A program made the position numbers and the translations under genes. DNA of 64,000 bases from Cytophagales bacterium. Lineage in GTDB: Bacteria > Bacteroidota > Bacteroidia > Cytophagales > Spirosomataceae. Shown in pieces: positions 1 through 64,000 of the stretch (its first letter is position 1; every line of letters begins with the position of its first letter). The stretch is taken from assembly GCA_013298125.1 (NCBI GenBank), contig JAAFJP010000002.1, forward strand, positions 1 through 64,000. Direction: 5' to 3'. Below the pieces are notes generated by a model. The model searched no databases. It was not told the origin of the DNA and saw only the letters and a list, made by a program, of their open reading frames with translations.

Positions 1-32
1 TTTAATTTTGTTGGCACATCTAAAATACAAAA

Positions 33-70
33 ATCCCCGAAATATGCCAAATTAGTGCATATTCGGGGAT
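33..70 (-). terminator. Hairpin terminator beyond rplT
   Basis: Near-perfect inverted repeat with arms ATCCCCGAAATATGC and GCATATTCGGGGAT (one bulged base) around a 9-nt loop. On the minus strand it is followed by a T-rich stretch (TTTTTGTATTT), so it reads as a rho-independent terminator for transcripts coming from rplT. It could also belong to a gene left of the window. Confidence 0.6.
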
Positions 71-133
71 TAATTTCAATATAAAATATTGATTATCAAT
101 TAGTTATATCATTCAAGGAAAGCCTACAAAAGA

Positions 134-158
134 AGAGCGATTCAAATTGAACCGCTCT
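134..158 (-). terminator. Hairpin just downstream of rplT
   Basis: Arms AGAGCG/CGCTCT enclose a second small palindrome (TTCAA-A-TTGAA), followed on the minus strand by TTCTTTTG. It lies 11 nt past the rplT stop codon and is the most likely primary terminator of the rpmI-rplT transcript. Confidence 0.65.
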
Positions 159-169
159 AAATTTCTATT

Positions 170-514
170 TTATTTTATTGAAGCTGCAACCGCTTTGAAC
201 GCCTCTGGGTTGTTCATCGCTAAATCAGCTAATACTTTTCTATTTAACTCGATACCTTTTGCATGAACCTTACCCATAAATACTGAGTAAGACATTCCTT
301 CCTGACGTGCGGCAGCGTTAATACGCTGAATCCACAATGAACGGAAGTCTCTTTTCTTAACCTTGCGGTCACGGTAAGCATATTGAAGACCTTTTTCGAT
401 CTTATTTTTTGCTACTGTCCAAACGTTTTTACCTCTACCATAAAAACCTTTGGCTAATTTAAGCACTTTTTTACGTCTTGCTCTTGACGCTACGTGGTTG
501 ACGCTACGTGGCAT
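170..514 (-). CDS. rplT: 50S ribosomal protein L20
   Basis: Large-subunit ribosomal protein L20, which binds 23S rRNA early in 50S assembly. The 114-residue product has the full family length and pattern: [16 protein letters not shown] at the N-terminus, a lysine-rich helix with [14 protein letters not shown], then [20 protein letters not shown] and a C-terminal globular part with [13 protein letters not shown]. It follows rpmI in the same direction after about 160 nt, the usual order. Two hairpins lie just downstream. The gene is intact and unambiguous, and it marks this as chromosomal sequence. Confidence 0.97.
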
Positions 515-674
515 AATTTTGTTTGTTTTTTGAAATTTGGCGGTAAATTTTTACACTTAATGAGCCAATTTTCTGGTTGAACAATAACTAATTTAATTTG
601 AGAATTTTTTAATTTGAAGATTTGAAAAATTAATTTTCAAATTCACTCATCATCAAATTTTCAAATTGAAGATA

Positions 675-869
675 TTACATAACTAACATTAATGTTACTC
701 TGTCCATATCTGATGAACTTACTAACGTTGCGTGAACTAAGTTACGCTTACGTTTCGTAGATTTTTTAGTAAGAATGTGGCTGTGGTAAGCGTGCTTACG
801 CTTGATTTTGCCTGTTCCTGTAACCTTGAAGCGTTTTTTCGCTCCAGATTTGGTTTTAATTTTTGGCAT
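675..869 (-). CDS. rpmI: 50S ribosomal protein L35
   Basis: Small basic ribosomal protein L35 (64 aa) with the typical start [20 protein letters not shown] and the [22 protein letters not shown] core. It is co-directional with rplT downstream. In many bacteria infC lies directly upstream of rpmI; here the next gene upstream on this strand is a conserved hypothetical protein, so the thrS-infC part of the classical cluster is missing at this spot. Confidence 0.96.
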
Positions 870-947
870 TTTGTTAAATGTTTAAAAATGAAAAGTATTG
901 ATTTTATAAAATAGAGTGCAAAGATACGGAAAATTTTAATACCAATA

Positions 948-1715
948 TCAAAAATACTCCTCAAAACGCTCATACAAGGAAGTTATGTAGTTTCTATTAC
1001 CATTCGGATTCTTCAAACTCTTCGTAAATTCATACCAATAACCATCTCCAATTGAAATAAATTTGCCTAATGTTGAAGGTTCTTTTTTAGAGGCTTTTTC
1101 TGTGATGAAATCGCCCACAAAGATTTGTCCTAACAAGTCGCTTGCTTCTTCCCAAGGAATACTTCGGCTTGTTTTTTCTCCATCAATTTCTGTAAATGCC
1201 TCCACTTTTCTGTTGGTATAATGTAGGATTAATTCAAAAACAGAAACCTTATTATTTGAGCCTAAATTCTTGAAAATCAATTTAAAAGGCATTTCTTTCC
1301 CATAAGTTTCATAAACCGTTTGGGTTAATTCTTGTAATAAATATTCCCAATCTTCTTGGTTCTGAGGATTTCCGAAAGGCTTTTCGTTGATTGATAATTC
1401 CAGAAAGTTTTGCTCTTCTTTTAACCCTTTTTTGTTAGACTTTTCGGGCGTGAAGGCTAATAATTTTGTAATTGGGTCTTTCCAGGCATTTGAGACCTCA
1501 CCAGCCCAAGCCAAGTCTTCTTCACCATTAAAGCCTTCCTCCAAAATCTCTTCGTCCGTAAGTTCGTCTCTGTACGTATAGGCGATTTCAAATTTCGTAT
1601 CAATAAAATCGTTCTTGAAATCCAATGTCAATAGGATTTGATGAGAAAACGGTGGAGGTAAAATATCTGCCGTTTCAAATTTTATTTCTAAATGTTTTAG
1701 TTCTTCTAATTTCAT
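948..1715 (-). CDS. Conserved hypothetical protein, 255 aa
   Basis: I do not recognise a named family. The product is acidic and soluble: no signal peptide or membrane segment is visible, and glutamate, aspartate and aromatic residues are plentiful (TYRDELTDEEILEEGFNGEEDLAWAGEV). The second half has alternating hydrophobic residues suggesting beta strands (MPFKLIFKNL, VSVFELILHYTN). It sits between rpmI (79 nt downstream) and the MarR gene, all on the minus strand. The ORF is long, uses ordinary codons for this genome and has no strong competitor on the other strand, so it is probably real. No function is assigned. Confidence 0.75.
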   Translation of the reverse strand: MKLEELKHLEIKFETADILPPPFSHQILLTLDFKNDFIDTKFEIAYTYRDELTDEEILEEGFNGEEDLAWAGEVSNAWKDPITKLLAFTPEKSNKKGLKEEQNFLELSINEKPFGNPQNQEDWEYLLQELTQTVYETYGKEMPFKLIFKNLGSNNKVSVFELILHYTNRKVEAFTEIDGEKTSRSIPWEEASDLLGQIFVGDFITEKASKKEPSTLGKFISIGDGYWYEFTKSLKNPNGNRNYITSLYERFEEYF

Positions 1716-1743
1716 TATTTTGGATTATCCACTGTAAATTAAT

Positions 1744-2163
1744 CTATAATTTTGTCGAATTAATAACTTTCCCAACCAATAATCTGAGAGTATCTAATTC
1801 AGAAGTTGAAATGGACGAAAATAGTTTTTGTTCAACTTCATCTATAGCAAAATTGCAATCATTTAAAACACCTATTCCCTTCTCTGTGAGGCTAATTCTT
1901 AAAATTCTTTTATTTACTTCGTCAGCATTTTTAATGATTAATTCTTTTTTTAATAGCATAGAAATAGTCTCATTCATAGATTGTGGAGTCATTTTGAATC
2001 TCCTCGAAAGTTGTGCAGAAGACAAATCTGATTGGTTATCATTCACAAAATTAAGCACAATAAACTGAGATAAAGTAATACCAAACTCTGATAAAACCTT
2101 ATTCATATGAACGGTAACTTCTGTTTCTATTCTTTTGATCAAATAAACGGTTCGTACTGACAT
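1744..2163 (-). CDS. MarR-family transcriptional regulator
   Basis: Winged-helix repressor of 139 aa. The recognition-helix region reads SSAQLSRRFKMTPQSMNETISMLLKKELI, followed by the wing (ILRISLTEKGIGVLND), the standard MarR arrangement. It is divergent from the MFS gene over a 114-nt intergenic region. A 17-bp palindrome there (TATAAGG-TCT-CCTTATA) recurs almost exactly in front of the enoyl-CoA hydratase gene 2 kb away. Known MarR regulators of hydroxycinnamate genes (FerC, CouR types) are released by the CoA thioester made by the ligase. Given the CoA ligase and hydratase next door, the same logic is a reasonable inference here. Confidence 0.9.
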   Translation of the reverse strand: MSVRTVYLIKRIETEVTVHMNKVLSEFGITLSQFIVLNFVNDNQSDLSSAQLSRRFKMTPQSMNETISMLLKKELIIKNADEVNKRILRISLTEKGIGVLNDCNFAIDEVEQKLFSSISTSELDTLRLLVGKVINSTKL

Positions 2164-2196
2164 TTTTGTTTTTTTTTCAAAAATACTAAAACTTTA

Positions 2197-2227
2197 TTTG
2201 GGAAGTGTATAAGGTCTCCTTATATTG
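2197..2227 (+). promoter_or_regulatory. Promoter of MFS gene with palindromic MarR-type operator
   Basis: TTTG at 2197-2200 is a -33 element. About 20 nt later comes TATATTG (2221-2227), one T short of the -7 consensus TAnnTTTG. The palindrome TATAAGG-TCT-CCTTATA (2208-2224, perfect 7-bp arms) lies between and over these elements, starting 7 nt after TTTG. The 4274-4331 promoter has the same geometry, which supports a shared repressor site. Confidence 0.7.
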
Positions 2228-2277
2228 TAAATCATTTCTGATTTTATTTCTAAAAAATAACCAAAAGATGCAATTTT

Positions 2278-3585
2278 ATGGAAACCCAAAATTATAATTC
2301 TCGAAAAGCATGGTATGTGGTGTTTATTCTGACACTGGCAAATATCTCTTCTTTTATTGATAGACAAGTGTTGAGTCTTTTGGTAAAACCCATCAAAAGA
2401 GATTTGGACTTGACAGATACAGAAATGAGTCTGTTGATGGGATTAAGTTTTGCTATTTTTTATACCCTTTTCGGAATGCTGATTGGACGTTTGGCAGATA
2501 GAAATAGTCGTAGAAATATCATCATTGCGGGTATAACGGTATGGTCTGCCATGACAACCTTGTGTGCTGGGGTTGGGACATACACCCAATTTTTCTTTGC
2601 CCGCATGGGCGTTGGCGTTGGAGAGGCAACGCTCTCACCATCCGCCTATTCGATGATTTCTGATTTATTTCCAAAAAGTCGTTTAGCAACAGCCCTAAGT
2701 GTTTTTTCTTTGGGTATATTCTTGGGTTCAGGATTAGCGATGTTGATTGGCTCTGGAATTGTGGCAAAACTACCAACTGAGGGAATGTTGAATATCCCTG
2801 TTTTTGGAGAAATTTATCCTTGGCAAATGATATTTCTTTACGTTGGACTCCCTGGTTTAGTGGTTGCTTTATTGTTGTTTACTATCCAAGAACCTGCCAG
2901 AACAGGCTCTTTACAAAAAAATGGCGAAACCGTAAAACTCTCATTATCAGAGTCTTTAAAGATTATTTTCAAACACAAAAAAGCCTATTTACTGATTTGC
3001 TTTGCGGCTTCATTTGGTGCATTGGTCAATTATGGATGTAATGCTTGGATTCCAACTTTCGTAGCACGGACTTATGGATGGGAAGTACCAAAAGCGGGAG
3101 CATTGTATGGAGTGGTACTGGTAGTTTCTTCTGCCTTGGGCGTATTAGTTGGTGGATGGTCGGCTGATAGATTGGTAAAAAAAGGATATGTTGATGGGCG
3201 TTTACGGATAAATATTTTTTGTGCTATTCTTTGTATTTGCTCATGTTTTATTCCTCTTTTACCCAAAGCTGAGTGGGCATTATTAGCGGTTTTTTTACCA
3301 AGTTTTGCCTTATCGGCACCTTTTGGGGCGGCTACGGCAGCCATACAAGAAATTATGCCAAATCAAGTTCGTGCGTTGGCTTCTTCTATCTTTTTGTTTA
3401 TTCTCAACCTTATTGGTATTGGGTTAGGACCTACTTCGGTAGCATTGATAACTGATAAGATTTTCCATGATGAAAACGCCATTCGGTATTCATTAGTTTG
3501 CTTGTTTCTTGGGGCAGGAATTCTGAATTTGGTGTGTACTTTATTTGCTCTAAAACCTTATCGTGAGGCGGTTTTGAGTAAGTGA
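2278..3585 (+). CDS. MFS transporter, spinster-like
   Basis: Inner-membrane major facilitator transporter of 435 aa with about 12 hydrophobic segments. The N-terminal half carries FIDRQVLSLLVKPIKRDL, the loop 2-3 motif GRLADRNSRRNIIIAG and GVGVGEATLSPSAYSMISD, typical of the spinster/hexuronate-like MFS group that often transports sugars, aromatic acids or lipids in catabolic clusters. The MarR gene is divergent, and a palindromic operator overlaps this gene's promoter, so expression is probably substrate-induced. From context the likely cargo is a hydroxycinnamate or other aromatic acid, but the sequence alone does not show this. Confidence 0.88.
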   Translation: METQNYNSRKAWYVVFILTLANISSFIDRQVLSLLVKPIKRDLDLTDTEMSLLMGLSFAIFYTLFGMLIGRLADRNSRRNIIIAGITVWSAMTTLCAGVGTYTQFFFARMGVGVGEATLSPSAYSMISDLFPKSRLATALSVFSLGIFLGSGLAMLIGSGIVAKLPTEGMLNIPVFGEIYPWQMIFLYVGLPGLVVALLLFTIQEPARTGSLQKNGETVKLSLSESLKIIFKHKKAYLLICFAASFGALVNYGCNAWIPTFVARTYGWEVPKAGALYGVVLVVSSALGVLVGGWSADRLVKKGYVDGRLRINIFCAILCICSCFIPLLPKAEWALLAVFLPSFALSAPFGAATAAIQEIMPNQVRALASSIFLFILNLIGIGLGPTSVALITDKIFHDENAIRYSLVCLFLGAGILNLVCTLFALKPYREAVLSK

Positions 3586-3608
3586 TTTAATGTAATACTT
3601 ACTTTACT

Positions 3609-3670
3609 GTAGCTCGAAGTGGCACTTCGAGAGTTGAAGTCCAATGTCTCGAAGTGCCACTTCGAGCTAC
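3609..3670. repeat. Intergenic palindrome, CGAAGTG type
   Basis: Perfect 24-bp inverted repeat (3609-3632 with 3647-3670) around a 14-nt loop; the arm begins GTAGCTCGAAGTGGCACTTC. Each arm is itself partly palindromic (CGAAGTGGCACTTCG). It lies between the MFS and DUF3237 genes and resembles REP-type extragenic repeats. It could also act as a terminator or mRNA stabiliser. Confidence 0.85.
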
Positions 3671-3735
3671 AATATATTTACGAAGTTTTAGTAAAATTGA
3701 TAACTGTTTGATTTTTAGTAAATTAAAATATTTTT

Positions 3736-4257
3736 ATGAAAAAATTATTCCTTTTTCTATCATTATTTTCACTAAATACTTTGGCTCAAAACACCCCAGA
3801 AGCCCCTATATTAGAATATGTTTGTGAGTTAAAAGTAAAATTAAACCCAGCTATTGTAGTCGGTGAAACTGCACATGGAACACGTAGAATTATCCCCATT
3901 ACAGGAGGAAGTTTTGAAGGACCAAAAATAAAAGGCGAAATCTTAGCCGGCGGTGCAGATTGGCAAATTGTCAGAAAAGATGGTGTGTCGGAATTAGAAG
4001 CACATTATCAAATTAAAACGGACGATGGCATGGTAATTTACATCAAAAATGTAGGACTGAGAGTCGCAACGCCAGAAATTGCTGCAAGAATTGCGAAGGG
4101 CGAAGTAGTTTCTCCCAATGATTATTATTTCAGAGCTACTCCAAAATTTGAGGCTCCCATCGGTAGTAAATATGAATGGATGAATAATGCCATTTTTATT
4201 TGTCGTGGAATAAGAAACCCCGATGGTGTGGTAATATTGGTTTGGAAGGTGATGTAA
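3736..4257 (+). CDS. Secreted DUF3237-family protein
   Basis: 173 aa with a clear N-terminal signal peptide (MKKLFLFLSLFSLNTLAQ), so it is exported. The mature part matches DUF3237, a small beta-barrel family of unknown activity often found beside aromatic or short-chain dehydrogenase genes: YVCELKVKL, AHGTRRIIPITGGSFEGPKIKG, YQIKTDDGMVIYIKNVG and YEWMNNAIFICRG. Two cysteines, one in VCELKV and one in IFICRG, are also present in the paralogue at 11.1-11.6 kb and could form a disulfide in the periplasm. The two paralogues bracket the CoA-ligase module and the first TonB receptor, suggesting a role in handling the imported compound. Confidence 0.85.
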   Translation: MKKLFLFLSLFSLNTLAQNTPEAPILEYVCELKVKLNPAIVVGETAHGTRRIIPITGGSFEGPKIKGEILAGGADWQIVRKDGVSELEAHYQIKTDDGMVIYIKNVGLRVATPEIAARIAKGEVVSPNDYYFRATPKFEAPIGSKYEWMNNAIFICRGIRNPDGVVILVWKVM

Positions 4258-4273
4258 TTATTCCAATAAAAAA

Positions 4274-4331
4274 TTTGACTTATATATCAGGCATCCTTAT
4301 ATTTGTATTCATATTATCAGGCAACCTGACA
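4274..4331 (+). promoter_or_regulatory. Bacteroidetes promoter with two palindromic operators
   Basis: TTTG (4274-4277), 20 nt, then TATATTTG (4298-4305) is an exact match to the Bacteroidetes housekeeping consensus. The palindrome TATCAGG-CAT-CCTTATA (4285-4301) overlaps the -7 element and starts 7 nt after TTTG, as in the MFS promoter. A second copy, TATCAGG-CAA-CCTGACA (4315-4331), lies exactly 30 bp downstream, on the same helix face. This fits repression by the nearby MarR protein. Confidence 0.75.
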
Positions 4332-4345
4332 AACTCTTTTTTTAA

Positions 4346-5107
4346 ATGCTACAAATTGAGATTAAAGACGAAATACTCTTCGTAAAATTAAATAGACCAG
4401 AAAAACGCAATGCTATAAATGATGAACTCATTTTGGAGATTGAAAGGGTGTTTTCTAACATCCCCGCAACTGTAAAATGTGCCATTATTCACGCTGAGGG
4501 CAAACATTTTAGTGCTGGGCTTGACCTTTCTGAATTGAGTGAACGTAATATTGTGAAAGGCTTACAACATTCCAGAATGTGGCATCGGGCTTTGGAAAAA
4601 GTGCAATTTGGCTCCGTGCCAGTTGTTGCCGTGATTCACGGTGCTTGTGTGGGCGGAGGTTTAGAGATTGCTGCCGCTTGTCATATTCGGGTGGCGGAAG
4701 AGAGTGCTTTTTATGCTTTGCCCGAGGGTCAAAGAGGGATTTTTGTGGGTGGTGGGGCTTCTGTTCGTTTGCCAAAATTGATAGGCGTTTCTCGTATGAC
4801 GGATATTATGCTTACGGGTAGGGTAATTTCTGCCAATGAGGGCGAAAGAATTGGATTGACTCAGTATTTGGTTGAGGATGGAAAAGGGCTCGAAAAAGGA
4901 ATAGAATTAGCCAAAAAGATAGCTCAGAATGCCGAAATGACCAATTATGCCCTCATGCACGTATTGCCAAGAATTGCAGATTCTGGTCAATCAGAAGGCT
5001 TATTGATGGAATCTATGATGGCAACTATTGCCTCAACTTCGCCCGAAGCTCAACGGAGAATGAAGGATTTTTTGGATGGAAAAGCGAAGAAAGTAACGGA
5101 AATGTGA
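4346..5107 (+). CDS. Enoyl-CoA hydratase/isomerase (crotonase) family protein
   Basis: Crotonase-fold enzyme of 253 aa. It has the CoA-binding start (LNRPEKRNAIND), the first oxyanion loop (GKHFSAGLDLSEL) and the second (HGACVGGGLEIAAACHIRVA). Glutamates stand at both positions used by true hydratases: in GGLEIA and in LPEGQRGIFVGGG. It is therefore competent for hydration of an enoyl-CoA, for example p-coumaroyl- or feruloyl-CoA. The following genes encode a feruloyl-CoA-synthetase-like ligase and a hydroxyacyl-CoA dehydrogenase-like SDR, the three steps of side-chain shortening. Whether it also performs the retro-aldol cleavage of HCHL-type enzymes cannot be told from motifs. Its promoter carries two candidate MarR sites. 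Confidence 0.88.
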   Translation: MLQIEIKDEILFVKLNRPEKRNAINDELILEIERVFSNIPATVKCAIIHAEGKHFSAGLDLSELSERNIVKGLQHSRMWHRALEKVQFGSVPVVAVIHGACVGGGLEIAAACHIRVAEESAFYALPEGQRGIFVGGGASVRLPKLIGVSRMTDIMLTGRVISANEGERIGLTQYLVEDGKGLEKGIELAKKIAQNAEMTNYALMHVLPRIADSGQSEGLLMESMMATIASTSPEAQRRMKDFLDGKAKKVTEM

Positions 5108-5162
5108 GTGTTATATGATAACAATTTAGTGATTTTGAGTAACGTATTTTGCGAAAAATGTT

Positions 5163-5302
5163 AAGCATCTCCGATGCTATTTGGTCTCCCAATTTCTTTC
5201 TACAAAGGTTGCACTTCTCCGAAGTGATGAATAAAATTCACTTCGGAGAAGTGCAACCTTTGTAGAAGAGTAAAAATTAGCAAATTCAGCATCGGAGATG
5301 CT
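5163..5302. repeat. Nested double hairpin element
   Basis: Outer arms AAGCATCTCCGATGCT (5163-5178) and AGCATCGGAGATGCT (5288-5302) enclose a perfect inner 28-bp inverted repeat (5199-5226 with 5239-5266; core GCACTTCTCCGAAGTG). The same architecture and closely related sequence recur at 61071-61223. It lies between the hydratase and CoA ligase genes. Confidence 0.85.
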
Positions 5303-5353
5303 CAACCTTAAATCTTGCGAAATATCGCTTAATAATTGAAAAAACAACTTTAA

Positions 5354-7150
5354 ATGTCTTTACAAAAAAACATATTCGGTCCAAATGCTACTAAAAAAAA
5401 TATTTTAGAAGATGGTTCGATTTTGCTTGAATTGGAACAACCTTTATCTGATTTTCCAGAAAAAATTACTGAAAAATTAATTTATTGGACTGAGAAAACA
5501 CCGAGTAAAACATTTATTGCTCAAAAAAATAATGAAGGTATTTGGCGAAATTTAAGCTATGCTGAAACCTTACAAAAAGTCGAAAACATAGCTCAATTTC
5601 TTCTAAATCAAGATTTCAAAGAAGGAGAAACCATTGCGATTCTGTCTGAAAATAGCTTAGAACACGCACTTTTGAGCTTGGCAGCTCTGCACGTTGGCAT
5701 TCCATATTCCCCGATTTCACAGGCGTACTCCTTAGTATCGGATGATTTTGGAAAATTGAAACATTGTCTCGAATTAATGACTCCAAAATTAATTTTTGCC
5801 CAAAATGGAAAGGTGTATAAAAAGGCATTGAATTTGGCAAAAATGATGTTTCCAGATGCTAAAATTGTATCGGTAGAAAACTGTTTTGAGGCTGATTTTT
5901 CAGAATTAATTAATACAAAATCAACGAGTTTGGTAAATGAGGCTTTCGAGAAAATTAAGGCTGATACCGTTGCGAAAATTCTTTTTACTTCGGGTTCAAC
6001 GGGTTTGCCAAAGGGAGTTATCAATACGCAAAAAATGTGGTGTGCCAATTTGCAACAGATTACGCAAATGTTCCCATTTATGGAAACTGAATCGCCCACT
6101 TTTATAGACTGGTTGCCTTGGAATCACACTTTTGGTGGAAATCATAATTTTGGTTTGGCACTTTATAATGGCAGTTCTTTATTTATTGACGAAGGAAAAC
6201 CAACGCCAAAAGGTATTGAAAATACGGTTCAAAATTTAAGAGAAATTTCTCCGACTGTCTATTTTAATGTGCCAAAAGGCTTTGAAATGTTGATTCCGTA
6301 TTTAGAAAACGAACCTGATTTACGACAAAATTTCTTTAAAAATCTTCATTTTATTTTTTATGCAGGAGCAAGTTTAGCTCAACCCATTTGGAATCGTTTG
6401 GAGGAATTATCCATTGAAACCACTGGTAAAAAAATACCGATTATCACGGGTTTAGGTTGCACAGAATCGGGTCCTTCTGCCATGTTTGCCAATTGGGAAG
6501 GCAGTTTTTCAGGGCTTCTGGGCGTGCCTGTGGCGGGTATGCAGGTGAAGTTGGTCAAAGATGGCGATAAAATGGAGGCTCGTTACAAAGCTCCAAATGT
6601 TACGGTTGGCTATTGGCGAAACGAAGAGGCTACTAAAAATGCTTTTGATGAAGACGGATTTTACAAAACGGGTGATGCGGTCAAATTTTTAGATGAAAAA
6701 AACCCCAATAAAGGCTTAGTTTTCGATGGAAGAATTGCGGAGGACTTCAAACTTTCCACAGGTACGTGGGTAAATGTAGGTGTTTTGAAAGCAAAAGTTA
6801 TTGCCGAAGGTTCGCCCATCGTGCAAGATGTAGTGATTGCTGGATTGGATAAAGAGTTTGTTAGTGCCATTCTTTTTTTGAATCCCGATGCTTGTAGAAA
6901 ATTAGTGAATTTATCTTCTGAAATACCCAACAAAGAGGTTTTTGAACATCCAAGTATTCAGAATTTTAAGGAGCAATTATTAGAAAATTTAGGCAAAAAA
7001 GCCACAGGAAGTGCCACCAGAGTTGTTAAAGCCGTGATTGCGATAGAACCGCCATCCATTGATATAGGAGAAATAACGGATAAAGGTTCTTTGAATCAAA
7101 GGGCGATTTTGAAACATCGGGCTGAGTTGGTGGAGGAAATGTATAATTGA
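5354..7150 (+). CDS. fcs: Feruloyl-CoA synthetase-like AMP-dependent ligase
   Basis: Acyl-adenylate-forming enzyme of 598 aa, close to the usual length of bacterial feruloyl-CoA synthases. The N-terminal segment (DGSILLELEQPLSDFPEKI, then FIAQ, then WRNLSYAETL) is characteristic of that subfamily. The adenylate P-loop ILFTSGSTGLPKG lies near residues 209-221. WLPWNHTFGGNHNFG, ITGLGCTESGPSA, YKTGDAV and a C-terminal AMP-binding lid follow. Predicted reaction: hydroxycinnamate + ATP + CoA to hydroxycinnamoyl-CoA + AMP + PPi, in the cytoplasm. The flanking hydratase and SDR agree. Substrate choice among ferulate, p-coumarate, caffeate or dihydro forms is not visible. Confidence 0.88.
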   Translation: MSLQKNIFGPNATKKNILEDGSILLELEQPLSDFPEKITEKLIYWTEKTPSKTFIAQKNNEGIWRNLSYAETLQKVENIAQFLLNQDFKEGETIAILSENSLEHALLSLAALHVGIPYSPISQAYSLVSDDFGKLKHCLELMTPKLIFAQNGKVYKKALNLAKMMFPDAKIVSVENCFEADFSELINTKSTSLVNEAFEKIKADTVAKILFTSGSTGLPKGVINTQKMWCANLQQITQMFPFMETESPTFIDWLPWNHTFGGNHNFGLALYNGSSLFIDEGKPTPKGIENTVQNLREISPTVYFNVPKGFEMLIPYLENEPDLRQNFFKNLHFIFYAGASLAQPIWNRLEELSIETTGKKIPIITGLGCTESGPSAMFANWEGSFSGLLGVPVAGMQVKLVKDGDKMEARYKAPNVTVGYWRNEEATKNAFDEDGFYKTGDAVKFLDEKNPNKGLVFDGRIAEDFKLSTGTWVNVGVLKAKVIAEGSPIVQDVVIAGLDKEFVSAILFLNPDACRKLVNLSSEIPNKEVFEHPSIQNFKEQLLENLGKKATGSATRVVKAVIAIEPPSIDIGEITDKGSLNQRAILKHRAELVEEMYN

Positions 7151-7160
7151 AAATTAACCG

Positions 7161-7223
7161 TGCCACCAAGACACCAAGGCACTAAGTTTTTTCAAATCTT
7201 GGAGTCTTAGTGCCTTGGTGGCA
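7161..7223. repeat. Intergenic inverted repeat, GCCACCAAGGCAC type
   Basis: Right arm CTTAGTGCCTTGGTGGCA (7206-7223) pairs with the left arm (7161-7186), which contains an 8-nt internal duplication (ACACCAAG), leaving a bulge. It lies between the CoA ligase and SDR genes. It may act as a stem-loop in the shared mRNA. Confidence 0.75.
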
Positions 7224-7243
7224 AGTATCTTTTCTTATAAAAT

Positions 7244-8011
7244 ATGAACATACAAAATAAAACATTCATCGTTACAGGCGGAGCTTCGGGCTTAGGTTTA
7301 GCCACAGCTCAAATGATTATTGAAAATGGCGGGAATGCTGTTTTGCTTGATATTAATGCTGTTGCAGGCGAAGAAGCTGAAACAACATTAGGTGAAAAAG
7401 CAAAATTCGTACAAACCGATGTAAGCAACGAAGAAAGTGTAAAAAATGCCATTTCCATAGCACAAAGCACTTTTAGAGGGCTAAACGGAGCGATAAATTG
7501 TGCAGGAATTGGACCTGCCGAAAGAGTGGTTGGAAGAAATGGGGCTCATTCTTTGGCAAGTTTTACCAAAACAATCACCGTCAATTTGATTGGTTCATTC
7601 AATGTCATTCGTTTGGTTTCAGAAGTTTTACAAAATAATGAAGCCTCAGAAAGTGGCGAAAGAGGAGTTTTGATTTCAACGGCTTCGGTGGCGGCATTCG
7701 ACGGACAGATTGGGCAAGCGGCTTATTCAGCTTCAAAAGGTGGAATCGTTGCCATGACTTTACCCATCGCCCGTGAGTTAGCAAAAATGGGAATCCGAGT
7801 AATGACAATTGCCCCAGGCTTGTTTGAAACGCCATTGTTGGCAGGTTTACCAGAAGAAGCCCGTATTTCTTTGGGGCAACAAGTTCCCTTTCCTTCAAGG
7901 TTAGGTCAACCTTTTGAATATGCCAATTTAGTGAAACATATCATTGAAAATCAGATGCTTAACGGTGAAGTTATCCGTTTAGACGGTGCGATAAGAATGG
8001 CGGCGAAGTAA
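7244..8011 (+). CDS. SDR, 3-hydroxyacyl-CoA dehydrogenase-like
   Basis: Classical short-chain dehydrogenase of 255 aa: Rossmann motif TGGASGLG, D in LLDINA (NAD preference), NCAG, Ser in STASVAA and the catalytic YSASK. The long insert after [16 protein letters not shown] and the C-terminal pattern [21 protein letters not shown] match type II 3-hydroxyacyl-CoA dehydrogenases (HSD17B10-like). As the third enzyme after the CoA ligase and hydratase it would oxidise the beta-hydroxyacyl-CoA to the beta-keto form. No thiolase lies nearby, so the last step would have to be encoded elsewhere. Confidence 0.88.
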
Positions 8012-8029
8012 TTTTTTTCTATGATTTAT

Positions 8030-8095
8030 AAAGTATAACAGGTTTCCAACCTGTTTTTCGGACTCCATTAACAGGTTGGAAACCTGTTATACTTT
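8030..8095. repeat. Intergenic palindrome, CAGGTTGGAAACCTG type
   Basis: Perfect 26-bp inverted repeat (8030-8055 with 8070-8095), loop 14 nt. Each arm holds the smaller palindrome CAGGTTTCCAACCTG. It separates the SDR from the TonB receptor gene and could terminate the upstream operon. Confidence 0.85.
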
Positions 8096-8165
8096 AAACC
8101 ACATAAATCATATTAGAACCCAATTTTTAGAATCAAAAACAATCAATCACTTTTATAAAACAACC

Positions 8166-11009
8166 ATGAAAAAAGTATTACAAAAACCCACTATTTGGCA
8201 AAAAACATTGATGTTATTCGTCTGTTTGATGCTCGTTGGCAATGCTCTGATTGCCCAAAAAATTACTGGAAAAATCTCTAATCAAAAAGGCGAAGCTCTA
8301 TCGGGAGTATCAGTTGCGATTAAGAGTTCCAACAAAGGTACAGTCTCTGATGCAGGAGGAAATTATGCTATTGAAGCCTCTCAGGGCAATATTCTGGTAT
8401 TTACTTCTGTTGGATTTGAAAAGAAAGAAGTCAAAATTTCTTCTCAGGCAAGCGTAAATGTTTCAATGACGGAAGCAACTGAAAGTTTAGATGAAATCGT
8501 TGTTACAGGTCTATTTGATGCTCGTACTCGTTTAGAAACTTCATCGGCTCTCAGTATTATGAAAACCAAAGATATTGAAAGAGTTGCCGCCACCAGTGCG
8601 GGGGATTATCTGAAAAATATTGCAGGGGTTTTTGTCAATTCGGGTCGTGGAGAAATTGCTAATCAGGTTGCTACTCGTGGACTAAGCGTTTATCCGCAAT
8701 TGCAAGGTTATCAGTATATTTCGATGCAAGAAGATGGGCTTCCTATTACAAGCATCAATTATGGAACGGATTATTATTTACGTCCAGATGCAACCACCAA
8801 TCGTATCGAAGTTTTGCGTGGTGGTGCTGCCGCAGTTACCGCTGCAAATGCTCCTGGTGGTGTTTTTAACTATATTTCTAAAACAGGAGGAGAAACTCTT
8901 GAAGGAGAAGTTAGAGCAAAAGTAGGCTTGGAAGGAGACGGAAGAAACCCATATTATCGTGCTGACTTTAATTTAGGCGGACCTTTGAGTGCTGATAAAA
9001 GTCTTAGATTTAACGTTGGGGGATTTTATAGAAGTTCGGACGGTGCCAGATATTCGGGCTATGCTTTTAATAATGGTGGTCAATTCAAAGCCAATGTTAC
9101 TAAAAATTATGGGTCAAGTTCTATAAAAGTGTATGCAAAATACTTGAATGACCGCAACGGATTAACCGATTTTACCCCAACTCAAAATTGGGCTGACCCT
9201 GTGCTTCCTGCGGGATATTCTTACACCGATTCTTATGGAATGCCCTCAATCCAGATGCAAGTGCCACGCAATGGAACAATGGTAGATTTTGATTCAAGAA
9301 ATAAATATCATGTTACGGATTTAAGTATTGGTGCAACTTGGAATCAAGATTTAGGTAATGGATTTAGATTTACGTACAATGGTAAGTATTCTGACAAAAC
9401 GTTTTTCCAACAAAATACCCAAATTGTATCGGTTTCTGACCCAACAGCGGCATTTTTCTATATTTTACCAGGCTTAGGTGGTGGTGGACCAACGGCTCGT
9501 TATGGTGTTTATACTTTGACAGATTTGGTAACAGGACAAGTTTTAGGAACATTCACAAGACCAACTTCTGGTCCAGTTGTGGCGGGGGCAAACAATAATT
9601 TTCCAGGGGTAAATAACCGAGTTTTGTTTATGCCACTATTTATGACGGAACGTAACGCCACGGAAAGTATGCACCAATTGGGTTTATCAAAACAACTCAA
9701 AAACATGACGTTTAATGTTGGTGGATATTATTCAAATATTACACAAAATACAGTTGGCGTAAATACAGGTTCGGGACCAGGTGCGGCAACCATTCAAGAC
9801 CGCCCGCACATGATAGGTATTTCTTTGGCGGCAACCGATGGCAAAACGTACCAAGTAACTAATCCTCAGGGTTTTATGAAAATAGATGAAGGTGGACAAG
9901 CCGAAGCAAAGGTGAATCAATCGACCACAGCTTTGTTTTTTGGACATAATTGGAACATTACCCCAAGCCTAAATTTAGATTGGGGATTGAGATATGAAAG
10001 CGTAAATAACACAGGTTGGAACTCGATTGGAGTGCCTATCAACACGGCAGACAGTAGGACTTTTGGCGGTTTAGATAATAATCCATTGACTTTGTATGAT
10101 AATTTTGGAGGAACATCAGGCGTACCAGTAAATTATAGTTTCAGTTCTGAATACGTTAATTTTTCGGCTGGTTTAAATTATAAACTATCTGATAATCAAG
10201 CACTTTCAGCCAGAATTTCACGAGGTAGCAAATCACCCGATGTCAATACACTTTATACTTTAACGAGTCAATTCAACGTGGACAATACGCCTGTGAATCA
10301 ATTGATTCAAAAAATTGAGCAATATGAAGTTTCATATAAATTGACCAATGCTAAATATAAATTGTTCATCACGCCATTTATGAGCAAGTTGAGCAATGTA
10401 GCCAATTTAGCTTATTTCAGAAATGTGGACAATACTCCATATACGCCAGCTCTACAATTTGCTACGTATGAAACTCAGGGACTTGAATTGGAGGCAGAAG
10501 CAACAATTAGTAAAATATTCTCTATCAAAGCCAGCGCAACTTTCCAGAGTTCAGTTGCGAAGGAGTACAAAGCTTGGATAGCCAATGCTAACGGTCCACA
10601 AGATGATGTTTTGTTAGATTTTTCTGGAAACAAAACGGGTGGTGTACCTCCTTTAATGTTCAATATTGCCCCAAGAATTACGTTGGATAAATTTTATGTA
10701 ATATTCAGTTACAATCATTTAGCAAGAAGACCTGCCAATACTGCCAACGGTTGGGATATGCCAGGCTTTAACAATGTTGATTTGTCGGCAGGTTATGCGG
10801 TTTCTAAGAAATTATCTTTTCAATTTAACGTAAATAATTTATTGAATCAATACGGAATCATGGAATGGCTTGCCCCAGGGAACTTCCCAACCAATACCAA
10901 CCGTGATGCCATCACACAGGCGTTTGTAGCTGCCAATCCAAATTCGTTATATACGGCTTTGAGAAATATGCCACGCTCTTATTTTTTGACACTTTCGTAT
11001 AAGTTTTAA
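8166..11009 (+). CDS. TonB-dependent receptor with CarboxypepD_reg-like domain
   Basis: Outer-membrane active importer, 947 aa from the ATG at 8166; I prefer this start because it gives a signal peptide (MKKVLQKPTIW, then a hydrophobic run ending ALIAQ), and the upstream extension runs into a palindrome. Order: signal peptide, carboxypeptidase-regulatory-like beta domain (KITGKISNQKGEALSGVSV), TonB box region (ESLDEIVVTG), plug (IEVLRGGAAAVTAANAPGG) and a 22-strand barrel ending LTLSYKF. It is clearly paralogous to the receptor at 14.8-17.6 kb (shared GDGRNPYYR, PRSYFLTLSYKF). No SusD-type lipoprotein is next to it, so it is not a classical glycan SusCD pair. Uptake of a plant phenolic or its glycoside is an inference from the neighbours. 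Confidence 0.93.
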   Translation: MKKVLQKPTIWQKTLMLFVCLMLVGNALIAQKITGKISNQKGEALSGVSVAIKSSNKGTVSDAGGNYAIEASQGNILVFTSVGFEKKEVKISSQASVNVSMTEATESLDEIVVTGLFDARTRLETSSALSIMKTKDIERVAATSAGDYLKNIAGVFVNSGRGEIANQVATRGLSVYPQLQGYQYISMQEDGLPITSINYGTDYYLRPDATTNRIEVLRGGAAAVTAANAPGGVFNYISKTGGETLEGEVRAKVGLEGDGRNPYYRADFNLGGPLSADKSLRFNVGGFYRSSDGARYSGYAFNNGGQFKANVTKNYGSSSIKVYAKYLNDRNGLTDFTPTQNWADPVLPAGYSYTDSYGMPSIQMQVPRNGTMVDFDSRNKYHVTDLSIGATWNQDLGNGFRFTYNGKYSDKTFFQQNTQIVSVSDPTAAFFYILPGLGGGGPTARYGVYTLTDLVTGQVLGTFTRPTSGPVVAGANNNFPGVNNRVLFMPLFMTERNATESMHQLGLSKQLKNMTFNVGGYYSNITQNTVGVNTGSGPGAATIQDRPHMIGISLAATDGKTYQVTNPQGFMKIDEGGQAEAKVNQSTTALFFGHNWNITPSLNLDWGLRYESVNNTGWNSIGVPINTADSRTFGGLDNNPLTLYDNFGGTSGVPVNYSFSSEYVNFSAGLNYKLSDNQALSARISRGSKSPDVNTLYTLTSQFNVDNTPVNQLIQKIEQYEVSYKLTNAKYKLFITPFMSKLSNVANLAYFRNVDNTPYTPALQFATYETQGLELEAEATISKIFSIKASATFQSSVAKEYKAWIANANGPQDDVLLDFSGNKTGGVPPLMFNIAPRITLDKFYVIFSYNHLARRPANTANGWDMPGFNNVDLSAGYAVSKKLSFQFNVNNLLNQYGIMEWLAPGNFPTNTNRDAITQAFVAANPNSLYTALRNMPRSYFLTLSYKF

Positions 11010-11037
11010 GTTTTAGAAAAAAAAGATTTCATTTAGG

Positions 11038-11072
11038 AAAACAGGCTTGATGCACAATCTTGCCTGTTTTTT
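11038..11072 (+). terminator. Rho-independent terminator after TonB receptor
   Basis: Arms AAAACAGGC (11038-11046) and GCCTGTTTT (11062-11070) with a 15-nt loop, running into a T tract (TTTTTTG). It lies 28 nt after the receptor stop codon. Confidence 0.8.
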
Positions 11073-11094
11073 GTAAATAAACCATTCACACAAC

Positions 11095-11625
11095 ATGAAA
11101 TTAAAAGTATCTTTTTTATTCTTTTGTCTTTTAATTCAAAGTCATTCTTTCGCTCAAAACTTTGACAAACCCGACTTAGAATTTGTCTGTGAACTGAAAG
11201 TTAGTACCGATAAAATGCAATCGGTAGGTATGACTGCCCACGGTGAAAGGCGTATCATACCCATCACGGGCGGGACTTTTGAAGGTCCAAAACTGAAAGG
11301 AATAGTTTTGAATGGAGGGGCAGATTATCAATTTGCAAACAAAGAAAATACTCGTACAGAAATTGAAGCAATTTATACGATTAAAACCGATGATGGTGTG
11401 GTGATTCACATACGAAATGTTGGTTTAGTTTTCAAAACAAAAGAGGCGGTAGCAAGTATGGCAAAAGGTGAACCGATAGATTGGAACAAAATGTATTTCC
11501 GAGCCGCCCCAAAATTTGATGCACCTAACGATAGCAAATATGACTGGATGAATAATGCTATATTTGTTTGTAAAGGTATTCCTGACAAAGGTTTTGTTAG
11601 AATTCAAGTTTGGAAGGTATTGTAA
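11095..11625 (+). CDS. Secreted DUF3237-family protein (second paralogue)
   Basis: 176 aa with an N-terminal signal peptide (MKLKVSFLFFCLLIQSHSFAQ). It aligns over its whole length with the DUF3237 protein at 3.7-4.3 kb: FVCELKV, AHGERRIIPITGG, FEGPKLKGI, IKTDDGVVIHIRNVGL, YDWMNNAIFVCKGI and a terminal VWKVL. Both paired cysteines are kept. It lies between the TonB receptor and a secreted alpha/beta hydrolase, so it probably works in the periplasm on the same substrate. DUF3237 has no settled biochemical function; an enzyme or a binding protein are both possible. Confidence 0.85.
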   Translation: MKLKVSFLFFCLLIQSHSFAQNFDKPDLEFVCELKVSTDKMQSVGMTAHGERRIIPITGGTFEGPKLKGIVLNGGADYQFANKENTRTEIEAIYTIKTDDGVVIHIRNVGLVFKTKEAVASMAKGEPIDWNKMYFRAAPKFDAPNDSKYDWMNNAIFVCKGIPDKGFVRIQVWKVL

Positions 11626-11657
11626 AAATTGGTTCTTCTAAAATTTATTGAGAAACT

Positions 11658-11690
11658 AACATTGTGAAGGTTCAAAACCTTCACAATGTT
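11658..11690. repeat. Short intergenic palindrome, GTGAAGGTT type
   Basis: Perfect 15-bp arms AACATTGTGAAGGTT and AACCTTCACAATGTT around 3 nt. A near-identical element lies at 41190-41222. In both places it is directly upstream of a gene whose open frame runs back through the palindrome, so the later ATG is the better start. Confidence 0.85.
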
Positions 11691-11744
11691 GATACTCGAA
11701 TCATTTTCCACATATATCATAGTGAATTTTTTAAAAATAAACCA

Positions 11745-12860
11745 ATGAAAAAAATCTTAATTTTATTCCTAATCACCTACACAAGTTTTGCTCAAAATGT
11801 AGCTAAAATAGACACAGGAGTAATAAATGGAGCAAAGTACAGAATCCTTTTTCCAGAAAACTGGAAGGGGAAACTCGTTATGTACGCCCACGGATATGAG
11901 TTCATGGGAGCAAAACCACGCCAAAGCGGAAACCCTGATTTCATCAAAAGAATGTCTCCATTTTTAGAAAGAGGCTTCGCCGTGGCAGCCTCAGACTATG
12001 CCTTTCAAGGTTTTGCACTCGCACAGGGAGTTGATGACACGGAGGCTTTGAGAAGTTATTTTTTCAAGAAATACGGAAAGCCCGATTCTACTTTTATGGT
12101 CGGGCATTCAATGGGAGGAGGTGTCACGATGGCAACGATGGAGAATCTTGATAAAAACTATCAAGGAGCATTGCCAATGTGTCCGCTTTCGAGCCGTCCT
12201 TATTTGCAATGTCGCAAGGAGTTTGATATTTATGCTACTTTCAACGGGCTTTTCCCTGGCGTTGTGAAACCGCTTGCAGAGATTTTTGATTTAACAAAAC
12301 CTTATCAAGCACAAGATTCGAGAAAGATGTTTGGGCGAGCTAAGGAAATCAAAACGGCAATTTTTGCCAAAGATTCACTTCTTGCCTTGGCATTTGCCAA
12401 GCGTTATGATTTAAAAATTGATGATTTACCGATGTCTTTATTTTTTAATGAAAATGTACTGAGAGACATTGCCCAAAAAGCAAAAGGCAATCCATTTGAT
12501 AATACTAATACGCTTTACAGTGGCTTCCCGAATGATTTATTGGTCAATCAAAAAGCGGAAAGATTGCCAGCAACCGTAAATCCGAATGATGTTTTTGGAA
12601 AATATGAACGTTCAGGAAACATAAACAAACCGATGGTAGCCTTGCACACCGTCTATGACCAACTGATCCCTGCGACTTATGCTATTGTTAATTTTGAGAA
12701 TATGGTTCATCATCAAAATAAAGACCAATATTTTACGGTAAAATATACCAACGGACAAGGGCATTGTAACTTTACTGCCTCTCAGACTGGCAAGGCATTT
12801 GACGAATTGAGAACTTGGGTTAAATCAGGAGTTAAAACGAAGGCTGGGTTTATTGAATAA
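11745..12860 (+). CDS. Secreted alpha/beta hydrolase
   Basis: 371 aa from the ATG at 11745, chosen because it begins a signal peptide (MKKILILFLITYTSFAQ); the longer frame only adds sequence from a palindrome. It has an alpha/beta-hydrolase fold: oxyanion region YAHGYEFMG, nucleophile elbow GHSMGGG with Ser122, a late aspartate in TVYDQLIPAT and the catalytic His in GQGHCNFT. It is probably periplasmic. Ester hydrolysis of a phenolic conjugate (for example a hydroxycinnamoyl ester such as chlorogenate) would fit the cluster, but no substrate-specific motif is visible. It is 15 nt from the amidohydrolase gene. Confidence 0.85.
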   Translation: MKKILILFLITYTSFAQNVAKIDTGVINGAKYRILFPENWKGKLVMYAHGYEFMGAKPRQSGNPDFIKRMSPFLERGFAVAASDYAFQGFALAQGVDDTEALRSYFFKKYGKPDSTFMVGHSMGGGVTMATMENLDKNYQGALPMCPLSSRPYLQCRKEFDIYATFNGLFPGVVKPLAEIFDLTKPYQAQDSRKMFGRAKEIKTAIFAKDSLLALAFAKRYDLKIDDLPMSLFFNENVLRDIAQKAKGNPFDNTNTLYSGFPNDLLVNQKAERLPATVNPNDVFGKYERSGNINKPMVALHTVYDQLIPATYAIVNFENMVHHQNKDQYFTVKYTNGQGHCNFTASQTGKAFDELRTWVKSGVKTKAGFIE

Positions 12861-12875
12861 TTTACAAACACGAAA

Positions 12876-13742
12876 ATGATAGACATTCAAAAAATAAAGG
12901 CAATTGACGTTCATACACACGCAGAAGTGTCGTGTTGCCAACCGCATGATGATTTCAGACCAGAATTGGATGAGGCTTTTGCCAAATATTTTAAGTCAGA
13001 TAAACGTCCAACTATGCAAGAAACTGCCGATTTTTATCGGGAGCAAAACATGGCTTTAATCATGTTTACGATAGATTCTGAGCATGAAGTTGGCAAAAAA
13101 CGGATTCCAAATATCGAAGTCGCAGAGTGTGCTTTGAAAAACGATGATGTAATGATTGCCTTCGGAAGCATAGACCCACACAAGGGACGTATGGGTGCGA
13201 GAGAAGCCCGTGATTTGATAGAAAATTATGGAGTAAAAGGGTTCAAATTTCATCCTACCGTGCAAGGTTTTTATCCAAACGACCGAATGGCGTATCATCT
13301 TTACGAAGTAATAGCCGAGTATAAATTACCCATGCTTTTTCACTCGGGTCATTCGGGTTTTGGTTCTGGGGTGCGTGGAGGAGGCGGTTTACGGTTGGAA
13401 TATTCCAATCCCATGCACTTGGATGATGTTGCTATTGATTTTCCAGATAATCCTATCATTATTGCTCATCCAAGTTGGCCCTGGCAAGATGAAGCTCTTT
13501 CAGTGGCAATGCACAAACCTAATGTTTACATAGATTTGAGTGGTTGGTCGCCTAAATATTTTCCGCCTCAATTAGTTCAATACGCCAATACACAACTGAA
13601 AACCAGAATTTTATTTGGAACCGATTTCCCCTTAATTACGCCCGAAAGGTGGATGAAAGATTTTGAAAATGCTGGTTTTAGAGATGAAGTAAAACCGCTA
13701 ATTTTGAAAGAAAATGCGATTAGGATGTTGGGATTAAAATAA
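12876..13742 (+). CDS. Amidohydrolase-family metal enzyme (amidohydrolase_2)
   Basis: 288-aa TIM-barrel hydrolase. The metal motif AIDVHTHAE (His13, His15) opens the protein; later come KGFKFHPTVQGF (lysine and histidine ligands), LFHSGHSG, IIIAHPSWP and the C-terminal FGTDFPLITP with the conserved aspartate. This is the ACMSD/resorcylate-decarboxylase branch, whose members decarboxylate or hydrate aromatic and ring-cleavage acids. It is cytoplasmic (no signal peptide), directly after the secreted hydrolase and before an AraC regulator. A decarboxylase of an aromatic or ring-fission acid is the best guess. Confidence 0.86.
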   Translation: MIDIQKIKAIDVHTHAEVSCCQPHDDFRPELDEAFAKYFKSDKRPTMQETADFYREQNMALIMFTIDSEHEVGKKRIPNIEVAECALKNDDVMIAFGSIDPHKGRMGAREARDLIENYGVKGFKFHPTVQGFYPNDRMAYHLYEVIAEYKLPMLFHSGHSGFGSGVRGGGGLRLEYSNPMHLDDVAIDFPDNPIIIAHPSWPWQDEALSVAMHKPNVYIDLSGWSPKYFPPQLVQYANTQLKTRILFGTDFPLITPERWMKDFENAGFRDEVKPLILKENAIRMLGLK

Positions 13743-13760
13743 ATTTAGATTTGTATTACC

Positions 13761-14669
13761 ATGGAAAAACAAGAAAAAATACCAGTCCTCAAACCCTCCG
13801 ATTTGGATGAATTTCATTACAAAAGTATAAAGTGGTATCCCACCATTTCCCAAACCAAACACCAATATTATCACATCAATCGGATTGAGAGTTATATTCA
13901 GAAATTAAATTTTCCATTACCTCCCCACAGAAAAACGGTTCATGATTTTATATTTCTTAAAAAAGGGAAATCTCAACGGAGCAAAGGGTTGAATAAGTAT
14001 GATTTCAAAGAATCAGAATTGTTTTTTTTACCAGCTTTTCAGATTACGGAACATGAGTCTATGGATGAAGATACGGAAGGTTTTTATGTACATTTTGATG
14101 AAAAAATCTTTCCTTTTTTACCTAAAAATTTCTTGAATGATAATTACTCGTTCTTCAAACTTCAAGAAAATCCAGTCATAACTTTATCTCAGGAAACCCA
14201 AAGTTATATTGAGCCAATTTTAGAAAGGCTTTTATTTTTGTACGAAGATGAACGAGAAACTGACATTAATTTGATTGCGATGTATCTTTTATCTTTTTTT
14301 GAGGAGATTAAAAAAGACTTACCTCTCGAAAAAAAGAAAACTAAAAACGCCTTCGCTCAAATCACAGAACAATACAAAAATGCCTTAGCCCTTCATATTT
14401 ATCAAAAACAAACCATTGTTGATTATGCCGATTTGTTGAATATTTCTCCAAATTATCTCAATAAGTGCGTTAAAAATAGTATCAATAAAACAGCCCAAGA
14501 TTTATTGAATGAAATGCTCATTTTAGAAGCAAAAACCCTTCTTAAATTCTCTAATCTGCAAATTGCTGAAATTGCGGTAAAACTCTGCGACCAAACGCCC
14601 AGCAATTTTGCCCGTTTTTTCAAAAATCAAACAGGAATTTCTCCCAAAGAATATTTAGAATTGTATTGA
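13761..14669 (+). CDS. AraC-family transcriptional regulator (paralogue 1)
   Basis: 302 aa. The N-terminal cupin-like sensor (YHINRIESYIQKLNFPLPPHR, KGKSQRSKGLNKYDF, FFLPAFQITEHESM) is followed by two helix-turn-helix units: IVDYADLLNISPNYLNKCVKNSI and LQIAEIAVKLCDQTPSNFARFFKNQTGISPKEY. It is a clear paralogue of the regulator at 35.1-36.0 kb. Just past both genes lies the same 18-bp sequence, a possible operator. Likely an activator of the TonB receptor that follows, in response to the imported compound. Confidence 0.92.
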   Translation: MEKQEKIPVLKPSDLDEFHYKSIKWYPTISQTKHQYYHINRIESYIQKLNFPLPPHRKTVHDFIFLKKGKSQRSKGLNKYDFKESELFFLPAFQITEHESMDEDTEGFYVHFDEKIFPFLPKNFLNDNYSFFKLQENPVITLSQETQSYIEPILERLLFLYEDERETDINLIAMYLLSFFEEIKKDLPLEKKKTKNAFAQITEQYKNALALHIYQKQTIVDYADLLNISPNYLNKCVKNSINKTAQDLLNEMLILEAKTLLKFSNLQIAEIAVKLCDQTPSNFARFFKNQTGISPKEYLELY

Positions 14670-14690
14670 TTTTGAATAGTATTGGTTTTG
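14666..14690 (+). promoter_or_regulatory. Candidate AraC operator, copy 1
   Basis: The 18-mer TTGATTTTGAATAGTATT (14666-14683) followed by GGTTTT is repeated as the identical 18-mer plus AGCTTT at 36030-36053. Each copy is downstream of one of two paralogous AraC genes and upstream of a catabolic or transport gene. The position suggests a shared activator site; this is inference. Confidence 0.5.
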
Positions 14691-14772
14691 TTTTGATTAA
14701 TTGAATTGTGATTTAATTGTGAATTTTGTAATGTTTATTATTGAAATATTACAAAAACAATTCAATCAGACG

Positions 14773-17619
14773 ATGAAAAATATCCTAACCAAATTTTTCG
14801 TAATTATCATGTTGATGATTATTGCGAATTTTTCGATTTTAGCTCAATCAAGTAAGATTTCTGGAAAAGTAATTGATGCAAAAGGTGGAGCATTACCAGG
14901 AGCAACTATTATCATAAAAGGCTCAAACGTCGGAACAACCTCCGACCAGAATGGTAATTTTACTATCGAAAAAGTATCAAATGGTGCTTATAAAGTAGGC
15001 ATTTCTTTTGTGGGCTTTGGAAATAAAGAATTTGCCGTAACTGTCCCACAAACAAATCCACTCAATGTAACGCTTGTAGAAGATGTGAATGGATTGGAAG
15101 AGGTGGTGGTGACGGGTGTTTTTGACAAACGTACTAAAATGAAAGCCTCGGTAGCTATCTCTACGTTGAGTTCCAAACAAATTGAAAATCTTGTACCAAA
15201 CAGTTCCGCTGATTTATTGAAAAATCTGCCTGGTGTTTATGTAAATACCTCAAAAGGAGAAGTAGGAAACTCAATTTATACCCGTGGATTGAACTATAAT
15301 GGAGGCTTTTTCTATGTTTCGATGCAAGAAGACGGATTACCTGTGATGGGTATTTCGGGCTTGGTTCAGCCAGATGCTTATCTACGTGCGGATGCAACTT
15401 TGCAACGAATTGAGTCGGTGAGAGGTGGAACTGCCTCAATTTTGGGTGCAAATGCCCCTGGTGGAATCTTTAATTATGTTTCAAAAACGGGTGGACAGAC
15501 TTTCGGGGGTGAAATTCGAGCCAGATTTGGATTAGAAGGTGACGGCAGAAATCCATATTATCGTACTGATGTAAATTTTGGTGGACCACTTTCAAAGGAC
15601 AAAACTTTAACCTATAATATTGGAGGATTTTATCGTAATGCCGATGGTCCAAAATACCCAGGTTATACATTGAGTCAAGGTGGACAGGTAAAAGCTAACA
15701 TCGTAAAAAACTACAAATCAGGCTCTATCAAGGTTTATGCGAAGGTTTTGGATGACAATACTGCCCCTTTTGAGTTTACGCCAACTACTGATTTCTCTAA
15801 TCCAAAACCTGCGGGAAGTTTCAACAATACCAGTTCGACGTTAATTCAATCGCAACAATTCACAATTCCAAAAGCATTGACAGGGTATAGCGAAGACATC
15901 GAATATGACACTAAAAAAGTGGCAGCTTACAACGAAATTTCGGGAGGGATTAATTGGGAACAAACTTTTGGCGAAGGCTGGACTTTTAACAATAATTTGA
16001 GAATCTCGAACAAAGAAAATATCTCACAAACAACGGCAGTTGTGTTTCCCTTTCGTGTTGATCAATTGACTTTTTATGGCGTAGGAGGCAATGTAGGGCG
16101 TTTTGGTACGTATGAATTCTATAATCCCGCCACTGGTACAAGCTATGGAACAGTTCAACAATTACCTCCAACAGCCCCAGGACCTCCAAGAGTGATTGCT
16201 GGAACGTTGAGTTTGCCAGGTGGAGATGTATTGCAAAATGCGGTTTTTTACAACCCAAATCCCTACGTAAAAGTAACCATGAATGATGTGATTGACCAAG
16301 CAACTATTTCAAAAAAGTTGAAAAATATGAGCTTTACTGGGGGACTTTATTACGCTCAAACTAAGGCGACTCGGCTAACAATTATTCCAGCGGCACAAAG
16401 TTTTGCAACCATTGAAGATAAACCCAAAACAGTTGCGATACGATATACAAATTTGGCAGGGGCAAAATTTGAATTAACCAATCCTACCGGAATTACAAAC
16501 ATTGGCGGTGGCGGTTTATACGACAATGAAGCGACTATCAAACAAACAGCCTTATTCCTTGGGCATAATTGGGATATTTCAGAAAACTTCAATTTAGATT
16601 GGGGAATTAGGATGGAAAGTTTCAATATCAACTCTTCTTTTTCAACGCCAAAGAGAGTTACACCTGACAGTCCAACGGGTGCAGATGGAAATGCAACGAC
16701 TCTTTATGACAATCGTATTTTTACCAGAAACCCAACCCAAAATTTTGATAAATCATTATCATTCAGCGATTTACTTTCTTATTCACTTGGTTTAAATTAT
16801 AAAATCAATGATGGATTTGCCGTTTATGGACGTTACTCACAAGGACGTAAATCGCCCGATTTGAGTTATTTCATGGATATTGCCAACCAACAATTAACTT
16901 CAAATATTTCTATCGAAGCTCAAGATATTAAAATGGCGGAATTTGGGGTAAAATATAAAAGCAAAAATCTTAGTTTATTCCTTACTCCATTCTATACTTT
17001 GGCGAGCAACGTTCCCAATTTCCAAATCTTCCAAAATGCCGATGCAACCTATTATGCACCACCAAGAGCCTACCAAAAATTTGAAACGAAGGGTTTAGAA
17101 ATTGAAGGAAACTATGCGTTCAGTCAGCATTTTAGTATTCGAGCGGTGGGTACACTTCAATCGTCAGTTGCACAAGAATTTGCGGTTTATTTAGCAAAAA
17201 CAAATGGACCAGCCGATGATGAAAAAGTTGTTTTTGATGGAAAAAATAATGACAATATCGGTAATATGTTTACGGTAACGCCCACGTATAGCACTGATAA
17301 ATTTACGGCTTCACTCAATTGGCAATACATGGGTGAGCGTTGGGCAAATGTTGGAAATGCCTTCCAATTGCCTTCATTCAGCTCTTTTGATTTGAATACG
17401 GCTTATCGTTTGAACAAACATATTCAGATTAATGCAACAATTAACAACCTCGCAAATACCTACGGAATCATGGGTTGGGCTGCCCCAGGTGGATTCCCAG
17501 CATCGCTTGATACACAAGGATTTACGAAGCAAATGTTAGAGGCAAATACCAGTGCGGTTTACGCAACTTTACCAATTATGCCACGGTCTTATTTCTTGAC
17601 TTTGAGTTATAAATTTTAG
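14773..17619 (+). CDS. TonB-dependent receptor (paralogue of 8.2-11.0 kb)
   Basis: 948 aa from the ATG at 14773, which gives the signal peptide (MKNILTKFFVIIMLMIIANF, ending ILAQ). Next come a carboxypeptidase-regulatory-like domain (ISGKVIDAKGGALPGATI), TonB box region (GLEEVVVTGVF), plug (IESVRGGTASILGANAPGG) and a beta barrel ending FLTLSYKF. It shares blocks with the earlier receptor (YVSMQEDGLP, GDGRNPYYR, NAPGGIFNYVSKTGG). No SusD partner is present. It lies just after the AraC gene and before the secreted GH1 enzyme, so it may import a glucoside or its aglycone. Confidence 0.93.
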   Translation: MKNILTKFFVIIMLMIIANFSILAQSSKISGKVIDAKGGALPGATIIIKGSNVGTTSDQNGNFTIEKVSNGAYKVGISFVGFGNKEFAVTVPQTNPLNVTLVEDVNGLEEVVVTGVFDKRTKMKASVAISTLSSKQIENLVPNSSADLLKNLPGVYVNTSKGEVGNSIYTRGLNYNGGFFYVSMQEDGLPVMGISGLVQPDAYLRADATLQRIESVRGGTASILGANAPGGIFNYVSKTGGQTFGGEIRARFGLEGDGRNPYYRTDVNFGGPLSKDKTLTYNIGGFYRNADGPKYPGYTLSQGGQVKANIVKNYKSGSIKVYAKVLDDNTAPFEFTPTTDFSNPKPAGSFNNTSSTLIQSQQFTIPKALTGYSEDIEYDTKKVAAYNEISGGINWEQTFGEGWTFNNNLRISNKENISQTTAVVFPFRVDQLTFYGVGGNVGRFGTYEFYNPATGTSYGTVQQLPPTAPGPPRVIAGTLSLPGGDVLQNAVFYNPNPYVKVTMNDVIDQATISKKLKNMSFTGGLYYAQTKATRLTIIPAAQSFATIEDKPKTVAIRYTNLAGAKFELTNPTGITNIGGGGLYDNEATIKQTALFLGHNWDISENFNLDWGIRMESFNINSSFSTPKRVTPDSPTGADGNATTLYDNRIFTRNPTQNFDKSLSFSDLLSYSLGLNYKINDGFAVYGRYSQGRKSPDLSYFMDIANQQLTSNISIEAQDIKMAEFGVKYKSKNLSLFLTPFYTLASNVPNFQIFQNADATYYAPPRAYQKFETKGLEIEGNYAFSQHFSIRAVGTLQSSVAQEFAVYLAKTNGPADDEKVVFDGKNNDNIGNMFTVTPTYSTDKFTASLNWQYMGERWANVGNAFQLPSFSSFDLNTAYRLNKHIQINATINNLANTYGIMGWAAPGGFPASLDTQGFTKQMLEANTSAVYATLPIMPRSYFLTLSYKF

Positions 17620-17651
17620 ATTTCACTTAATCTCAAAATCTTCGGTTGGGC

Positions 17652-17686
17652 AACTTCCCGAAAGTTATTTCTACTTTCGGGAAGTT
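17652..17686 (+). terminator. Hairpin terminator after second TonB receptor
   Basis: Perfect 14-bp arms AACTTCCCGAAAGT and ACTTTCGGGAAGTT with a 7-nt loop, followed by TTGACTTT. It separates the receptor from the GH1 gene. Confidence 0.75.
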
Positions 17687-17748
17687 TTGACTTTAAGTAA
17701 TAATATTTTGGGAAAGAGTTTTAAAAAACTTATTAAATAGCATTTAAA

Positions 17749-19179
17749 ATGACCATGAAACAAATCATCCATTTTCTATTTCTTTTGTGTATATATGAAA
17801 CCACATTCTCACAGAAGAAAGAACCTTTTCTTTGGGGCGTTGCCACCTGTGCCTATCAAGTTGAAGGTGCATATCAAACCGATGGAAAAGGAGAATCAAA
17901 ATGGGATTTTTTGACAAATAAGGTCGGAATAACACAATTTACAATCGGTGAAAAACAAACGGGAAACGTGTCAATCAATATGTATGACCGTACTCAATAT
18001 TTGAAAGATATTGCTTTGATGAAGGAATTGGGGGTAAATTCTTATCGAATGTCTTTGGATTGGAGTCGTATTATTCCAGATGGAACGGGGGCGGTTAATG
18101 AAGTTGCCTTGAAGCATTACGACATTTTGATTGATGATTTATTGGCGGCTGGAATTGAACCTTTTGTTACGCTGTATCACTTCGATTTTCCGAATGTTTT
18201 ATTGCAAAAAGGGGGTTGGAATAACCCAGAAATGGGGAATTGGTACTCCAATTATGCTTCGGTGGTTTTTAAACGATACGGTCAAAAAGTGAAGCATTTT
18301 ATCACTTTTAACGAACCGTACATTGAGTTTTTCTTAGTGGAAAATATGCTCAATGCTCAAAGTAATAAGCTACCAGCCAATGAATACTACATGAGTCGAA
18401 TGCAAATGGCACAGCGACAAATGATGACAAATGCTTCTGTGATTAAAATGTATCACGATTTAAAATTGAAGGGAGAAATTGGCATTGTTTTAAATTTAAA
18501 CCCTGCCGCACCTTGGGATGCTAAAAAATCCGAAGATGTCAAGGCTGCCGAATTTCAAGATGTGTTAATTAATGACCTTTTTTTAAATCCGCTTTACAAA
18601 GGAAAATATCCAAAAATGGCGTTGGATTCCTTGAAAAAATATAATCCAAGTTTTCAGCCTTCTGATAAAGATTTGGCATTTATTGCTTCACAAAAACCTG
18701 ATTTCTTGGGTGTTAACTTTTATGCTCCCGCCATTGTGAAAGGAGAAGATAGTCAAATGTCTTTGAAATGGCTTGATAATAATCCTGATTCTGTAAAATC
18801 AAACGTTGGACCCGTTAAACCAGAGTATTTGTACAAAATCTTGATGCGTTTGAAAAATGAATACGGAAATCCAAAGGTTTTTATTACTGAAAACGGAACT
18901 GGATTTGTATCGGAAGATGTAAAAATTAATGGAAAAATCAACGACCCAATGCGGGCAGATTATATAAAACGACACGTAGAATATGCCTTAAAAGCAAAAA
19001 AAGAAGGAGCAAATTTGAATGGTTACATGGTTTGGAGTGGCTGGGATAATTTTGAATGGGTATCTGGTTATACCAAACGTTTGGGGCTGATTTACGTAGA
19101 TTTCAAAACCCAAGAACGTACGCCTAAACAGAGTTTTTATGAGTATCAGAAGATAATAAAAAGCCATAAAGGTTTATAA
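17749..19179 (+). CDS. Secreted GH1 family beta-glucosidase
   Basis: Glycoside hydrolase family 1, 476 aa with a signal peptide (MKQIIHFLFLLCIYETTFSQ; the ATG two codons downstream is equally possible). The fold starts at FLWGVATCAYQVEGAY. The acid/base glutamate is Glu189 in TFNEP and the nucleophile Glu381 in ITENG; the sugar-binding W in VWSGWDNFEW is also present. It should hydrolyse beta-O-glucosides, such as flavonoid or phenylpropanoid O-glucosides, in the periplasm. It complements the C-glycoside system encoded 12 kb downstream. The MFS gene follows after 23 nt. Confidence 0.95.
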   Translation: MTMKQIIHFLFLLCIYETTFSQKKEPFLWGVATCAYQVEGAYQTDGKGESKWDFLTNKVGITQFTIGEKQTGNVSINMYDRTQYLKDIALMKELGVNSYRMSLDWSRIIPDGTGAVNEVALKHYDILIDDLLAAGIEPFVTLYHFDFPNVLLQKGGWNNPEMGNWYSNYASVVFKRYGQKVKHFITFNEPYIEFFLVENMLNAQSNKLPANEYYMSRMQMAQRQMMTNASVIKMYHDLKLKGEIGIVLNLNPAAPWDAKKSEDVKAAEFQDVLINDLFLNPLYKGKYPKMALDSLKKYNPSFQPSDKDLAFIASQKPDFLGVNFYAPAIVKGEDSQMSLKWLDNNPDSVKSNVGPVKPEYLYKILMRLKNEYGNPKVFITENGTGFVSEDVKINGKINDPMRADYIKRHVEYALKAKKEGANLNGYMVWSGWDNFEWVSGYTKRLGLIYVDFKTQERTPKQSFYEYQKIIKSHKGL

Positions 19180-19202
19180 ATTCCTAATTATAACCAATAA
19201 AA

Positions 19203-20390
19203 ATGAAGAAATTACTCAATTATGAAAACGGTTTATTGGCTCTTTTGTCAGTAACATTCGGCTTGGTTTTCATTGACCGATTTGCTTTGGTTTATCTTAG
19301 TCCTTTCATATCCAAAGACCTCAATCTCAGCAATACTCAATTAGGTTTATTAGTTTCTGCATTGAGTATTACTTGGGCGTTATCGGGATATTTTACAACC
19401 GCTTGGGCAGAAAAAAATGATAAAAAGAAAGTTGTTTTTATCATTTCAATTATACTATTTTCAATTGCGTCAGTAAGTTCTGGATTAGCCGTTGGTTTCG
19501 GAATGCTCTTGTTGAGCCGACTTTTGATGGGATTTTTTGAAGGTCCAACTTTGCCTTTAATCCAATCATTTATTGCCAAAGAATCTTCCTCAAATCGGGC
19601 AGGTTTGAACATGGGAATTCTCCAAAGTTTTGGTTCAACTTTATTTGGCTTTTTGATTGGCCCATTACTCTTAGTTGCCCTTGCCACCCAATTTGGATGG
19701 CGTTCTACTTTTTTCTTTGCAGGTATTCCAGGTCTGATTATGGCTCTTTTATGTTGGAAATTTATCAAACCAAGTACGGCAGAAAGCAAAGAATCCATCG
19801 AAGACAAAAGCCTAAGTTTTTCGGAATTATTGCAGTTTAAAAATATTAAAATTGCAGTTATTTTATCGTGCTTATTTCTAACTTGGCTAAATGCTTGTAT
19901 GACATTCATGCCAAGGTATTTTACTGAAATTCAAGGCTTTGTGGAAGAAGAAATGGGTAAAACGATGGGGCTTATGGGCGTTGCTTCTTTGATTGCTGGC
20001 GTTTTTGTAACTGCCCTTTCGGATAAATTTGGGAGAAAACCTATCACCATAATCTTCATTTTTATCGGCATTTTCTTCCCTCTTTCCATCGTATTTTTAA
20101 AAGGTTTGGGATTACAACTTCCTGCCATGTTCATAGGGTATTTTATGTTCGGAACTTTTCCCGTTGTCTTAGGAACAGTCCCATCTGAAACAGTACCTTT
20201 TCATTCAACTGGAAAAGCCATCGGATTAGTGGCTGGGGCGGGAGAACTATTTGGGGGAGTTATAATGCCTTTCGTTTGTGGAATTTTGGCAGATAAATTT
20301 GGCTTACAAGCCCCTTTTTACATATCGGCAATTGCGGCATTTTTGGCTTTGATTGTCAGTTTCTCATTGATTGAAACAAAAGTTAAATGA
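19203..20390 (+). CDS. MFS transporter
   Basis: 395-aa inner-membrane transporter with about 12 hydrophobic segments. The first helix carries FGLVFIDRFALVYLSPFISKDL, followed by the charged loop WAEKNDKKKVVF, a second charged loop (SDKFGRKPITII) and GLMGVASLIAGVFV. It looks like the anion/aromatic-acid branch of the MFS. The stop codon overlaps the start of the following flavoprotein (ATGA), so the two are translationally coupled, and the transporter likely brings in the substrate of the 20.4-26.0 kb operon. Substrate unknown. Confidence 0.9.
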   Translation: MKKLLNYENGLLALLSVTFGLVFIDRFALVYLSPFISKDLNLSNTQLGLLVSALSITWALSGYFTTAWAEKNDKKKVVFIISIILFSIASVSSGLAVGFGMLLLSRLLMGFFEGPTLPLIQSFIAKESSSNRAGLNMGILQSFGSTLFGFLIGPLLLVALATQFGWRSTFFFAGIPGLIMALLCWKFIKPSTAESKESIEDKSLSFSELLQFKNIKIAVILSCLFLTWLNACMTFMPRYFTEIQGFVEEEMGKTMGLMGVASLIAGVFVTALSDKFGRKPITIIFIFIGIFFPLSIVFLKGLGLQLPAMFIGYFMFGTFPVVLGTVPSETVPFHSTGKAIGLVAGAGELFGGVIMPFVCGILADKFGLQAPFYISAIAAFLALIVSFSLIETKVK

Positions 20391-21844
20391 TTCAATATAA
20401 TTCAGATGTAATTATCATTGCGGCGGGGGCAAGTGGACTTTCAGCGGCTGTTGCTGTGGCACAAAAGGGGCTTTCTGTTATCGTTTTTGAGAAAAATGCA
20501 ATCACTGGCGGAACTGCAAACCGAGGCATGGGACCTTTGGGAATTGAGAGTCGTCATACACGTTCACGTTTGTTTAAACCTACTAAGGATGAGGCATTTA
20601 AGGCTTTCATGGATTATACGCATTGGCGAGTTGATGCCAAATTAGTACGAGCATTTTTAAATAAATCAGGCGATACCATTCATTGGCTCGAATCTTTGGG
20701 CGTAGAGTTTGTTGAACCAGCTACGTATTTTACAGAATCATACCCTACTTGGCATTTAGTAAAGCCCGAAAATGGACCTCCTGGACCAGGCGGAGCCGCC
20801 ACGATGATGAAAATTTTGACTCAAAAAGCTCTTGATTTAGGCGTTCAGATTTTGCTCGAAAGTCCAGTGAAATCAATCATCAAAGAACACGAAGAAATCT
20901 GTGGAGTAAAAGCAATTGATAAAGAAGGTAATGAAATTACAGCTAATGCAAAAGCGGTAATAATTGCCACAGGAGGCTTCGGAGATAGTGTTTCGATGGT
21001 TCGTGAATATGCAGGATTTGAAATGGGGAAGGATATTTTTCCATTTAGAATAGAAGGATTAGCTGGTGATGGCATTAGAATGGCATGGGACGTTGGGGCA
21101 AAAAGTACAGAAATGAGCATGGAGTTAATTTTTGGTATGCCAGACCCACTTTCAATTCCACCGCAATTGCATGAGGCTTGTCGTCAGCCACATTTGATGG
21201 TAAATTTATTGGGGGAGCGTTTTATTGATGAATCAGTTTTGCCAAATGTTACTTTCACTGCCAATGCAATCACTTTGCAAAAAGATAAAACTGCCTTTTT
21301 GATTTTTGATGAAGCCATTTTGAGGTTAATGGAATCAGATTTTGACACAAGAAATCGTGTGTTTCCTTTTACTAATATTGCTAATTCTGAACATATCATC
21401 AAGGCATATTTGGATTCTAAGAAAGGTAATTTTTTTGTGGCAGAATCTCTTGAAGACTTAGCTAATCAAACAGGAATTGATTTGGCAGGATTAACCCAAA
21501 CAATTGAAAATTATAATCAATCTTGTGAGAAAGGTTATGATGAACTCTTCAATAAAAGTCAAAAATTTTTACGCCCAATTTCAAAAGGAAAATTTTATGC
21601 AGCCCGTCATTTTCCAAGTGCTTATGGTAGTGCTGGTGGAATCAAAATAAATGAAAAAGCCGAGGTAATAGGTCAAGATTGGAAACCAATAAAAGGGCTT
21701 TATGCCTCTGGAACGGATGCTTGCTCAATTTATGGAGACAGCTATCCTTTTATTTTCCCAGGAACGTCAATGGGTTTTGCCATAAATACAGGAAGAATTG
21801 CGGCTGAAAGTATAAGCCAATACTTAAATTTTGATTTAGATTGA
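20387..21844 (+). CDS. FAD-binding dehydrogenase, fumarate reductase/KstD-like
   Basis: 485-aa flavoprotein of the succinate dehydrogenase/fumarate reductase/3-ketosteroid dehydrogenase superfamily. The N-terminal dinucleotide fold reads [22 protein letters not shown] with an unusual Ala in place of the first Gly of GxGxxG. ATGGFG and the C-terminal [14 protein letters not shown] and [18 protein letters not shown] complete the FAD site. Such enzymes introduce or reduce C=C bonds next to a carbonyl or carboxylate. It overlaps the MFS gene by 4 nt and precedes a HisD-like dehydrogenase, so it probably acts on an alicyclic or unsaturated acid. Confidence 0.87.
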
Positions 21845-21944
21845 TAATGAATACAATTGCCTTGAAAATGATTCTCTAATTTATTTGATTAGATTTATTT
21901 TTGTAAGGTTGAAAATCTTAGAGAGAGAAAAAAATAAAAAATTA

Positions 21945-23225
21945 ATGATTACGCAAATAAAAAAAGGAATAACCTACGCAGAAAGCAAGGAAACTGACTT
22001 AAAAGTTAGGGCTTTGGTAGAGGAAATGTTAGAAAATGTTGCCCAAAATGGCGACAGTGCGGTTAGAGAATATTCTTCCAACTTAGATAAATGGTCGCCT
22101 GAAAGTTTCAGAATTTCAAAGCAAGAAGCCGAAGAAATTATTGCCAGTTTGCCAGAACAGGTGATTACTGATATAAAATTTGCTCAAACTCAAATCCGAA
22201 ATTTTGCTCAAATTCAACGTGAATCAATCAAAGATGTTGAGGTTGAAACTTTGCCTGGGGTTATTCTTGGGCATAAAAATATCCCCGTAAATTCTGTGGG
22301 TTGTTACGTTCCAGGCGGACGTTATCCAATGGTTGCATCCGCCCACATGAGTGTTTTGACGGCAAAAGTTGCGGGTGTGAAACGAGTAATTGCTTGTACA
22401 CCACCCATCAACGGTGAAATTCCGAAGGCTACTATTGCGGCAATGTATTTGGCAGGGGCGGATGAAATGTATTTGTTAGGTGGCGTTCAAGCGGTGGCAA
22501 TGATGGCATTGGGAACGGAAACGGTGAAAGGAGTTGATATGTTAGTAGGTCCAGGAAATGCTTATGTTGCAGAAGCTAAACGTCAATTATTTGGAAAAGT
22601 GGGCATTGATTTATTCGCAGGACCAACAGAAACCTTGATTATTGCCGATGATACTTGTGATGTAGAAATATGTGCAACCGACCTTTTGGGACAAGGTGAA
22701 CACGGTCCAACTTCCCCCGCAATTTTGCTAACTACCAGTAAATCAATTGCTTCTGAAATTGAAAATGAAATTCAAAAGCAATTAAATGTTTTACCAACTG
22801 CCGATGTAGCCAGTGTTTCTTGGCGAGATTATGGTCAAGTAATTTTGGTTGATACTGTCGAAGAATTGATTTCAGAAGCGGATAGAATTGCCAGTGAACA
22901 CGTCCAAGTTATGACTGAAAACCCGAGAGAATTTTTGGATAAAATGACTAATTATGGTGGTTTGTTTTTGGGTGCAAGAACCAATGTTGCTTTCGGGGAT
23001 AAAGTAATCGGTACGAATCATACTTTGCCTACGAAAGAAGCGGCAAGATACACAGGTGGACTTTGGGTAGGTAAATTCTTGAAAACGTGTACCTACCAAG
23101 AAATAAAAACTGATGAAGCCAGTGCCATGATTGGCGAATATTGTTCAAGATTATGTGCCATCGAGAATTTTGCAGGACATCAAGAACAGGCGGATTTGAG
23201 AGTTAGAAGATATAAAAATTCATGA
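21945..23225 (+). CDS. Histidinol dehydrogenase-family (HisD-like) oxidoreductase
   Basis: 426 aa from the ATG at 21945. It has the complete HisD fold: [54 protein letters not shown] and the catalytic Glu-His pair in ASEHVQVMT; the zinc-site region reads [12 protein letters not shown]. HisD-type enzymes oxidise an alcohol through an aldehyde to a carboxylate with NAD. No other his gene is nearby, and it overlaps an SDR gene by 4 nt in a catabolic operon, so histidine biosynthesis is unlikely. Compare HpsN, a HisD homologue that works with SDRs in dihydroxypropanesulfonate breakdown. The real substrate here is unknown. Confidence 0.86.
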
Positions 23226-23953
23226 GAACAGCTTTAATTACAGGTGGTGCAGGTGGCATTGGTTCAGCAATTTGTATAAAATTTGCTGAATCTGGCTATT
23301 CTGTAATTATTACCTATAACTCTGATAAAAATAAGGCTGAAAATTTGTTAAAAACCTTACCAGAAGGCAATCATGCCATATTTCATGCTCCGAATACTGA
23401 TGCAGGTAAACTTCAAGAATTGAGTAATTTCATTGATGAAAAATATGGAAAATTAGATGTTTTAGTCAATAATGCAGGAATCACAACGCCTGTAAAACAT
23501 GATGATTTAGAGGGTTTATCAGATGAATGGATAGATAAAATTTTGCAAACAAACGTAAGAGGAACTTTTGCGATGATTCGGGCAATGAAACCTTTTCTTG
23601 AAAAATCTAATGAGGCTTTGATTGTCAATATTTCCTCAGTTTCAGCAAAATCAGGTATTGGAAGTAATGTAATTTATTGTGCTTCAAAAGCCGCCATTGA
23701 TTCTATAACTCGCTCATTAGCAAGGGTATTAGCTCCCAAAATACGAGTAGTTTCAGTTTCGCCTGGTTGGGTTTTAGGTGATTATACGCAAAATATTGAC
23801 CCCGATTATTTACAAACTCAAATAGATAAAACACCCTTGGGAAGATTGGCAAATGCAGAAGATGTCGCTAATACGATTTTGGCTTTAACAACTCATTTGA
23901 CATTTACAACAGGGTCAATTATCCCCGTTGATGGAGGACGATTATTACTTTAA
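23222..23953 (+). CDS. Short-chain dehydrogenase/reductase (SDR 1 of operon)
   Basis: 243-aa classical SDR with TGGAGGIG cofactor motif, NNAGITTP, Ser in NISSVSA, catalytic YCASK and SPGW; the C-terminus ends [10 protein letters not shown]. After the first strand it reads [11 protein letters not shown], suggesting NADP preference. The start overlaps the stop of the HisD-like gene (ATGA), so the two enzymes are coupled and may interconvert the same alcohol/ketone pair. The exact substrate is not visible. Confidence 0.87.
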
Positions 23954-23959
23954 TTTACT

Positions 23960-24448
23960 ATGAATCAAGCAATTAGAAGAGTTGTATCGGGTCATTCAGA
24001 AGAGGGGAATGCTATTTTTTCATCTGATGAATCTTTTGAAACTATCGTAATTCCTACTGGCGATGCCGCAATGGCAACTATCTGGACAACAGCCACCGTG
24101 CCTGCCGATTGTAATGATGAAATGGATGGTAGAAAGAGAGATGCTGGTACGACGCTTAAAGGCGGTTCGGTCATTAGAGTAGTTGATATGTTACCGAATG
24201 CCTCTTCGCCCATGCACCGTACAAATAGCATTGATTACGGAATTATCATTAGCGGAAAAATTGAATTAGAACTTGACAATCAGGTCTTTAAAACAATTGG
24301 AGCGGGCGGCATAATTGTTCAAAGAGGAACAATTCACAAATGGCGAAATCCAAGTGATACAGAAATTTGTCGAATCGTATTTGTATTGACTGAGGCGAAA
24401 CCTTTTGAGTTAAACGGTGAACCTTTGAAAGAGGTTATGGAACATTAA
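23960..24448 (+). CDS. Cupin-domain protein
   Basis: 162 aa, a single small beta-barrel cupin: SSPMHRTNSIDYGIIISGKI is motif 1, where the metal ligands are reduced (MHRT rather than HxH), and GGIIVQRGTIHKWRNPSD is motif 2 with a histidine. This type is common beside SDR and dioxygenase genes in aromatic and terpenoid clusters, often without proven activity. It is 6 nt after the SDR and 41 nt before the next one. It may be an isomerase, hydrolase or binding protein. Confidence 0.82.
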   Translation: MNQAIRRVVSGHSEEGNAIFSSDESFETIVIPTGDAAMATIWTTATVPADCNDEMDGRKRDAGTTLKGGSVIRVVDMLPNASSPMHRTNSIDYGIIISGKIELELDNQVFKTIGAGGIIVQRGTIHKWRNPSDTEICRIVFVLTEAKPFELNGEPLKEVMEH

Positions 24449-24489
24449 AATTATAACTTTATTTTTCTAATCCTCTAAGTTATAATGTT

Positions 24490-25260
24490 ATGACAGACTT
24501 ATTTGATTTAACTGGAAAAGTTGCTCTCATAACTGGTTCAAGTTCGGGAATGGGGAAAGCCATAGCCGAAGCAATGGGAATTCATGGAGCAAAGGTCGTA
24601 ATTTCGAGTAACGACAAAGTGGCTTGTGAGCTTGTAGAGGCTAATTTTAAAGGAAAAGGGATTGAAGCAATTGCCACTCCATGCGATGTTTCTCGGAAAG
24701 AAGATATTGAAAATCTTTACAAAATTGTAATCGAAAAATTTGGCAAAATTGATATTTTAGTAAGTTGTGTAGGTGTTGGTACGGCTGGTTCATTCTTGGA
24801 AATTAATCAAGATAGTTTTGAAAATACCATGCAAATCAATTTGCAATCAGCCATTTATTTGACAAAATTAGTCTTGCCAAAAATGATTGAGCAAAAAGAT
24901 GGCGTACTCATTTATTTGTCAAGTATTGCCAGCGTGAGAGGAAATAAAAATTTAGGTTTATACGGCATTTCAAAGGTAGGATTAGTCCAATTAGCAAGAA
25001 ATCTTGCCGTTGAATTTGGACCGAATAACATTAGAGCCAATGCCATATCACCTGGGATGATTTACACGCCATTTTCAGAGTCTTTAATTTCAAATAAGGA
25101 TTTTATGGAAAAAAGAACGGCTCAAACCCCTTTACGAAGAGTCGGTAAAGTAGAAGAAATTGCAGGAATTGCCGTTATGTTAGCTTCAAAAGCGGGCGGT
25201 TTTATTACAGGACAAAATATCATTGTGGACGGTGGAACAACTATAAGTGATGGCAATTAA
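24490..25260 (+). CDS. SDR family oxidoreductase (SDR 2 of operon)
   Basis: 256-aa classical SDR: TGSSSGMG nucleotide motif, CDVSRKED, SCVG in place of the usual NNAG, Ser in LSSIAS, catalytic YGISK and ISPGMIYTPFSE; C-terminus ITGQNIIVDGGTTISD. A catalytic-tetrad Asn is expected in the region MQINLQSAIYL. The gene runs directly into the next SDR. Having three SDRs in one operon implies several alcohol/ketone steps or stereoisomers of one substrate. Confidence 0.86.
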   Translation: MTDLFDLTGKVALITGSSSGMGKAIAEAMGIHGAKVVISSNDKVACELVEANFKGKGIEAIATPCDVSRKEDIENLYKIVIEKFGKIDILVSCVGVGTAGSFLEINQDSFENTMQINLQSAIYLTKLVLPKMIEQKDGVLIYLSSIASVRGNKNLGLYGISKVGLVQLARNLAVEFGPNNIRANAISPGMIYTPFSESLISNKDFMEKRTAQTPLRRVGKVEEIAGIAVMLASKAGGFITGQNIIVDGGTTISDGN

Positions 25261-25261
25261 T

Positions 25262-26029
25262 ATGAGTAGATTTAAAGATAAAGTATGTTATGTTACGGGT
25301 GCGGGTTCTGGAATCGGCAAGGCAACTGCACTTTCATTTGCTCGTGAGGGCGGAAAGGTTGTGGTTTGTGATGTGAATGGAGAGAACGCTCAAAATACTG
25401 TTAATGAAATACTTAAAAACGGTGGAGAAGCCATAGCATTAACCATAAATATTGCTAATCGAGATGAAGTAGAAAGCTCTGTAAATGAGACAGTTAAACA
25501 ATTTGGGAGATTGGATTGTGCCGTAAACTGTGCAGGTGTAGCTGGACCAGTTTCTAAAAGAATTCATGAATATCCAGAGGAGTTTTGGCATCAACAAATC
25601 AATGTTAATTTGACTGGAACGTGGTATTGTATGAAATTTCAATTGGCTCAGATGCTTAAAAATGGTGGAGGGAATATTGTCAATCTTTCATCTGCAGCAG
25701 GTTTGATTGGACAACCAGAAAACTCACCTTACGCCGCTTCAAAACATGGTGTTGTAGGCATTACCAGAACAGCAGCCAGAGAATATGCCACCGATAATAT
25801 TCGAGTAAATTGTATTTGTCCAACCGCCATCGAAACACCCATGATTATGGAAGGAAGACGAAAATTAGCCTATAATCCAGAAGCCAAACAAGCTGCTATC
25901 AACTTTCAAGCCATGAAAAGGATGGGAACACCCCAAGAAATAGCGGAGGTAGCACTCTGGTTATGTTCAGATGAATCCAGTTTTATTACGGGGTCTGCAA
26001 TAGCTGCTGATGGTGGGGCTTTGGCGTAG
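25262..26029 (+). CDS. SDR family oxidoreductase (SDR 3 of operon)
   Basis: 255 aa from ATG 25262, one base after the previous stop codon; a GTG and an ATG upstream inside the previous gene are possible but less likely. TGAGSGIG, D in VVCDVNGE (NAD-type), NCAGVAGP, Ser in NLSSAAG, YAASK and a terminal GSAIAADGGAL are all present. It resembles ring-diol or cyclitol dehydrogenases such as those oxidising cyclohexane-type alcohols, but specificity cannot be read. It is the last gene of the 19.2-26.0 kb operon, and a hairpin follows. Confidence 0.86.
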   Translation: MSRFKDKVCYVTGAGSGIGKATALSFAREGGKVVVCDVNGENAQNTVNEILKNGGEAIALTINIANRDEVESSVNETVKQFGRLDCAVNCAGVAGPVSKRIHEYPEEFWHQQINVNLTGTWYCMKFQLAQMLKNGGGNIVNLSSAAGLIGQPENSPYAASKHGVVGITRTAAREYATDNIRVNCICPTAIETPMIMEGRRKLAYNPEAKQAAINFQAMKRMGTPQEIAEVALWLCSDESSFITGSAIAADGGALA

Positions 26030-26051
26030 TTTTTTAATGTTCATGAAATTT

Positions 26052-26088
26052 AACCTTGCCAGTAAAACATAGTCTGGGAAGGTTTTTT
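26052..26088 (+). terminator. Terminator of the SDR operon
   Basis: AACCTTGCC and GGGAAGGTT (one mismatch) enclose 17 nt and run into seven T residues. It lies just after the last SDR gene. Confidence 0.7.
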
Positions 26089-26194
26089 TATGCCTTATGG
26101 ATTGATTTTGTCAGTCAATAGCATGATTTTGATAATTAGTTTAATAATATCAATATTAATTTTGTATAAGAAATTCTTTGAAAGAACATAAAAA

Positions 26195-26225
26195 AAGCCG
26201 TCTCTACTACGAATAGAAACGACTT
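26195..26225. terminator. Second hairpin between SDR operon and TonB receptor
   Basis: AAGCCGTCTCT pairs with AGAAACGACTT (G-U pairs) around 9 nt. T runs occur on both sides, so it could terminate in either direction. The rest of this 260-nt intergenic stretch is AT-rich without another recognised signal. Confidence 0.5.
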
Positions 26226-26289
26226 GGTTAATTTTTATTTTTCTCAAAACAAAAACATTTTTCTCAAAAATTTTTAACCATTCAAAAGT

Positions 26290-28749
26290 ATGAAGAAATT
26301 TATTATCAATCAATCCAAACGGAATAATATGCTTCTTTTGTGTGTTATTTTCTTATTTTCAAGTAATTATGTTTTCGGACAAAATATCTCAGGAAAAGTT
26401 ACTACTGAAAAAGGGGAGTCTCTATCTGGAGTAAGTGTGGTTTTAAAGGGTACATTAAAAGGTACATCATCTGATAAAGATGGAAAGTATTCTATTAATG
26501 CTAATTCAAAAGATCTGTTACTATTTTCATTTATTGGATATGAGTTGCAAGAAATAAAAATTAATGACCAGAAGGAAATTAATGTTACTTTACGAGAAAT
26601 AACAGGGAGACTTGAAGAGGTAGTTGTAACGGCAGAAAATCGTTCGGTTTCAGCTCAAAGAGTACCTATTTCACTTGAATTAGTAACTGGCAAAACCATT
26701 CAAAAGCAAGGCGTAACTGACCTTTTACAGCTACAAAACATCGCCCCAAGTTTGAATATTGTAACCAATACCATTTTTAATCAAATCAACATACGTGGCG
26801 TGGGTAGTAATGATGGTTCTAACGAAATGTCTGACCAAGCCGTTACGGTAGGAATTGATGGCGAATACCTCAACAGACCCGTTGCTTTAAATGCCTCTAT
26901 GTTCGATTTAGACCGTGTAGAAGTCTTGAAAGGACCACAAGGAACACTCTACGGACGTAATGCCACAGCAGGGGCGGTGAATATCATAGCTAAAAAACCT
27001 ACACAAGCTACCGAGGTAGAAGTTGGAGCAAATGTGGGTAATTATGGTACGCTCAAACTCAATGGAGCAGTCAATTTACCCTTGGGCAAAATCGCTGCTA
27101 TTCGGGTAGCTGGCTTATTATCCAAACATGATGGTTATAGAGAAAGTAGCGGTACAGGAGCATTTAATGGTAGAATTGACAATGGTAATTTTTGGGCAGC
27201 TCGTGTGGGGCTTGATATTAACCCCACCAAAAATTTGAATATTTATGTAGCTGGAGAGTGGAACAAGACTGACCAACAAGCACCTGCCCAATATGGAGTA
27301 GCATTGGGCAACATTGAAGCCTTAAAAAATACCGTTCCCCGCACTTGGACAACCACCCTCCCTAATGACTTTCCTGTGGCTACGGCTGGTTTTATGACGA
27401 TAGACCAATCAGCTTCCAGAGGTCGTTTTTCCTATAATTTTGGCGGGGTAGCTTTAACTTATTCGGGAGGTGTCAGAAAAGTAGATATGCTCGGCTATCA
27501 GCCTCTGAACGGTTTTGTGCCTGAAACTTTTAGTTTCCATAATGACCTAAGTTATGATACACAAAGCCACGAGTTGCGTCTAAATGGCGAATCTGCTAAA
27601 TTGAGTTGGCAAGTAGGTGGTTTTTACGGAAAAGAAAACCAAGATGTCCGCCGTGGTTTAGTGTTGCCTTCTGCAGCAGGTGCTTTTGGTGGGCAAGTAC
27701 CTTTTTTGAATTTCTTTTTCAGAGATGTTACCTCAACCACATCAGCTATTTTTGGGCAAGCTACTTACAATGTGAGTGAAAAACTTGGCTTTATGTTGGG
27801 TTTACGGAATACTACCGACAAAAAGACCCGTTCAGGTGCTGATTTGGCTTCCGCACCTTTTGGACCTCCCACCATTATTCGTTTCTTCTATCCCAATGTA
27901 CCCACTTCGCCTACTCAGGCAGGCATGAAACCGCTTACGGGTGCGACCTCTGAAAATAGTTGGAATCAAACCACTTGGACAGCAGGGCTTGAATACAAAG
28001 CTGATGCTAACCGTATGATTTTTGCCAAAGTGAGTAGAGGGTACAAGGCAGGCGGATTTGATAATATTGGCGATTACGACCCCGAATCGCTAATCGCTTA
28101 TGAAGTAGGAACGAAAAATAAATTGGTGAGTAACAAGCTCAAACTCAATGCCTCCTTTTTCTATTATGATTATACCAATCAGCAAGTTTCAGTGTTCATC
28201 AATACGGCTGTGGGTGGGGGTATCAAAAATGCAGGAGCTTCAACGGTTACAGGTTTAGACATCGAAACGGAATATGCTATTTCAAAAAATGACCGTATTA
28301 AACTTACAGCCAATTTTTTAGACGCTAAATTCAAATCTCTTAGAATATTTACTAACATAACAGTTGGGGGTGCAGTAGCAACTGAACAAATTTTAGATGG
28401 CAACCGCCCTGTACAAGCACCTACAACTACTTTAACTGCTCGTTATGACCACGATTTCAAGGTAGGTAAAGGAACTTTAAACGCAGGAATTCAAACGCTT
28501 TTCAAGTCAGATTACTACTTACAACCTTATAATTTGGCAATGGATAAGCAAGAAGCATATACAAAAACCGACATCAACTTAACTTACACAACGGGCAACG
28601 GTAAATTTGATATTGGTGTGTACGCTCAGAATTTAGAAGATAACCGTATCAAGACTTATGCCTCAGTCAATGGTGGTACTATCAACATTTATAACTGGAT
28701 ATTTGGTACGCCAAGATTGATGGGTGTGCAGGCGAATGTGAGATTTTGA
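26290..28749 (+). CDS. TonB-dependent receptor, siderophore-type size
   Basis: 819 aa: signal peptide (MKKFIINQSKRNNMLLLCVI, ending YVFGQ), carboxypeptidase-regulatory-like domain (ISGKVTTEKGESLSGVSVVL), TonB box region (LEEVVVTAEN), plug with VEVLKGPQGTLYGRNATAGAVN and a 22-strand barrel ending QANVRF. The plug motif resembles FecA/pesticin-type receptors more than the two larger receptors earlier in the window. No SusD gene is adjacent. It lies upstream of an MFS and the C-glycoside deglycosidase genes, so import of a glycoside is plausible, but an iron-complex substrate cannot be excluded. Confidence 0.92.
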   Translation: MKKFIINQSKRNNMLLLCVIFLFSSNYVFGQNISGKVTTEKGESLSGVSVVLKGTLKGTSSDKDGKYSINANSKDLLLFSFIGYELQEIKINDQKEINVTLREITGRLEEVVVTAENRSVSAQRVPISLELVTGKTIQKQGVTDLLQLQNIAPSLNIVTNTIFNQINIRGVGSNDGSNEMSDQAVTVGIDGEYLNRPVALNASMFDLDRVEVLKGPQGTLYGRNATAGAVNIIAKKPTQATEVEVGANVGNYGTLKLNGAVNLPLGKIAAIRVAGLLSKHDGYRESSGTGAFNGRIDNGNFWAARVGLDINPTKNLNIYVAGEWNKTDQQAPAQYGVALGNIEALKNTVPRTWTTTLPNDFPVATAGFMTIDQSASRGRFSYNFGGVALTYSGGVRKVDMLGYQPLNGFVPETFSFHNDLSYDTQSHELRLNGESAKLSWQVGGFYGKENQDVRRGLVLPSAAGAFGGQVPFLNFFFRDVTSTTSAIFGQATYNVSEKLGFMLGLRNTTDKKTRSGADLASAPFGPPTIIRFFYPNVPTSPTQAGMKPLTGATSENSWNQTTWTAGLEYKADANRMIFAKVSRGYKAGGFDNIGDYDPESLIAYEVGTKNKLVSNKLKLNASFFYYDYTNQQVSVFINTAVGGGIKNAGASTVTGLDIETEYAISKNDRIKLTANFLDAKFKSLRIFTNITVGGAVATEQILDGNRPVQAPTTTLTARYDHDFKVGKGTLNAGIQTLFKSDYYLQPYNLAMDKQEAYTKTDINLTYTTGNGKFDIGVYAQNLEDNRIKTYASVNGGTINIYNWIFGTPRLMGVQANVRF

Positions 28750-28905
28750 ACAAAAAAGTTTAGGTTAGCCGAATCATTGGGTGGAGCAGTAGCAGATATT
28801 TATCGATTTGAAATTGATGCGTCGAAACGTTGGAAAATTGTAGAGCATTGGGATGTATTGCAAGCAATTCCTGAACATTGCCTTAATCCTCACCCAATGT
28901 TTTGA
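28750..28905 (+). pseudogene. Remnant of an NTF2/SnoaL-like protein
   Basis: Directly after the receptor stop codon, and in the same frame, about 51 codons read without a stop to a TGA at 28903-28905. The segment contains ADIYRFEIDASKRWKIVEHW and DVLQAIPEHCLNPHPMF. The pattern (I)VEHWDVxQxIPE is the C-terminal signature of SnoaL/NTF2-like small enzymes. No start codon or N-terminal half is present, so this is a truncated leftover of a gene whose front was lost, perhaps when the receptor region was rearranged. Confidence 0.6.
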
Positions 28906-28908
28906 CAA

Positions 28909-29319
28909 TTATGGGTGAACACTATACTTGAATAAGGATCGGAACTGTTTTGCTAAATCGCTTATCGGCATTTGTTTGATTTTTGATAAAGAGGCAAGAA
29001 TTTCAATTTTTTCGATACTTTTTGATTCTATGAAATTAGTTATCATCAGCATTTCTTCATGTTCTTTATCAGTAATTGTATTTTTTTGTTGTTTAACTTG
29101 AAGGATTTTTAATTGTCGGGTTAAAGAATGAGGAACGAGGTTTTTCATACGTGCCAAAAGGAGAGATTCTTCTTCCATGATATGATTAGTAGAGTTACCT
29201 AAAAACAAATTTAGCTTTTTAAAAAAAGAAGTTAAATCATTATCGCTTAGTTTCGACAAGCCATAAGCTAAGTCGTCAAAGCCTACTTGAATTCCTTTTT
29301 TGATTTCGACAGTTTCCAT
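28909..29319 (-). CDS. Conserved hypothetical protein, 136 aa
   Basis: The only minus-strand gene inside the catabolic block. I place the start at 29319 (METVEIKKGIQVGFDDLAYG); the longer frame would overlap the start of the divergent MFS gene. The product is all-helical, charged and soluble: LAYGLSKLSDNDLTSFFKKLN, EEESLLLARMKNLVPHS, QQKNTITDKEHEEMLMI. I do not recognise a family with known function. Only 39 nt separate it from the divergent MFS start, so their promoters must overlap. Confidence 0.75.
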   Translation of the reverse strand: METVEIKKGIQVGFDDLAYGLSKLSDNDLTSFFKKLNLFLGNSTNHIMEEESLLLARMKNLVPHSLTRQLKILQVKQQKNTITDKEHEEMLMITNFIESKSIEKIEILASLSKIKQMPISDLAKQFRSLFKYSVHP

Positions 29320-29358
29320 ATCAAATGTGTTTTTTACAAATTTAAGAAATAAATAGAA

Positions 29359-30561
29359 ATGAAGCAATCCCAAAGCGTAACACTCCCCACCCGCAAAGCT
29401 GGCTTTTGGCAAGCACTCGTTGTAATTCTCCTCAATCAATTGCCCATGATGGCAATAGTGGCACTCATGCCTGCCCTACCGACTTTAATGGAGCATTTCA
29501 AGGATGTAGAAAACAAAGATTTGCTCGTGCCAATGATACTAACTGCCCCTGGGCTTTGCATTGCTATTATTGCTCCCTTTGCAGGGGTTTTGGTTGATAA
29601 ATTTGGTAGAAGAAACTTATTGATTTGGTTTACAACGCTGTATGGTTTAGGAGGGATTTTACCTTATTTTTTAGATGGTTTTAATACCGTCATTACAGGT
29701 AGATTACTTTTGGGAGTTGGCGAAGCATTCGTTTTGGTTATTGGTAATACCCTTTTAGGAGATTATTTTGCTCCCAAAGACCGTACTAAATGGCTAATGA
29801 TTCAAGGCTTTTTTGGCTCGATTGCGGCTGCCTTACTACTCTCGCTGAGTGGATACTTAGCTAATTTGGGCTGGAATTATCCTTTTTTGGTCTATGCCAT
29901 TTCGTTTATCATTACTGCCCTTTCCGTTATTTTTATCTTTGAACCCCAAGAAAAATTTAGTAGCGAAATTGACAACGAATTACCTCTTGATGCCGAATTT
30001 CCAACAAAAACCGCCATTTTTGTTTTTATCGTAACCTTGTTTTTTGCCATTTTATATTTTGTTTACACTATTCACTTTTCAAGAGCTTTGGATAGTATGG
30101 GTATCAAGGATAAAATACAATTGGGCAATATGAGTGCCATTGCCAGCACCGCTGTTCCATTGGGTGCATTGATTTTTAAATTAGTTTCAAAACGCCCTTT
30201 TTGGCAACAAATGGCTTTGATTTTCTTCTTTTTTGCCATTGGTCTTACGGGAATTGGCTTGGCAAAAGATGCTAATTCGGCAATAATAGTTGGCTGGATT
30301 CAGCAATTGGGTTGCGGCATGACTATCCCCGTTTTGGTCGCTTGGGCTTTGAGTCTTTTCCCTGTGCAGTATCGAGGTCGTGGTATGGGATTTTGGACAT
30401 CCGCTTTCTTCTTAGGGCAATTTCTGAACCCTGTCTTTGTATCTGGTATTACTAAATTTTCGGGTGGGCTTTTACCAACTTTCGTAACCGTAGGAGTTAT
30501 TTGTGGTGTAATCTGCGTTGTGATTATTGGGTATAATTTTTCTTCAAAAAAATCTGCTTAA
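29359..30561 (+). CDS. MFS transporter next to C-glycoside deglycosidase
   Basis: 400-aa inner-membrane transporter with about 12 hydrophobic segments: LLNQLPMMAIVALMPALPTL, loop VDKFGRRNLLIW, GVGEAFVLVIGNTLLGDYF and a later PVQYRGRGMGFWTSAFFLG. This is the drug/sugar-efflux-like branch of the MFS with broad substrates. It is followed after 14 nt by the first TIM-barrel deglycosidase subunit, which suggests that it imports the glycoside across the inner membrane. Substrate not visible from sequence. Confidence 0.88.
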   Translation: MKQSQSVTLPTRKAGFWQALVVILLNQLPMMAIVALMPALPTLMEHFKDVENKDLLVPMILTAPGLCIAIIAPFAGVLVDKFGRRNLLIWFTTLYGLGGILPYFLDGFNTVITGRLLLGVGEAFVLVIGNTLLGDYFAPKDRTKWLMIQGFFGSIAAALLLSLSGYLANLGWNYPFLVYAISFIITALSVIFIFEPQEKFSSEIDNELPLDAEFPTKTAIFVFIVTLFFAILYFVYTIHFSRALDSMGIKDKIQLGNMSAIASTAVPLGALIFKLVSKRPFWQQMALIFFFFAIGLTGIGLAKDANSAIIVGWIQQLGCGMTIPVLVAWALSLFPVQYRGRGMGFWTSAFFLGQFLNPVFVSGITKFSGGLLPTFVTVGVICGVICVVIIGYNFSSKKSA

Positions 30562-30575
30562 AAAATACTTTTAAA

Positions 30576-31550
30576 ATGAATAATCATATCAAAAGAGCTG
30601 TGAGTCTTTACAGCTATCAGGAAGAGTTTTTCTTAAAAAAAATGAACCTTGAAGATTGCATTGCGGCAGCAGCCAAAACTGGGGCAACTGGAATTGAGAT
30701 AATTGGCGAGCAGAGTATTCCTAATTTTCCAAAGCTAACAGATGCCTTTATAGACCAATGGTTTGGCTGGATGGACAAATACAACGTTACGCCCGTAGCC
30801 CATGATATGTTTATGGATTACACCAAGAAAAAGGGGCATTATTGGACTAATGATGAAGCAGTTGAGTCATTCAAAAAAGACATTCGCTTTGCTCATCGTC
30901 TGGGCTTCAAAGTCATACGAGTTATTTGTAATGTTACGCCCGAAATCATGGAAAAAGTAATCCATTTTGCAGAAGACCATGACGTAAAATTAGGAATAGA
31001 AGTACACTCGCCTTGGCATATAAACTCGGCTTGGATGTATCGCCATTGGGAAGTGATGGAGCGAACAGGTACAAAGCATTTTGGGTTTATTCCCGACATG
31101 GGAGCATTTACCAAAAGGCTTGCTCGTGTCCAAGTCGATAGAATGGTACGACAAGGGGCTGACCGAAAAATTGCGGATTTTGTATGTGAGCAACATGAAA
31201 AAGGAGTGATGGCAGAATATATAATTGCCCAAGTTGCTCAAATGACCAACAACCGTATTGATATTGCAGTTGCCGAACTTGCAAGGCATAATATTATGGT
31301 CAATCCTATTAGTTTGCTTCAACACGCCGATAGAATTATTCACATTCATGGTAAATTCTACGAAATGTTGGAGGATTATACTGAATACGGTATTCCTTAC
31401 AAAGAAGTAATTGATGTGCTGAAAAAGGGTGGTTTTGAGGGCTACATTGCCAGTGAATATGAAGGTAATCGCCATATTCAAGATATTTACGAAGTAGATT
31501 CAGTAGAACAAGTAAGAAGGCATCAAGAAATGCTGAGAAGACTAATTTAG
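30576..31550 (+). CDS. C-glycoside deglycosidase alpha subunit-like TIM barrel (copy 1)
   Basis: 324-aa protein of the sugar phosphate isomerase/epimerase (AP endonuclease 2) fold. Candidate metal ligands line up as Glu in LGIEVHSPWH, Asp in GFIPDMGAF, His in IHIHGKFYEM and Glu in YIASEYEGNR. This set, and the pairing with a small DUF6379-type beta protein and a GMC sugar oxidase, match bacterial C-glycoside deglycosidases (DgpB/DgpC and CarB/CarC types). These cut the C-C bond of 3-oxo-C-glucosides by metal-assisted elimination. A second alpha homologue lies at 32.5-33.5 kb. Plain sugar isomerase activity is the alternative, but the neighbours argue against it. Confidence 0.83.
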   Translation: MNNHIKRAVSLYSYQEEFFLKKMNLEDCIAAAAKTGATGIEIIGEQSIPNFPKLTDAFIDQWFGWMDKYNVTPVAHDMFMDYTKKKGHYWTNDEAVESFKKDIRFAHRLGFKVIRVICNVTPEIMEKVIHFAEDHDVKLGIEVHSPWHINSAWMYRHWEVMERTGTKHFGFIPDMGAFTKRLARVQVDRMVRQGADRKIADFVCEQHEKGVMAEYIIAQVAQMTNNRIDIAVAELARHNIMVNPISLLQHADRIIHIHGKFYEMLEDYTEYGIPYKEVIDVLKKGGFEGYIASEYEGNRHIQDIYEVDSVEQVRRHQEMLRRLI

Positions 31551-31654
31551 TTATTGGTTACTGGTTATTAGGAACAGGTTTACTTATAAAAATTTGCATT
31601 TTAAACCAAGTCTCTAATAACCAATAACCAGTTTTCCAATAACCAATAACCAAA
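31551..31654. repeat. Inverted repeat of TTATTGGTTA units between alpha 1 and beta 1
   Basis: The left arm TTATTGGTTACTGGTTATTAG (31551-31571) pairs with CTAATAACCAATAACCAG (31614-31631); further CCAATAACC units continue to 31651. The same unit family flanks the S23-type gene at 37.1-37.8 kb. The left arm begins right at the alpha-subunit stop codon. Confidence 0.75.
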
Positions 31655-31662
31655 TCAAAAAG

Positions 31663-32034
31663 ATGTTTGAAAAATATATGATTGTGCCTGAAAAGGCAAA
31701 GAAAACTGAGAATGGTTTTCAATTTGGAGCAAGATTGCCCTATTATCGTGGCATTTCGCTATCTATGGTCGAGGAAATTGAAGTAACCTTAGATGGCGAA
31801 ACCTTACCTCAAAGTGCGGTGAATATTACCGTACATGGCAATACATATGATTTAGTACAACGAGAAAAAGAAACGGACGACCGTTGGGAAATGGGCGAAG
31901 AAGCTATATTATCAGTAAAAAAAGAGGACGGTTTGTCGGTAGGCGAACATAAATTGGGGCTAAAAATCAATTTACGAATTGGCTATATGCCGTTTCCAAG
32001 TATTAGGGTAGCCGAAAAGAAAATTATTATTTGA
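31663..32034 (+). CDS. C-glycoside deglycosidase beta subunit-like (copy 1)
   Basis: 123-aa small beta-rich protein matching the C-deglycosidase beta-subunit (DUF6379) family: NGFQFGARLPYYRGISLSMV, EVTLDGETLPQ, VHGNTYDL and a terminal IGYMPFPSIRVAEKKI. In characterised enzymes the beta subunit is needed for a stable, active complex with the TIM-barrel alpha subunit. It follows alpha copy 1 and precedes beta copy 2, with which it shares NGFQ, YR-LS and the overall layout at low identity. It is about the usual family length. Confidence 0.8.
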   Translation: MFEKYMIVPEKAKKTENGFQFGARLPYYRGISLSMVEEIEVTLDGETLPQSAVNITVHGNTYDLVQREKETDDRWEMGEEAILSVKKEDGLSVGEHKLGLKINLRIGYMPFPSIRVAEKKIII

Positions 32035-32035
32035 T

Positions 32036-32106
32036 TTTTGATTTCGGATATAATATTGGGCGAAATCACAAATCCGAAATCCGAAATCACAAATCCGAAA
32101 TCAAAA
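32036..32106 (+). promoter_or_regulatory. Hairpin and direct repeats over the beta 2 start codon
   Basis: TTTTGATTTCGGAT (32036-32049) is the exact reverse complement of ATCCGAAATCAAAA (32093-32106), whose last base is the A of the beta 2 ATG. Between them, CGAAATCACAAATC occurs twice, 21 nt apart. In the mRNA this stem would touch the start codon, so it may limit translation of beta 2 relative to beta 1. Confidence 0.6.
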
Positions 32107-32501
32107 TGGGTCCATTAGACAAATACATTTTAAAAGATGACGCTTTGGAAGCCACCAAAAATGGTTTTCAGTTAAAATTTCAGTCGCATTGGTATCGTGC
32201 CTTGCCGCTTTCGTGCATGGATTTTAACCTAAAAATTAACGGGAAAGAAATTGATAAAAATACCTTTAAAATCAAAGCCAATGGCAATGAATATCGGTAC
32301 GATGAATTGCCCGAACTGGACAAAGAATGGCTATTTGTTCTTGACCGTGGCATATTGGAAGTAGAACAACCTCTTGAAAAAGGAAAAGAGTATGAGGTAG
32401 AGTTTAAATATGACCTATACATTCCCTATATTTTGGCAGGTTCACAAGCGGTGCCTTTGTTGGCGAGTAGTGTGGCGTATAAAAATCTAATCTGTCAATA
32501 A
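32106..32501 (+). CDS. C-glycoside deglycosidase beta subunit-like (copy 2)
   Basis: 131 aa from the ATG at 32106; the longer open frame upstream only translates repeats. It is homologous to beta copy 1 and to DUF6379-type beta subunits: ATKNGFQLKFQSHWYRALPL, LKINGKEID, ANGNEYRYDEL and DLYIPYILAG. It lies 2 nt before alpha copy 2, so the two are almost certainly co-translated and form the second heteromeric deglycosidase. Confidence 0.8.
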   Translation: MGPLDKYILKDDALEATKNGFQLKFQSHWYRALPLSCMDFNLKINGKEIDKNTFKIKANGNEYRYDELPELDKEWLFVLDRGILEVEQPLEKGKEYEVEFKYDLYIPYILAGSQAVPLLASSVAYKNLICQ

Positions 32502-32503
32502 TT

Positions 32504-33496
32504 ATGTCAAATATAAAATTAGCTACATCGCTTTTTTCTTATGCCTATGAATGGAATTCGGGCAAGTATACATTAGAAGATGTCATTGCGGAAACTCGTA
32601 AAAGAGGCTTAGGGACAGGCTTGGAAATAATTGGTTTTCAGAGCCTTAGAGGTTTTCCATATATTTCTAATGAAACCGAAAAAGAAGTAAAAAACTTATT
32701 GGATAAATACGAATTTGAGCCAGTAGCCTTAGATGCCAACATTGATGTAGGTATCAAAAGACACCAAAAAATGACTACTGACGAAACCGTTGAATACATC
32801 AAACCGCAGATTTTGGCAGCTCAAAAATTAGGATTTCCGATACTCCGAGTTCAAACCACTGCCCCTGCGGAGGTTTACCAAAAATTAGTCCCTTTTGCCG
32901 AAAAAGCCAATGTGATTATGGGTGTTGAATTGCATACGCCTTATAGTGTAGACCACCCTTCGGTCATAAAAATGCTCGAAATGTTCAAAGAAATTGATAC
33001 GCACGTATTGGGTTTTGTGCCTGATATGGGTACTTGTATGAGAGCCATTCCTGATGCACTTTTAACCAGTTTTAAAGCATCGGGCGTAACTGATGAAATG
33101 ATTGAAGCAACCAAAGAAATTTGGCATAAGGACATTTCTACCCCACAAAAATTTGGTGAATTAGCTGAAAAAGTAGGAGTAATGGGTGCTACACCACCAC
33201 AAATCGGTAGGCTGAATATGGCATTTAGCATGAACGGTAGGCAGCCCATAGAAAGTTGGAAGGAAATAATGCCTTATGTAGTGCATATTCACGGTAAATT
33301 CTACGGTTTTGATGAAAACGGCGACGAACCTTCGATTGATTATGAAAAAATATTTAAGGTTTTCAACGAGGGCGGTTACAATGGTTATATTTCGAGCGAG
33401 TACGAAGGCTCGGCATTTACTGATGAATTTGACGCTTTTGATATGGTGGAAATGCAGCATATATTGTTTAAGAAGATTTTGAAAGATTTAACATGA
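32504..33496 (+). CDS. C-glycoside deglycosidase alpha subunit-like TIM barrel (copy 2)
   Basis: 330-aa paralogue of the protein at 30.6-31.6 kb. Candidate metal ligands are conserved: Glu in MGVELHTPYS, Asp in GFVPDMGTC, His in VHIHGKFYGF and Glu in YISSEYEGSA. Compared with copy 1 it has a different middle section (TPPQIGRLNMAFSMNGRQP), which may set substrate preference. Its stop codon overlaps the start of the GMC oxidoreductase (ATGA), coupling sugar oxidation and C-C cleavage. Together with beta copy 2 it should form a second enzyme, perhaps for other C-glucosides (6-C versus 8-C, or O-linked). Confidence 0.83.
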   Translation: MSNIKLATSLFSYAYEWNSGKYTLEDVIAETRKRGLGTGLEIIGFQSLRGFPYISNETEKEVKNLLDKYEFEPVALDANIDVGIKRHQKMTTDETVEYIKPQILAAQKLGFPILRVQTTAPAEVYQKLVPFAEKANVIMGVELHTPYSVDHPSVIKMLEMFKEIDTHVLGFVPDMGTCMRAIPDALLTSFKASGVTDEMIEATKEIWHKDISTPQKFGELAEKVGVMGATPPQIGRLNMAFSMNGRQPIESWKEIMPYVVHIHGKFYGFDENGDEPSIDYEKIFKVFNEGGYNGYISSEYEGSAFTDEFDAFDMVEMQHILFKKILKDLT

Positions 33497-35049
33497 ATAC
33501 AGACATATTGATAATCGGCAGTGGTCCAGTTGGGGCAACTTATGCACGATTAATTTCCGAATCAAAACCCGATGCTAAAATCTTAATGATTGATGCTGGA
33601 CCAAAGATTTCGGATAAAATTGGTCAGCATACAAAAAACATTTCCGACCAAAAGGCAATGGAAAAGGCACAGATTCTTTCGCAAGGACCAAAGAAAACAC
33701 CTTACCCGATGATTTCTGTGGCAGAACGGGCAATGGCTGTTCAACGTGGCGAACTAAGTGCTGATGTACTGGCAAGGGCAGGAACGCATTTGGTTTTAGA
33801 CCAAATAGAAGACATTAAAAACAATGAAATGCCTTCTATTTCCATGTCCACAAACATTGGCGGTATGGGGGTTCATTGGACTTGTGCCTGCCCAACGCCA
33901 GGTAATGGCGAGCGAATTCCGATTATTCCGACACATGAAATGGACGAATCTCTTGCCAAAGCACGAGAGATACTAAACGTAACGCAAGAGGCATTTCCGA
34001 GTTCGCCCGAAAGTGTAACGATTTTGAATATTCTCAATCAAACATTGGGTACAAACCACTCACCAAATCGTCAGGCACAGCCCATGCCCTTGGCTTGTAA
34101 AACTGACGAAGTGGGCAATCGCTATTGGACAGCCACTGATGTTATTTTGGGAGTAACAATGGATAATCCAAATTTTGAAATCCGTTCAGATACCATTTGT
34201 CGTAAACTTAATCATGAAAATGGTAAAGTAATAGGGGCGGAAATCGAAAATATTGTTTCGGGTGAAAAAGAAACTATCAATGCAAAAATCGTAATTGTAG
34301 CTGCCGACCCATTACGTACACCACAGCTACTGTGGGCATCAAATATTCGTCCAAAAGCGTTAGGTCATTACCTTAATGAACACCCATTTGTTTTTACGTT
34401 TGTAGAATTGGATAAAGATTTGGTAAAAAATTATTCTCAAAATCGAAAAGTCGAGTGCGACCCCAGCCAAATCGAAAATCGAAAATCGAAAGACCCAACC
34501 ATTGGCGTTTTCTTGGTACCATTCGATGCACCCAATCATCCATTTCACGGGCAAGTCATGCACATGGATTTCTCACCGATGAAAACAACTGTCAGTGATG
34601 ATTCAAAACACATAGTTGGTTTGGGCTGGGGGTGTTTGAAAGAATCAAACTTTGAGGATTGTATTGTTTTTTCTGAATCAGAAAAAGATTACCTTGGTAT
34701 GCCAAAAATGAATTTTAAATTTCATTATACCGAAAACGACCTTGCCACAATTGAAGCTGCCAGAGTATTTCAAACAAAAGTAGTAAGGCTGTTTGGAAAA
34801 GAAATAAAAGATGGTAGTCAAACAGTCATGCCTGCGGGAACGTCCCTACATTACGAAGGCACAACTCGGATGGGCATAGAAAACGATGGAGAATCGGTTT
34901 GTAATACTCACTCCCAAGTTTGGGGTTTTGAAAACTTATTTGTGGGTGGAAATGGCGTTATCCCCATAGCCACAGCATCTAATCCAACGCTTACGAGTGT
35001 AGCTTTGGCGGTGCGTTCTTGTGAAAAAATTATAGAATTATTAAGGTAA
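33493..35049 (+). CDS. GMC/pyranose-oxidase-like FAD sugar oxidoreductase
   Basis: 518 aa. FAD fold DILIIGSGPVGATYARLISE, flavin-contact segment STNIGGMGVHWTCACPTPG, and C-terminal substrate/FAD part SLHYEGTTRMG and FVGGNGVIPIATASNPTLTS with the catalytic His/Asn region. This is the pyranose 2-oxidase-like branch of GMC oxidoreductases, which includes CarA-type FAD enzymes that oxidise the sugar 3-hydroxyl of C-glycosides to activate them for deglycosidation. It overlaps alpha copy 2 by 4 nt. Odd: near residues 325-333 the gene contains a repeated AATCGAA tract that encodes QIENRKSK and looks like an in-frame repeat insertion. Confidence 0.87.
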   Translation: MNTDILIIGSGPVGATYARLISESKPDAKILMIDAGPKISDKIGQHTKNISDQKAMEKAQILSQGPKKTPYPMISVAERAMAVQRGELSADVLARAGTHLVLDQIEDIKNNEMPSISMSTNIGGMGVHWTCACPTPGNGERIPIIPTHEMDESLAKAREILNVTQEAFPSSPESVTILNILNQTLGTNHSPNRQAQPMPLACKTDEVGNRYWTATDVILGVTMDNPNFEIRSDTICRKLNHENGKVIGAEIENIVSGEKETINAKIVIVAADPLRTPQLLWASNIRPKALGHYLNEHPFVFTFVELDKDLVKNYSQNRKVECDPSQIENRKSKDPTIGVFLVPFDAPNHPFHGQVMHMDFSPMKTTVSDDSKHIVGLGWGCLKESNFEDCIVFSESEKDYLGMPKMNFKFHYTENDLATIEAARVFQTKVVRLFGKEIKDGSQTVMPAGTSLHYEGTTRMGIENDGESVCNTHSQVWGFENLFVGGNGVIPIATASNPTLTSVALAVRSCEKIIELLR

Positions 35050-35060
35050 TTTTGAGTACC

Positions 35061-35987
35061 ATGTCGAAAATTGATAAAATACCTACTTTTAACCCTTATG
35101 AGTTAAAATTAAACCTGTATCAGGATATTATTGACCATTCTTCCACTTTTTTTACGAATACACATCATCTTTTTCATATTAATCGTATAGAAGATTATAT
35201 GAAAATTGTCCATTTCCCTAAACCATCTGACTTGCTTCCTCATAGATTGACAGTTTTTAGTTTATTTTTTTTGACCAAAGGGTCAAGTCGAAGAAGTAAA
35301 GGGTTAGATTCCTTTGATTTTGATGAAAATACCTTCTTTTTCGTACCCGCTCATCAAATAACAACGCACGAATTTATTAGCAAAGATGTAGCGGGTTTTT
35401 ATTGCCATTTTAATCTTGAAATACTCACTACACACATTAATGAAAAAGATTTAATCAATGAATTTTCTTTTTTAGATTTCAATACTTCCCCTTTGGTTTC
35501 CATTAACGAAGAAGCAAAAACTCATATCACGCCACTACTCGAACGCCTTTTGGCGGAGTACAAGGCAGGAGAAAATGGTCGGAATGATATACTGAGAATT
35601 TACCTGCTGGCTCTTTTTACTGAGTTAAAACCTTTCGTAGAAAACAAAGTTGTCAGCTCATCAAATTCCGCTTCTCAAATTACATTACAGTATAAAAAAG
35701 CACTTTCGCAAAATATTTATTCAAAAAATAAAATAACTGATTATGCCGAATTACTCTATATTTCGCCGAATCATTTGAATAAATGCGTAAAAAAAACGAT
35801 AGGAAAATCGGCACATGATTTACTCAACGAAATGCTTTTACTTGAAGCAAAGGTTTTGTTGAAACAAACCAATCTGAACATAACAGAAATAGCTCATAAA
35901 ATTGGTAAAAACGAAACAAGTGACTTTGCCAGGTTTTTTAAAACTCAAACGGGTATGCGACCAAGCGAGTATCGAGAGTTATCGTAA
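35061..35987 (+). CDS. AraC-family transcriptional regulator (paralogue 2)
   Basis: 308 aa from ATG 35061 (a TTG three codons upstream is possible). Cupin-like sensor (FHINRIEDYMKIVHFPKP, KGSSRRSKGLDSFDF, FFVPAHQITTHEF) plus the AraC DNA-binding domain (ITDYAELLYISPNHLNKCVKKTI, LNITEIAHKIGKNETSDFARFFKTQTGM). It is a close paralogue of the regulator at 13.8-14.7 kb, and the same 18-bp candidate operator follows each. It lies between the deglycosidase module and the ring-cleavage genes, so it probably controls one or both. Confidence 0.92.
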   Translation: MSKIDKIPTFNPYELKLNLYQDIIDHSSTFFTNTHHLFHINRIEDYMKIVHFPKPSDLLPHRLTVFSLFFLTKGSSRRSKGLDSFDFDENTFFFVPAHQITTHEFISKDVAGFYCHFNLEILTTHINEKDLINEFSFLDFNTSPLVSINEEAKTHITPLLERLLAEYKAGENGRNDILRIYLLALFTELKPFVENKVVSSSNSASQITLQYKKALSQNIYSKNKITDYAELLYISPNHLNKCVKKTIGKSAHDLLNEMLLLEAKVLLKQTNLNITEIAHKIGKNETSDFARFFKTQTGMRPSEYRELS

Positions 35988-36029
35988 TTTTACATTAATT
36001 TATGTTTTTAGTAGATAAATTAATCGTGA

Positions 36030-36092
36030 TTGATTTTGAATAGTATTAGCTTTAAAATGATTCTTAAAAAATATTAATCTATTGTATTTTTG
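36030..36092 (+). promoter_or_regulatory. Candidate AraC operator (copy 2) and -7 element
   Basis: TTGATTTTGAATAGTATT (36030-36047) is identical to 14666-14683. Downstream, TATTTTTG (36085-36092) fits the TAnnTTTG -7 consensus, 35 nt before the dioxygenase ATG. No TTTG stands at the proper -33 distance, which is what an activator-dependent promoter would look like. Confidence 0.5.
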
Positions 36093-36126
36093 TTTATTAA
36101 TTAATTGAATAATAAAACATAATAGT

Positions 36127-37113
36127 ATGGCAAAAAATCCACATTATTTATCACAAATGGCTCACGTGGAGCTACTGAGTACAAACCTTGAAGAAACAGC
36201 CCGTTTTTATACAGAAATAGTTGGAATGGATGAAACCGCCAGAGACGAAAACTCATCTTATTTAAGAGCATGGGGAGATTATTTTCTTTACACTTTGAAG
36301 ATTACGCAATCTGATAAAAAAGGCTTAGGAACAATCGGATGGCGGGCTGATAGTGAGGAAGCCTTGACGGATTGTGTTCAATTTTTAGAAAGCACTGGCA
36401 ACGGAATTGGTTGGGTTGAAGCCGACAAAGGCAGAGGAAAAGCATACCGTTTCAAAACCACCGAAGGCATCACTCACGAAGTCTTTTGGGATGTAAAATG
36501 GCTACGAGAAACGGGCGAAAAAGGAAGCAAATTTGCAGACCGTTATGCCAGTAATCGTAGGAAAGGAGCTTGCCCACGCCGTTTTGACCATGTTACGTAC
36601 TTAGTAGCCAAAGGTAGTTATGCTTTTGGTGAAAAGCCTTTTTGGCAAGGAATGGGCTTGAAAAACCCTGATGAGATTCGCTTAGAAGACCATATTCCTG
36701 CCATCGGTGGACTTTGGACAATCGGGAATCTTTCGCACGATATTGCCGTGTTCTCAGACCCAAATCTTCCCGAAGGACAAGGCATTTTGAATCATATATG
36801 TTACAACGTAGATAGTCGTGAGGAGGTACTTTTAGCCTTAGATTGGTTCGTCGAAAATGGATACACAAGTGTATGGGGAGCTCCAACTCGACACAAAGCG
36901 GATGAAGGTTTTTTCTTTTACATAATGGAACCTCACACGGGGATTTTATTAGAAATTTATGCCTGTGCAAGACTAATTTTCGCCCCAGACCACGGTCCAG
37001 ACATTCATTATTTAAAAGACAATCCAAACGATGCTTGGGGACTTACAAATCCTTTTGCGGAGGCTGCAAAAAGTGGCAAAGTAGGGGGAATTGTTAAACC
37101 TGTGGATATCTAG
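36127..37113 (+). CDS. VOC-family extradiol ring-cleavage dioxygenase
   Basis: 328-aa two-domain vicinal-oxygen-chelate protein of catechol 2,3-dioxygenase type. The N-terminal domain starts AHVELLSTNLEETARFY. Iron ligands in the second domain are His155 (RFDHVTYLV), His223 (LNHICYNV) and Glu276 (LLEIYA), the complete 2-His-1-Glu triad. It should cleave a catechol-type ring next to the hydroxyls with O2. It is followed by a C-C hydrolase-like protein, an FAD monooxygenase and an FAA hydrolase, the parts needed to open the flavonoid A ring as in the Herbaspirillum naringenin (fde) route; the actual substrate is inferred. Confidence 0.9.
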   Translation: MAKNPHYLSQMAHVELLSTNLEETARFYTEIVGMDETARDENSSYLRAWGDYFLYTLKITQSDKKGLGTIGWRADSEEALTDCVQFLESTGNGIGWVEADKGRGKAYRFKTTEGITHEVFWDVKWLRETGEKGSKFADRYASNRRKGACPRRFDHVTYLVAKGSYAFGEKPFWQGMGLKNPDEIRLEDHIPAIGGLWTIGNLSHDIAVFSDPNLPEGQGILNHICYNVDSREEVLLALDWFVENGYTSVWGAPTRHKADEGFFFYIMEPHTGILLEIYACARLIFAPDHGPDIHYLKDNPNDAWGLTNPFAEAAKSGKVGGIVKPVDI

Positions 37114-37258
37114 TTTATTGGTTACTGATTTATCGGTTTATTGGTAACTGGTTTATTAGTTATCAATAAATTGAAAAATTCATTTAGCAGTAATCATACA
37201 ACAAATAAACCAGTTACCAATAAACCAATTTACCAATAAACCAGTAACCAATAAACTA
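37111..37258. repeat. Inverted repeat of TTTATTGG units, left of the S23-type gene
   Basis: The arm at 37111-37160 (TAGTTTATTGGTTACTG, then GGTTTATTGGTAACTGG) pairs with 37204-37258 (CCAGTTACCAATAAACC, then CCAGTAACCAATAAACTA). The first TAG is the dioxygenase stop codon, so the element abuts the gene exactly. Confidence 0.8.
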
Positions 37259-37273
37259 ATCACAAATTACAAG

Positions 37274-37654
37274 ATGAATTTTACAGATTTAGAGGTTTAT
37301 AAAGAGTGTCGTCAATTACGAATTGGAATATCATTGATAGTAAAAACAAACTTTCCATCAGATGAAAAATATAAGTTATCAGACCAGATTTTAAGATGTT
37401 CAAGAAGTATAACAGCAAATATTGCAGAAGGTCATGGACGCTATTATTTCAAAGAAAATATACAATTTTGTAGAGTTTCGAGAGGGTCATTATCTGAAAC
37501 ATTAGAACATTTAATTACAGCTTATGACGAAAAATATATTTCGGAGGAAATTTTAGTAGAATATAAAGCAAAGTTAGATACTTGTGGTCGGTTGTTAAAT
37601 GGCTACATTAATTTTCTTAAAAAACAACAAAAACCAAAGGATGAAGATGGTTGA
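37274..37654 (+). CDS. Four-helix-bundle protein (23S rRNA IVS/S23 type)
   Basis: 126-aa protein of the S23/IVS-encoded four-helix-bundle family: FTDLEVYKECRQLRIGISL, EKYKLSDQILRCSRSITANI, AEGHGRYYFKENIQFCRVSR and SLSETLEHLITAYDE. The same fold is used by Avd, the accessory protein of diversity-generating retroelements. It has no catabolic role, it splits the dioxygenase from the hydrolase gene, and both sides carry inverted repeats made of the same TTTATTGG unit. It therefore looks like cargo of, or helper for, a small repeat element. No rRNA gene or reverse transcriptase is nearby. Confidence 0.9.
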   Translation: MNFTDLEVYKECRQLRIGISLIVKTNFPSDEKYKLSDQILRCSRSITANIAEGHGRYYFKENIQFCRVSRGSLSETLEHLITAYDEKYISEEILVEYKAKLDTCGRLLNGYINFLKKQQKPKDEDG

Positions 37655-37808
37655 GTGGTTATTGGTAGAGTGGTTTATTGGTTATTGGTTTATATAGAAA
37701 ATGGATATAAGAAACAGTAAAATAGTTGCCTTTAATTTTCCAATAAACTAATAAACTACTCAACCAATAAACCAATAAACCAATAAACTAATAAACCAAT
37801 AAACCAAA
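37649..37808. repeat. Inverted repeat of TTTATTGG units, right of the S23-type gene
   Basis: Left arm 37649-37692 (GGTTGAGTGGTTATTGG, then GGTTTATTGGTTATTGG) pairs loosely with 37739-37808, which contains six or more CCAATAAAC units. It overlaps the end of the four-helix-bundle gene and stops 7 nt before the hydrolase start codon. Confidence 0.75.
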
Positions 37809-37814
37809 ATCAAT

Positions 37815-38927
37815 ATGTGGCATTACTTTCCTAATCAATATATGCCGTCTTATCAAGTGAACCGTGCTTTGACACAGGCTCACTACGGTGGCGGAGAATT
37901 TGCTGAAATATTAGAAGTAGCAAGTCAGATTACACCTGGCAACAATGAAACTTTTCATCAGGCTTGGGCAAAAATGGGCGATAAAGTCTATGATTTAGCG
38001 GAAGACTTTGCTAAAAATGGCAATGACGTTTCCGCTCGTAGAACTTATTTACGGGCTTTCAATTATCTCCGTACTTCCGAATTTTTCTTAGTACCCAGTG
38101 ATAATCGCAAATTGCCTTCATATCTGAAAGCCCGTGATTCTTTCATCAAAGCCATTCATCGTTTTGAGCATAAACCTTTGCAAGTGGAAGTTCCTTTTGA
38201 AGGGACAACTTTATCAGGGTATTTGTTTGCCCCCGTTGGTATAAAAAAACCTCCCGTTATGATAATGTTTGGTGGCTTGGATAGTTTGGCGGAGGAGCTT
38301 TATTTTGGCATTTCTCAACATCTTAATGAACGAGGAATCGCTTTATTGGCAGTTGATGGTCCAGGGCAAGGGGCATCTTTACGCTTAAAACACATTCTCA
38401 CACGCTTTGATTTTGAAGTGGCAGGAACGGCAGTATTAGATTGGGTAATAGAAAATCTGAAAGAAAATGTGGATGTTACACGTATAGGAATCGGGGCGGT
38501 TTCAATGGGAGGATATATGGCAGCTCGTTGTGCGGCTTTTGAACCAAGATTCAAGGTCTGTATGATATTTGGGGCGGTTTGGTCGTATTATGACATTTGG
38601 AAAAACCGTCCAAATAATCATCCTTTGGCAGAAATTGTGAAACATATCGTGGGTGCTGAAACAATGGAAGATGCACGTGAAAGGTTGAAAAAATTTACCT
38701 TAGATGGTGTTGCAGAAAAAATTACAATGCCTACCTACGTATTACACGGGGGCGATGACCGACAAAATTTTGTAGAAAATGCTCACAAAATGCGAGATGC
38801 TTTAACCTGCAAAAATGTGGTTGAAATCGTACCAGAAGGAGAAAGCGGTTCGGCTCATTGTTGTATTGATGATTTTACGAAGACTTTTAATATGTACGAT
38901 TGGATTGCAAAGGAGATAAAGAAATAA
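37815..38927 (+). CDS. Alpha/beta hydrolase, 2,6-dihydropseudooxynicotine hydrolase-like
   Basis: 370 aa with an extra N-terminal helical domain (about residues 1-125) before the alpha/beta fold. Nucleophile Ser230 in GAVSMGGY, acid Asp in HGGDDRQNF and His in SAHCCIDDF form the triad; PPVMIMFGGLDS is the oxyanion strand. This architecture is that of FrsA/DHPON-type hydrolases, which cut C-C bonds in 1,3-diketone-like intermediates. After an extradiol dioxygenase, a C-C hydrolase is the expected next step. The S23-type element separates the two genes, but they share direction. Confidence 0.85.
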   Translation: MWHYFPNQYMPSYQVNRALTQAHYGGGEFAEILEVASQITPGNNETFHQAWAKMGDKVYDLAEDFAKNGNDVSARRTYLRAFNYLRTSEFFLVPSDNRKLPSYLKARDSFIKAIHRFEHKPLQVEVPFEGTTLSGYLFAPVGIKKPPVMIMFGGLDSLAEELYFGISQHLNERGIALLAVDGPGQGASLRLKHILTRFDFEVAGTAVLDWVIENLKENVDVTRIGIGAVSMGGYMAARCAAFEPRFKVCMIFGAVWSYYDIWKNRPNNHPLAEIVKHIVGAETMEDARERLKKFTLDGVAEKITMPTYVLHGGDDRQNFVENAHKMRDALTCKNVVEIVPEGESGSAHCCIDDFTKTFNMYDWIAKEIKK

Positions 38928-38939
38928 ACAAATATTGAT

Positions 38940-40070
38940 ATGAAAAAAATCTTGATTGTTGGCGGTGGTTTGGGCGGTCAATCCGTTGCAATAGCCCTGA
39001 GAAAGATAAATATTGAGGCTGAAATTGTTGAAATAAACACGTCATTTAATGTTTATGGTGTAGGTATAATTCAGCAAGCCAATGCTTTACGGGCTTTGGA
39101 TACTATTGGCGTTGGACAAGAAGCCATCCGTAGAGGGTCGCCTTACGGTCAGGTAAAAATGTGTCTTCCGCATGGGCATCAAATTGGTTTAGCTGGTCCG
39201 CCTCCATCCGAAAAATACCCAAGTCATAATGGAATTTCTCGTAAACTTCTCCACGATATTTTGTTTGAAGAAGCCAATAAATTAGGCGTAATCTATCGAA
39301 TGGGCTTAACTGTGGCAACATTAGACCAAAAATCCGATGGTGTTCAAGTTACTTTTATAGACGGTTCAGAAGGTTTTTATGATATCGTAGTTGCTGCCGA
39401 TGGGATTAATTCCAAAGTTAGAAATATGGTTTTTGGCGAATCTAAACCCCGTTATGTTGGGCTTTCTGTTTGGCGTTATCCATTCAAAAGACACGAAGAT
39501 TTGGACACAGGATATATGTATTTTGGCAAAAAAAGCAAGGTTGGATTCATTCCAATGACCGCCGACACCATGTATATGTTTGTGGTAACGGCAGAAGGCG
39601 AAGACAACCCAATCATTCCCGAAAATGAGCTTGTTTCAAGACTAAAATCATGTTTAAAAGAATATCCAGTTAAAATTGCTCAGGATGCGATGGAGCAAGT
39701 TACGGATGCAAAATTGGTTAATTATCGCCCACTCGAAGCCCTGCGATTGCATGCCCCGTGGCATAAAGGAAGAGTGGTAGTTTTAGGAGATGCAGCTCAC
39801 GCCACCATTCCACAATTAGGTTCTGGGGCGGCTTTGGCAATTGAAGATGCTGTGGTTTTGGCAGAAGAAATCCAAAAAGGAGGAGACGTTTCTGATATTT
39901 TTGATGCCTACATGAAACGCCGATTTGACCGTTGTATGATGGTCGTAAATGCCTCTGAGACATTAGGCGAGTGGGAATTAATGGAATTTCAAGGAAAATC
40001 ATTACCCGAAGGTGCAAATGCTGGGGCATTAATGGGAAGAACAATTGGAGCTTTGGCAGCACCGATTTGA
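38940..40070 (+). CDS. FAD-dependent aromatic monooxygenase
   Basis: 376-aa single-component flavin hydroxylase (PHBH class). FAD fold ILIVGGGLGGQSVAIALRK, central VVAADGINSKVRNMVFGE (the DG motif) and GRVVVLGDAAHATIPQLGSG with the GD motif. Such enzymes add OH ortho or para to a phenolic hydroxyl using NAD(P)H and O2. Next to an extradiol dioxygenase, this is the predicted preparatory hydroxylation that creates a catechol, as FdeE does for naringenin at C8. Cytoplasmic. About 150 nt of unstructured spacer with CCAATCAACCAATT-type repeats precedes the next gene. Confidence 0.88.
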   Translation: MKKILIVGGGLGGQSVAIALRKINIEAEIVEINTSFNVYGVGIIQQANALRALDTIGVGQEAIRRGSPYGQVKMCLPHGHQIGLAGPPPSEKYPSHNGISRKLLHDILFEEANKLGVIYRMGLTVATLDQKSDGVQVTFIDGSEGFYDIVVAADGINSKVRNMVFGESKPRYVGLSVWRYPFKRHEDLDTGYMYFGKKSKVGFIPMTADTMYMFVVTAEGEDNPIIPENELVSRLKSCLKEYPVKIAQDAMEQVTDAKLVNYRPLEALRLHAPWHKGRVVVLGDAAHATIPQLGSGAALAIEDAVVLAEEIQKGGDVSDIFDAYMKRRFDRCMMVVNASETLGEWELMEFQGKSLPEGANAGALMGRTIGALAAPI

Positions 40071-40220
40071 TACAAATGAGGAGTTGTTAAGTTTTAAGTC
40101 TGTAAGTTGTTAAGTCGAAAAAGCTCATAAAATATTGATTACCATATACTTACATGGATGAATAATAACTAATTCCCGATAACCAATCAACCAATTTCCA
40201 ATCAACCAATTAACCATTCC

Positions 40221-41177
40221 ATGAAATTAGTAACTTTTAAAAATAAAAAAGGCGAAAGCCGCACAGGTTGGCTTCAAGGCGAAGGCGTGGTCGATATGAA
40301 TTTGGCAAGTTCAGAATTACCAACTGATATGCTCTCTTTCATTGATAATCACGAAGCATATTTTGTGATAATCAAATCATTAGGAGAAGTAAAACCTCAT
40401 TATCAATTAGCTGATATTCAATTGCTTGCCCCTTTGCCGAACCCAAGAAGTTTTAGAGATTTTATTGGTTTTGAACAGCATATGCTCAATGCTTCAAAAT
40501 CTTTTGGACATACTGTCGGACCCATTTGGTACGAAATGCCCATTCATTATTTTACCAATCATCAAGCCATTTATGGACCTGATGATGAAATAAAACGTCC
40601 TGAAAAAGAAACAAAACTTGATATTGAACTCGAATTGGGCGTCGTTATAGGTAAAAAAGGGAAAGATATTAAAGCTGAAAATGCGGAAGATTATATTTTT
40701 GGTTATACCGTTTTTAATGATTGGACTGCAAGAGCAACTCAAAAAGTTGAAATGGGCGGACCACCCTTGGGACCACACAAAGGCAAAGATTTTGCCAATG
40801 CTATCGGACCTTGTATTGTGACAAAAGATGAAATGGAACAATATAAATGTACGATTTCAAAAGAAAATTTTCCCTCACAGCTTCGTTTTCCAGAAGATAA
40901 ATCCGAAAGATTTGACGTAAAAATGACTGCCAAAATTAACGGAGAAGTCATTTGTGAAGGTAATTACAATACGGTCTATTGGGCTTTTCCAGAACAAATT
41001 GAACGGGCTTCTGAAAATAATGTAACGCTTTACCCAGGGGACATGCTTGGTTCTGGAACAGTAGGCTGGGGTAGTTTAATTGAAAATAATTTTTCCGTTC
41101 ATCGTCCACTTGAACCTGGGGATGTGGTTGAGTTGGAAATTGAAGGGATTGGGGTTTTGAGAAATAGGGTAATATAA
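40221..41177 (+). CDS. Fumarylacetoacetate hydrolase family protein
   Basis: 318 aa. N-terminal lid domain (VTFKNKKGESRTGWLQGEGV), then the FAH fold: FRDFIGFEQHM, metal site DIELELGVVIGKKGKDI, VFNDWTARATQ, GPHKGKDFANAIGPCIV and GDMLGSGTVGWGS. Family members hydrolyse, hydrate or decarboxylate 2-oxo/1,3-dioxo acids from ring cleavage using Mg or Mn. In this cluster it would process the ring-fission product after the dioxygenase and C-C hydrolase. Which of the possible reactions it performs cannot be read from the sequence. Confidence 0.9.
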   Translation: MKLVTFKNKKGESRTGWLQGEGVVDMNLASSELPTDMLSFIDNHEAYFVIIKSLGEVKPHYQLADIQLLAPLPNPRSFRDFIGFEQHMLNASKSFGHTVGPIWYEMPIHYFTNHQAIYGPDDEIKRPEKETKLDIELELGVVIGKKGKDIKAENAEDYIFGYTVFNDWTARATQKVEMGGPPLGPHKGKDFANAIGPCIVTKDEMEQYKCTISKENFPSQLRFPEDKSERFDVKMTAKINGEVICEGNYNTVYWAFPEQIERASENNVTLYPGDMLGSGTVGWGSLIENNFSVHRPLEPGDVVELEIEGIGVLRNRVI

Positions 41178-41189
41178 AAAAATTTACAG

Positions 41190-41222
41190 AACGTTGTGAA
41201 GGTTCAAAACCTTCACAACGTT
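41190..41222. repeat. Short intergenic palindrome, GTGAAGGTT type (second copy)
   Basis: Arms AACGTTGTGAAGGTT and AACCTTCACAACGTT around 3 nt; it differs from 11658-11690 by one compensated base pair (AT to GC) in the stem. The paired change keeps the hairpin, suggesting that structure matters. Confidence 0.85.
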
Positions 41223-41237
41223 AGAAAAATAAAAACA

Positions 41238-41993
41238 ATGAAAATAATAGATATTTCCGTAACAATTTCTGAGGAAATCAAAGAACCAATGTCCACCAAA
41301 ATTGAGTATGAAGGACATAAAGACGGTGCAAAAAAAATAGGCGCAATGCTTTTTGGTGGCATGACTGACTGTTTTGTGAATGACAACGGTCCCGCTGGTG
41401 AAGTTCTGACCGTCACTTCACATTGCGGAACCCACGTGGACGCACCCTATCATTATTACCCGACCTGCGAGGGAAAACCATCCAGAACTATCGACGAAAT
41501 GCCATTGGATTGGTTTTTCCATGATGGTGTTGTGCTTGATTTTACCGACAAACCAGATGGCTATATGTTTGAACCAGAGGATCTTATCGAAAAGTTAGCG
41601 GCAATAAATTATACCCTAAAACCATTTGATATTGTACTAATTCGTTGCGATGCAGACAAACGTTTGCACGACCCAGACTTCGTAAAAATTCATGTTGGAG
41701 CTTCTGCAAAAGCTACGCATTGGCTCATTGACCAAGGGGTGAAAGTGATGGGAACTGACGGTTGGGGATGGGACATTCCTTTGCACATTCAAGCGGCAGA
41801 TTATAAGGCAAACCCACGTCCAGGTGTGATTTGGCAAGCACATTATGTAGGCATAGAAAAGGAATATTGCCAAATCGAAAAATTGGCAAATCTTGACCAA
41901 TTACCTCCCTTTGGCTTCAAGGTGGCTTGTTTTCCAGCAAAAATTAAAAACGCAAGTGCGGGATGGACTCGGGCGGTGGCAATTATTGAGTAA
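41238..41993 (+). CDS. Cyclase/kynurenine formamidase-like metal hydrolase
   Basis: 251 aa from ATG 41238; the longer frame translates a palindrome. The signature HxGTHxDxPxH appears as HCGTHVDAPYH, with the downstream segment GTDGWGWDIPL. These enzymes hydrolyse amides or lactones or handle polyketide-like rings with a metal. In aromatic pathways they often open or hydrolyse lactone or enol intermediates. It is the last gene of the 36-42 kb ring-cleavage set and is followed by a terminator. Precise substrate unknown. Confidence 0.87.
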   Translation: MKIIDISVTISEEIKEPMSTKIEYEGHKDGAKKIGAMLFGGMTDCFVNDNGPAGEVLTVTSHCGTHVDAPYHYYPTCEGKPSRTIDEMPLDWFFHDGVVLDFTDKPDGYMFEPEDLIEKLAAINYTLKPFDIVLIRCDADKRLHDPDFVKIHVGASAKATHWLIDQGVKVMGTDGWGWDIPLHIQAADYKANPRPGVIWQAHYVGIEKEYCQIEKLANLDQLPPFGFKVACFPAKIKNASAGWTRAVAIIE

Positions 41994-41996
41994 TTT

Positions 41997-42032
41997 AAAA
42001 GGGGGTGTTAGATTTATTCTAATACCCTTTTT
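41997..42032 (+). terminator. Terminator of the ring-cleavage operon
   Basis: AAAAGGG(GG)TGTTAGA pairs with TCTAATACCCTTTT around TTTAT, with a GG bulge and one G-U pair, and ends in TTTTT. It lies directly after the cyclase gene. Confidence 0.75.
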
Positions 42033-42340
42033 AATTGTTAGAAAAATCGCTCCTAATTTTCAGAAAATATTTTTCAATTCACGTTAATTTCTTTTTTAAA
42101 AATACCTACAATTCTCCTTCTTTCGTTAATTTCCAATTATTTTCAAATTGACCCATTTTTGTTATCTAATTTTATTAAATCAAATTTTTGATTTAAGTCA
42201 TAATTTCTAAATATCCCCTATATTCTTCTGTTTATTCATCAAATCAACAAATATTCTTTTGTATTTTTTGAAAGTGCCATTTTTTAAGGAAAATAAAGCA
42301 TGGTACTTTTGAATTTTTATTTAGCATAATCGAACCATAT
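42033..42340. other. AT-rich intergenic stretch before the Oar-like receptor
   Basis: Roughly 300 nt without a credible gene; together with the terminator and promoter it is the longest gap in the window (about 460 nt). It is dominated by A/T tracts (CAAATTTTTGATTTAAGTC and similar). I see no RNA gene, repeat element or ORF; it is probably a regulatory upstream region. Confidence 0.6.
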
Positions 42341-42373
42341 TTTGAATTATAAGGCTACCTTAGAATAACTTTG
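42341..42373 (+). promoter_or_regulatory. Consensus Bacteroidetes promoter of the Oar-like receptor
   Basis: TTTG at 42341-42344, a 21-nt spacer, then TAACTTTG at 42366-42373: both elements and the spacing match TTTG-N19-21-TAnnTTTG exactly. The receptor ATG follows after 81 nt of leader. Confidence 0.75.
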
Positions 42374-42454
42374 TTTATTAATAATATTACTGAGAACAAT
42401 ACAATTTTTTGCTTAACCATTTTTTATTTTTTAAATATTTTCAAATCAAAAACA

Positions 42455-45400
42455 ATGAAGAAAATTATTTACTCATTTCTCTTCGTACCATTACTTCTCA
42501 TAGGATTTAATTCTATTGGGCAAGGTACAAACGGCAGAATTTCTGGCAAAATTACAATTGCTGGAGGAGCTGCACCCCCAGGAGCAACTGTTCAAATCGT
42601 GAACAATTCGACTGGTTTCAAAACAGGACGGTCAGCCAATAGCGATGGATATTAAGACCTTCGTGAATTGCCTTTGGGAGGTCCTTATACTTTAACAGTT
42701 TCATTTGTAGGTTTTCAAGCCTCAAAGCGTTCTGAAATTACATTGGATCTTGGAGACCATGTAAAAGCGGACTTTCAGTTAAAAGAAGGTACTGAATTAG
42801 AAGCCGTTGTGGTAACATCTAACTCTCTAACTTCACGGACAGACAGGTTAGGTAGTGCTTTTGCCATTACAGGGAAAACTATTGCTAACATTCCAACGCC
42901 TTCTCGTAATTTTGAGCAATTGGCATTTTTGGCTGGTTCTGCTTACGTTCCAGATGTAGGTCAAAGAAATTTAGGTGGTTTTACCATGGCTGGCGGTAAA
43001 GGTGGTAACGTTGGTTATACAGTTGATGGGGCAAATAGCCGTAGAAATGTATTTGGTTCAACCTTAGATGGAGCTGCTTTCACTATTTCACAAGAAGCAA
43101 TTCGTGAATTTGAAGTTGAAACCAATGCCTACAGTGTGAAAAATGGTCGTAATAGTGGTGGCGTAATTAAAGCTGTTACTAAATCAGGTACAAACAAAAT
43201 GGAAGGTGGAGCTTGGTATTACACAGGGGGTGCTTCATTATCACAATCTTTGAGTCCAACAGGAGCAGCTTTATCGTCTGTTCCTGCACAAGCTCAATAT
43301 GGTGTTAAGTTAAGCGGTCCAATAATCAAGGATAAATTATTCTATTTTGCAGTTTATGACAGTTATAAAACTTCACCTTTGACTGACCCAAGAACTCAAT
43401 TTTTTATTGACTATGGTAATTCAAGTTTTACAAGTGCTACAGATGCTAATAATTTTTATGGTTACAAAGAATCAGATGCACTTGCTGTTTTGGCTGCAGC
43501 CAAGAAAAAAGGCTATGATGTTGGAGAAACTGGTAATTTAGTAAAAGATGCAACAACAAGTAATATTTTTGCTAAATTAGACTGGAATATTAATAGTAAA
43601 AATACGGCTTCATTACGTTATAACTACCTTTCTTATAATTTGACCAATAAAGGTATTTCTGGAAACACTTTGAGTTTGAACAGTCTTTTACCATTTTCGG
43701 GTGTGAGAGTTAACGGTACTAATTCTTCAAATTATCCTTTTGTAAATTTAGACCACAAAATTATTGTAGATTTAAGAACGCAAGTTTCAGATAAGATTTT
43801 GAATAAAATGGTCTTCCAATTCAATACTTCAGACCGTTTGAATAATCCAAAAGATAATACCCAAGAGCCACGTGTATATGTAGGCGTTCCCGCTGCAGAC
43901 GGTTTGCAAGGTGGAACGGTTGCCTTTGGACAATTGACTTGGATTCCTGAAAAAGTAACCAGTACATCATACCAATTTATTGACGATTTAACAATTAATA
44001 CTGGTGGCGTTACTTGGACAGTTGGTACAAACAACCAGTTTTATACGCAACAAGAGCGTTTAGCACACTGGACTGCTCCTGTGGTTATGTATGCAAACAT
44101 TGATGATTTGAACAATGACAAACCATCATTTTACCGTCAGTTAGTGTCTGAAAAATTAAATTTGAAAGGTACTCAAGACTGGAATTTATTAGAATTAGGT
44201 GCTTATGCTGAGGCTGCATTTAAAGTAGGTGAAAATGTTGATATTGAAGCGGGTATTCGTTGGGATGGCTGGATTCAAGGTGGACAAGTTCCAAGTCAAA
44301 ACGCAACTTTATTGAATTCGGGCTTGAAATTGAATGGTAAAGTATTGGATAATTCTTCTCAATTAAGTTCTTTAAACAACTGGCAACCACGTTTTAATGC
44401 TACTTGGGATATTAATGGCGAGAAAAAAAATATCTTGAAATTTGGTTTTGGATTATTTACATCACCAATCACAACACAGCCAATTACGCAAACGATGTAT
44501 AATGATGGTGTTTCGACCCAACAAATCAATTATACAAACACTGCGGATATTTTGAAAAACGTAGGAGCAGGAACTTTTGCAGATCCAGCAACTTGGTTAT
44601 CAGCAAGAATTAATCCAACAGGTGAAAAAATTCCTGCGGGAAGTTCAAACGTAATTATGCTTGACCCAAAATTCAAAATGCCAACAACAATGCGTTTCAA
44701 TGCAAGTTATACTCATTTTTTCAGCGACCGCTTGAAGGCTACGGTTACGGGTTTTTATAATGTTGGATACAACGATAATTATTGGATAAATGCAAACCGC
44801 AGAATTGTAGGAACAAACCCTGTAGATGGAAGAGATGTAATGGGGGTTGCGAATACAGCAGTTAAAGATGTTATTGTTTTCACAAATGCTGACTGGACAT
44901 CAGAATATTTAGCGGCTCAGTTAGATATACAGGCTCGTATAGGTAAAGACGGTATGTTGAGTTTTTCTTACACAAAAGCGACGGGTTCGGGTGTAACTGT
45001 TTATCATGCTGGAGGTGTTTTTGATGATGCCGAATACGTTGGAGCAAACTATACAGACCGTTTCAAAACGCATTTCAATAACTCAAATCAAAATGGAGTA
45101 GGTGATAAAGTTGTATTGATTTTTGCAACACCACAAATCAAAGGTTTCAATGTTGGTTTCAGTTTCATTGCGGCTCAACAAAGACGTTTCTCAATCGTAT
45201 CAGGCGGGAATCCAAACTCGGCAACGGATAGAGATTTGGCATATATCCCTGGTCAGAATGAATTGAGTGCAGCTGATAAGGCAGTTTTATCTAATGTTGC
45301 ACAAGAAGTTAAAGACGTTTTGAAATCAAGTGAAGGACAAATCTCAGGGGTTTATCAAGGTGTATATCCTTGGATGTATCAAACAAGTGCGAGTCTATCA

Positions 45401-45682
45401 AAAAGATTTTCAGTTGGTAAATATGGGGTAACAGTAAGAACAGATATTTTCAATATCTTGAACGTATTTAGTAGTTCAGCGGGTTATTACAAGTCGTTAA
45501 ACTCTCTTCAAGATGATTATTATGGACGTTTCATCACTTTGTATAATTATAATGCTCCGAAAGCAGCAACTCCAACAACTGCCGCTGTCCCAGCAAATTA
45601 TTCAGCTAATGCCAATCAAGGAACTTACATTCGTGGAGGAAACCCTTACAGTATTCAATTAGGTTTGAAATTAGATTTTTAG
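42455..45682 (+). pseudogene. Oar-like TonB-dependent receptor with an in-frame stop
   Basis: About 1075 codons from ATG 42455 (signal peptide MKKIIYSFLFVPLLLIGFNS) to the stop after LGLKLDF. Order: signal peptide, carboxypeptidase-regulatory domain (GRISGKITIAGGAAPPGATV), TonB-box/plug region (LEAVVVTSNSL, VGYTVDGANSRRN, FEVETNAYSVKNGRNSGG) and a large barrel, as in Oar/SusC-like receptors. A TAA at 42653-42655, inside the regulatory domain (SDGY-stop-DLRELPLGGPYT), interrupts the frame without any shift. One base change from Tyr, Glu, Lys or Gln would explain it. The remaining 1000 codons are undamaged, which points to a very recent mutation or a sequence error. No SusD follows. Confidence 0.8.
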
Positions 45683-45834
45683 AAAATGGTTAAATGAGTA
45701 GATAGAAAACACACCGATACGAAATTAGGTTTATGATTTACAGAGTTAAGTAAATCATAAATCTAAGCTCGTAATCAATATTTTTGTAAATCAATGCTTA
45801 ACTTAGTTGCCCAAACTATTTTAAGAAATTAGCA

Positions 45835-46754
45835 ATGAATCAAACCAACAGCGTTTTTGTTATCACCATAGCCATTATTCTTACAGGATTCCTACTAAAA
45901 AAATATAACCTTATTTCTGAGAAAGAAGGAAAGACTATTTCAAAGTTCTTAATGCACACCACTTTTCCTGCCTTGATGATAATCTCAATGGCAAGAGTTA
46001 AGTTAGAAACATCCCTGATATTAATTCCAATTTTTGCCCTTGTAGTAGGATTAAGTATGTTATTGATTGCCTGGATTTGGTTTTCAAATTACGAAAAAGC
46101 ACTGCGAGGAGTTCTAACAATGGGCGTAGGCGGATTTAATAGCGGTTTATTTGGATTCCCAATCATTGAAGGTCTTTTCGGGAAACAAGCAATGGTTTAT
46201 GCCATTATGTTTGACATTGGTAATACTTTCATCGTTTTTGGAGCAATTTATTCTATTGGTACTTACTTTTCCACTAAGAAAAAATCAGAAACTGGCATTA
46301 AGCCAATCATAAAAAAAGTATTCAGTTTGCCCCCCGTTTTGGGAATTCTTTTAGGACTAATTATTAATTTCACTAACATACCTCTTCCAAAAATATTTTT
46401 TGATTTTTAGAAGTTTTAGCCATCGGAAACAAACCATTAGTGTTATTATTAATGGGAATTTATTTAAGTTTTGAATTAGATAAAAAACTCATGATTGCCA
46501 TTTCAAAAGTAATCATAATCAGGCTCTCAGTAGGAATCATTGTGGTTTTGGGCATATATTATTTAGTAAATAACGAGTATTCCTTGATGAAAAATGTGCT
46601 AATGCTTTGTGCTTTGATGCCCATCGGATTAACTATTTTGCCTTTTTCTGACGAATTGGGCTATGATTCCAGAATTGCAGGCACAATGTTAAATATTTCA
46701 TTATTAATAAGTTTCGGGTTGATGTGGGGATTAGTTTGGGTATTGAAGGTTTGA
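45835..46754 (+). pseudogene. AEC (auxin efflux carrier) family permease, frameshifted
   Basis: Inner-membrane permease of about 306 codons with ten hydrophobic segments (FVITIAIILTGFLLKKYNLIS, FLMHTTFPALMIISM, GGFNSGLFGFPIIEGLFG, LLGLIINFTNIPLP). The first frame stops at 46408-46410. Reading on in another frame gives FLEVLAIGNKPLVLLLMGIY and the rest of the family pattern up to 46754. One T is missing from a T tract near 46404-46408; adding it back makes the length an exact multiple of three. Otherwise intact, so this is recent loss or a homopolymer sequencing error. It may have exported or imported an aromatic or dicarboxylic acid. Confidence 0.8.
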
Positions 46755-46760
46755 AAAAAA

Positions 46761-46823
46761 TGTAGGGGCGTATCGCATACGCCCTTTTTCTACCGATTTG
46801 GGCGTATGCGATACGCCCCTACA
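46761..46823. repeat. Intergenic palindrome, GGGGCGTAT type
   Basis: Perfect 24-bp inverted repeat (46761-46784 with 46800-46823) around 15 nt; the arm begins TGTAGGGGCGTATCGCATAC and holds the inner palindrome GGGCGTATGCGATACGCCC. It is much more GC-rich than its surroundings. It lies between the AEC and AraC genes. Confidence 0.85.
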
Positions 46824-46847
46824 AAATCATCATTCATCATTAAATAA

Positions 46848-47759
46848 ATGACTACTGAACTCAAAAATTTTGGATTATACGGAAAAGAGTCTTCAACCAT
46901 TTTGCCTGATTTTCTAAATTTGGTATCAATTGATTCAAGTTGCAGGAAGCATAATTGGGAAATAAAACCTCATTTCCACAGTAAATTATACCAATTCTTT
47001 TTCATCGAATCAGGCTCTGGTACTTGTATTTTTAATGAAAAGTCAAGGAAATTTTCTGGAATGAATATCATCATTATTCCTGAAAATAACCTGCATGGAT
47101 TTGAATTTAACGAAGATATTAAAGGATATACTTTGTCGGTTTCATCACAAATAATGGAAAAATTGACAAAAAATGACAGTGATATTCTCTTTGAATTTAG
47201 TAAAATGAGACTCTTGAAATTGAATGATAATTTTGAAGAATTTAATGATGCAATGGATTCTATCAGAAGAATGTTGAAAGAGCTTTCTTTAAATGAAGCA
47301 AAAACATCACAGTTTTTAGAAACACTTTTATATTTATTATTGATAAAAATATTTAGAATTAAAATTGATTTTGAAAATGACTTTATTGTATCCACTCGTG
47401 AGTTGGTTTATTACAAAGAATTTATCAAAAATATCAAAACTATTATTCCAACGAATCGAAGTATTGAAGATTTTACCAAAGATTTAGGCATTAGTAAAAC
47501 ACATTTGAATCGGGTTTGCCAGACCATTGCAGGCGACTCAACCAAGCAAGTTATTAGTAAATACTTGACCAATGAAGCAATGATACTTTTAGCTCATTCA
47601 GATTTAACCATTTCTGAAATTGCACACCAGTTGGAATTTAAAGATGTGAGCTATTTTTGCCGATTTTTCAAAAATCAAGCAAATGTTTCTCCTGCCAAAT
47701 ATCGAATTGATAATATAAATTTAGAAAATGCCAAAAATACTGTTGCACTTAACTACTAA
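46848..47759 (+). CDS. AraC-family transcriptional regulator with cupin sensor
   Basis: 303 aa. The N-terminal cupin has HNWEIKPHFHSKLYQFFFIE and GMNIIIIPENNLHGF; the C-terminal DNA-binding part has SIEDFTKDLGISKTHLNRVCQ and LTISEIAHQLEFKDVSYFCRFFKNQ. It is more like the PobR/HpaA-type regulators of hydroxybenzoate or hydroxyphenylacetate genes than the two paralogous AraC proteins elsewhere in the window. It is 12 nt upstream of the aromatic-acid transporter gene and probably activates the transporter, dehydrogenase and QuiC genes that follow. Confidence 0.9.
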   Translation: MTTELKNFGLYGKESSTILPDFLNLVSIDSSCRKHNWEIKPHFHSKLYQFFFIESGSGTCIFNEKSRKFSGMNIIIIPENNLHGFEFNEDIKGYTLSVSSQIMEKLTKNDSDILFEFSKMRLLKLNDNFEEFNDAMDSIRRMLKELSLNEAKTSQFLETLLYLLLIKIFRIKIDFENDFIVSTRELVYYKEFIKNIKTIIPTNRSIEDFTKDLGISKTHLNRVCQTIAGDSTKQVISKYLTNEAMILLAHSDLTISEIAHQLEFKDVSYFCRFFKNQANVSPAKYRIDNINLENAKNTVALNY

Positions 47760-47771
47760 TCATTTACAAAT

Positions 47772-49088
47772 ATGACTTATCAAGTATTACAAAATCGCTT
47801 CAAAGACCTGATTGACAATCATCCGATGAGTCCCTATCAGATAATTATTGTAGCCATTTGCTTTATTCTCAACATGAATGATGGCATTGATGTACTCATC
47901 GTTTCATTTTCAGGTTCAGATATTATCAAAGAATGGTCACTTTCAAAAGCACAAATGGGCTATGTTTTCAGTTCTGGATTGTTTGGAATGACATTGGGTT
48001 GTTTTTTGATTGCACCGTTGGGCGATAAAATTGGTCGAAGAAAAGTATTTATTGCCTCCTTAATTTTGATTTCAAGTGGAATGTTGTTGGTGGGCGTTTG
48101 TACTTCTTATCTTCAATTATTAACATTTCGATTCGTCACAGGGCTTGGTATCGGAGGTATTTTACCCACGATGGCAGCCACGGCTTCTGAGTTTTCTAAT
48201 AACAAACGTAGAGATCTTAATGTAGGGTTAGTGCAGGCAGGATGGCCCGTTGGTGCAATTTTGACAGGCTTTTTTTGTGCTTATGCAATTCCACAATTTG
48301 GCTGGCGTTTTGCCTTTCTATTTGCAGGTTTTATTTCGCTTTTGATGTTGATTTTGGTGGTAGTATATATGACAAATTCCATTGAATTTTTAAGTAAAAA
48401 ACAACCCGCCAATGCCCTAAATCAGATAAATAGCTTATTGTCTAAAATGGGACACGATGGTATTGAAGCACTCCCAAAATCAGAAGAAAACAAAAGCGAA
48501 GCACCCTTAAATGCTTTATTTTCAAAAGAATACAAAAACTCAACCTTCAAATTGTGGATTGCCGTTTTCTTCGGATTCCTCACCTTATACACCCTCATGA
48601 GTTGGGTGCCAAACATTGCGAAAGAAGCTGGTTTACCTTTTGAAATGGCAACTTATGTAGGAATTGCCTTAAACTTAGGTGCTGTCATTGGAACGACTTC
48701 ATTGGGAATTATTGCCAGTAAATTTGGCTTAAAAAAAGTGGTTGTTTCTTTTATGATTTGTGCTTTTGGAATTATGTTGATTTATGGAAATATTTCACTT
48801 TCGACATCAATTATTTTCCTCTTAATTTTTTTAATTGGAATATTTGTACAAGGTGGTTTTAATGGTATGTATCCAATCCTTGCCAGAGTTTATCCAACTG
48901 AAATTCGCACAACTGGAATGGGGCTTGCAGTAGGAGTGGGGCGTTTTGGAGCAATTTTAGGACCTACTTTATTCGGTTATTTATTCGATAATGGATTAAG
49001 TATTTCCAATCTTTTTACCTTATTTTCTCTACCACTTTTAGTTACAGGACTATGTGTGTGGAGTTTGAAATCAAAAAATTTAAAATGA
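47772..49088 (+). CDS. MFS transporter, aromatic acid:H+ symporter-like
   Basis: 438-aa transporter with about 12 membrane segments. It has the family motif of aromatic-acid symporters (PcaK/BenK/MhpT-like): NMNDGIDVLIVSFSGSDIIKEW, GCFLIAPLGDKIGRRKVFIAS, GLGIGGILPTMAATASEFSNNKRR and YPTEIRTTGMGLAVGVGRFGAI. The stop overlaps the start of the zinc dehydrogenase (ATGA). From the QuiC homologue two genes downstream, quinate or shikimate, or a hydroxybenzoate, is the likely cargo. Confidence 0.9.
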   Translation: MTYQVLQNRFKDLIDNHPMSPYQIIIVAICFILNMNDGIDVLIVSFSGSDIIKEWSLSKAQMGYVFSSGLFGMTLGCFLIAPLGDKIGRRKVFIASLILISSGMLLVGVCTSYLQLLTFRFVTGLGIGGILPTMAATASEFSNNKRRDLNVGLVQAGWPVGAILTGFFCAYAIPQFGWRFAFLFAGFISLLMLILVVVYMTNSIEFLSKKQPANALNQINSLLSKMGHDGIEALPKSEENKSEAPLNALFSKEYKNSTFKLWIAVFFGFLTLYTLMSWVPNIAKEAGLPFEMATYVGIALNLGAVIGTTSLGIIASKFGLKKVVVSFMICAFGIMLIYGNISLSTSIIFLLIFLIGIFVQGGFNGMYPILARVYPTEIRTTGMGLAVGVGRFGAILGPTLFGYLFDNGLSISNLFTLFSLPLLVTGLCVWSLKSKNLK

Positions 49089-50098
49089 AATCAGCATATT
49101 TAATTGAACCTAAAAATATTCGCATCAAGGAAGTAGAAATCCCAGAACCAAAGTTTGGAGAAGTAAGGGTAAAAATCTCTAAAATTGGCGTTTGTGGTTC
49201 GGATGTTCACATTTATTTGGGTCATAGATTATTAGAAAAACCTATCATCATCGGGCATGAAGGATTTGGTATTATTGATAAAATCGGCGAAGGTGTTGAA
49301 AATAGAAATTTAGGTGAAAGAGTAGTCATTGAACCCAATATTCCTTGTAGAAATTGTAAATATTGTCTGAGTGGCAGAGGAACAATTTGTTCTAATAAAA
49401 AAGTATTGGGCGTTAATCAGGCAGGCTGTTTTGCAGAATTTATTGTTGTTCCTGCTGATTTTGCATGGTCAGTCCCTAATGAAATTTCAGATGAAAATGC
49501 CGTTACTATCGAGCCAATGGCGGTTGCTTATCACTCTCTATTTTCTTCAAATGCAAAACCTGGGGACACTATTGCAGTGATTGGTTTAGGAGCAATAGGC
49601 TTGCTTTTAGCTCATCTTGCGATTGCACTGGGCTATAAAGTTTTGGTTACAGAAATTAACGAATCTAAATTGAAATTAGCCACTCAAATTGGCGGAATTC
49701 CAGCAAGTCCTACGGGAAATGAAGAAGAGCAAATTCTGCAATTATCAAAAATTTGGGAAGAAAATGATGTTGTGGCAGTCTTTGAATGTGCAGGTTCAGC
49801 CTTCACCGCTTCGTTAGTAACTGCCTCAGCACCAAGAGGTTCAGAGATAGTATTGGTTGGACTGTCTGAAAAATTAGCTACTTTCAGACCTTTAAAAATT
49901 GCTCGTGAAGGAATAACCATTGTACCCTCAATTATATACGATCACCCTTTTGATTTTAAGAGAGTTTTGCAATTAATACAGTCAAAAGTAATTAATCCGA
50001 GTTTTATTATTTCTCGAGAAATGCCTTTGGAAGATTTGCAAAATGCCCTTGAAATAGCTGCAAAAGGGGATGATTCAAAAATTATCATCAATGTTTAA
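49085..50098 (+). CDS. Zinc-dependent alcohol dehydrogenase (MDR family)
   Basis: 337 aa from the ATG at 49085, which overlaps the MFS stop codon. Catalytic zinc site: Cys in VCGSDVHIY, His and Glu in GHEGFG, and the structural zinc loop CRNCKYCLSGRGTIC. Rossmann motif GLGAIGLLLAHLA. It resembles threonine/sorbitol/idonate-type dehydrogenases. Between an aromatic-acid transporter and a dehydroshikimate dehydratase, it could oxidise a hydroxyl of a cyclitol acid such as quinate or shikimate, although classical enzymes for that step are PQQ- or NAD(SDR)-dependent. Substrate is therefore open. Confidence 0.88.
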   Translation: MKSAYLIEPKNIRIKEVEIPEPKFGEVRVKISKIGVCGSDVHIYLGHRLLEKPIIIGHEGFGIIDKIGEGVENRNLGERVVIEPNIPCRNCKYCLSGRGTICSNKKVLGVNQAGCFAEFIVVPADFAWSVPNEISDENAVTIEPMAVAYHSLFSSNAKPGDTIAVIGLGAIGLLLAHLAIALGYKVLVTEINESKLKLATQIGGIPASPTGNEEEQILQLSKIWEENDVVAVFECAGSAFTASLVTASAPRGSEIVLVGLSEKLATFRPLKIAREGITIVPSIIYDHPFDFKRVLQLIQSKVINPSFIISREMPLEDLQNALEIAAKGDDSKIIINV

Positions 50099-51917
50099 GC
50101 ACTCAATTGCCTCTGTTTCACTTTCTGGAACACTCAAAGAAAAAATGTTTGCCGTTGCCAAAGCGGGTTATGAAGGATTTGAATTATTTGAAAATGATTT
50201 AACATCATCTGATATTTCACCCAAAGAACTCAATAAAATGGCTTGTGATTTAGGGATTGAAATCGTAGCTTTACAGCCCTTTCGAGACTATGAAGCTATG
50301 CCAGAACCCTTTAAATCAAGGAGTTTAGAAAGGGCAAAACACAAGTTTGAGTTGATGCACTATTTGGGAACAAAGAAACTTTTTATATGTAGTAATACGT
50401 CTCCACATACGATAAATAATCTTAATAAAGCTGCCGAAGACCTTTTTGATATGGCAGAACTTGCCAAAATTCATGGTTTTGAAATTGGTTATGAAGCCCT
50501 TTCGTGGGGGCAACACGTAAAGTATTATCAGCAATCTATTGAAATTGTTCGTCGTGCCAACCATCCAAATTTGGGAAATATTCTTGATAATTTCCACATC
50601 TCTGCATTGAATTCAAAATTTGATGAAATTTATAATATTCCTTCCCAAAAAATCACAATTATTCAAGTTGCTGATGCCCTAAAATTCGATATGGGAGCAA
50701 TGTATTTGGGACGACATCATCGTTCGTTTCCTGGACAAGGTTCATTTCCAGTGGTTGAGTTTTTAGAATCAGTACGTGCAACTGGATATGAGGGTTATCT
50801 TTCTCACGAAGTTTTTAGTGATGAATTCCGTTCTTCACAAATCGACCCCGTTTCCCTCGATGGCAAGCGGTCTTTGATTTGGTTGGAGGGCATCACAAAT
50901 CCCATTCATAAAGAAAGTAAAATAGATATTTCTTCCATTGAATTTATTGAATTTTGTAGTAATGCAAGTAATCAGAAGGGATTAATCAATATGCTTGAAA
51001 ATTTGGGATTTGTTGAAATGTATCAACACAAAAACAAAGAAGTCAGTATTTTTCAGTTGGGAGAAGTGAATATTGTTATTAATCGACAACAAAAAACACC
51101 CGCTGAGAATCGTCCAAATACAGTTTGTGCCATTGGATTTGTAACTGATAATAAGCAAAAAATTAAAAAATGGGCAACCGATTTGAAGTATAAATGGCAC
51201 GATGGAAAGCAAAATCCCAATGAATTAGACATCCCATCAGTTGAAGGAATTGGAGGAATTTTATATTATTTTATTGATGAAAAACAACTGAAAAATTCTT
51301 TCTATGAAGTTGAATTTAATCTTACTCAAAAAGAAAAAATAGGCAATGGAATAATAGGAATCGACCATATTGGACATTCATCTTTCAAAGATTTTTATTT
51401 ATCTAATACGTTGTTTTTCAGAGCTTTACTGGGCTTTGAAATTGAAGAATCTTTGGAAATTTTAGACCCAAGAGGAATTGTTTATAGTAGAGTTGCCAAA
51501 AATAAAAAGGGAAATATCCGAGTTCCATTAAGTTCGTCAAAAAGTCAAGCTACTTCAATTGACCAATTTATTTCACAATCGGGCGGTTCTGGAATTCAAC
51601 AAATTGCTTTAGAAACAGTAGATATTTTCCAGACAGCGGTTTATATAAAAAATACCGATTTAATTCTACAAATCCCTGCCAATTATTATGACGATTTACG
51701 GGCAAAAACAACACTTTCGGAAGAAATAATTGCAAAAATGCAAAATTTTAACATTCTTTATGATAAACAAGACGAAGGCGAGTTTTTCCACTTTTATTGT
51801 AAAGAATTAAATGGATTATTCATGGAAGTTGTTCAGAGAAAAGGGAATTATAATCGTTTTGGTGAAGTCAATGCACAAGTTAGATTGGCTGCACAGGAAA
51901 GAAACAGAAACCAATAG
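50091..51917 (+). CDS. quiC: QuiC-type 3-dehydroshikimate dehydratase (two-domain)
   Basis: 608 aa from ATG 50091 (8-nt overlap with the dehydrogenase). Residues 1-270 form a TIM barrel (FKHSIASVSLSGTLKEKM) with metal ligands Glu near 135 (GYEALSWGQH), Asp near 165 (NILDNFH), Gln in IIQVADALKFDMG and Glu in YLSHEVFSDEFR. Residues about 285-608 form a 4-hydroxyphenylpyruvate dioxygenase-like VOC module (GIDHIGHSSFKDF, LFMEVVQRKGNYNRFGEVN). This fusion is characteristic of bacterial QuiC1, which converts 3-dehydroshikimate to protocatechuate. It links quinate/shikimate use to the protocatechuate pathway; no protocatechuate dioxygenase is in the window. Confidence 0.85.
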   Translation: MFKHSIASVSLSGTLKEKMFAVAKAGYEGFELFENDLTSSDISPKELNKMACDLGIEIVALQPFRDYEAMPEPFKSRSLERAKHKFELMHYLGTKKLFICSNTSPHTINNLNKAAEDLFDMAELAKIHGFEIGYEALSWGQHVKYYQQSIEIVRRANHPNLGNILDNFHISALNSKFDEIYNIPSQKITIIQVADALKFDMGAMYLGRHHRSFPGQGSFPVVEFLESVRATGYEGYLSHEVFSDEFRSSQIDPVSLDGKRSLIWLEGITNPIHKESKIDISSIEFIEFCSNASNQKGLINMLENLGFVEMYQHKNKEVSIFQLGEVNIVINRQQKTPAENRPNTVCAIGFVTDNKQKIKKWATDLKYKWHDGKQNPNELDIPSVEGIGGILYYFIDEKQLKNSFYEVEFNLTQKEKIGNGIIGIDHIGHSSFKDFYLSNTLFFRALLGFEIEESLEILDPRGIVYSRVAKNKKGNIRVPLSSSKSQATSIDQFISQSGGSGIQQIALETVDIFQTAVYIKNTDLILQIPANYYDDLRAKTTLSEEIIAKMQNFNILYDKQDEGEFFHFYCKELNGLFMEVVQRKGNYNRFGEVNAQVRLAAQERNRNQ

Positions 51918-51923
51918 AATAAT

Positions 51924-53030
51924 ATGAAACCACCATTCAGAGCCGACCATGTGGGCAGTTTATTGAGAACATCAGCCGTAAAAGAAAATCGTTTACATTG
52001 GAAAAAAGGCGAAATTTCCGCAGAAGAATTGCGTGAAATTGAGAATATTGCCATTGCCGAAACTATCAAAAAGTTAGAATCAACGGGCATGAAGTCTATC
52101 ACTGACGGAGAGTTCCGAAGAGATTATTTTCACCTTGATTTTTTGAAGGAATTAGCGGGAGTCTCTGTAACGGGTGGGATAGAAGCAAATTCAAATGCGA
52201 AGGTTGCGGAAGATGGTTTTACGCCTCCAAAGTTGAGTGTTACTGGAAAATTGCAACACACAAAAGATATTCAAGTAGCTGATTTTCAATTTCTTAAATC
52301 AGTTGTGAGCCAAACACCAAAGGTTTCAATTCCTTCTCCTACGATGGTGCATTTTAGAGGTGGACGTAAATCAATTGATATTAATTCATACCCAGACATG
52401 GACTTATTTTTCCATGATTTGGCAAATGCCTACAAACAAGAAATTGACCATTTATACAAAGCGGGACTTCGATATTTGCAATTAGACGACACCAATTTAG
52501 CCTATCTTTGCGACCCAAAAATGAGAGCCGCTGCACTTGAAAGGGGAGAAGACCCCAACGAATTGCCAAGAACTTATGCCTCTTTAATAAATTCTGTAAT
52601 TGACAATCGACCTTCTGATTTAACCGTTGGAATTCACCTTTGCCGAGGAAATTATCGTAGCACTTGGTTTGCCGAAGGTGGTTATGAACCCGTGGCAGAG
52701 ATTTTATTCAATTCAATCAATGTAGATGCTTATTTCTTGGAATATGACGACGAGCGTTCGGGCGATTTTGCTCCACTACGATTCGTTCCAAAAGATAAAA
52801 TGGTTGTTTTGGGTATAATTTCTTCCAAATTAAAGGAATTGGAAAAAGTGGATGACATGGCAAAACGCATTGAAGAAGCCGCAAAATATATGCCTCTGGA
52901 ACAATTGTGTGTGAGTCCGCAATGTGGATTTTCATCAACCCACCACGGCAACGATTTAACCCACGACGATCAATGGAAAAAGATGGAGTTAGTAGTAAAT
53001 ACAGCCATTAAAGTTTGGGGAGAATCATAA
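51924..53030 (+). CDS. MetE C-terminal-like (cobalamin-independent methionine synthase family) protein
   Basis: 368 aa, matching only the catalytic C-terminal barrel of MetE. The zinc site is complete: His and Cys in GIHLCRGNYRS, Glu in FLEYDDERSG and Cys in VSPQCGFSST. It has DGEFRRDYFHLDFL near the front. Stand-alone proteins of this kind transfer methyl groups to thiols, but many in catabolic operons are uncharacterised. It is 6 nt after quiC, so it is in the same transcript. A role in handling methyl groups from methoxylated aromatics is conceivable but speculative. Confidence 0.83.
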   Translation: MKPPFRADHVGSLLRTSAVKENRLHWKKGEISAEELREIENIAIAETIKKLESTGMKSITDGEFRRDYFHLDFLKELAGVSVTGGIEANSNAKVAEDGFTPPKLSVTGKLQHTKDIQVADFQFLKSVVSQTPKVSIPSPTMVHFRGGRKSIDINSYPDMDLFFHDLANAYKQEIDHLYKAGLRYLQLDDTNLAYLCDPKMRAAALERGEDPNELPRTYASLINSVIDNRPSDLTVGIHLCRGNYRSTWFAEGGYEPVAEILFNSINVDAYFLEYDDERSGDFAPLRFVPKDKMVVLGIISSKLKELEKVDDMAKRIEEAAKYMPLEQLCVSPQCGFSSTHHGNDLTHDDQWKKMELVVNTAIKVWGES

Positions 53031-53048
53031 AATATTGTATCAATTGAT

Positions 53049-54476
53049 ATGAAAAGTCATTTTATAGGATTATTTAACTCAGATGAGGAGATTTTGTGGG
53101 AAAGTACCTCCCAGATTATTTCTGACTATAATAATTGGCTTTTCATTGCTGATGAACACCCTCTGAGTTATGTTAAAACCGCTCTGAAAATGCCAGATGC
53201 TGCGGTTCAGAATGGAGAAGTTGTTTCTTCGGCAGATTTTTATTTGCGTGAACAAGTTGTAAGAGCAACTCCCGTAATTGATGCTATTGAGCAAAAAGTA
53301 AATTCAATTTTTAGTACAGAAAACGTAGATTTAGTGGTTTTCTGTGAAATGACTTGGGCAATCCGAACGCCATCAGGAGATATTTATCTGAGAGAATTGC
53401 AGGAAGCCTTCCAAAAATATTTACTCACCCATCACATCACGATTGTTTGTATTTACAACGAAACCATCTTGTTGGATGAACAACTCATGTTGGGGCTTTT
53501 TTCACACCCTGAGATCTATTCTGAAAACGAAATAAAGCCCAATCCCTTCTTTTTACCTGCCAATATTATCAAGAAAAATCACTTGAAACCACGCTTCAAT
53601 TATTGGCTTTCTCAGATTGATTCTTCACGAAAAAAATCCCTCATTCAAATTCAAAATGAAGAGCATGAGGAGAAAAAGAATTATCCCATCGAAAAAAATC
53701 TATCTACTAAAATTGCTCAAACCAATGAAGGAAGATGGAAAATTAGGTGTTTTGGCGAATTGAGGATTCACCGTGAAAATGGCGAACTCATCGACTGGAA
53801 TACCAAAGCGGGAGCAACGAAAAAACTCAAAACTATTTTTGCATTTCTGTTCATCAAGGGTGAAAAAGGAGCCAGTGGCGAGGAGTTAGCGGATTTGTTA
53901 TGGCAAGATGCCAACTCAACCGAACAAGCGATGAACCGACTTTATCACGCCATTCGGTATTTGAGAATGGTGTTAAATGGCAATCAGGATAGTGGTTTAG
54001 CGTCTTCATTTATCACCCTGCAAGGTTCGATTTATTATTTGAGATTGCCTTTTGATAGCTGGATTGACCTTCCAATGTTTCAAGAGTTATGCTTTAAAGG
54101 CAATGAACACATTAAGGAAAAAAATATCGAACAAGCCAAAATCTGTTATGAGTCGGCTGAAAGGATTTATAGTGGCGATTTATTCAATGACATTCCACTG
54201 AAATACATCGAAAATAATGACAGTGATTGGTGTTGGGGGAAACGTTTTTGGTACCGTGAAATGTACCATAAATTGTTGTATAGTTTGGCAAGTATTCATT
54301 GCCAAATGGGTAATTTATCAACCGCAATAATTTACTGCGACAAAGCCTTATCCGGAGACCCTATTTTGGAAGCTGCCCATAAAGAAAAACTTCCTGCCCT
54401 TGCCGAAGCTCAACGATTTGATGCCTTTCAACGACAATATAGAATTTATACAGAATCACTTAAAAATTCAACTTAG
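53049..54476 (+). CDS. SARP-type regulator with possible MEDS sensor domain
   Basis: 475 aa. Residues about 1-180 (HFIGLFNSDEEILWESTSQI, VVFCEMTW, ITIVCIYNETIL) resemble the MEDS/DcmR sensory fold; this match is weak. A linker rich in Glu/Lys follows, then an OmpR-like winged helix (RCFGELRIHRENGELIDWNT, TIFAFLFIKGEKGASGEELADLLW) and a C-terminal bacterial transcriptional activator/TPR domain (LYHAIRYLRMVLNG, YESAERIYSGDLF, LSTAIIYCDKALSGDP). This order is unusual in Bacteroidetes. It lies directly upstream of the P450 gene on the same strand and probably regulates the P450/aldehyde dehydrogenase block. Confidence 0.82.
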   Translation: MKSHFIGLFNSDEEILWESTSQIISDYNNWLFIADEHPLSYVKTALKMPDAAVQNGEVVSSADFYLREQVVRATPVIDAIEQKVNSIFSTENVDLVVFCEMTWAIRTPSGDIYLRELQEAFQKYLLTHHITIVCIYNETILLDEQLMLGLFSHPEIYSENEIKPNPFFLPANIIKKNHLKPRFNYWLSQIDSSRKKSLIQIQNEEHEEKKNYPIEKNLSTKIAQTNEGRWKIRCFGELRIHRENGELIDWNTKAGATKKLKTIFAFLFIKGEKGASGEELADLLWQDANSTEQAMNRLYHAIRYLRMVLNGNQDSGLASSFITLQGSIYYLRLPFDSWIDLPMFQELCFKGNEHIKEKNIEQAKICYESAERIYSGDLFNDIPLKYIENNDSDWCWGKRFWYREMYHKLLYSLASIHCQMGNLSTAIIYCDKALSGDPILEAAHKEKLPALAEAQRFDAFQRQYRIYTESLKNST

Positions 54477-54613
54477 GACTACCCTCTACCGAAATACGAG
54501 AATTGTATTTGAATATTTTAAGAAAAAATTAAAATAGTACCACAAAAACCAAAGAAAAACCAAAGAATAGCATTGTAAGTTTGATTAATATTTAAAATCA
54601 TTCTTAAAATAAA

Positions 54614-55858
54614 ATGCTAATAAGTATTCCTGTTGGTTGTCCATTCCATAAAATAAGCGAAGATTTTAAACCCTTCGATTTATCAAATCCCTTCCCTTTT
54701 TATAAGAAATCAAGAGACGAGCAACCCGTATTTTATAGCCAAGAGTTGGGCTATTATGTAGTAACTCGATATGACGATATTAAAGCTATTTTTAGTAATT
54801 GGAAAACTTATACTTCCGAAAATGCTCAGTCGTCCTTCAAACCGATGTCTCCGAAGGCAAAACAGTTGATGGAAGTCCAAGGAATGATTGGGCTTTCTGG
54901 GCTTTCGGGACGTATTCCGCCCGACCATACTCGTATCCGCCGAATCGTGAGTATGGCTTTTGGGCTGGGTCGTTTCAAGAAATTAGAACCCCGAATTCGT
55001 GCATTAGCAATCGAGATGATTAGTCAATTTAAAGATGATGGTCATGCCGAAATTATTAAACAATTGGCTTACGATTTGCCCGCTTTGGTAATTTTTATGC
55101 TTTTGGGCGTTCCTAACGAAGACGTGCAACAGGTGAAATCTTGGGCAGAAAGCCGTCTTTTGATTACTTGGGGAGATTTGGACGAAGACCAACAATTGAT
55201 TCATGCTCAAAACATGGTGAATTATTGGAATTATTGCCAAAACTTAGTGGCACTTCGCAAAGATACCCCTTCCGATGATTTGCCTGGGGATTTGGTAAAA
55301 CTACAAGCCGAAGGACACGAAATTACCGATAAAGAAATTGCCGCAGTTTGTTACAGCCAACTATTTGCAGGACACGAAACAACTACTTCACTCATTGGAA
55401 ATGGTATTCGAGAATTATTGTCTCATCCTGAAAGCTGGCAAGCCATCTGTGAAGACAATACCCTGATTCCCAATGCCATAGAAGAAATTTTGAGATACTC
55501 GCCTTCCATCGTTTCATGGCGAAGAAAAGCCCTTGAAGATACAGTCGTGGGTGGTGTAGAAATACCAGCGGGCTCAAATCTATTATTGGTTATGGGTTCA
55601 GCCAATCGAGACGAAACTAATTTCCCCGAAACGGACACTTTTGACATTACAAGAACCAACGCCAAAGAGCATTTATCTTTTGGTTACGGTATTCATTTTT
55701 GTTTGGGTTCGCCTTTGGCAAAATTAGAATTCAAAACGGTTTTAGAAGAATTTACCCGTTTAGTTCCCAATTTAAGATTAACCCAAAATCAGGATTTCAA
55801 ATTCGCTCTCAACACTTCATTTAGAGCTCCCGTAGCCTTAGAAACTGAATGGGTTTGA
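54614..55858 (+). CDS. Cytochrome P450 (bacterial class I)
   Basis: 414 aa, soluble, no membrane anchor. I-helix oxygen-activation motif AGHETTTSLIGNG near residue 250, ExxR in EEILRYSP near 289, and the heme-thiolate loop FGYGIHFCLG with Cys near 362. Bacterial P450s of this size take electrons from a 2Fe-2S ferredoxin and its reductase. Both partners are encoded 6 kb downstream at 62.1-63.6 kb. Predicted role: hydroxylation or O-demethylation of a terpenoid or aromatic; an aldehyde dehydrogenase and SDR in the same block fit oxidation of the resulting alcohol. Substrate not identifiable. Confidence 0.93.
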   Translation: MLISIPVGCPFHKISEDFKPFDLSNPFPFYKKSRDEQPVFYSQELGYYVVTRYDDIKAIFSNWKTYTSENAQSSFKPMSPKAKQLMEVQGMIGLSGLSGRIPPDHTRIRRIVSMAFGLGRFKKLEPRIRALAIEMISQFKDDGHAEIIKQLAYDLPALVIFMLLGVPNEDVQQVKSWAESRLLITWGDLDEDQQLIHAQNMVNYWNYCQNLVALRKDTPSDDLPGDLVKLQAEGHEITDKEIAAVCYSQLFAGHETTTSLIGNGIRELLSHPESWQAICEDNTLIPNAIEEILRYSPSIVSWRRKALEDTVVGGVEIPAGSNLLLVMGSANRDETNFPETDTFDITRTNAKEHLSFGYGIHFCLGSPLAKLEFKTVLEEFTRLVPNLRLTQNQDFKFALNTSFRAPVALETEWV

Positions 55859-55902
55859 GATTCAAAACAAATAGACCTTTTAAACAAACAGATTTCAATA
55901 TC

Positions 55903-56972
55903 ATGGATTATACGTTATTTTTTAAAGAAGCATTACCCGAACAATACCATTTACTTGGAGGAAAAGGGGCAAGTTTGGCAAGCATGAGCCTCGCCAATTT
56001 ACCTGTTCCCGTTGGGTTTTCAATCACGACTCATGCTTATGCTGCCTTTTTGTCGGAAGCAAATTTGACTTCTTTAATCATGGACATCGTCAATACCATT
56101 GATTGTACTGATATTGAAAATTTGGATAAAAGTTCAGATGAAATTCGTCGTTTGATTCTGGAAAAACCATTGCCCCTTCAAGTAGAAAAAGCATCAAAGA
56201 ATCTTACAAAAAACTGTGCCAATTAGTTGGAATGGACGAAAATCTACCCGTAGCGGTTCGTTCAAGTGCCACTGCCGAAGATTTACCCGATGCCAGTTTT
56301 GCGGGTCAGCAAGACACGTATTTATGGGTAGTTGGAGAAGCCGAAGTATTGGAAAATGTGCGTAAATGTTGGGCAAGTTTGTTTACCTCTCGGGCAATTA
56401 ATTATCGTAAAAATCAACACATTGAAGAAAGTGAAGTGTTGATGAGTGTGGTGGTTCAGAAAATGGTCAATGCTCGCACCGCAGGGGTTTCCATGACACT
56501 CAATCCTATCAATGGGGATCGTTCTAAAATTGTCATTGATTCGTCTTGGGGTTTGGGAGAAGCCGTGGTGTCGGGAGAAGTTACGCCCGATAATTTCTTG
56601 GTGGATAAAATTATGCTCGAAATTCTCAACGCCAATATTCAAAATAAACACATTGAACACGTCCCAGATAGAGAAAATCGTTGTGTTTCAATCCGAGAAA
56701 TTACGGACGAAAGAGCAACCCAAAGTAGTTTGTCGGATAAAGAAATTATTGAGATTTGTAGAATTTCAAAAGTAATTGAAAAACATTACAAATGCCCACA
56801 AGATATAGAATGGGCAATTGATGCCGATTTGCCCGAAGGAGAAAATTTTACCTTGTTACAAAGCCACCCAGAAACCGTTTGGTCACAGAAAAAAACTGAA
56901 ACGTCCACGATAAAAATGGGCATGGAGGGCATTTTGAATACTTTAATGAATCCAATAAGTGCTAAGAAATAA
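55903..56972 (+). pseudogene. PEP-synthase-like ATP-binding protein, frameshifted
   Basis: Pyruvate phosphate dikinase N-terminal (ATP-grasp) domain protein, about 356 codons when repaired: LGGKGASLASMSLANLPVPVG at the start, then VAVRSSATAEDLPDASFAGQ and the QxxLNPINGDRSKIVIDSSW segment, ending FTLLQSHPETVW. The frame breaks near 56187-56192: reading one base later restores IKESYKKLCQLVGMDENLPV. A single missing base (GCATC for GCAATC) explains it, and the corrected length is a multiple of three. It should phosphorylate the partner encoded by the next gene. Four lesions across the two genes suggest either decay or poor local sequence. Confidence 0.8.
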
Positions 56973-56997
56973 ATTTAACCATAAAATCCAATAAACA

Positions 56998-58811
56998 ATG
57001 TCATCGCAAAAAATTCATCAGTCCATACGACCACAAAGCCCCCGAAGGTGCGGAAGGTTGGAAAGAATTGTACCCGTATTATATGGTATTTCAAGAGAAT
57101 TTGAAGGAAAATGAAGAATCAAAATTCTTTTTCTGCGATTCTCAACATTGGCCCCAAGTCTTTAAACCATTTGATGCCATCACCGTTGAATTTGCCGTAA
57201 AATGTTTGGGACAATACAACACACGCCAATGGTTGATTCCCCCCGCAAACGGTATTGATTTCAAAATTCATAACGGTTATTGCTACATGAGTCCTGTGGG
57301 TGTTGCTCCTGAATTAATTGGCGACCGTGTTCCGCAATTTATGGAACGTGCGGGTCATTATTTCATGAATTGGAATGATTTACTTGAAAATTGGCATAAA
57401 AAAGTAAAAAATGTAATTGATGAAATGGAAGCGGTTAAATTCGAGGAACTTCCAGAAGTGATTGATATTGAGTGGGTTAAAAGTGGTAAAGGACTTGATC
57501 CAACCTATTTTATGATTCAGAATTACGATAAGATGATTGATTTGTGTTACAAAACATGGAATTATCACTTTGAGTTTTTGAATTTAGGATATGCCGCATA
57601 CCTTGATTTCTTTGGTTTTTGTAAGGAGACTTTCCCTGGAATCCCTGATTTGTCCATTGCCAAAATGGTGCAAGGCGTGGAAGTAGATTTATTTCGCCCT
57701 GATGAAGAATTAAGAAAATTAGCAAAATTAGCTCTTGAATTAAACGTTGATAGCGTGATTTGTGCCAACGATATTGATACAGCTTTGACTATTTTAGGCA
57801 ATTCTGACGCAGGAAAAAATGGATTGCGGCTTGGGAAGGAGCAAAATATCCTTGGTTCAATTTTACATCGGGCAATGGTTTTTATTCAACCGATAAATAT
57901 TGGATTGAACACCTTTATATTCCTTTTGGCTATATTCAAGATTATACTACTCGTTTACAAAAAGGCGAAAATATTGACCGTCCTACCGAAGCCATTGCAG
58001 CTGAACGTGAAAGAATTACGGAAGAATACCGTGATTCTATTTCGAGTGAAGAAGCTCAGGCGGCTTTTGATGGAAAATTGGGCTTGGCTCGGGTTGTTTT
58101 TCCTTATGTCAAAATCATAATTTCTATATCGAACACTGGGCAATGTGCGTATTTTGGAGAAAAATGCGTGAATTGAGTGCGGTTTTTGTAAAGGCAGGTT
58201 TCTTCAACGACATTCACGAGATGTTCTATTTCCGTCGAGAAGAAATCCATCAATTATTATTCGATTATGGACGTGGATGGGCAATGGGCGTACCTTCAAT
58301 TGGTCTAGACTATCTGCCAACTGAAATTGCTCGTCGTAAGAAAATCATTGATGCACTTTCTACCGCAGCACCAAAACCAGCTTTCAACGAACCACCAGCC
58401 GTAGTAACCGAACCCTTCACCATTATGCTTTGGGGAATTACCTCCGAGAGCGTGCAGGGTTGGTTGAGTAGTGGCGAAACGGGTAATCAATTGAAAGGAA
58501 TGGCGGCTTCATCAGGCAAAGTAGAAGGATTGGCAAGGGTAATTAACGGACCTGATGAATTGGGTTCATTGCAACAAGGTGAGATTTTAGTAACCCGTGT
58601 AACCGCTCCAAGTTGGGCACCAGTTTTCGGAAAAATCAAAGCAACCGTAACCGATATTGGCGGAATGATGTCGCACGCTGCCATTGTTTGTCGTGAATAT
58701 GGCTTACCTGCCGTTACAGGCACGGGTTCAGCCAGTACAACTATCAAAACAGGCGATAGAATTTCTGTTAATGGTTCAACGGGCGAAGTATTTATTTTGG
58801 AAGCGGCGTAG
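56998..58811 (+). pseudogene. PEP-utilizing enzyme (swivelling-His partner), three frameshifts
   Basis: Partner subunit of about 605 codons after repair. The C-terminus holds the phosphohistidine domain: TDIGGMMSHAAIVCREYGLP then AVTGTGSASTTIKTGDRI. Breaks: (1) in the A tract near 57008-57013 after MSSQK, where the other frame gives FISPYDHKAPEGAEGW; (2) near 57814-57819, where a missing A shifts away from KWIAAWEGAKYPWFNF; (3) near 58111-58114, a missing A before NHNFYIEHWAMC. All three are at A homopolymers. The pair resembles PEP synthase, phenylphosphate synthase or rifampicin phosphotransferase; a phosphotransfer to a phenol or alcohol is possible but unproven. Confidence 0.78.
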
Positions 58812-58867
58812 AGAATAACTCCAAAATATACTTTAAACTGAATAAATTGTGATTTTGAGAATTGAAG

Positions 58868-58917
58868 CTACTTTATCAATAGCGAGGGGTTTAAACCCCT
58901 CGCTATTGATAAAGTAG
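58868..58917. repeat. Perfect 50-bp palindrome
   Basis: Arms of 25 bp with no loop; the left arm begins CTACTTTATCAATAGCGAGG. It lies in the 244-nt gap between the PEP-utilizing enzyme and the HD-domain gene; no other feature is seen in that gap. It may act as a bidirectional terminator or cruciform. Confidence 0.9.
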
Positions 58918-59055
58918 TTGATAATCAGAATATTACATTTGTTTGTTAATGGAGATGTAATACAAATTTTTAATTCACAATTTTATCCCGTTTGAAGTAT
59001 TTTAATGGATGTAGAACGATAATCCATTATTCCCCAAATTTTAAATCCTATTTGT

Positions 59056-59643
59056 ATGATAACTCACAGCCAAATTTTCAAAGGTGCTGAAAAATATATG
59101 CGTGTAAGAAAAAACGATGTGCATATTCCTATTTCATATTATTATGCCATGCAACTTACCGAACAATATCCCAATGCTGATAAAGAATTAGTAGCGGCAG
59201 CTATTATTTTACACGACATCGGTTGGTATTCGATTGATGAAGATGATATTTTCAAAAAAGGTTTTCAGTCAGAAAATTTTATGCAAAGTGATGTTCGCTA
59301 TTTGCATGAAACAGAGGGAGTTAGGCTTTCTGCCGAGGTTTTAGCCGATTTGGATTGCACCAAAGAATTTATCCAAAAAGTAGGAATAATCATTGACGGT
59401 CATGATACTCGAAACTTTGCTCGTTCGCTCGAAGATGAAATTGTGCGTGATGCCGATAAACTTTGGCGATTTACGGTTGCGGGCGTAAGTGTTGCTTGTG
59501 ATTGGTTCAAACAAAATCCAACGCAATATTGCAACCGTTTAGGAACTGATATTATTCCTCAATTACATTTAGCTGAATCAGTAGCGATGGCAAAAGCGGA
59601 TTTAGAAGAAACAAAAAAAGTTTTATGCTGTGATGTTTTATAA
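59056..59643 (+). CDS. HD-domain phosphohydrolase
   Basis: 195 aa. The metal-binding pattern is complete: His in the first helix region (NDVHIPISYYYAM), HD in AAIILHDIGWYS, His in IIDGHDTRNFARS and Asp in EIVRDADKLWRFT. HD proteins of this size hydrolyse phosphate esters or nucleotides. It is placed between the PEP-dependent phosphotransferase pair and the aldehyde dehydrogenase (22 nt downstream). That suggests removal of the phosphate installed by the phosphotransferase, but this is inference. The frame is intact, unlike its neighbours. Confidence 0.87.
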   Translation: MITHSQIFKGAEKYMRVRKNDVHIPISYYYAMQLTEQYPNADKELVAAAIILHDIGWYSIDEDDIFKKGFQSENFMQSDVRYLHETEGVRLSAEVLADLDCTKEFIQKVGIIIDGHDTRNFARSLEDEIVRDADKLWRFTVAGVSVACDWFKQNPTQYCNRLGTDIIPQLHLAESVAMAKADLEETKKVLCCDVL

Positions 59644-59665
59644 TTCAGTAAAAATTAGACAAAAA

Positions 59666-61051
59666 ATGGAAACATTTGAAGTATATAATCCTTGCAATGG
59701 CGAAGTAGTAGGCGTTTGTAAAAAAGCCACTTTTGAAGACGTAAATCAAGCCATCGAAGCAGCACATGAGGCATTTAAACTTTGGAAAAAAACACCTGTT
59801 GCCGAACGTGTAAAGTTGCAACACAAAGCAGCTACTGGAATGCGTAACAAGGCTGATGAATTAGCAAACATTTTGGCAAACGAACTCGGAAGACCTATAA
59901 ACGGGTGTCTTTTAGAAATTAATCGAAGTGCTGATTTATTGGATTTTTACGCAGAGGAAGGTCTGAGGATGAAAGGGGAAGTTACCCAACACAATATTGA
60001 AGGCGAAAAAGCCCTAATCATTCGTGAACCCATTGGAGTTGTTGGTTCGATTACGCCATTCAATTATCCCATTACTTTGTTGATGATGAAACTTGGTGCC
60101 GCTCTTGTGGCAGGCTGTACAATCGTCGCAAAACCATCCGATGACACGCCACTTTCTACCTTGAAACTTTGCGAAATATTCGATGATGCAGGTTATCCGC
60201 CAAATGTATTTCAAGTCGTTACGGGTGCTGGTCGCATTGTAGGTAATGCACTCGTTTCGCACCCTTTGGTGTCAAAAATTGCTTTTACTGGGGGAACAAG
60301 TACAGGCAAAAATATTGGTCAAATAGCCGCATAACACAACAAACGATGTACTTTGGAGCTTGGAGGGCAATCGCCAGCCATAGTTTGCCATGATGCCGAT
60401 ATTGAAACTACCACTGCGGCAATTGTCAGGCATGGATTCGCCAATAGCGGTCAGTTTTGTTACCGAGTAAACAGGGTTTATATTCATGAATCTATTTATC
60501 AGGAGTGTATTGACCGCATGGTGGATTTAGTTCAAAAGCTAAAAGTAGGTCATCCACATTAGGGAGCTGATATGGGACCAATCGTAAATTATAAAATATA
60601 CGAAAATAGCGAAATTCAAGTGGCAGATGCCATTGAAAAAGGGGCAACTATAAAAACTGGTGGGCAACGACTTACTGGCGAATTGTATGATAAAGGCTGG
60701 TTTTTCCCACCTACCCTCATTACTAACACCAACCATAGCATGAAAATAATGACCGAAGAAACTTTTGGTCCAGTGTTGGGAATTATGCCTTTCAAAACAA
60801 ATGAAGAGGCAATCCAATTGGCTAATGACTCTGAGTATGGTCTTGCGGGGTATATTTTTTCTGAGCAATTAGGTACAGGTCTGCGAATTGCAGAATCATT
60901 AGAAACGGGTTCGGTTTGGATAAATAACATCCATCGGTCTTACCATGATGTTCCATTTGGAGGGGTAAAACAAAGTGGAATGGGGCGTGAAAAGGGTAAA
61001 TATGGCATTGAAGCCTACACTGAGCTTAAAACTATTTACATGAATTATTGA
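59666..61051 (+). pseudogene. Aldehyde dehydrogenase with two in-frame stop codons
   Basis: NAD(P)-dependent aldehyde dehydrogenase, 461 codons from ATG 59666. FNYPITLLMMKLGAALVAGC, TGGTSTGKNIGQIAA, the general base Glu in LELGGQSPAIV and the nucleophile Cys in GQFCYRVNRVY are all present; it ends YTELKTIYMNY. A TAA at 60332-60334 (IAA-stop-HNKRCTLELGG) and a TAG at 60560-60562 (VGHPH-stop-GADMGPIVN) interrupt the same frame. Both are one base from a glutamate codon, and Glu fits the second site by family pattern (EGADMGP). No frameshift is present. It would oxidise the aldehyde formed after P450 action or after hydroxycinnamoyl-CoA cleavage. Confidence 0.85.
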
Positions 61052-61070
61052 TGTTGGTACGAAAAAAATG

Positions 61071-61223
61071 AGGTTAAGCTTCTCCGAAGCTGAAATTGGA
61101 ATTTCATATTTTCTACAAAGGTTTTACTTCTCCGAAGTAGTATTGTTGAATTTTACTTCGGAGAAGTATAACCTTTGTAGAAAGAGAGTTACGAGTCAAA
61201 ATAGCTTCGGAGAAGCTCAACCT
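61071..61223. repeat. Nested double hairpin element (second copy)
   Basis: Outer arms AGGTTAAGCTTCTCCGAAGC (61071-61090) and GCTTCGGAGAAGCTCAACCT (61204-61223), inner inverted repeat 61111-61139 with 61154-61182 (core ACTTCTCCGAAGT). Same layout as 5163-5302, including TCTACAAAGGTT flanks on the inner arms. It lies between the aldehyde dehydrogenase and SDR genes. Confidence 0.85.
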
Positions 61224-61287
61224 TAATTTTTTTCGCAAAATCAGACAGGAATATCTTATCGAATAAATTTCTCAAAAAACCTTAACT

Positions 61288-62031
61288 ATGTTTGATTTAA
61301 AAGGAAAAGTAGTAGCTATCACAGGAGCAGCAGGGGGCTTAGGAAGAGCATTTGCTTTGGCATTTGCGGCAGAAGGGGCAAGCGTTGCTGTTTGTGATAA
61401 AAACCTTTCGGGTGCGATAGAAACCGCCCAACTTATCCAAGATGCAATAGCCATAGAAGTTGATGTGGCGGATGAAAAGTCTTCGGAAAAAATGGCTCAA
61501 TTAATCATTGAAAAATACGGTAAAATTGACATTTTGATAAATAATGCCGCCATTTACGCCACCATAAAGCGGAAGCCATTTTACGAATTATCCGAAGCAG
61601 AATGGGACTTGGTGATGGACGTAAATTTGAAAGGCGTTTGGTTAGTTTCCAAAGCAGTATTTCCGTATATGAAGGATAAAAACTACGGAAAAATCATCAA
61701 TATCTCATCAGCAACTGTAATGAGTGGCTCGCCGATGTGGTCGCATTACGTGGCTTCAAAAGGCGGAGTGATAGGTTTTAGTCGCTCGATGGCAAAAGAA
61801 TTAGGAGATTTTAATATCAATGTCAATGTGATTGCCCCAGGATTTACGCTCACCGATGCGAGTTTGTCATTAATCGAAAATGCCAATAAATATGGGGTTG
61901 ATAGAGGAGCCATAAAAAGACCTTCTTCGGCGGATGATATTGTCGGAACGGCTCTTTATTTGGCTTCGTCGGCTTCCGATTTTGTAACAGGTCAAACCAC
62001 CGTGGTTGATGGTGGAAAACAATTTATTTAG
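61288..62031 (+). CDS. SDR family oxidoreductase in the P450 block
   Basis: 247-aa classical SDR: TGAAGGLG, D in AVCDKN (NAD-type), NNAAIY, Ser in NISSATV, YVASK and an APGFTLTDA loop; C-terminus VTGQTTVVDGGKQFI. It is 21 nt upstream of the ferredoxin gene, so it is co-transcribed with the P450 electron-transfer pair and probably oxidises an alcohol made by the P450. Substrate unknown. Confidence 0.87.
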   Translation: MFDLKGKVVAITGAAGGLGRAFALAFAAEGASVAVCDKNLSGAIETAQLIQDAIAIEVDVADEKSSEKMAQLIIEKYGKIDILINNAAIYATIKRKPFYELSEAEWDLVMDVNLKGVWLVSKAVFPYMKDKNYGKIINISSATVMSGSPMWSHYVASKGGVIGFSRSMAKELGDFNINVNVIAPGFTLTDASLSLIENANKYGVDRGAIKRPSSADDIVGTALYLASSASDFVTGQTTVVDGGKQFI

Positions 62032-62052
62032 AATTTATAAACGAAAAATATT

Positions 62053-62373
62053 ATGCCCCAAATAACGTATATCGAAAATAACGGAACTGAACATCAAGTA
62101 GAATTGCCTTTGGGAGCTACCTTGATGGAAGGTGCAGTTCAGAATGACATCAAAGGAATTGTTGCCGAATGTGGCGGTTCGTGTATGTGTGCCACTTGCC
62201 ACGTATATATTGATGACAAGTTTTTGGATTTATTACCCGAAATGGAAGAAGAAGAGGACGAAATGCTCGACGGTGCTAATGCCGAGAGACGTGAAAATAG
62301 CCGTCTGGGCTGTCAGGTGAGGATTTCTAAACAATTAGACGGAATAATCGTAAGAATCCCAGAAAAACAATGA
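62053..62373 (+). CDS. 2Fe-2S ferredoxin, putidaredoxin type
   Basis: 106-aa electron carrier. The cluster ligands fit the adrenodoxin/putidaredoxin spacing C-x5-C-x2-C: Cys40, Cys46, Cys49 (AECGGSCMCATCH) and Cys87 (SRLGCQVRI). An acidic helix (EMEEEEDEMLDGA) is the usual docking surface. Its start follows the SDR; its stop overlaps the reductase start (ATGA). It almost certainly feeds electrons to the P450 encoded at 54.6-55.9 kb, the only P450 seen here. Confidence 0.95.
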   Translation: MPQITYIENNGTEHQVELPLGATLMEGAVQNDIKGIVAECGGSCMCATCHVYIDDKFLDLLPEMEEEEDEMLDGANAERRENSRLGCQVRISKQLDGIIVRIPEKQ

Positions 62374-63575
62374 AGCAAAAAGTGGTCATAATTGGTACTG
62401 GACATGGGGGCATTCAAGCGGCTTCTTCGCTTCGTGAAGAGGGTTTTGAGGGTGAAATCGTCTTGATTTCCGATGAAAAAGAAATGCCCTATCAAAAACC
62501 ACCTTTGTCCAAAGGATTTTTACAAGACAAACAAACCGAAGATGCTATACTTTTTCGTTCGGTAAATTTCTATCAAAATAATAATATTGATTTACGTCTG
62601 GGAGCAAAAGTTTGTAAAATTGAACCCAATAATTGCCAAATTTCCTTAGAAAATGGAGAAATAATTTCTTATAATTTTCTGATAATAGCCACGGGAACGA
62701 GCAATCGTAAGTTGATAATTGATGGAAAATTAGTGGAAAATGTCTATTTTCTAAGAAACTTAGTCGATGCCAAAAATATTCAGCAAAAATTAAAAGAATC
62801 ACAAAATATTGTGGTCATTGGCGGGGGATTTATTGGTTTAGAATTAGCCGCTCTATCCATTGAAAAAGGAAAAAACGTAACCGTAATTGAAGCACAAAGC
62901 CGATTGATGGAAAGAGTTTTACCCGCCATAGTCTCAAATGTTTTTTATGAAACTCACCAACAGAATGGTGTTCGGATTTTATTACAAACTGCCATAGAAA
63001 ATATTACAACTAATGAGGTGATTCTCAAAAATGGTGAAAATATCAAGGCTGATTTAATTTTAGCGGGTATTGGCGTAATTCCAGAGACCTCTCTGGCATC
63101 AGAAGCAGGAATTGCTTGCGAAAATGGCGTATTGGTCAATGAATTTCAACAAACCAATTTCTCCAATATTTACGCCATTGGTGACTGTGCGAACCATTTT
63201 AACGCTTTTGCTAATAAAAATCTGAGATTAGAATCCGTGCAAAATGCCGTTGATCAAGCCAAAGTAGCGGTCAATCACATTTTGGGAAAACCACAACCTT
63301 ATCATACCGTACCGTGGTTTTGGACGAATCAATATCATTTAAAATTACAAATGGCAGGGATTAATTCTGATTACGATGAAACTCATTTTCGGGGAGATAT
63401 AGAAGGGCAGAAGTTTTCAGTTTTTTACTATAAAAATCAAAAATTAGTAGCCGTAGATTCTTTAAACCGCCCCGCAGACCATTTAGCCGCTCGAAAATTA
63501 ATTCAAAATGGCATAAGCCCCACTTTTGAACAAGTAGCAGATTTAGCTCTGAAATTTGGTGAATTGTGTTGTTAG
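62370..63575 (+). CDS. Ferredoxin reductase, putidaredoxin-reductase type
   Basis: 401-aa FAD-dependent NAD(P)H oxidoreductase: FAD fold VVIIGTGHGGIQAASSLR, PYQKPPLSKGFL (conserved in the class), ATGTSNRKL, second Rossmann fold VVIGGGFIGLELAALSIEKG with an acidic residue at VTVIE (NADH preference), IYAIGDCA and the C-terminal VPWFWTNQYHLKLQMAG. Together with the ferredoxin and the P450 it forms a complete class I electron-transfer chain. The 4-nt overlap with the ferredoxin shows translational coupling. Confidence 0.95.
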   Translation: MKQKVVIIGTGHGGIQAASSLREEGFEGEIVLISDEKEMPYQKPPLSKGFLQDKQTEDAILFRSVNFYQNNNIDLRLGAKVCKIEPNNCQISLENGEIISYNFLIIATGTSNRKLIIDGKLVENVYFLRNLVDAKNIQQKLKESQNIVVIGGGFIGLELAALSIEKGKNVTVIEAQSRLMERVLPAIVSNVFYETHQQNGVRILLQTAIENITTNEVILKNGENIKADLILAGIGVIPETSLASEAGIACENGVLVNEFQQTNFSNIYAIGDCANHFNAFANKNLRLESVQNAVDQAKVAVNHILGKPQPYHTVPWFWTNQYHLKLQMAGINSDYDETHFRGDIEGQKFSVFYYKNQKLVAVDSLNRPADHLAARKLIQNGISPTFEQVADLALKFGELCC

Positions 63576-63604
63576 AAATTTGGACTTAATAGGGAAACTT
63601 TTTC

Positions 63605-63760
63605 AGACCGACACTTTTTATTTTACGACCCAAGAACATCCCCCTACCCCCTTCAAAGGGGGAATTGCACGAGTGGTAAATCCCCCTTTGAAGGGGGTAG
63701 GGGGATGTTCTTGATAGATGAAACTTAATAAAAAGTTGTTTTTGGAAAAAGTGTCGGTCT
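63605..63760. repeat. Nested inverted repeat with GGGGGTAGGGGG core
   Basis: Inner perfect 32-bp inverted repeat (63632-63663 with 63681-63712; arm begins AAGAACATCCCCCTACCCCC). Outer 15-bp arms AGACCGACACTTTTT (63605-63619) and AAAAAGTGTCGGTCT (63746-63760). It is GC-rich compared with its surroundings and sits between the convergent reductase and AraC genes. An apparent 69-codon frame across it is not a gene. Confidence 0.85.
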
Positions 63761-63804
63761 AAAAAAGGTAAACTAACAATGTATATCTCATCCAAAGAAA
63801 TGAA

Positions 63805-64000
63805 TTAACTATTTTCTCTAAATCCCTTGGGCGATGTTCCCGTATGTTTTTTAAAAAGTCTTGAAAAATAAGCCGCATCTTCAAAACTTAACTGATAGGC
63901 AACTTCCGAAATGCTTAAAGAAGTATGAAGTAATAGTTTTTGAGCCTCCCCCACAAAAAAATCATTCACCACTTGTGTAGCCGTTTTTTGCGTAATATTT
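63805..64000 (-). CDS. AraC-family regulator, C-terminal part (cut by window end)
   Basis: About 65 codons of a minus-strand gene whose start lies outside. The translated part contains LSISEVAYQLSFEDAAYFSR and LFKKHTGTSPKGFRENS, the second helix-turn-helix and terminal signature of AraC/XylS proteins, ending at TAA. Convergent with the ferredoxin reductase. Nothing can be said of its sensor domain or target. Confidence 0.88.
   Translation of the reverse strand, partial: NITQKTATQVVNDFFVGEAQKLLLHTSLSISEVAYQLSFEDAAYFSRLFKKHTGTSPKGFRENS

Follow-up and report, generated by a model that had tools for sequence, protein, structure and literature searches.

A Cytophagales gene cluster with two classes of predicted C-glycoside deglycosidase, a glycoside-3-oxidase-like enzyme and a putative flavonoid ring-cleavage cassette

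A bacterium of the order Cytophagales, placed in the same genus as Arcicella aurantiaca, carries two sets of genes for apparent C-glycoside deglycosidases (CGDs) side by side, which raises the question of whether they make two enzymes or one, on what substrates these would act and what would become of the products. We analysed a window of 64,000 nucleotides (positions 1 to 64,000 of contig JAAFJP010000002.1, assembly GCA_013298125.1). The alpha1, beta1, beta2 and alpha2 genes occupy positions 30576-33496 of the plus strand and are flanked on one side by an MFS transporter gene, whose start at 29359 is also where an earlier note on this DNA began the module, and on the other by the gene for a glycoside-3-oxidase-like GMC enzyme (Table 1). 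For beta2 we adopted the ATG at 32106, as in homologues, and set aside the mechanical call of a TTG at 32031; the GMC gene overlaps alpha2 by 4 nt.

Table 1. Features of the cluster and its surroundings, with positions in the window
Feature	Position	Strand	Evidence
GH1 glycosidase, probably for O-glucosides	17749..19179	+	Glyco_hydro_1 6e-127
HisD-like dehydrogenase, putative aglycone cassette	21885..23225	+	TIGR00069 454 bits
SDR adjoining HisD	23222..23953	+	Pfam adh_short_C2
Cupin, IfcD-like by gene set alone	23960..24448	+	Cupin_2 2.8e-8
TonB-dependent receptor, CarbopepD_reg domain, without SusD partner	26290..28749	+	Pfam plug/barrel
MFS transporter	29359..30561	+	Pfam MFS_1 9e-40
alpha1, CGD alpha, DaCGD class	30576..31550	+	397 bits vs 8qvc_A; catalytic residues; DaCGD clade
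beta1, CGD beta (PF19906)	31663..32034	+	CGDB 2.4e-33; 106 bits vs 8umc_B; DaCGD-beta side of tree
beta2, divergent CGD beta (PF19906)	32106..32501	+	CGDB 1.6e-11; 7dnm_B 2.5e-11 (model); AgCGD2 beta clade
alpha2, CGD alpha, AgCGD2 class	32504..33496	+	220 bits vs 7dnm_A; catalytic residues and Met at M249 place
GMC flavoenzyme, glycoside-3-oxidase / pyranose oxidase type	33493..35049	+	470 bits vs 8qve, 367 vs 7qf8 (PsG3Ox)
AraC-type regulator	35052..35987	+	HTH_18 2.6e-18
Extradiol (VOC) ring-cleavage dioxygenase	36127..37113	+	TIGR03211 8e-54, under its cut-off
alpha/beta hydrolase, 2,6-dihydroxypseudooxynicotine hydrolase type (C-C bond hydrolase)	37815..38927	+	best PDB 2jbw 8.5e-23
FAD monooxygenase, proposed flavonoid A-ring hydroxylase	38940..40070	+	NF005313 (PRK06847) 412 bits, above cut-off
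FAA-family hydrolase	40221..41177	+	Pfam 6e-53
Cyclase / isatin-hydrolase-like protein	41196..41993	+	Pfam 1e-33; PDB 5nnb 1e-10

Judging from their sequences, the four genes very probably encode two CGD alpha/beta pairs. Our reasoning for this is that: (i) alpha1 and alpha2 match AP_endonuc_2 (Pfam; 5.6e-17 and 1.4e-12), and both small proteins exceed the curated cut-off of the CGDB family, which matched in 0 of 14 control genomes and, at E<=0.001, matches only beta1 and beta2 in their own genome; (ii) for each alpha the top eight solved relatives are CGD entries, the best being 8qvc_A for alpha1 and 7dnm_A for alpha2, and for beta1 the best are 8umc_B and 8qvc_B (106 bits); (iii) beta2, which resembles 7dnm_B weakly at the sequence level (32 bits), gave an AlphaFold model (pLDDT 93.1) whose 17 PDB matches at E<=0.001 are all CGD betas or fused CGDs, with 7dnm_B at the top and the first match beyond them at E 0.018; (iv) the metal ligands (E147, D179, H269, K271, E305) and catalytic residues (H149, E307) of AgCGD2, taken as reference after its numbering had been checked, all have equivalents in alpha1 (E142, H144, D174, H258, K260, E294, E296) and in alpha2 (E142, H144, D174, H263, K265, E299, E301); and (v) CGD alpha and beta genes adjoin each other here. 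The earlier note had recognized two TIM-barrel alphas, two small betas and a pyranose-oxidase-like GMC enzyme (a Pfam GMC oxidoreductase match), and Pfam and the solved relatives confirm this. Its prediction of a C3 oxidase with CGDs for C-glucosides likewise gains support from the family matches and the catalytic set, as the HMM searches and beta2 model it had called for led to CGD families and the barrels group with CGDs, not with ordinary sugar isomerases. It is very unlikely that the barrels are isomerases or lyases acting on 3-oxo sugars or 3-oxo-O-glycosides rather than on C-C bonds. Sugar epimerases have this fold, as does the B. thetaiotaomicron 3-keto-beta-glucopyranoside-1,2-lyase (8tct), a distant match of the model of the L057 fusion described below, and up to four extra PF01261 barrels lie beside the module in relatives; however, every barrel has a CGDB beta partner and retains the H149/E307 set, and the nearest solved relatives point the same way.

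The two pairs, whose alpha-beta-beta-alpha order the earlier note had described as duplicated and mirror-like, are not a fresh mirror duplication: alpha1 and alpha2 are 32% identical and beta1 and beta2 26%. In the alpha tree, alpha2 falls within a 34-row clade with AgCGD2 and alpha1 within a 58-row clade with DaCGD; the beta tree splits likewise, with beta1 on the DaCGD side and beta2 with the AgCGD2 beta. By these trees alpha1/beta1 belongs to the Deinococcus (DaCGD) class and alpha2/beta2 to the AgCGD2 class, two old classes whose split crosses phyla. The same-strand alpha1-beta1-beta2-alpha2 order recurs in 15 of 80 CGD loci from genome contigs (13 with less than 3 kb between the betas). 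Among Bacteroidota loci it is present in 8 of 9, and of the 10 family genomes that have a CGDB match, this genome among them, 7 show it (one as a fusion). The class of the beta matches that of the alpha in 44 of 47 unambiguous pairs, the three exceptions having been accounted for, and beta2-alpha2 fusions are found in G075 (530-aa ORF) and in Chloroflexota L057 (463 aa; its beta is beta2-class by tree, with BLAST a near tie) and a beta1-alpha1 fusion in Acidobacteriota L058 (454 aa). Given that beta class follows alpha class, that the fusions are class-pure and that the split crosses phyla, we strongly favor two separate enzymes with different substrates, the first of two options that the earlier note had left open. 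The other, a single mixed complex of all four subunits, or their free exchange, is very unlikely: all four genes are adjacent on a single strand, both pairs often remain in one cluster in relatives and intestinal CGDs are reported to be alpha4beta4 (PMC8563793), but such a complex fits poorly with the faithful pairing and class-pure fusions, with the occurrence of alpha1beta1 without a second pair in G031 and with the report that Pu and Eu beta subunits are not swappable (PMC8563793). In the model of the L057 fused chain (pLDDT 85.9) each half matches a CGD alpha or beta; the full chain fails to superpose on the fused 8qrz (TM 0.54-0.57, rmsd 15.8) and lends no support as to docking.

As alpha1beta1 falls in the class of DaCGD and alpha2beta2 in that of AgCGD2, a plausible scenario for two separate enzymes is that they divide substrates by glycosylation site, alpha1beta1 taking C6 and alpha2beta2 C8 glucosides. 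We regard this proposal, which leans on one characterised AgCGD2-class enzyme, as finely balanced. AgCGD2 is reported to accept only a C8 glucoside, a property tied to Met249 and a longer loop, and Ala or Gly is reported at the Met249 place in C6 enzymes (PMC8563793). Met249 is kept in alpha2, which is without Y17, R123, S124, P241, F242 and N248 of AgCGD2 (the last three being replaced) and whose loop is shorter by one residue; alpha1 has His there, which is not the Ala/Gly of the reported C6 enzymes, and its loop is two residues shorter than that of AgCGD2. It is possible, if somewhat less likely, that the pairs differ instead by aglycone or linkage (flavone versus xanthone, anthraquinone, aryl C-glucoside or O-glucoside elimination). 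Little is known of which residues set specificity, several AgCGD2-site residues are altered in alpha2, and DaCGD reportedly accepts both isovitexin and mangiferin. Nevertheless, the lone tested AgCGD2-class enzyme is described as taking just a C8 glucoside (PMC8563793), and glycosylation site is reported to have mattered more than aglycone for PurBC (PMC12724307).

The GMC enzyme is, by sequence comparison, closest to the G3Ox/CGOx type and not to oligomeric P2Ox: it matches 8qve (470 bits), which we take to be DaCGO1, 7qf8 (367), 7dve (364) and 9fl2 (240), versus at most 137 bits for the other Pyranose (2-)oxidase entries, presumably fungal. Its insertion-1 region aligns to 7qf8, and the conserved region with the presumed catalytic His and Asn is present. 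Only 11 of the 80 CGD loci have a GMC gene at least 35% identical to this oxidase; of the 13 with the compact alpha-beta-beta-alpha order, 8 do. The TonB receptor is the probable outer-membrane entry, and its relatives (51-70% identity) precede MFS and alpha1 genes in L019, L021, L022, L023 and L136; the MFS protein, with relatives (44-79%) close to CGD genes in L019-L024 and L026, is probably the inner-membrane importer. A receptor without SusD beside such genes had been thought notable. There is indeed no SusD in the window (the genome has 15 PF07980 and 18 PF14322 matches, the nearest SusD-family match on the same contig being at about 201-202 kb), but TonB receptors near CGD genes are frequent, a relative of this receptor being found in 25 of the 80 CGD loci from genome contigs, many of them Pseudomonadota. 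The AraC-type protein, which may regulate the cluster, has relatives encoded next to GMC genes in L019, L021-L024 and L026, and separated by one MFS gene in L020.

Just downstream lie genes for an extradiol dioxygenase, a C-C-hydrolase-like protein, a flavin monooxygenase, an FAA hydrolase and a cyclase, and upstream a cupin and a HisD-like gene; together they look like the fde/ifc set for flavonoid A-ring cleavage. The earlier note did not mention these ring-cleavage genes. A-ring cleavage clusters are known as fde in Herbaspirillum and as ifc in Variovorax, and the locus shares with them an FAD monooxygenase, a glyoxalase-type dioxygenase, a 2,6-DHPON-hydrolase-like protein and a cupin (here 12 kb upstream of the dioxygenase); the comparison is of gene sets, the hosts are Proteobacterial and a CGD is not described there in the accessible text (PMC11069340, PMC11303751). 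Homologues of the FAD monooxygenase (38-40%) lie in fde/ifc-like clusters L181-L188, with cupin relatives (30-33%) nearby in L182-L188, whereas Burkholderiaceae relatives of the dioxygenase are only 25-29% identical. Among 10 stretches around FMO matches in the family of G591, all four fde/ifc-type genes occur together in L182-L184 and more spread in L185; L181 is without the cupin, L186-L188 are without the dioxygenase, and L180 and L189 are without the set. HisD-like relatives (75-90%) lie in or beside cassettes in L021, L027, L028, L193, L195 and L196; an SDR relative adjoins HisD in L027, L028, L193, L195 and L196. In the family sample, a dioxygenase orthologue is present in 8 of 9 CGD genomes versus 28 of 191 others (Fisher p 4e-6, a value that is too optimistic as the genomes are related); none was found in G010, which has CGDB. 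At least two of five cassette families occur in 15 of 80 CGD loci, across several phyla, versus 0 of 40 control stretches, and 55 of the 80 have no cassette gene within the flanks covered. Since 28 family genomes have the dioxygenase without a CGD, the cassette would also serve other substrates. From this gene content, we think it reasonably likely that the aglycone passes through an A-ring cleavage route.

Of characterised systems, the Deinococcus aerius CGD cluster (8qvc, 8umc; oxidase 8qve) has the nearest solved proteins to alpha1, beta1 and the GMC enzyme. The title of the DaCGD paper names flavonoids and xanthonoids. In its close relative D. aetherius (NZ_AP026561, L029; alpha1 56%, beta1 42%, GMC 46%), alpha, beta and GMC genes are followed, as here, by VOC, cyclase, FAA, alpha/beta hydrolase and FAD monooxygenase-like genes, but the stretch examined has a single alpha-beta pair, and ABC transporter genes in place of TonB/MFS. 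AgCGD2 of Arthrobacter globiformis (7dnm, 7dnn) shares class, the seven metal/catalytic residues and Met249 with alpha2/beta2 and is otherwise distant. PurABC (Paenarthrobacter, PMC12724307) and CarABC (Microbacterium, PMC8563793) likewise combine an FAD oxidase with a heterodimeric CGD, but have a single pair, a second class not being described in the accessible text. The combination of one oxidase with two pairs is already known from an Actinobacterium, Pseudarthrobacter siccitolerans, in which the glycoside 3-oxidase PsG3Ox is reported near CGD genes for two alphas and two betas (PMC10646112); the accessible text makes no mention of aglycone genes there. The emphasis of the earlier note on Actinobacteria, Firmicutes and Proteobacteria needs correcting, as PurABC homologues in Bacteroidota were listed in 2025 (PMC12724307).

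The locus probably serves to degrade C-glucosyl (and also O-glucosyl) flavonoids. The glucoside would be imported through the TonB receptor and then the MFS protein; the GMC oxidase would use O2 to oxidise the glucose C3-OH, giving H2O2 and a 3-oxo-C-glucoside, from which either alpha1beta1 or alpha2beta2, each a metal-dependent heteromeric CGD, would remove the C2 proton and cut the C-C bond by a beta-elimination-like mechanism that uses a His base and metal-bound hydroxide, to yield aglycone and 1,5-anhydro-D-erythro-hex-1-en-3-ulose. Ring A of the aglycone may then be hydroxylated by the FAD monooxygenase and opened by the VOC dioxygenase, the product being degraded by the alpha/beta hydrolase, FAA hydrolase and cyclase.

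C-glucosyl flavonoids are resistant to ordinary glycosidases, and in their accessible text the C-glycoside papers stop at the free aglycone; what then becomes of aglycone and sugar fragment in soil C-glycoside degraders is not worked out there. With one oxidase and two distinct cleaving enzymes, the cluster described here very probably serves to remove carbon-bonded glucose from plant flavonoids. The enzymes are of known kind; what is of interest is that their pairing is conserved and that putative ring-breaking genes are linked to them. With both CGD classes and ring-cleavage genes in one cluster, a complete route becomes testable in a genus with a type strain, and candidate C6- and C8-selective enzymes are at hand. 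We tentatively suggest that alpha1-beta1-beta2-alpha2 could be an old, repeatedly kept C6-plus-C8 CGD unit that depends on a single C3 oxidase and hands its product on to an A-ring cleavage cassette. If this is true, aerobic Bacteroidota would have a self-contained route for mineralising C-glucosyl flavonoids that runs from uptake at the outer membrane to opening of the ring; Deinococcota, Bacillota and Pseudomonadota would have counterparts that combine CGD and cassette.

The C-glycoside deglycosidase (CGD) module claimed in the earlier note is present as a run of six genes, with an MFS transporter, alpha1, beta1, beta2, alpha2 and a glycoside-3-oxidase-like GMC flavoenzyme encoded in that order on one strand and a 4-base overlap between alpha2 and the GMC oxidase gene. 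In a Pfam search alpha1 and alpha2 proved to be PF01261 barrels, and the identification of the two small proteins as CGD betas was upheld, beta1 and beta2 both exceeding the cut-off of the Pfam CGD beta family (CGDB, PF19906). Among solved chains, all four proteins were closest to CGD subunits, and the GMC gene product to enzymes of the glycoside-3-oxidase type. Because beta2 was the weakest of the four by sequence (32 bits to a solved chain), its structure was modelled; the model had a pLDDT of 93.1, and its 17 PDB matches at E<=0.001 were all CGD betas or fused CGDs, with 7dnm_B at the top. Given the solved-structure matches of the alphas and the beta2 model, which are CGDs, a reading of the four genes as ordinary sugar isomerases was rejected. 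A scan for promoters and terminators gave counts close to the shuffled mean.

Coordinates of the module, of other window features and of features in related loci
Feature	Location	Remark
CGD module, MFS transporter to GMC oxidase	window 29359-35049	+ strand
Degenerate 22-nt pair	window 31604-31647	ahead of beta1
Exact 21-nt tandem repeat, two copies	window 32061-32102	beta1-beta2 gap
beta2 start (ATG)	window 32106	close homologues open with same or nearly same residues
First DUF3237-like protein	window 3736-4257	confirmed by Pfam; apparent signal peptide (by eye)
Crotonase, acyl-CoA synthetase, SDR in a run	window 4346-8011
Second DUF3237-like protein	window 11095-11625	by eye; apparent signal peptide (by eye)
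QuiC-like fused 3-dehydroshikimate dehydratase/HPPD-like protein	window 50070-51917	486 bits, below family cut-off
PEP-synthase-like gene	window 56232-58811	apparently split into successive ORFs
Aldehyde-dehydrogenase-like gene	window 59630-61051	apparently split into successive ORFs
Extra xylose-isomerase-like barrels (up to four), CGD modules of relatives	L019 3982-5721 and 8736-11201	same in L021 and L022; L023 has three of the four
Orphan CGD beta-like gene	L021 5413-5796	CGDB 1.5e-19; flanked by two AraC regulators
beta2-alpha2 fusion of genome G075	L022 7216-8808	in frame; 530-aa ORF by mechanical start
GMC in oxidase slot, Emticicia aquatica	L023 5003-6652	20% identical to window enzyme

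The earlier note had called the gene order duplicated and mirror-like. The two pairs in fact belong to two classes, each with members in other phyla. In a tree of 99 alphas, alpha1 fell with the Deinococcus aerius enzyme DaCGD in a 58-row clade and alpha2 with AgCGD2 of Arthrobacter globiformis in a 34-row clade (SH-aLRT 99 for each), and a tree of 89 betas, which has few columns and many weak forks, gave the same main split with a support of 98. The trees took in 99 of 136 alpha rows and 89 of 136 beta rows; five loci (L033, L035, L036, L037 and L055) were excluded from both as duplicates of others. Both alpha classes were found in Bacteroidota, Chloroflexota, Actinomycetota and Pseudomonadota, and this spread, together with identities of 32% between the alphas and 26% between the betas, ruled out a recent inverted duplication.

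The order itself recurs. At least two alphas were found in 32 of 80 CGD loci on genome contigs, and 30 held both kinds by BLAST. Same-strand alpha1-beta1-beta2-alpha2 was seen in 15 of the 80 (the five duplicates retained their BLAST labels in this count), with the betas less than 3 kb apart in all of these except L057 and L068. The 13 compact loci comprise eight from Bacteroidota (out of nine loci in that phylum), two from Geodermatophilus, two from Ideonella and one from an actinobacterium whose second alpha is not part of the AgCGD2 clade. Alternative orders occur as well, among them beta2-alpha2-alpha1-beta1 in three Chloroflexota loci (L048, L049 and L052). With 35% identity to the window enzyme as the minimum, a GMC was present in 11 of all 80 loci and, among the compact ones, in 8 of 13; at the other loci the oxidase is more distant, comes from another family or lies beyond the examined stretch. 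The oxidase may have been replaced in Emticicia aquatica, since the GMC in its slot is so dissimilar.

The earlier note had left two readings of the paired genes, two heteromeric enzymes or a mixed complex. Beta class matched the class of its alpha in 44 of 47 unambiguous pairs and failed to do so in 1 of 21 ambiguous ones, where the following alpha2 ORF includes the beta as a fusion; both counts leave out five pairs beside alphas of neither class. Two of the discordant betas (L021 beta2 and L064 7452) were kept out of the beta tree by a distance filter and so carry a default label, and the third (the L021 orphan) has its closest alpha almost 6 kb away. Fusions occurring in nature join subunits of one class only: beta2-alpha2 in G075 and in Chloroflexota L057 (the latter's class assigned by tree), and beta1-alpha1 in Acidobacteriota L058. 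An AlphaFold model of the L057 fused chain gave no supported arrangement of its domains. Furthermore, in relatives such as Arcicella aurantiaca two extra PF01261 barrels separate beta1 from beta2 and a further two separate alpha2 from the GMC, so that adjacency of the betas is not required. Pairing, fusions and non-adjacent betas thus argue against one mixed complex, and the reading as two enzymes is the likelier. A possible role of the extra barrels is in processing the 3-oxo fragment of the sugar after its release. When two of the four from Arcicella aurantiaca were searched against the window's own genome, the one from between the betas had no match, and the one from beside the GMC had a 58% relative at C2:120794.

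The expected conservation of the catalytic set was confirmed, with E147, H149, D179, H269, K271, E305 and E307 (AgCGD2 numbering, checked against its chain) kept in both alphas. PMC8563793 assigns these seven the roles of metal ligand, base or supporting residue and reports their mutants to be less active; it gives a C8-glucoside as the only substrate accepted by AgCGD2 and mainly C6-glycosylated compounds for AgCGD1 and MtCGD, and ties the preference to Met249 and a longer loop. At the Met249 place alpha2 has Met and alpha1 has His, and their loops are one and two residues shorter, respectively, than that of AgCGD2. DaCGD prefers C6 glucosides. The C6/C8 assignment of the two pairs is a prediction.

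The window also encodes what appears to be the means of opening the aglycone ring. An AraC regulator is followed by a VOC extradiol dioxygenase, a small ORF (S23-like by eye), an alpha/beta hydrolase closest to 2,6-dihydroxypseudooxynicotine hydrolase (2jbw), an FAD monooxygenase (FMO), an FAA hydrolase and a cyclase; the upstream side of the module has a cupin and a HisD/SDR pair. The ifc isoflavone cluster, likened to fde of Herbaspirillum, is described as having an FAD 8-hydroxylase, a glyoxalase, an alpha/beta hydrolase like 2,6-DHPON hydrolase, and cupins (PMC11069340). In the Duganella family (G591) the four-gene set stands together in 3 of 10 stretches around FMO matches (L182-L184, at 38-40% identity to the window protein for the FMO and 25-29% for the VOC enzyme) and is more spread in L185. 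Plasmids of Emticicia oligotrophica and Hymenobacter monticola carry the same cassette, and the stretches examined there contain no CGD. In Deinococcus aetherius it comes after alpha-beta-GMC, in Neobacillus, Azospirillum, Paraflavisolibacter and Confluentibacter it has CGDs nearby, and in Emticicia aquatica and Arcicella aurantiaca it is elsewhere in the genome.

We found that: (i) a dioxygenase orthologue (E<=1e-100) was present in 8 of 9 CGD genomes versus 28 of 191 others in the family sample (Fisher p 4e-6, kinship ignored and the two 200-genome family samples taken, per their handles, as the same genomes); (ii) of the five cassette families, two or more occurred in 15 of 80 CGD loci and in none of 40 control stretches (p 0.0014); and (iii) three or more occurred in 9 of the 80 loci and again in none of the 40 controls (p 0.022). 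A BLAST match at E<=1e-5 over at least half of the window protein was enough for a family to be counted, whatever the identity, and the counts thus include remote relatives; no family was found in 55 of the 80 loci, some of which are short contigs. Twenty controls came from three Bacteroidota genomes (a single cassette family was present in one stretch); the other 20 were from G623, G709 and G591 (Duganella and family) and G596 (Neobacillus). Restricted to the first 20, the test gave p 0.026 for two or more families and 0.12 for three or more.

Relatives (74-81%) of the crotonase, acyl-CoA synthetase and SDR are also near the cassette in Arcicella aurantiaca (L192), and these enzymes may act on a part of the aglycone that resembles a hydroxycinnamate. 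The apparent splits in the PEP-synthase-like and aldehyde-dehydrogenase-like genes may be frameshifts, pseudogenes or assembly errors; the first piece of the latter has an aldehyde dehydrogenase match, and both were otherwise judged by eye.

There is precedent for the components, the chemistry and one oxidase serving two CGD pairs (PMC8563793 and PMC10646112), and PMC12724307 lists Bacteroidota homologues. Among the papers listed by literature searches, we recognised none, by title or abstract opening, that reports ring-cleavage genes for the aglycone linked to a CGD cluster, and found neither the conserved two-class alpha-beta-beta-alpha unit nor its A-ring cassette link in print. The TonB receptor indeed lacks a SusD partner inside the window, despite 15 and 18 matches to two SusD families genome-wide; its position beside a CGD is less unusual than had been thought, as a relative is present in 25 of 80 CGD loci.

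The source genome (5.85 Mb, 72 contigs) belongs to the same genus as Arcicella aurantiaca DSM 22214 (NZ_QGGO01000023.1). CGDB was detected in 10 of 200 family genomes (9 above the cut-off) and 4 of 395 genomes of the phylum sample, the source genome being counted in both, a patchy distribution as expected of an accessory pathway.
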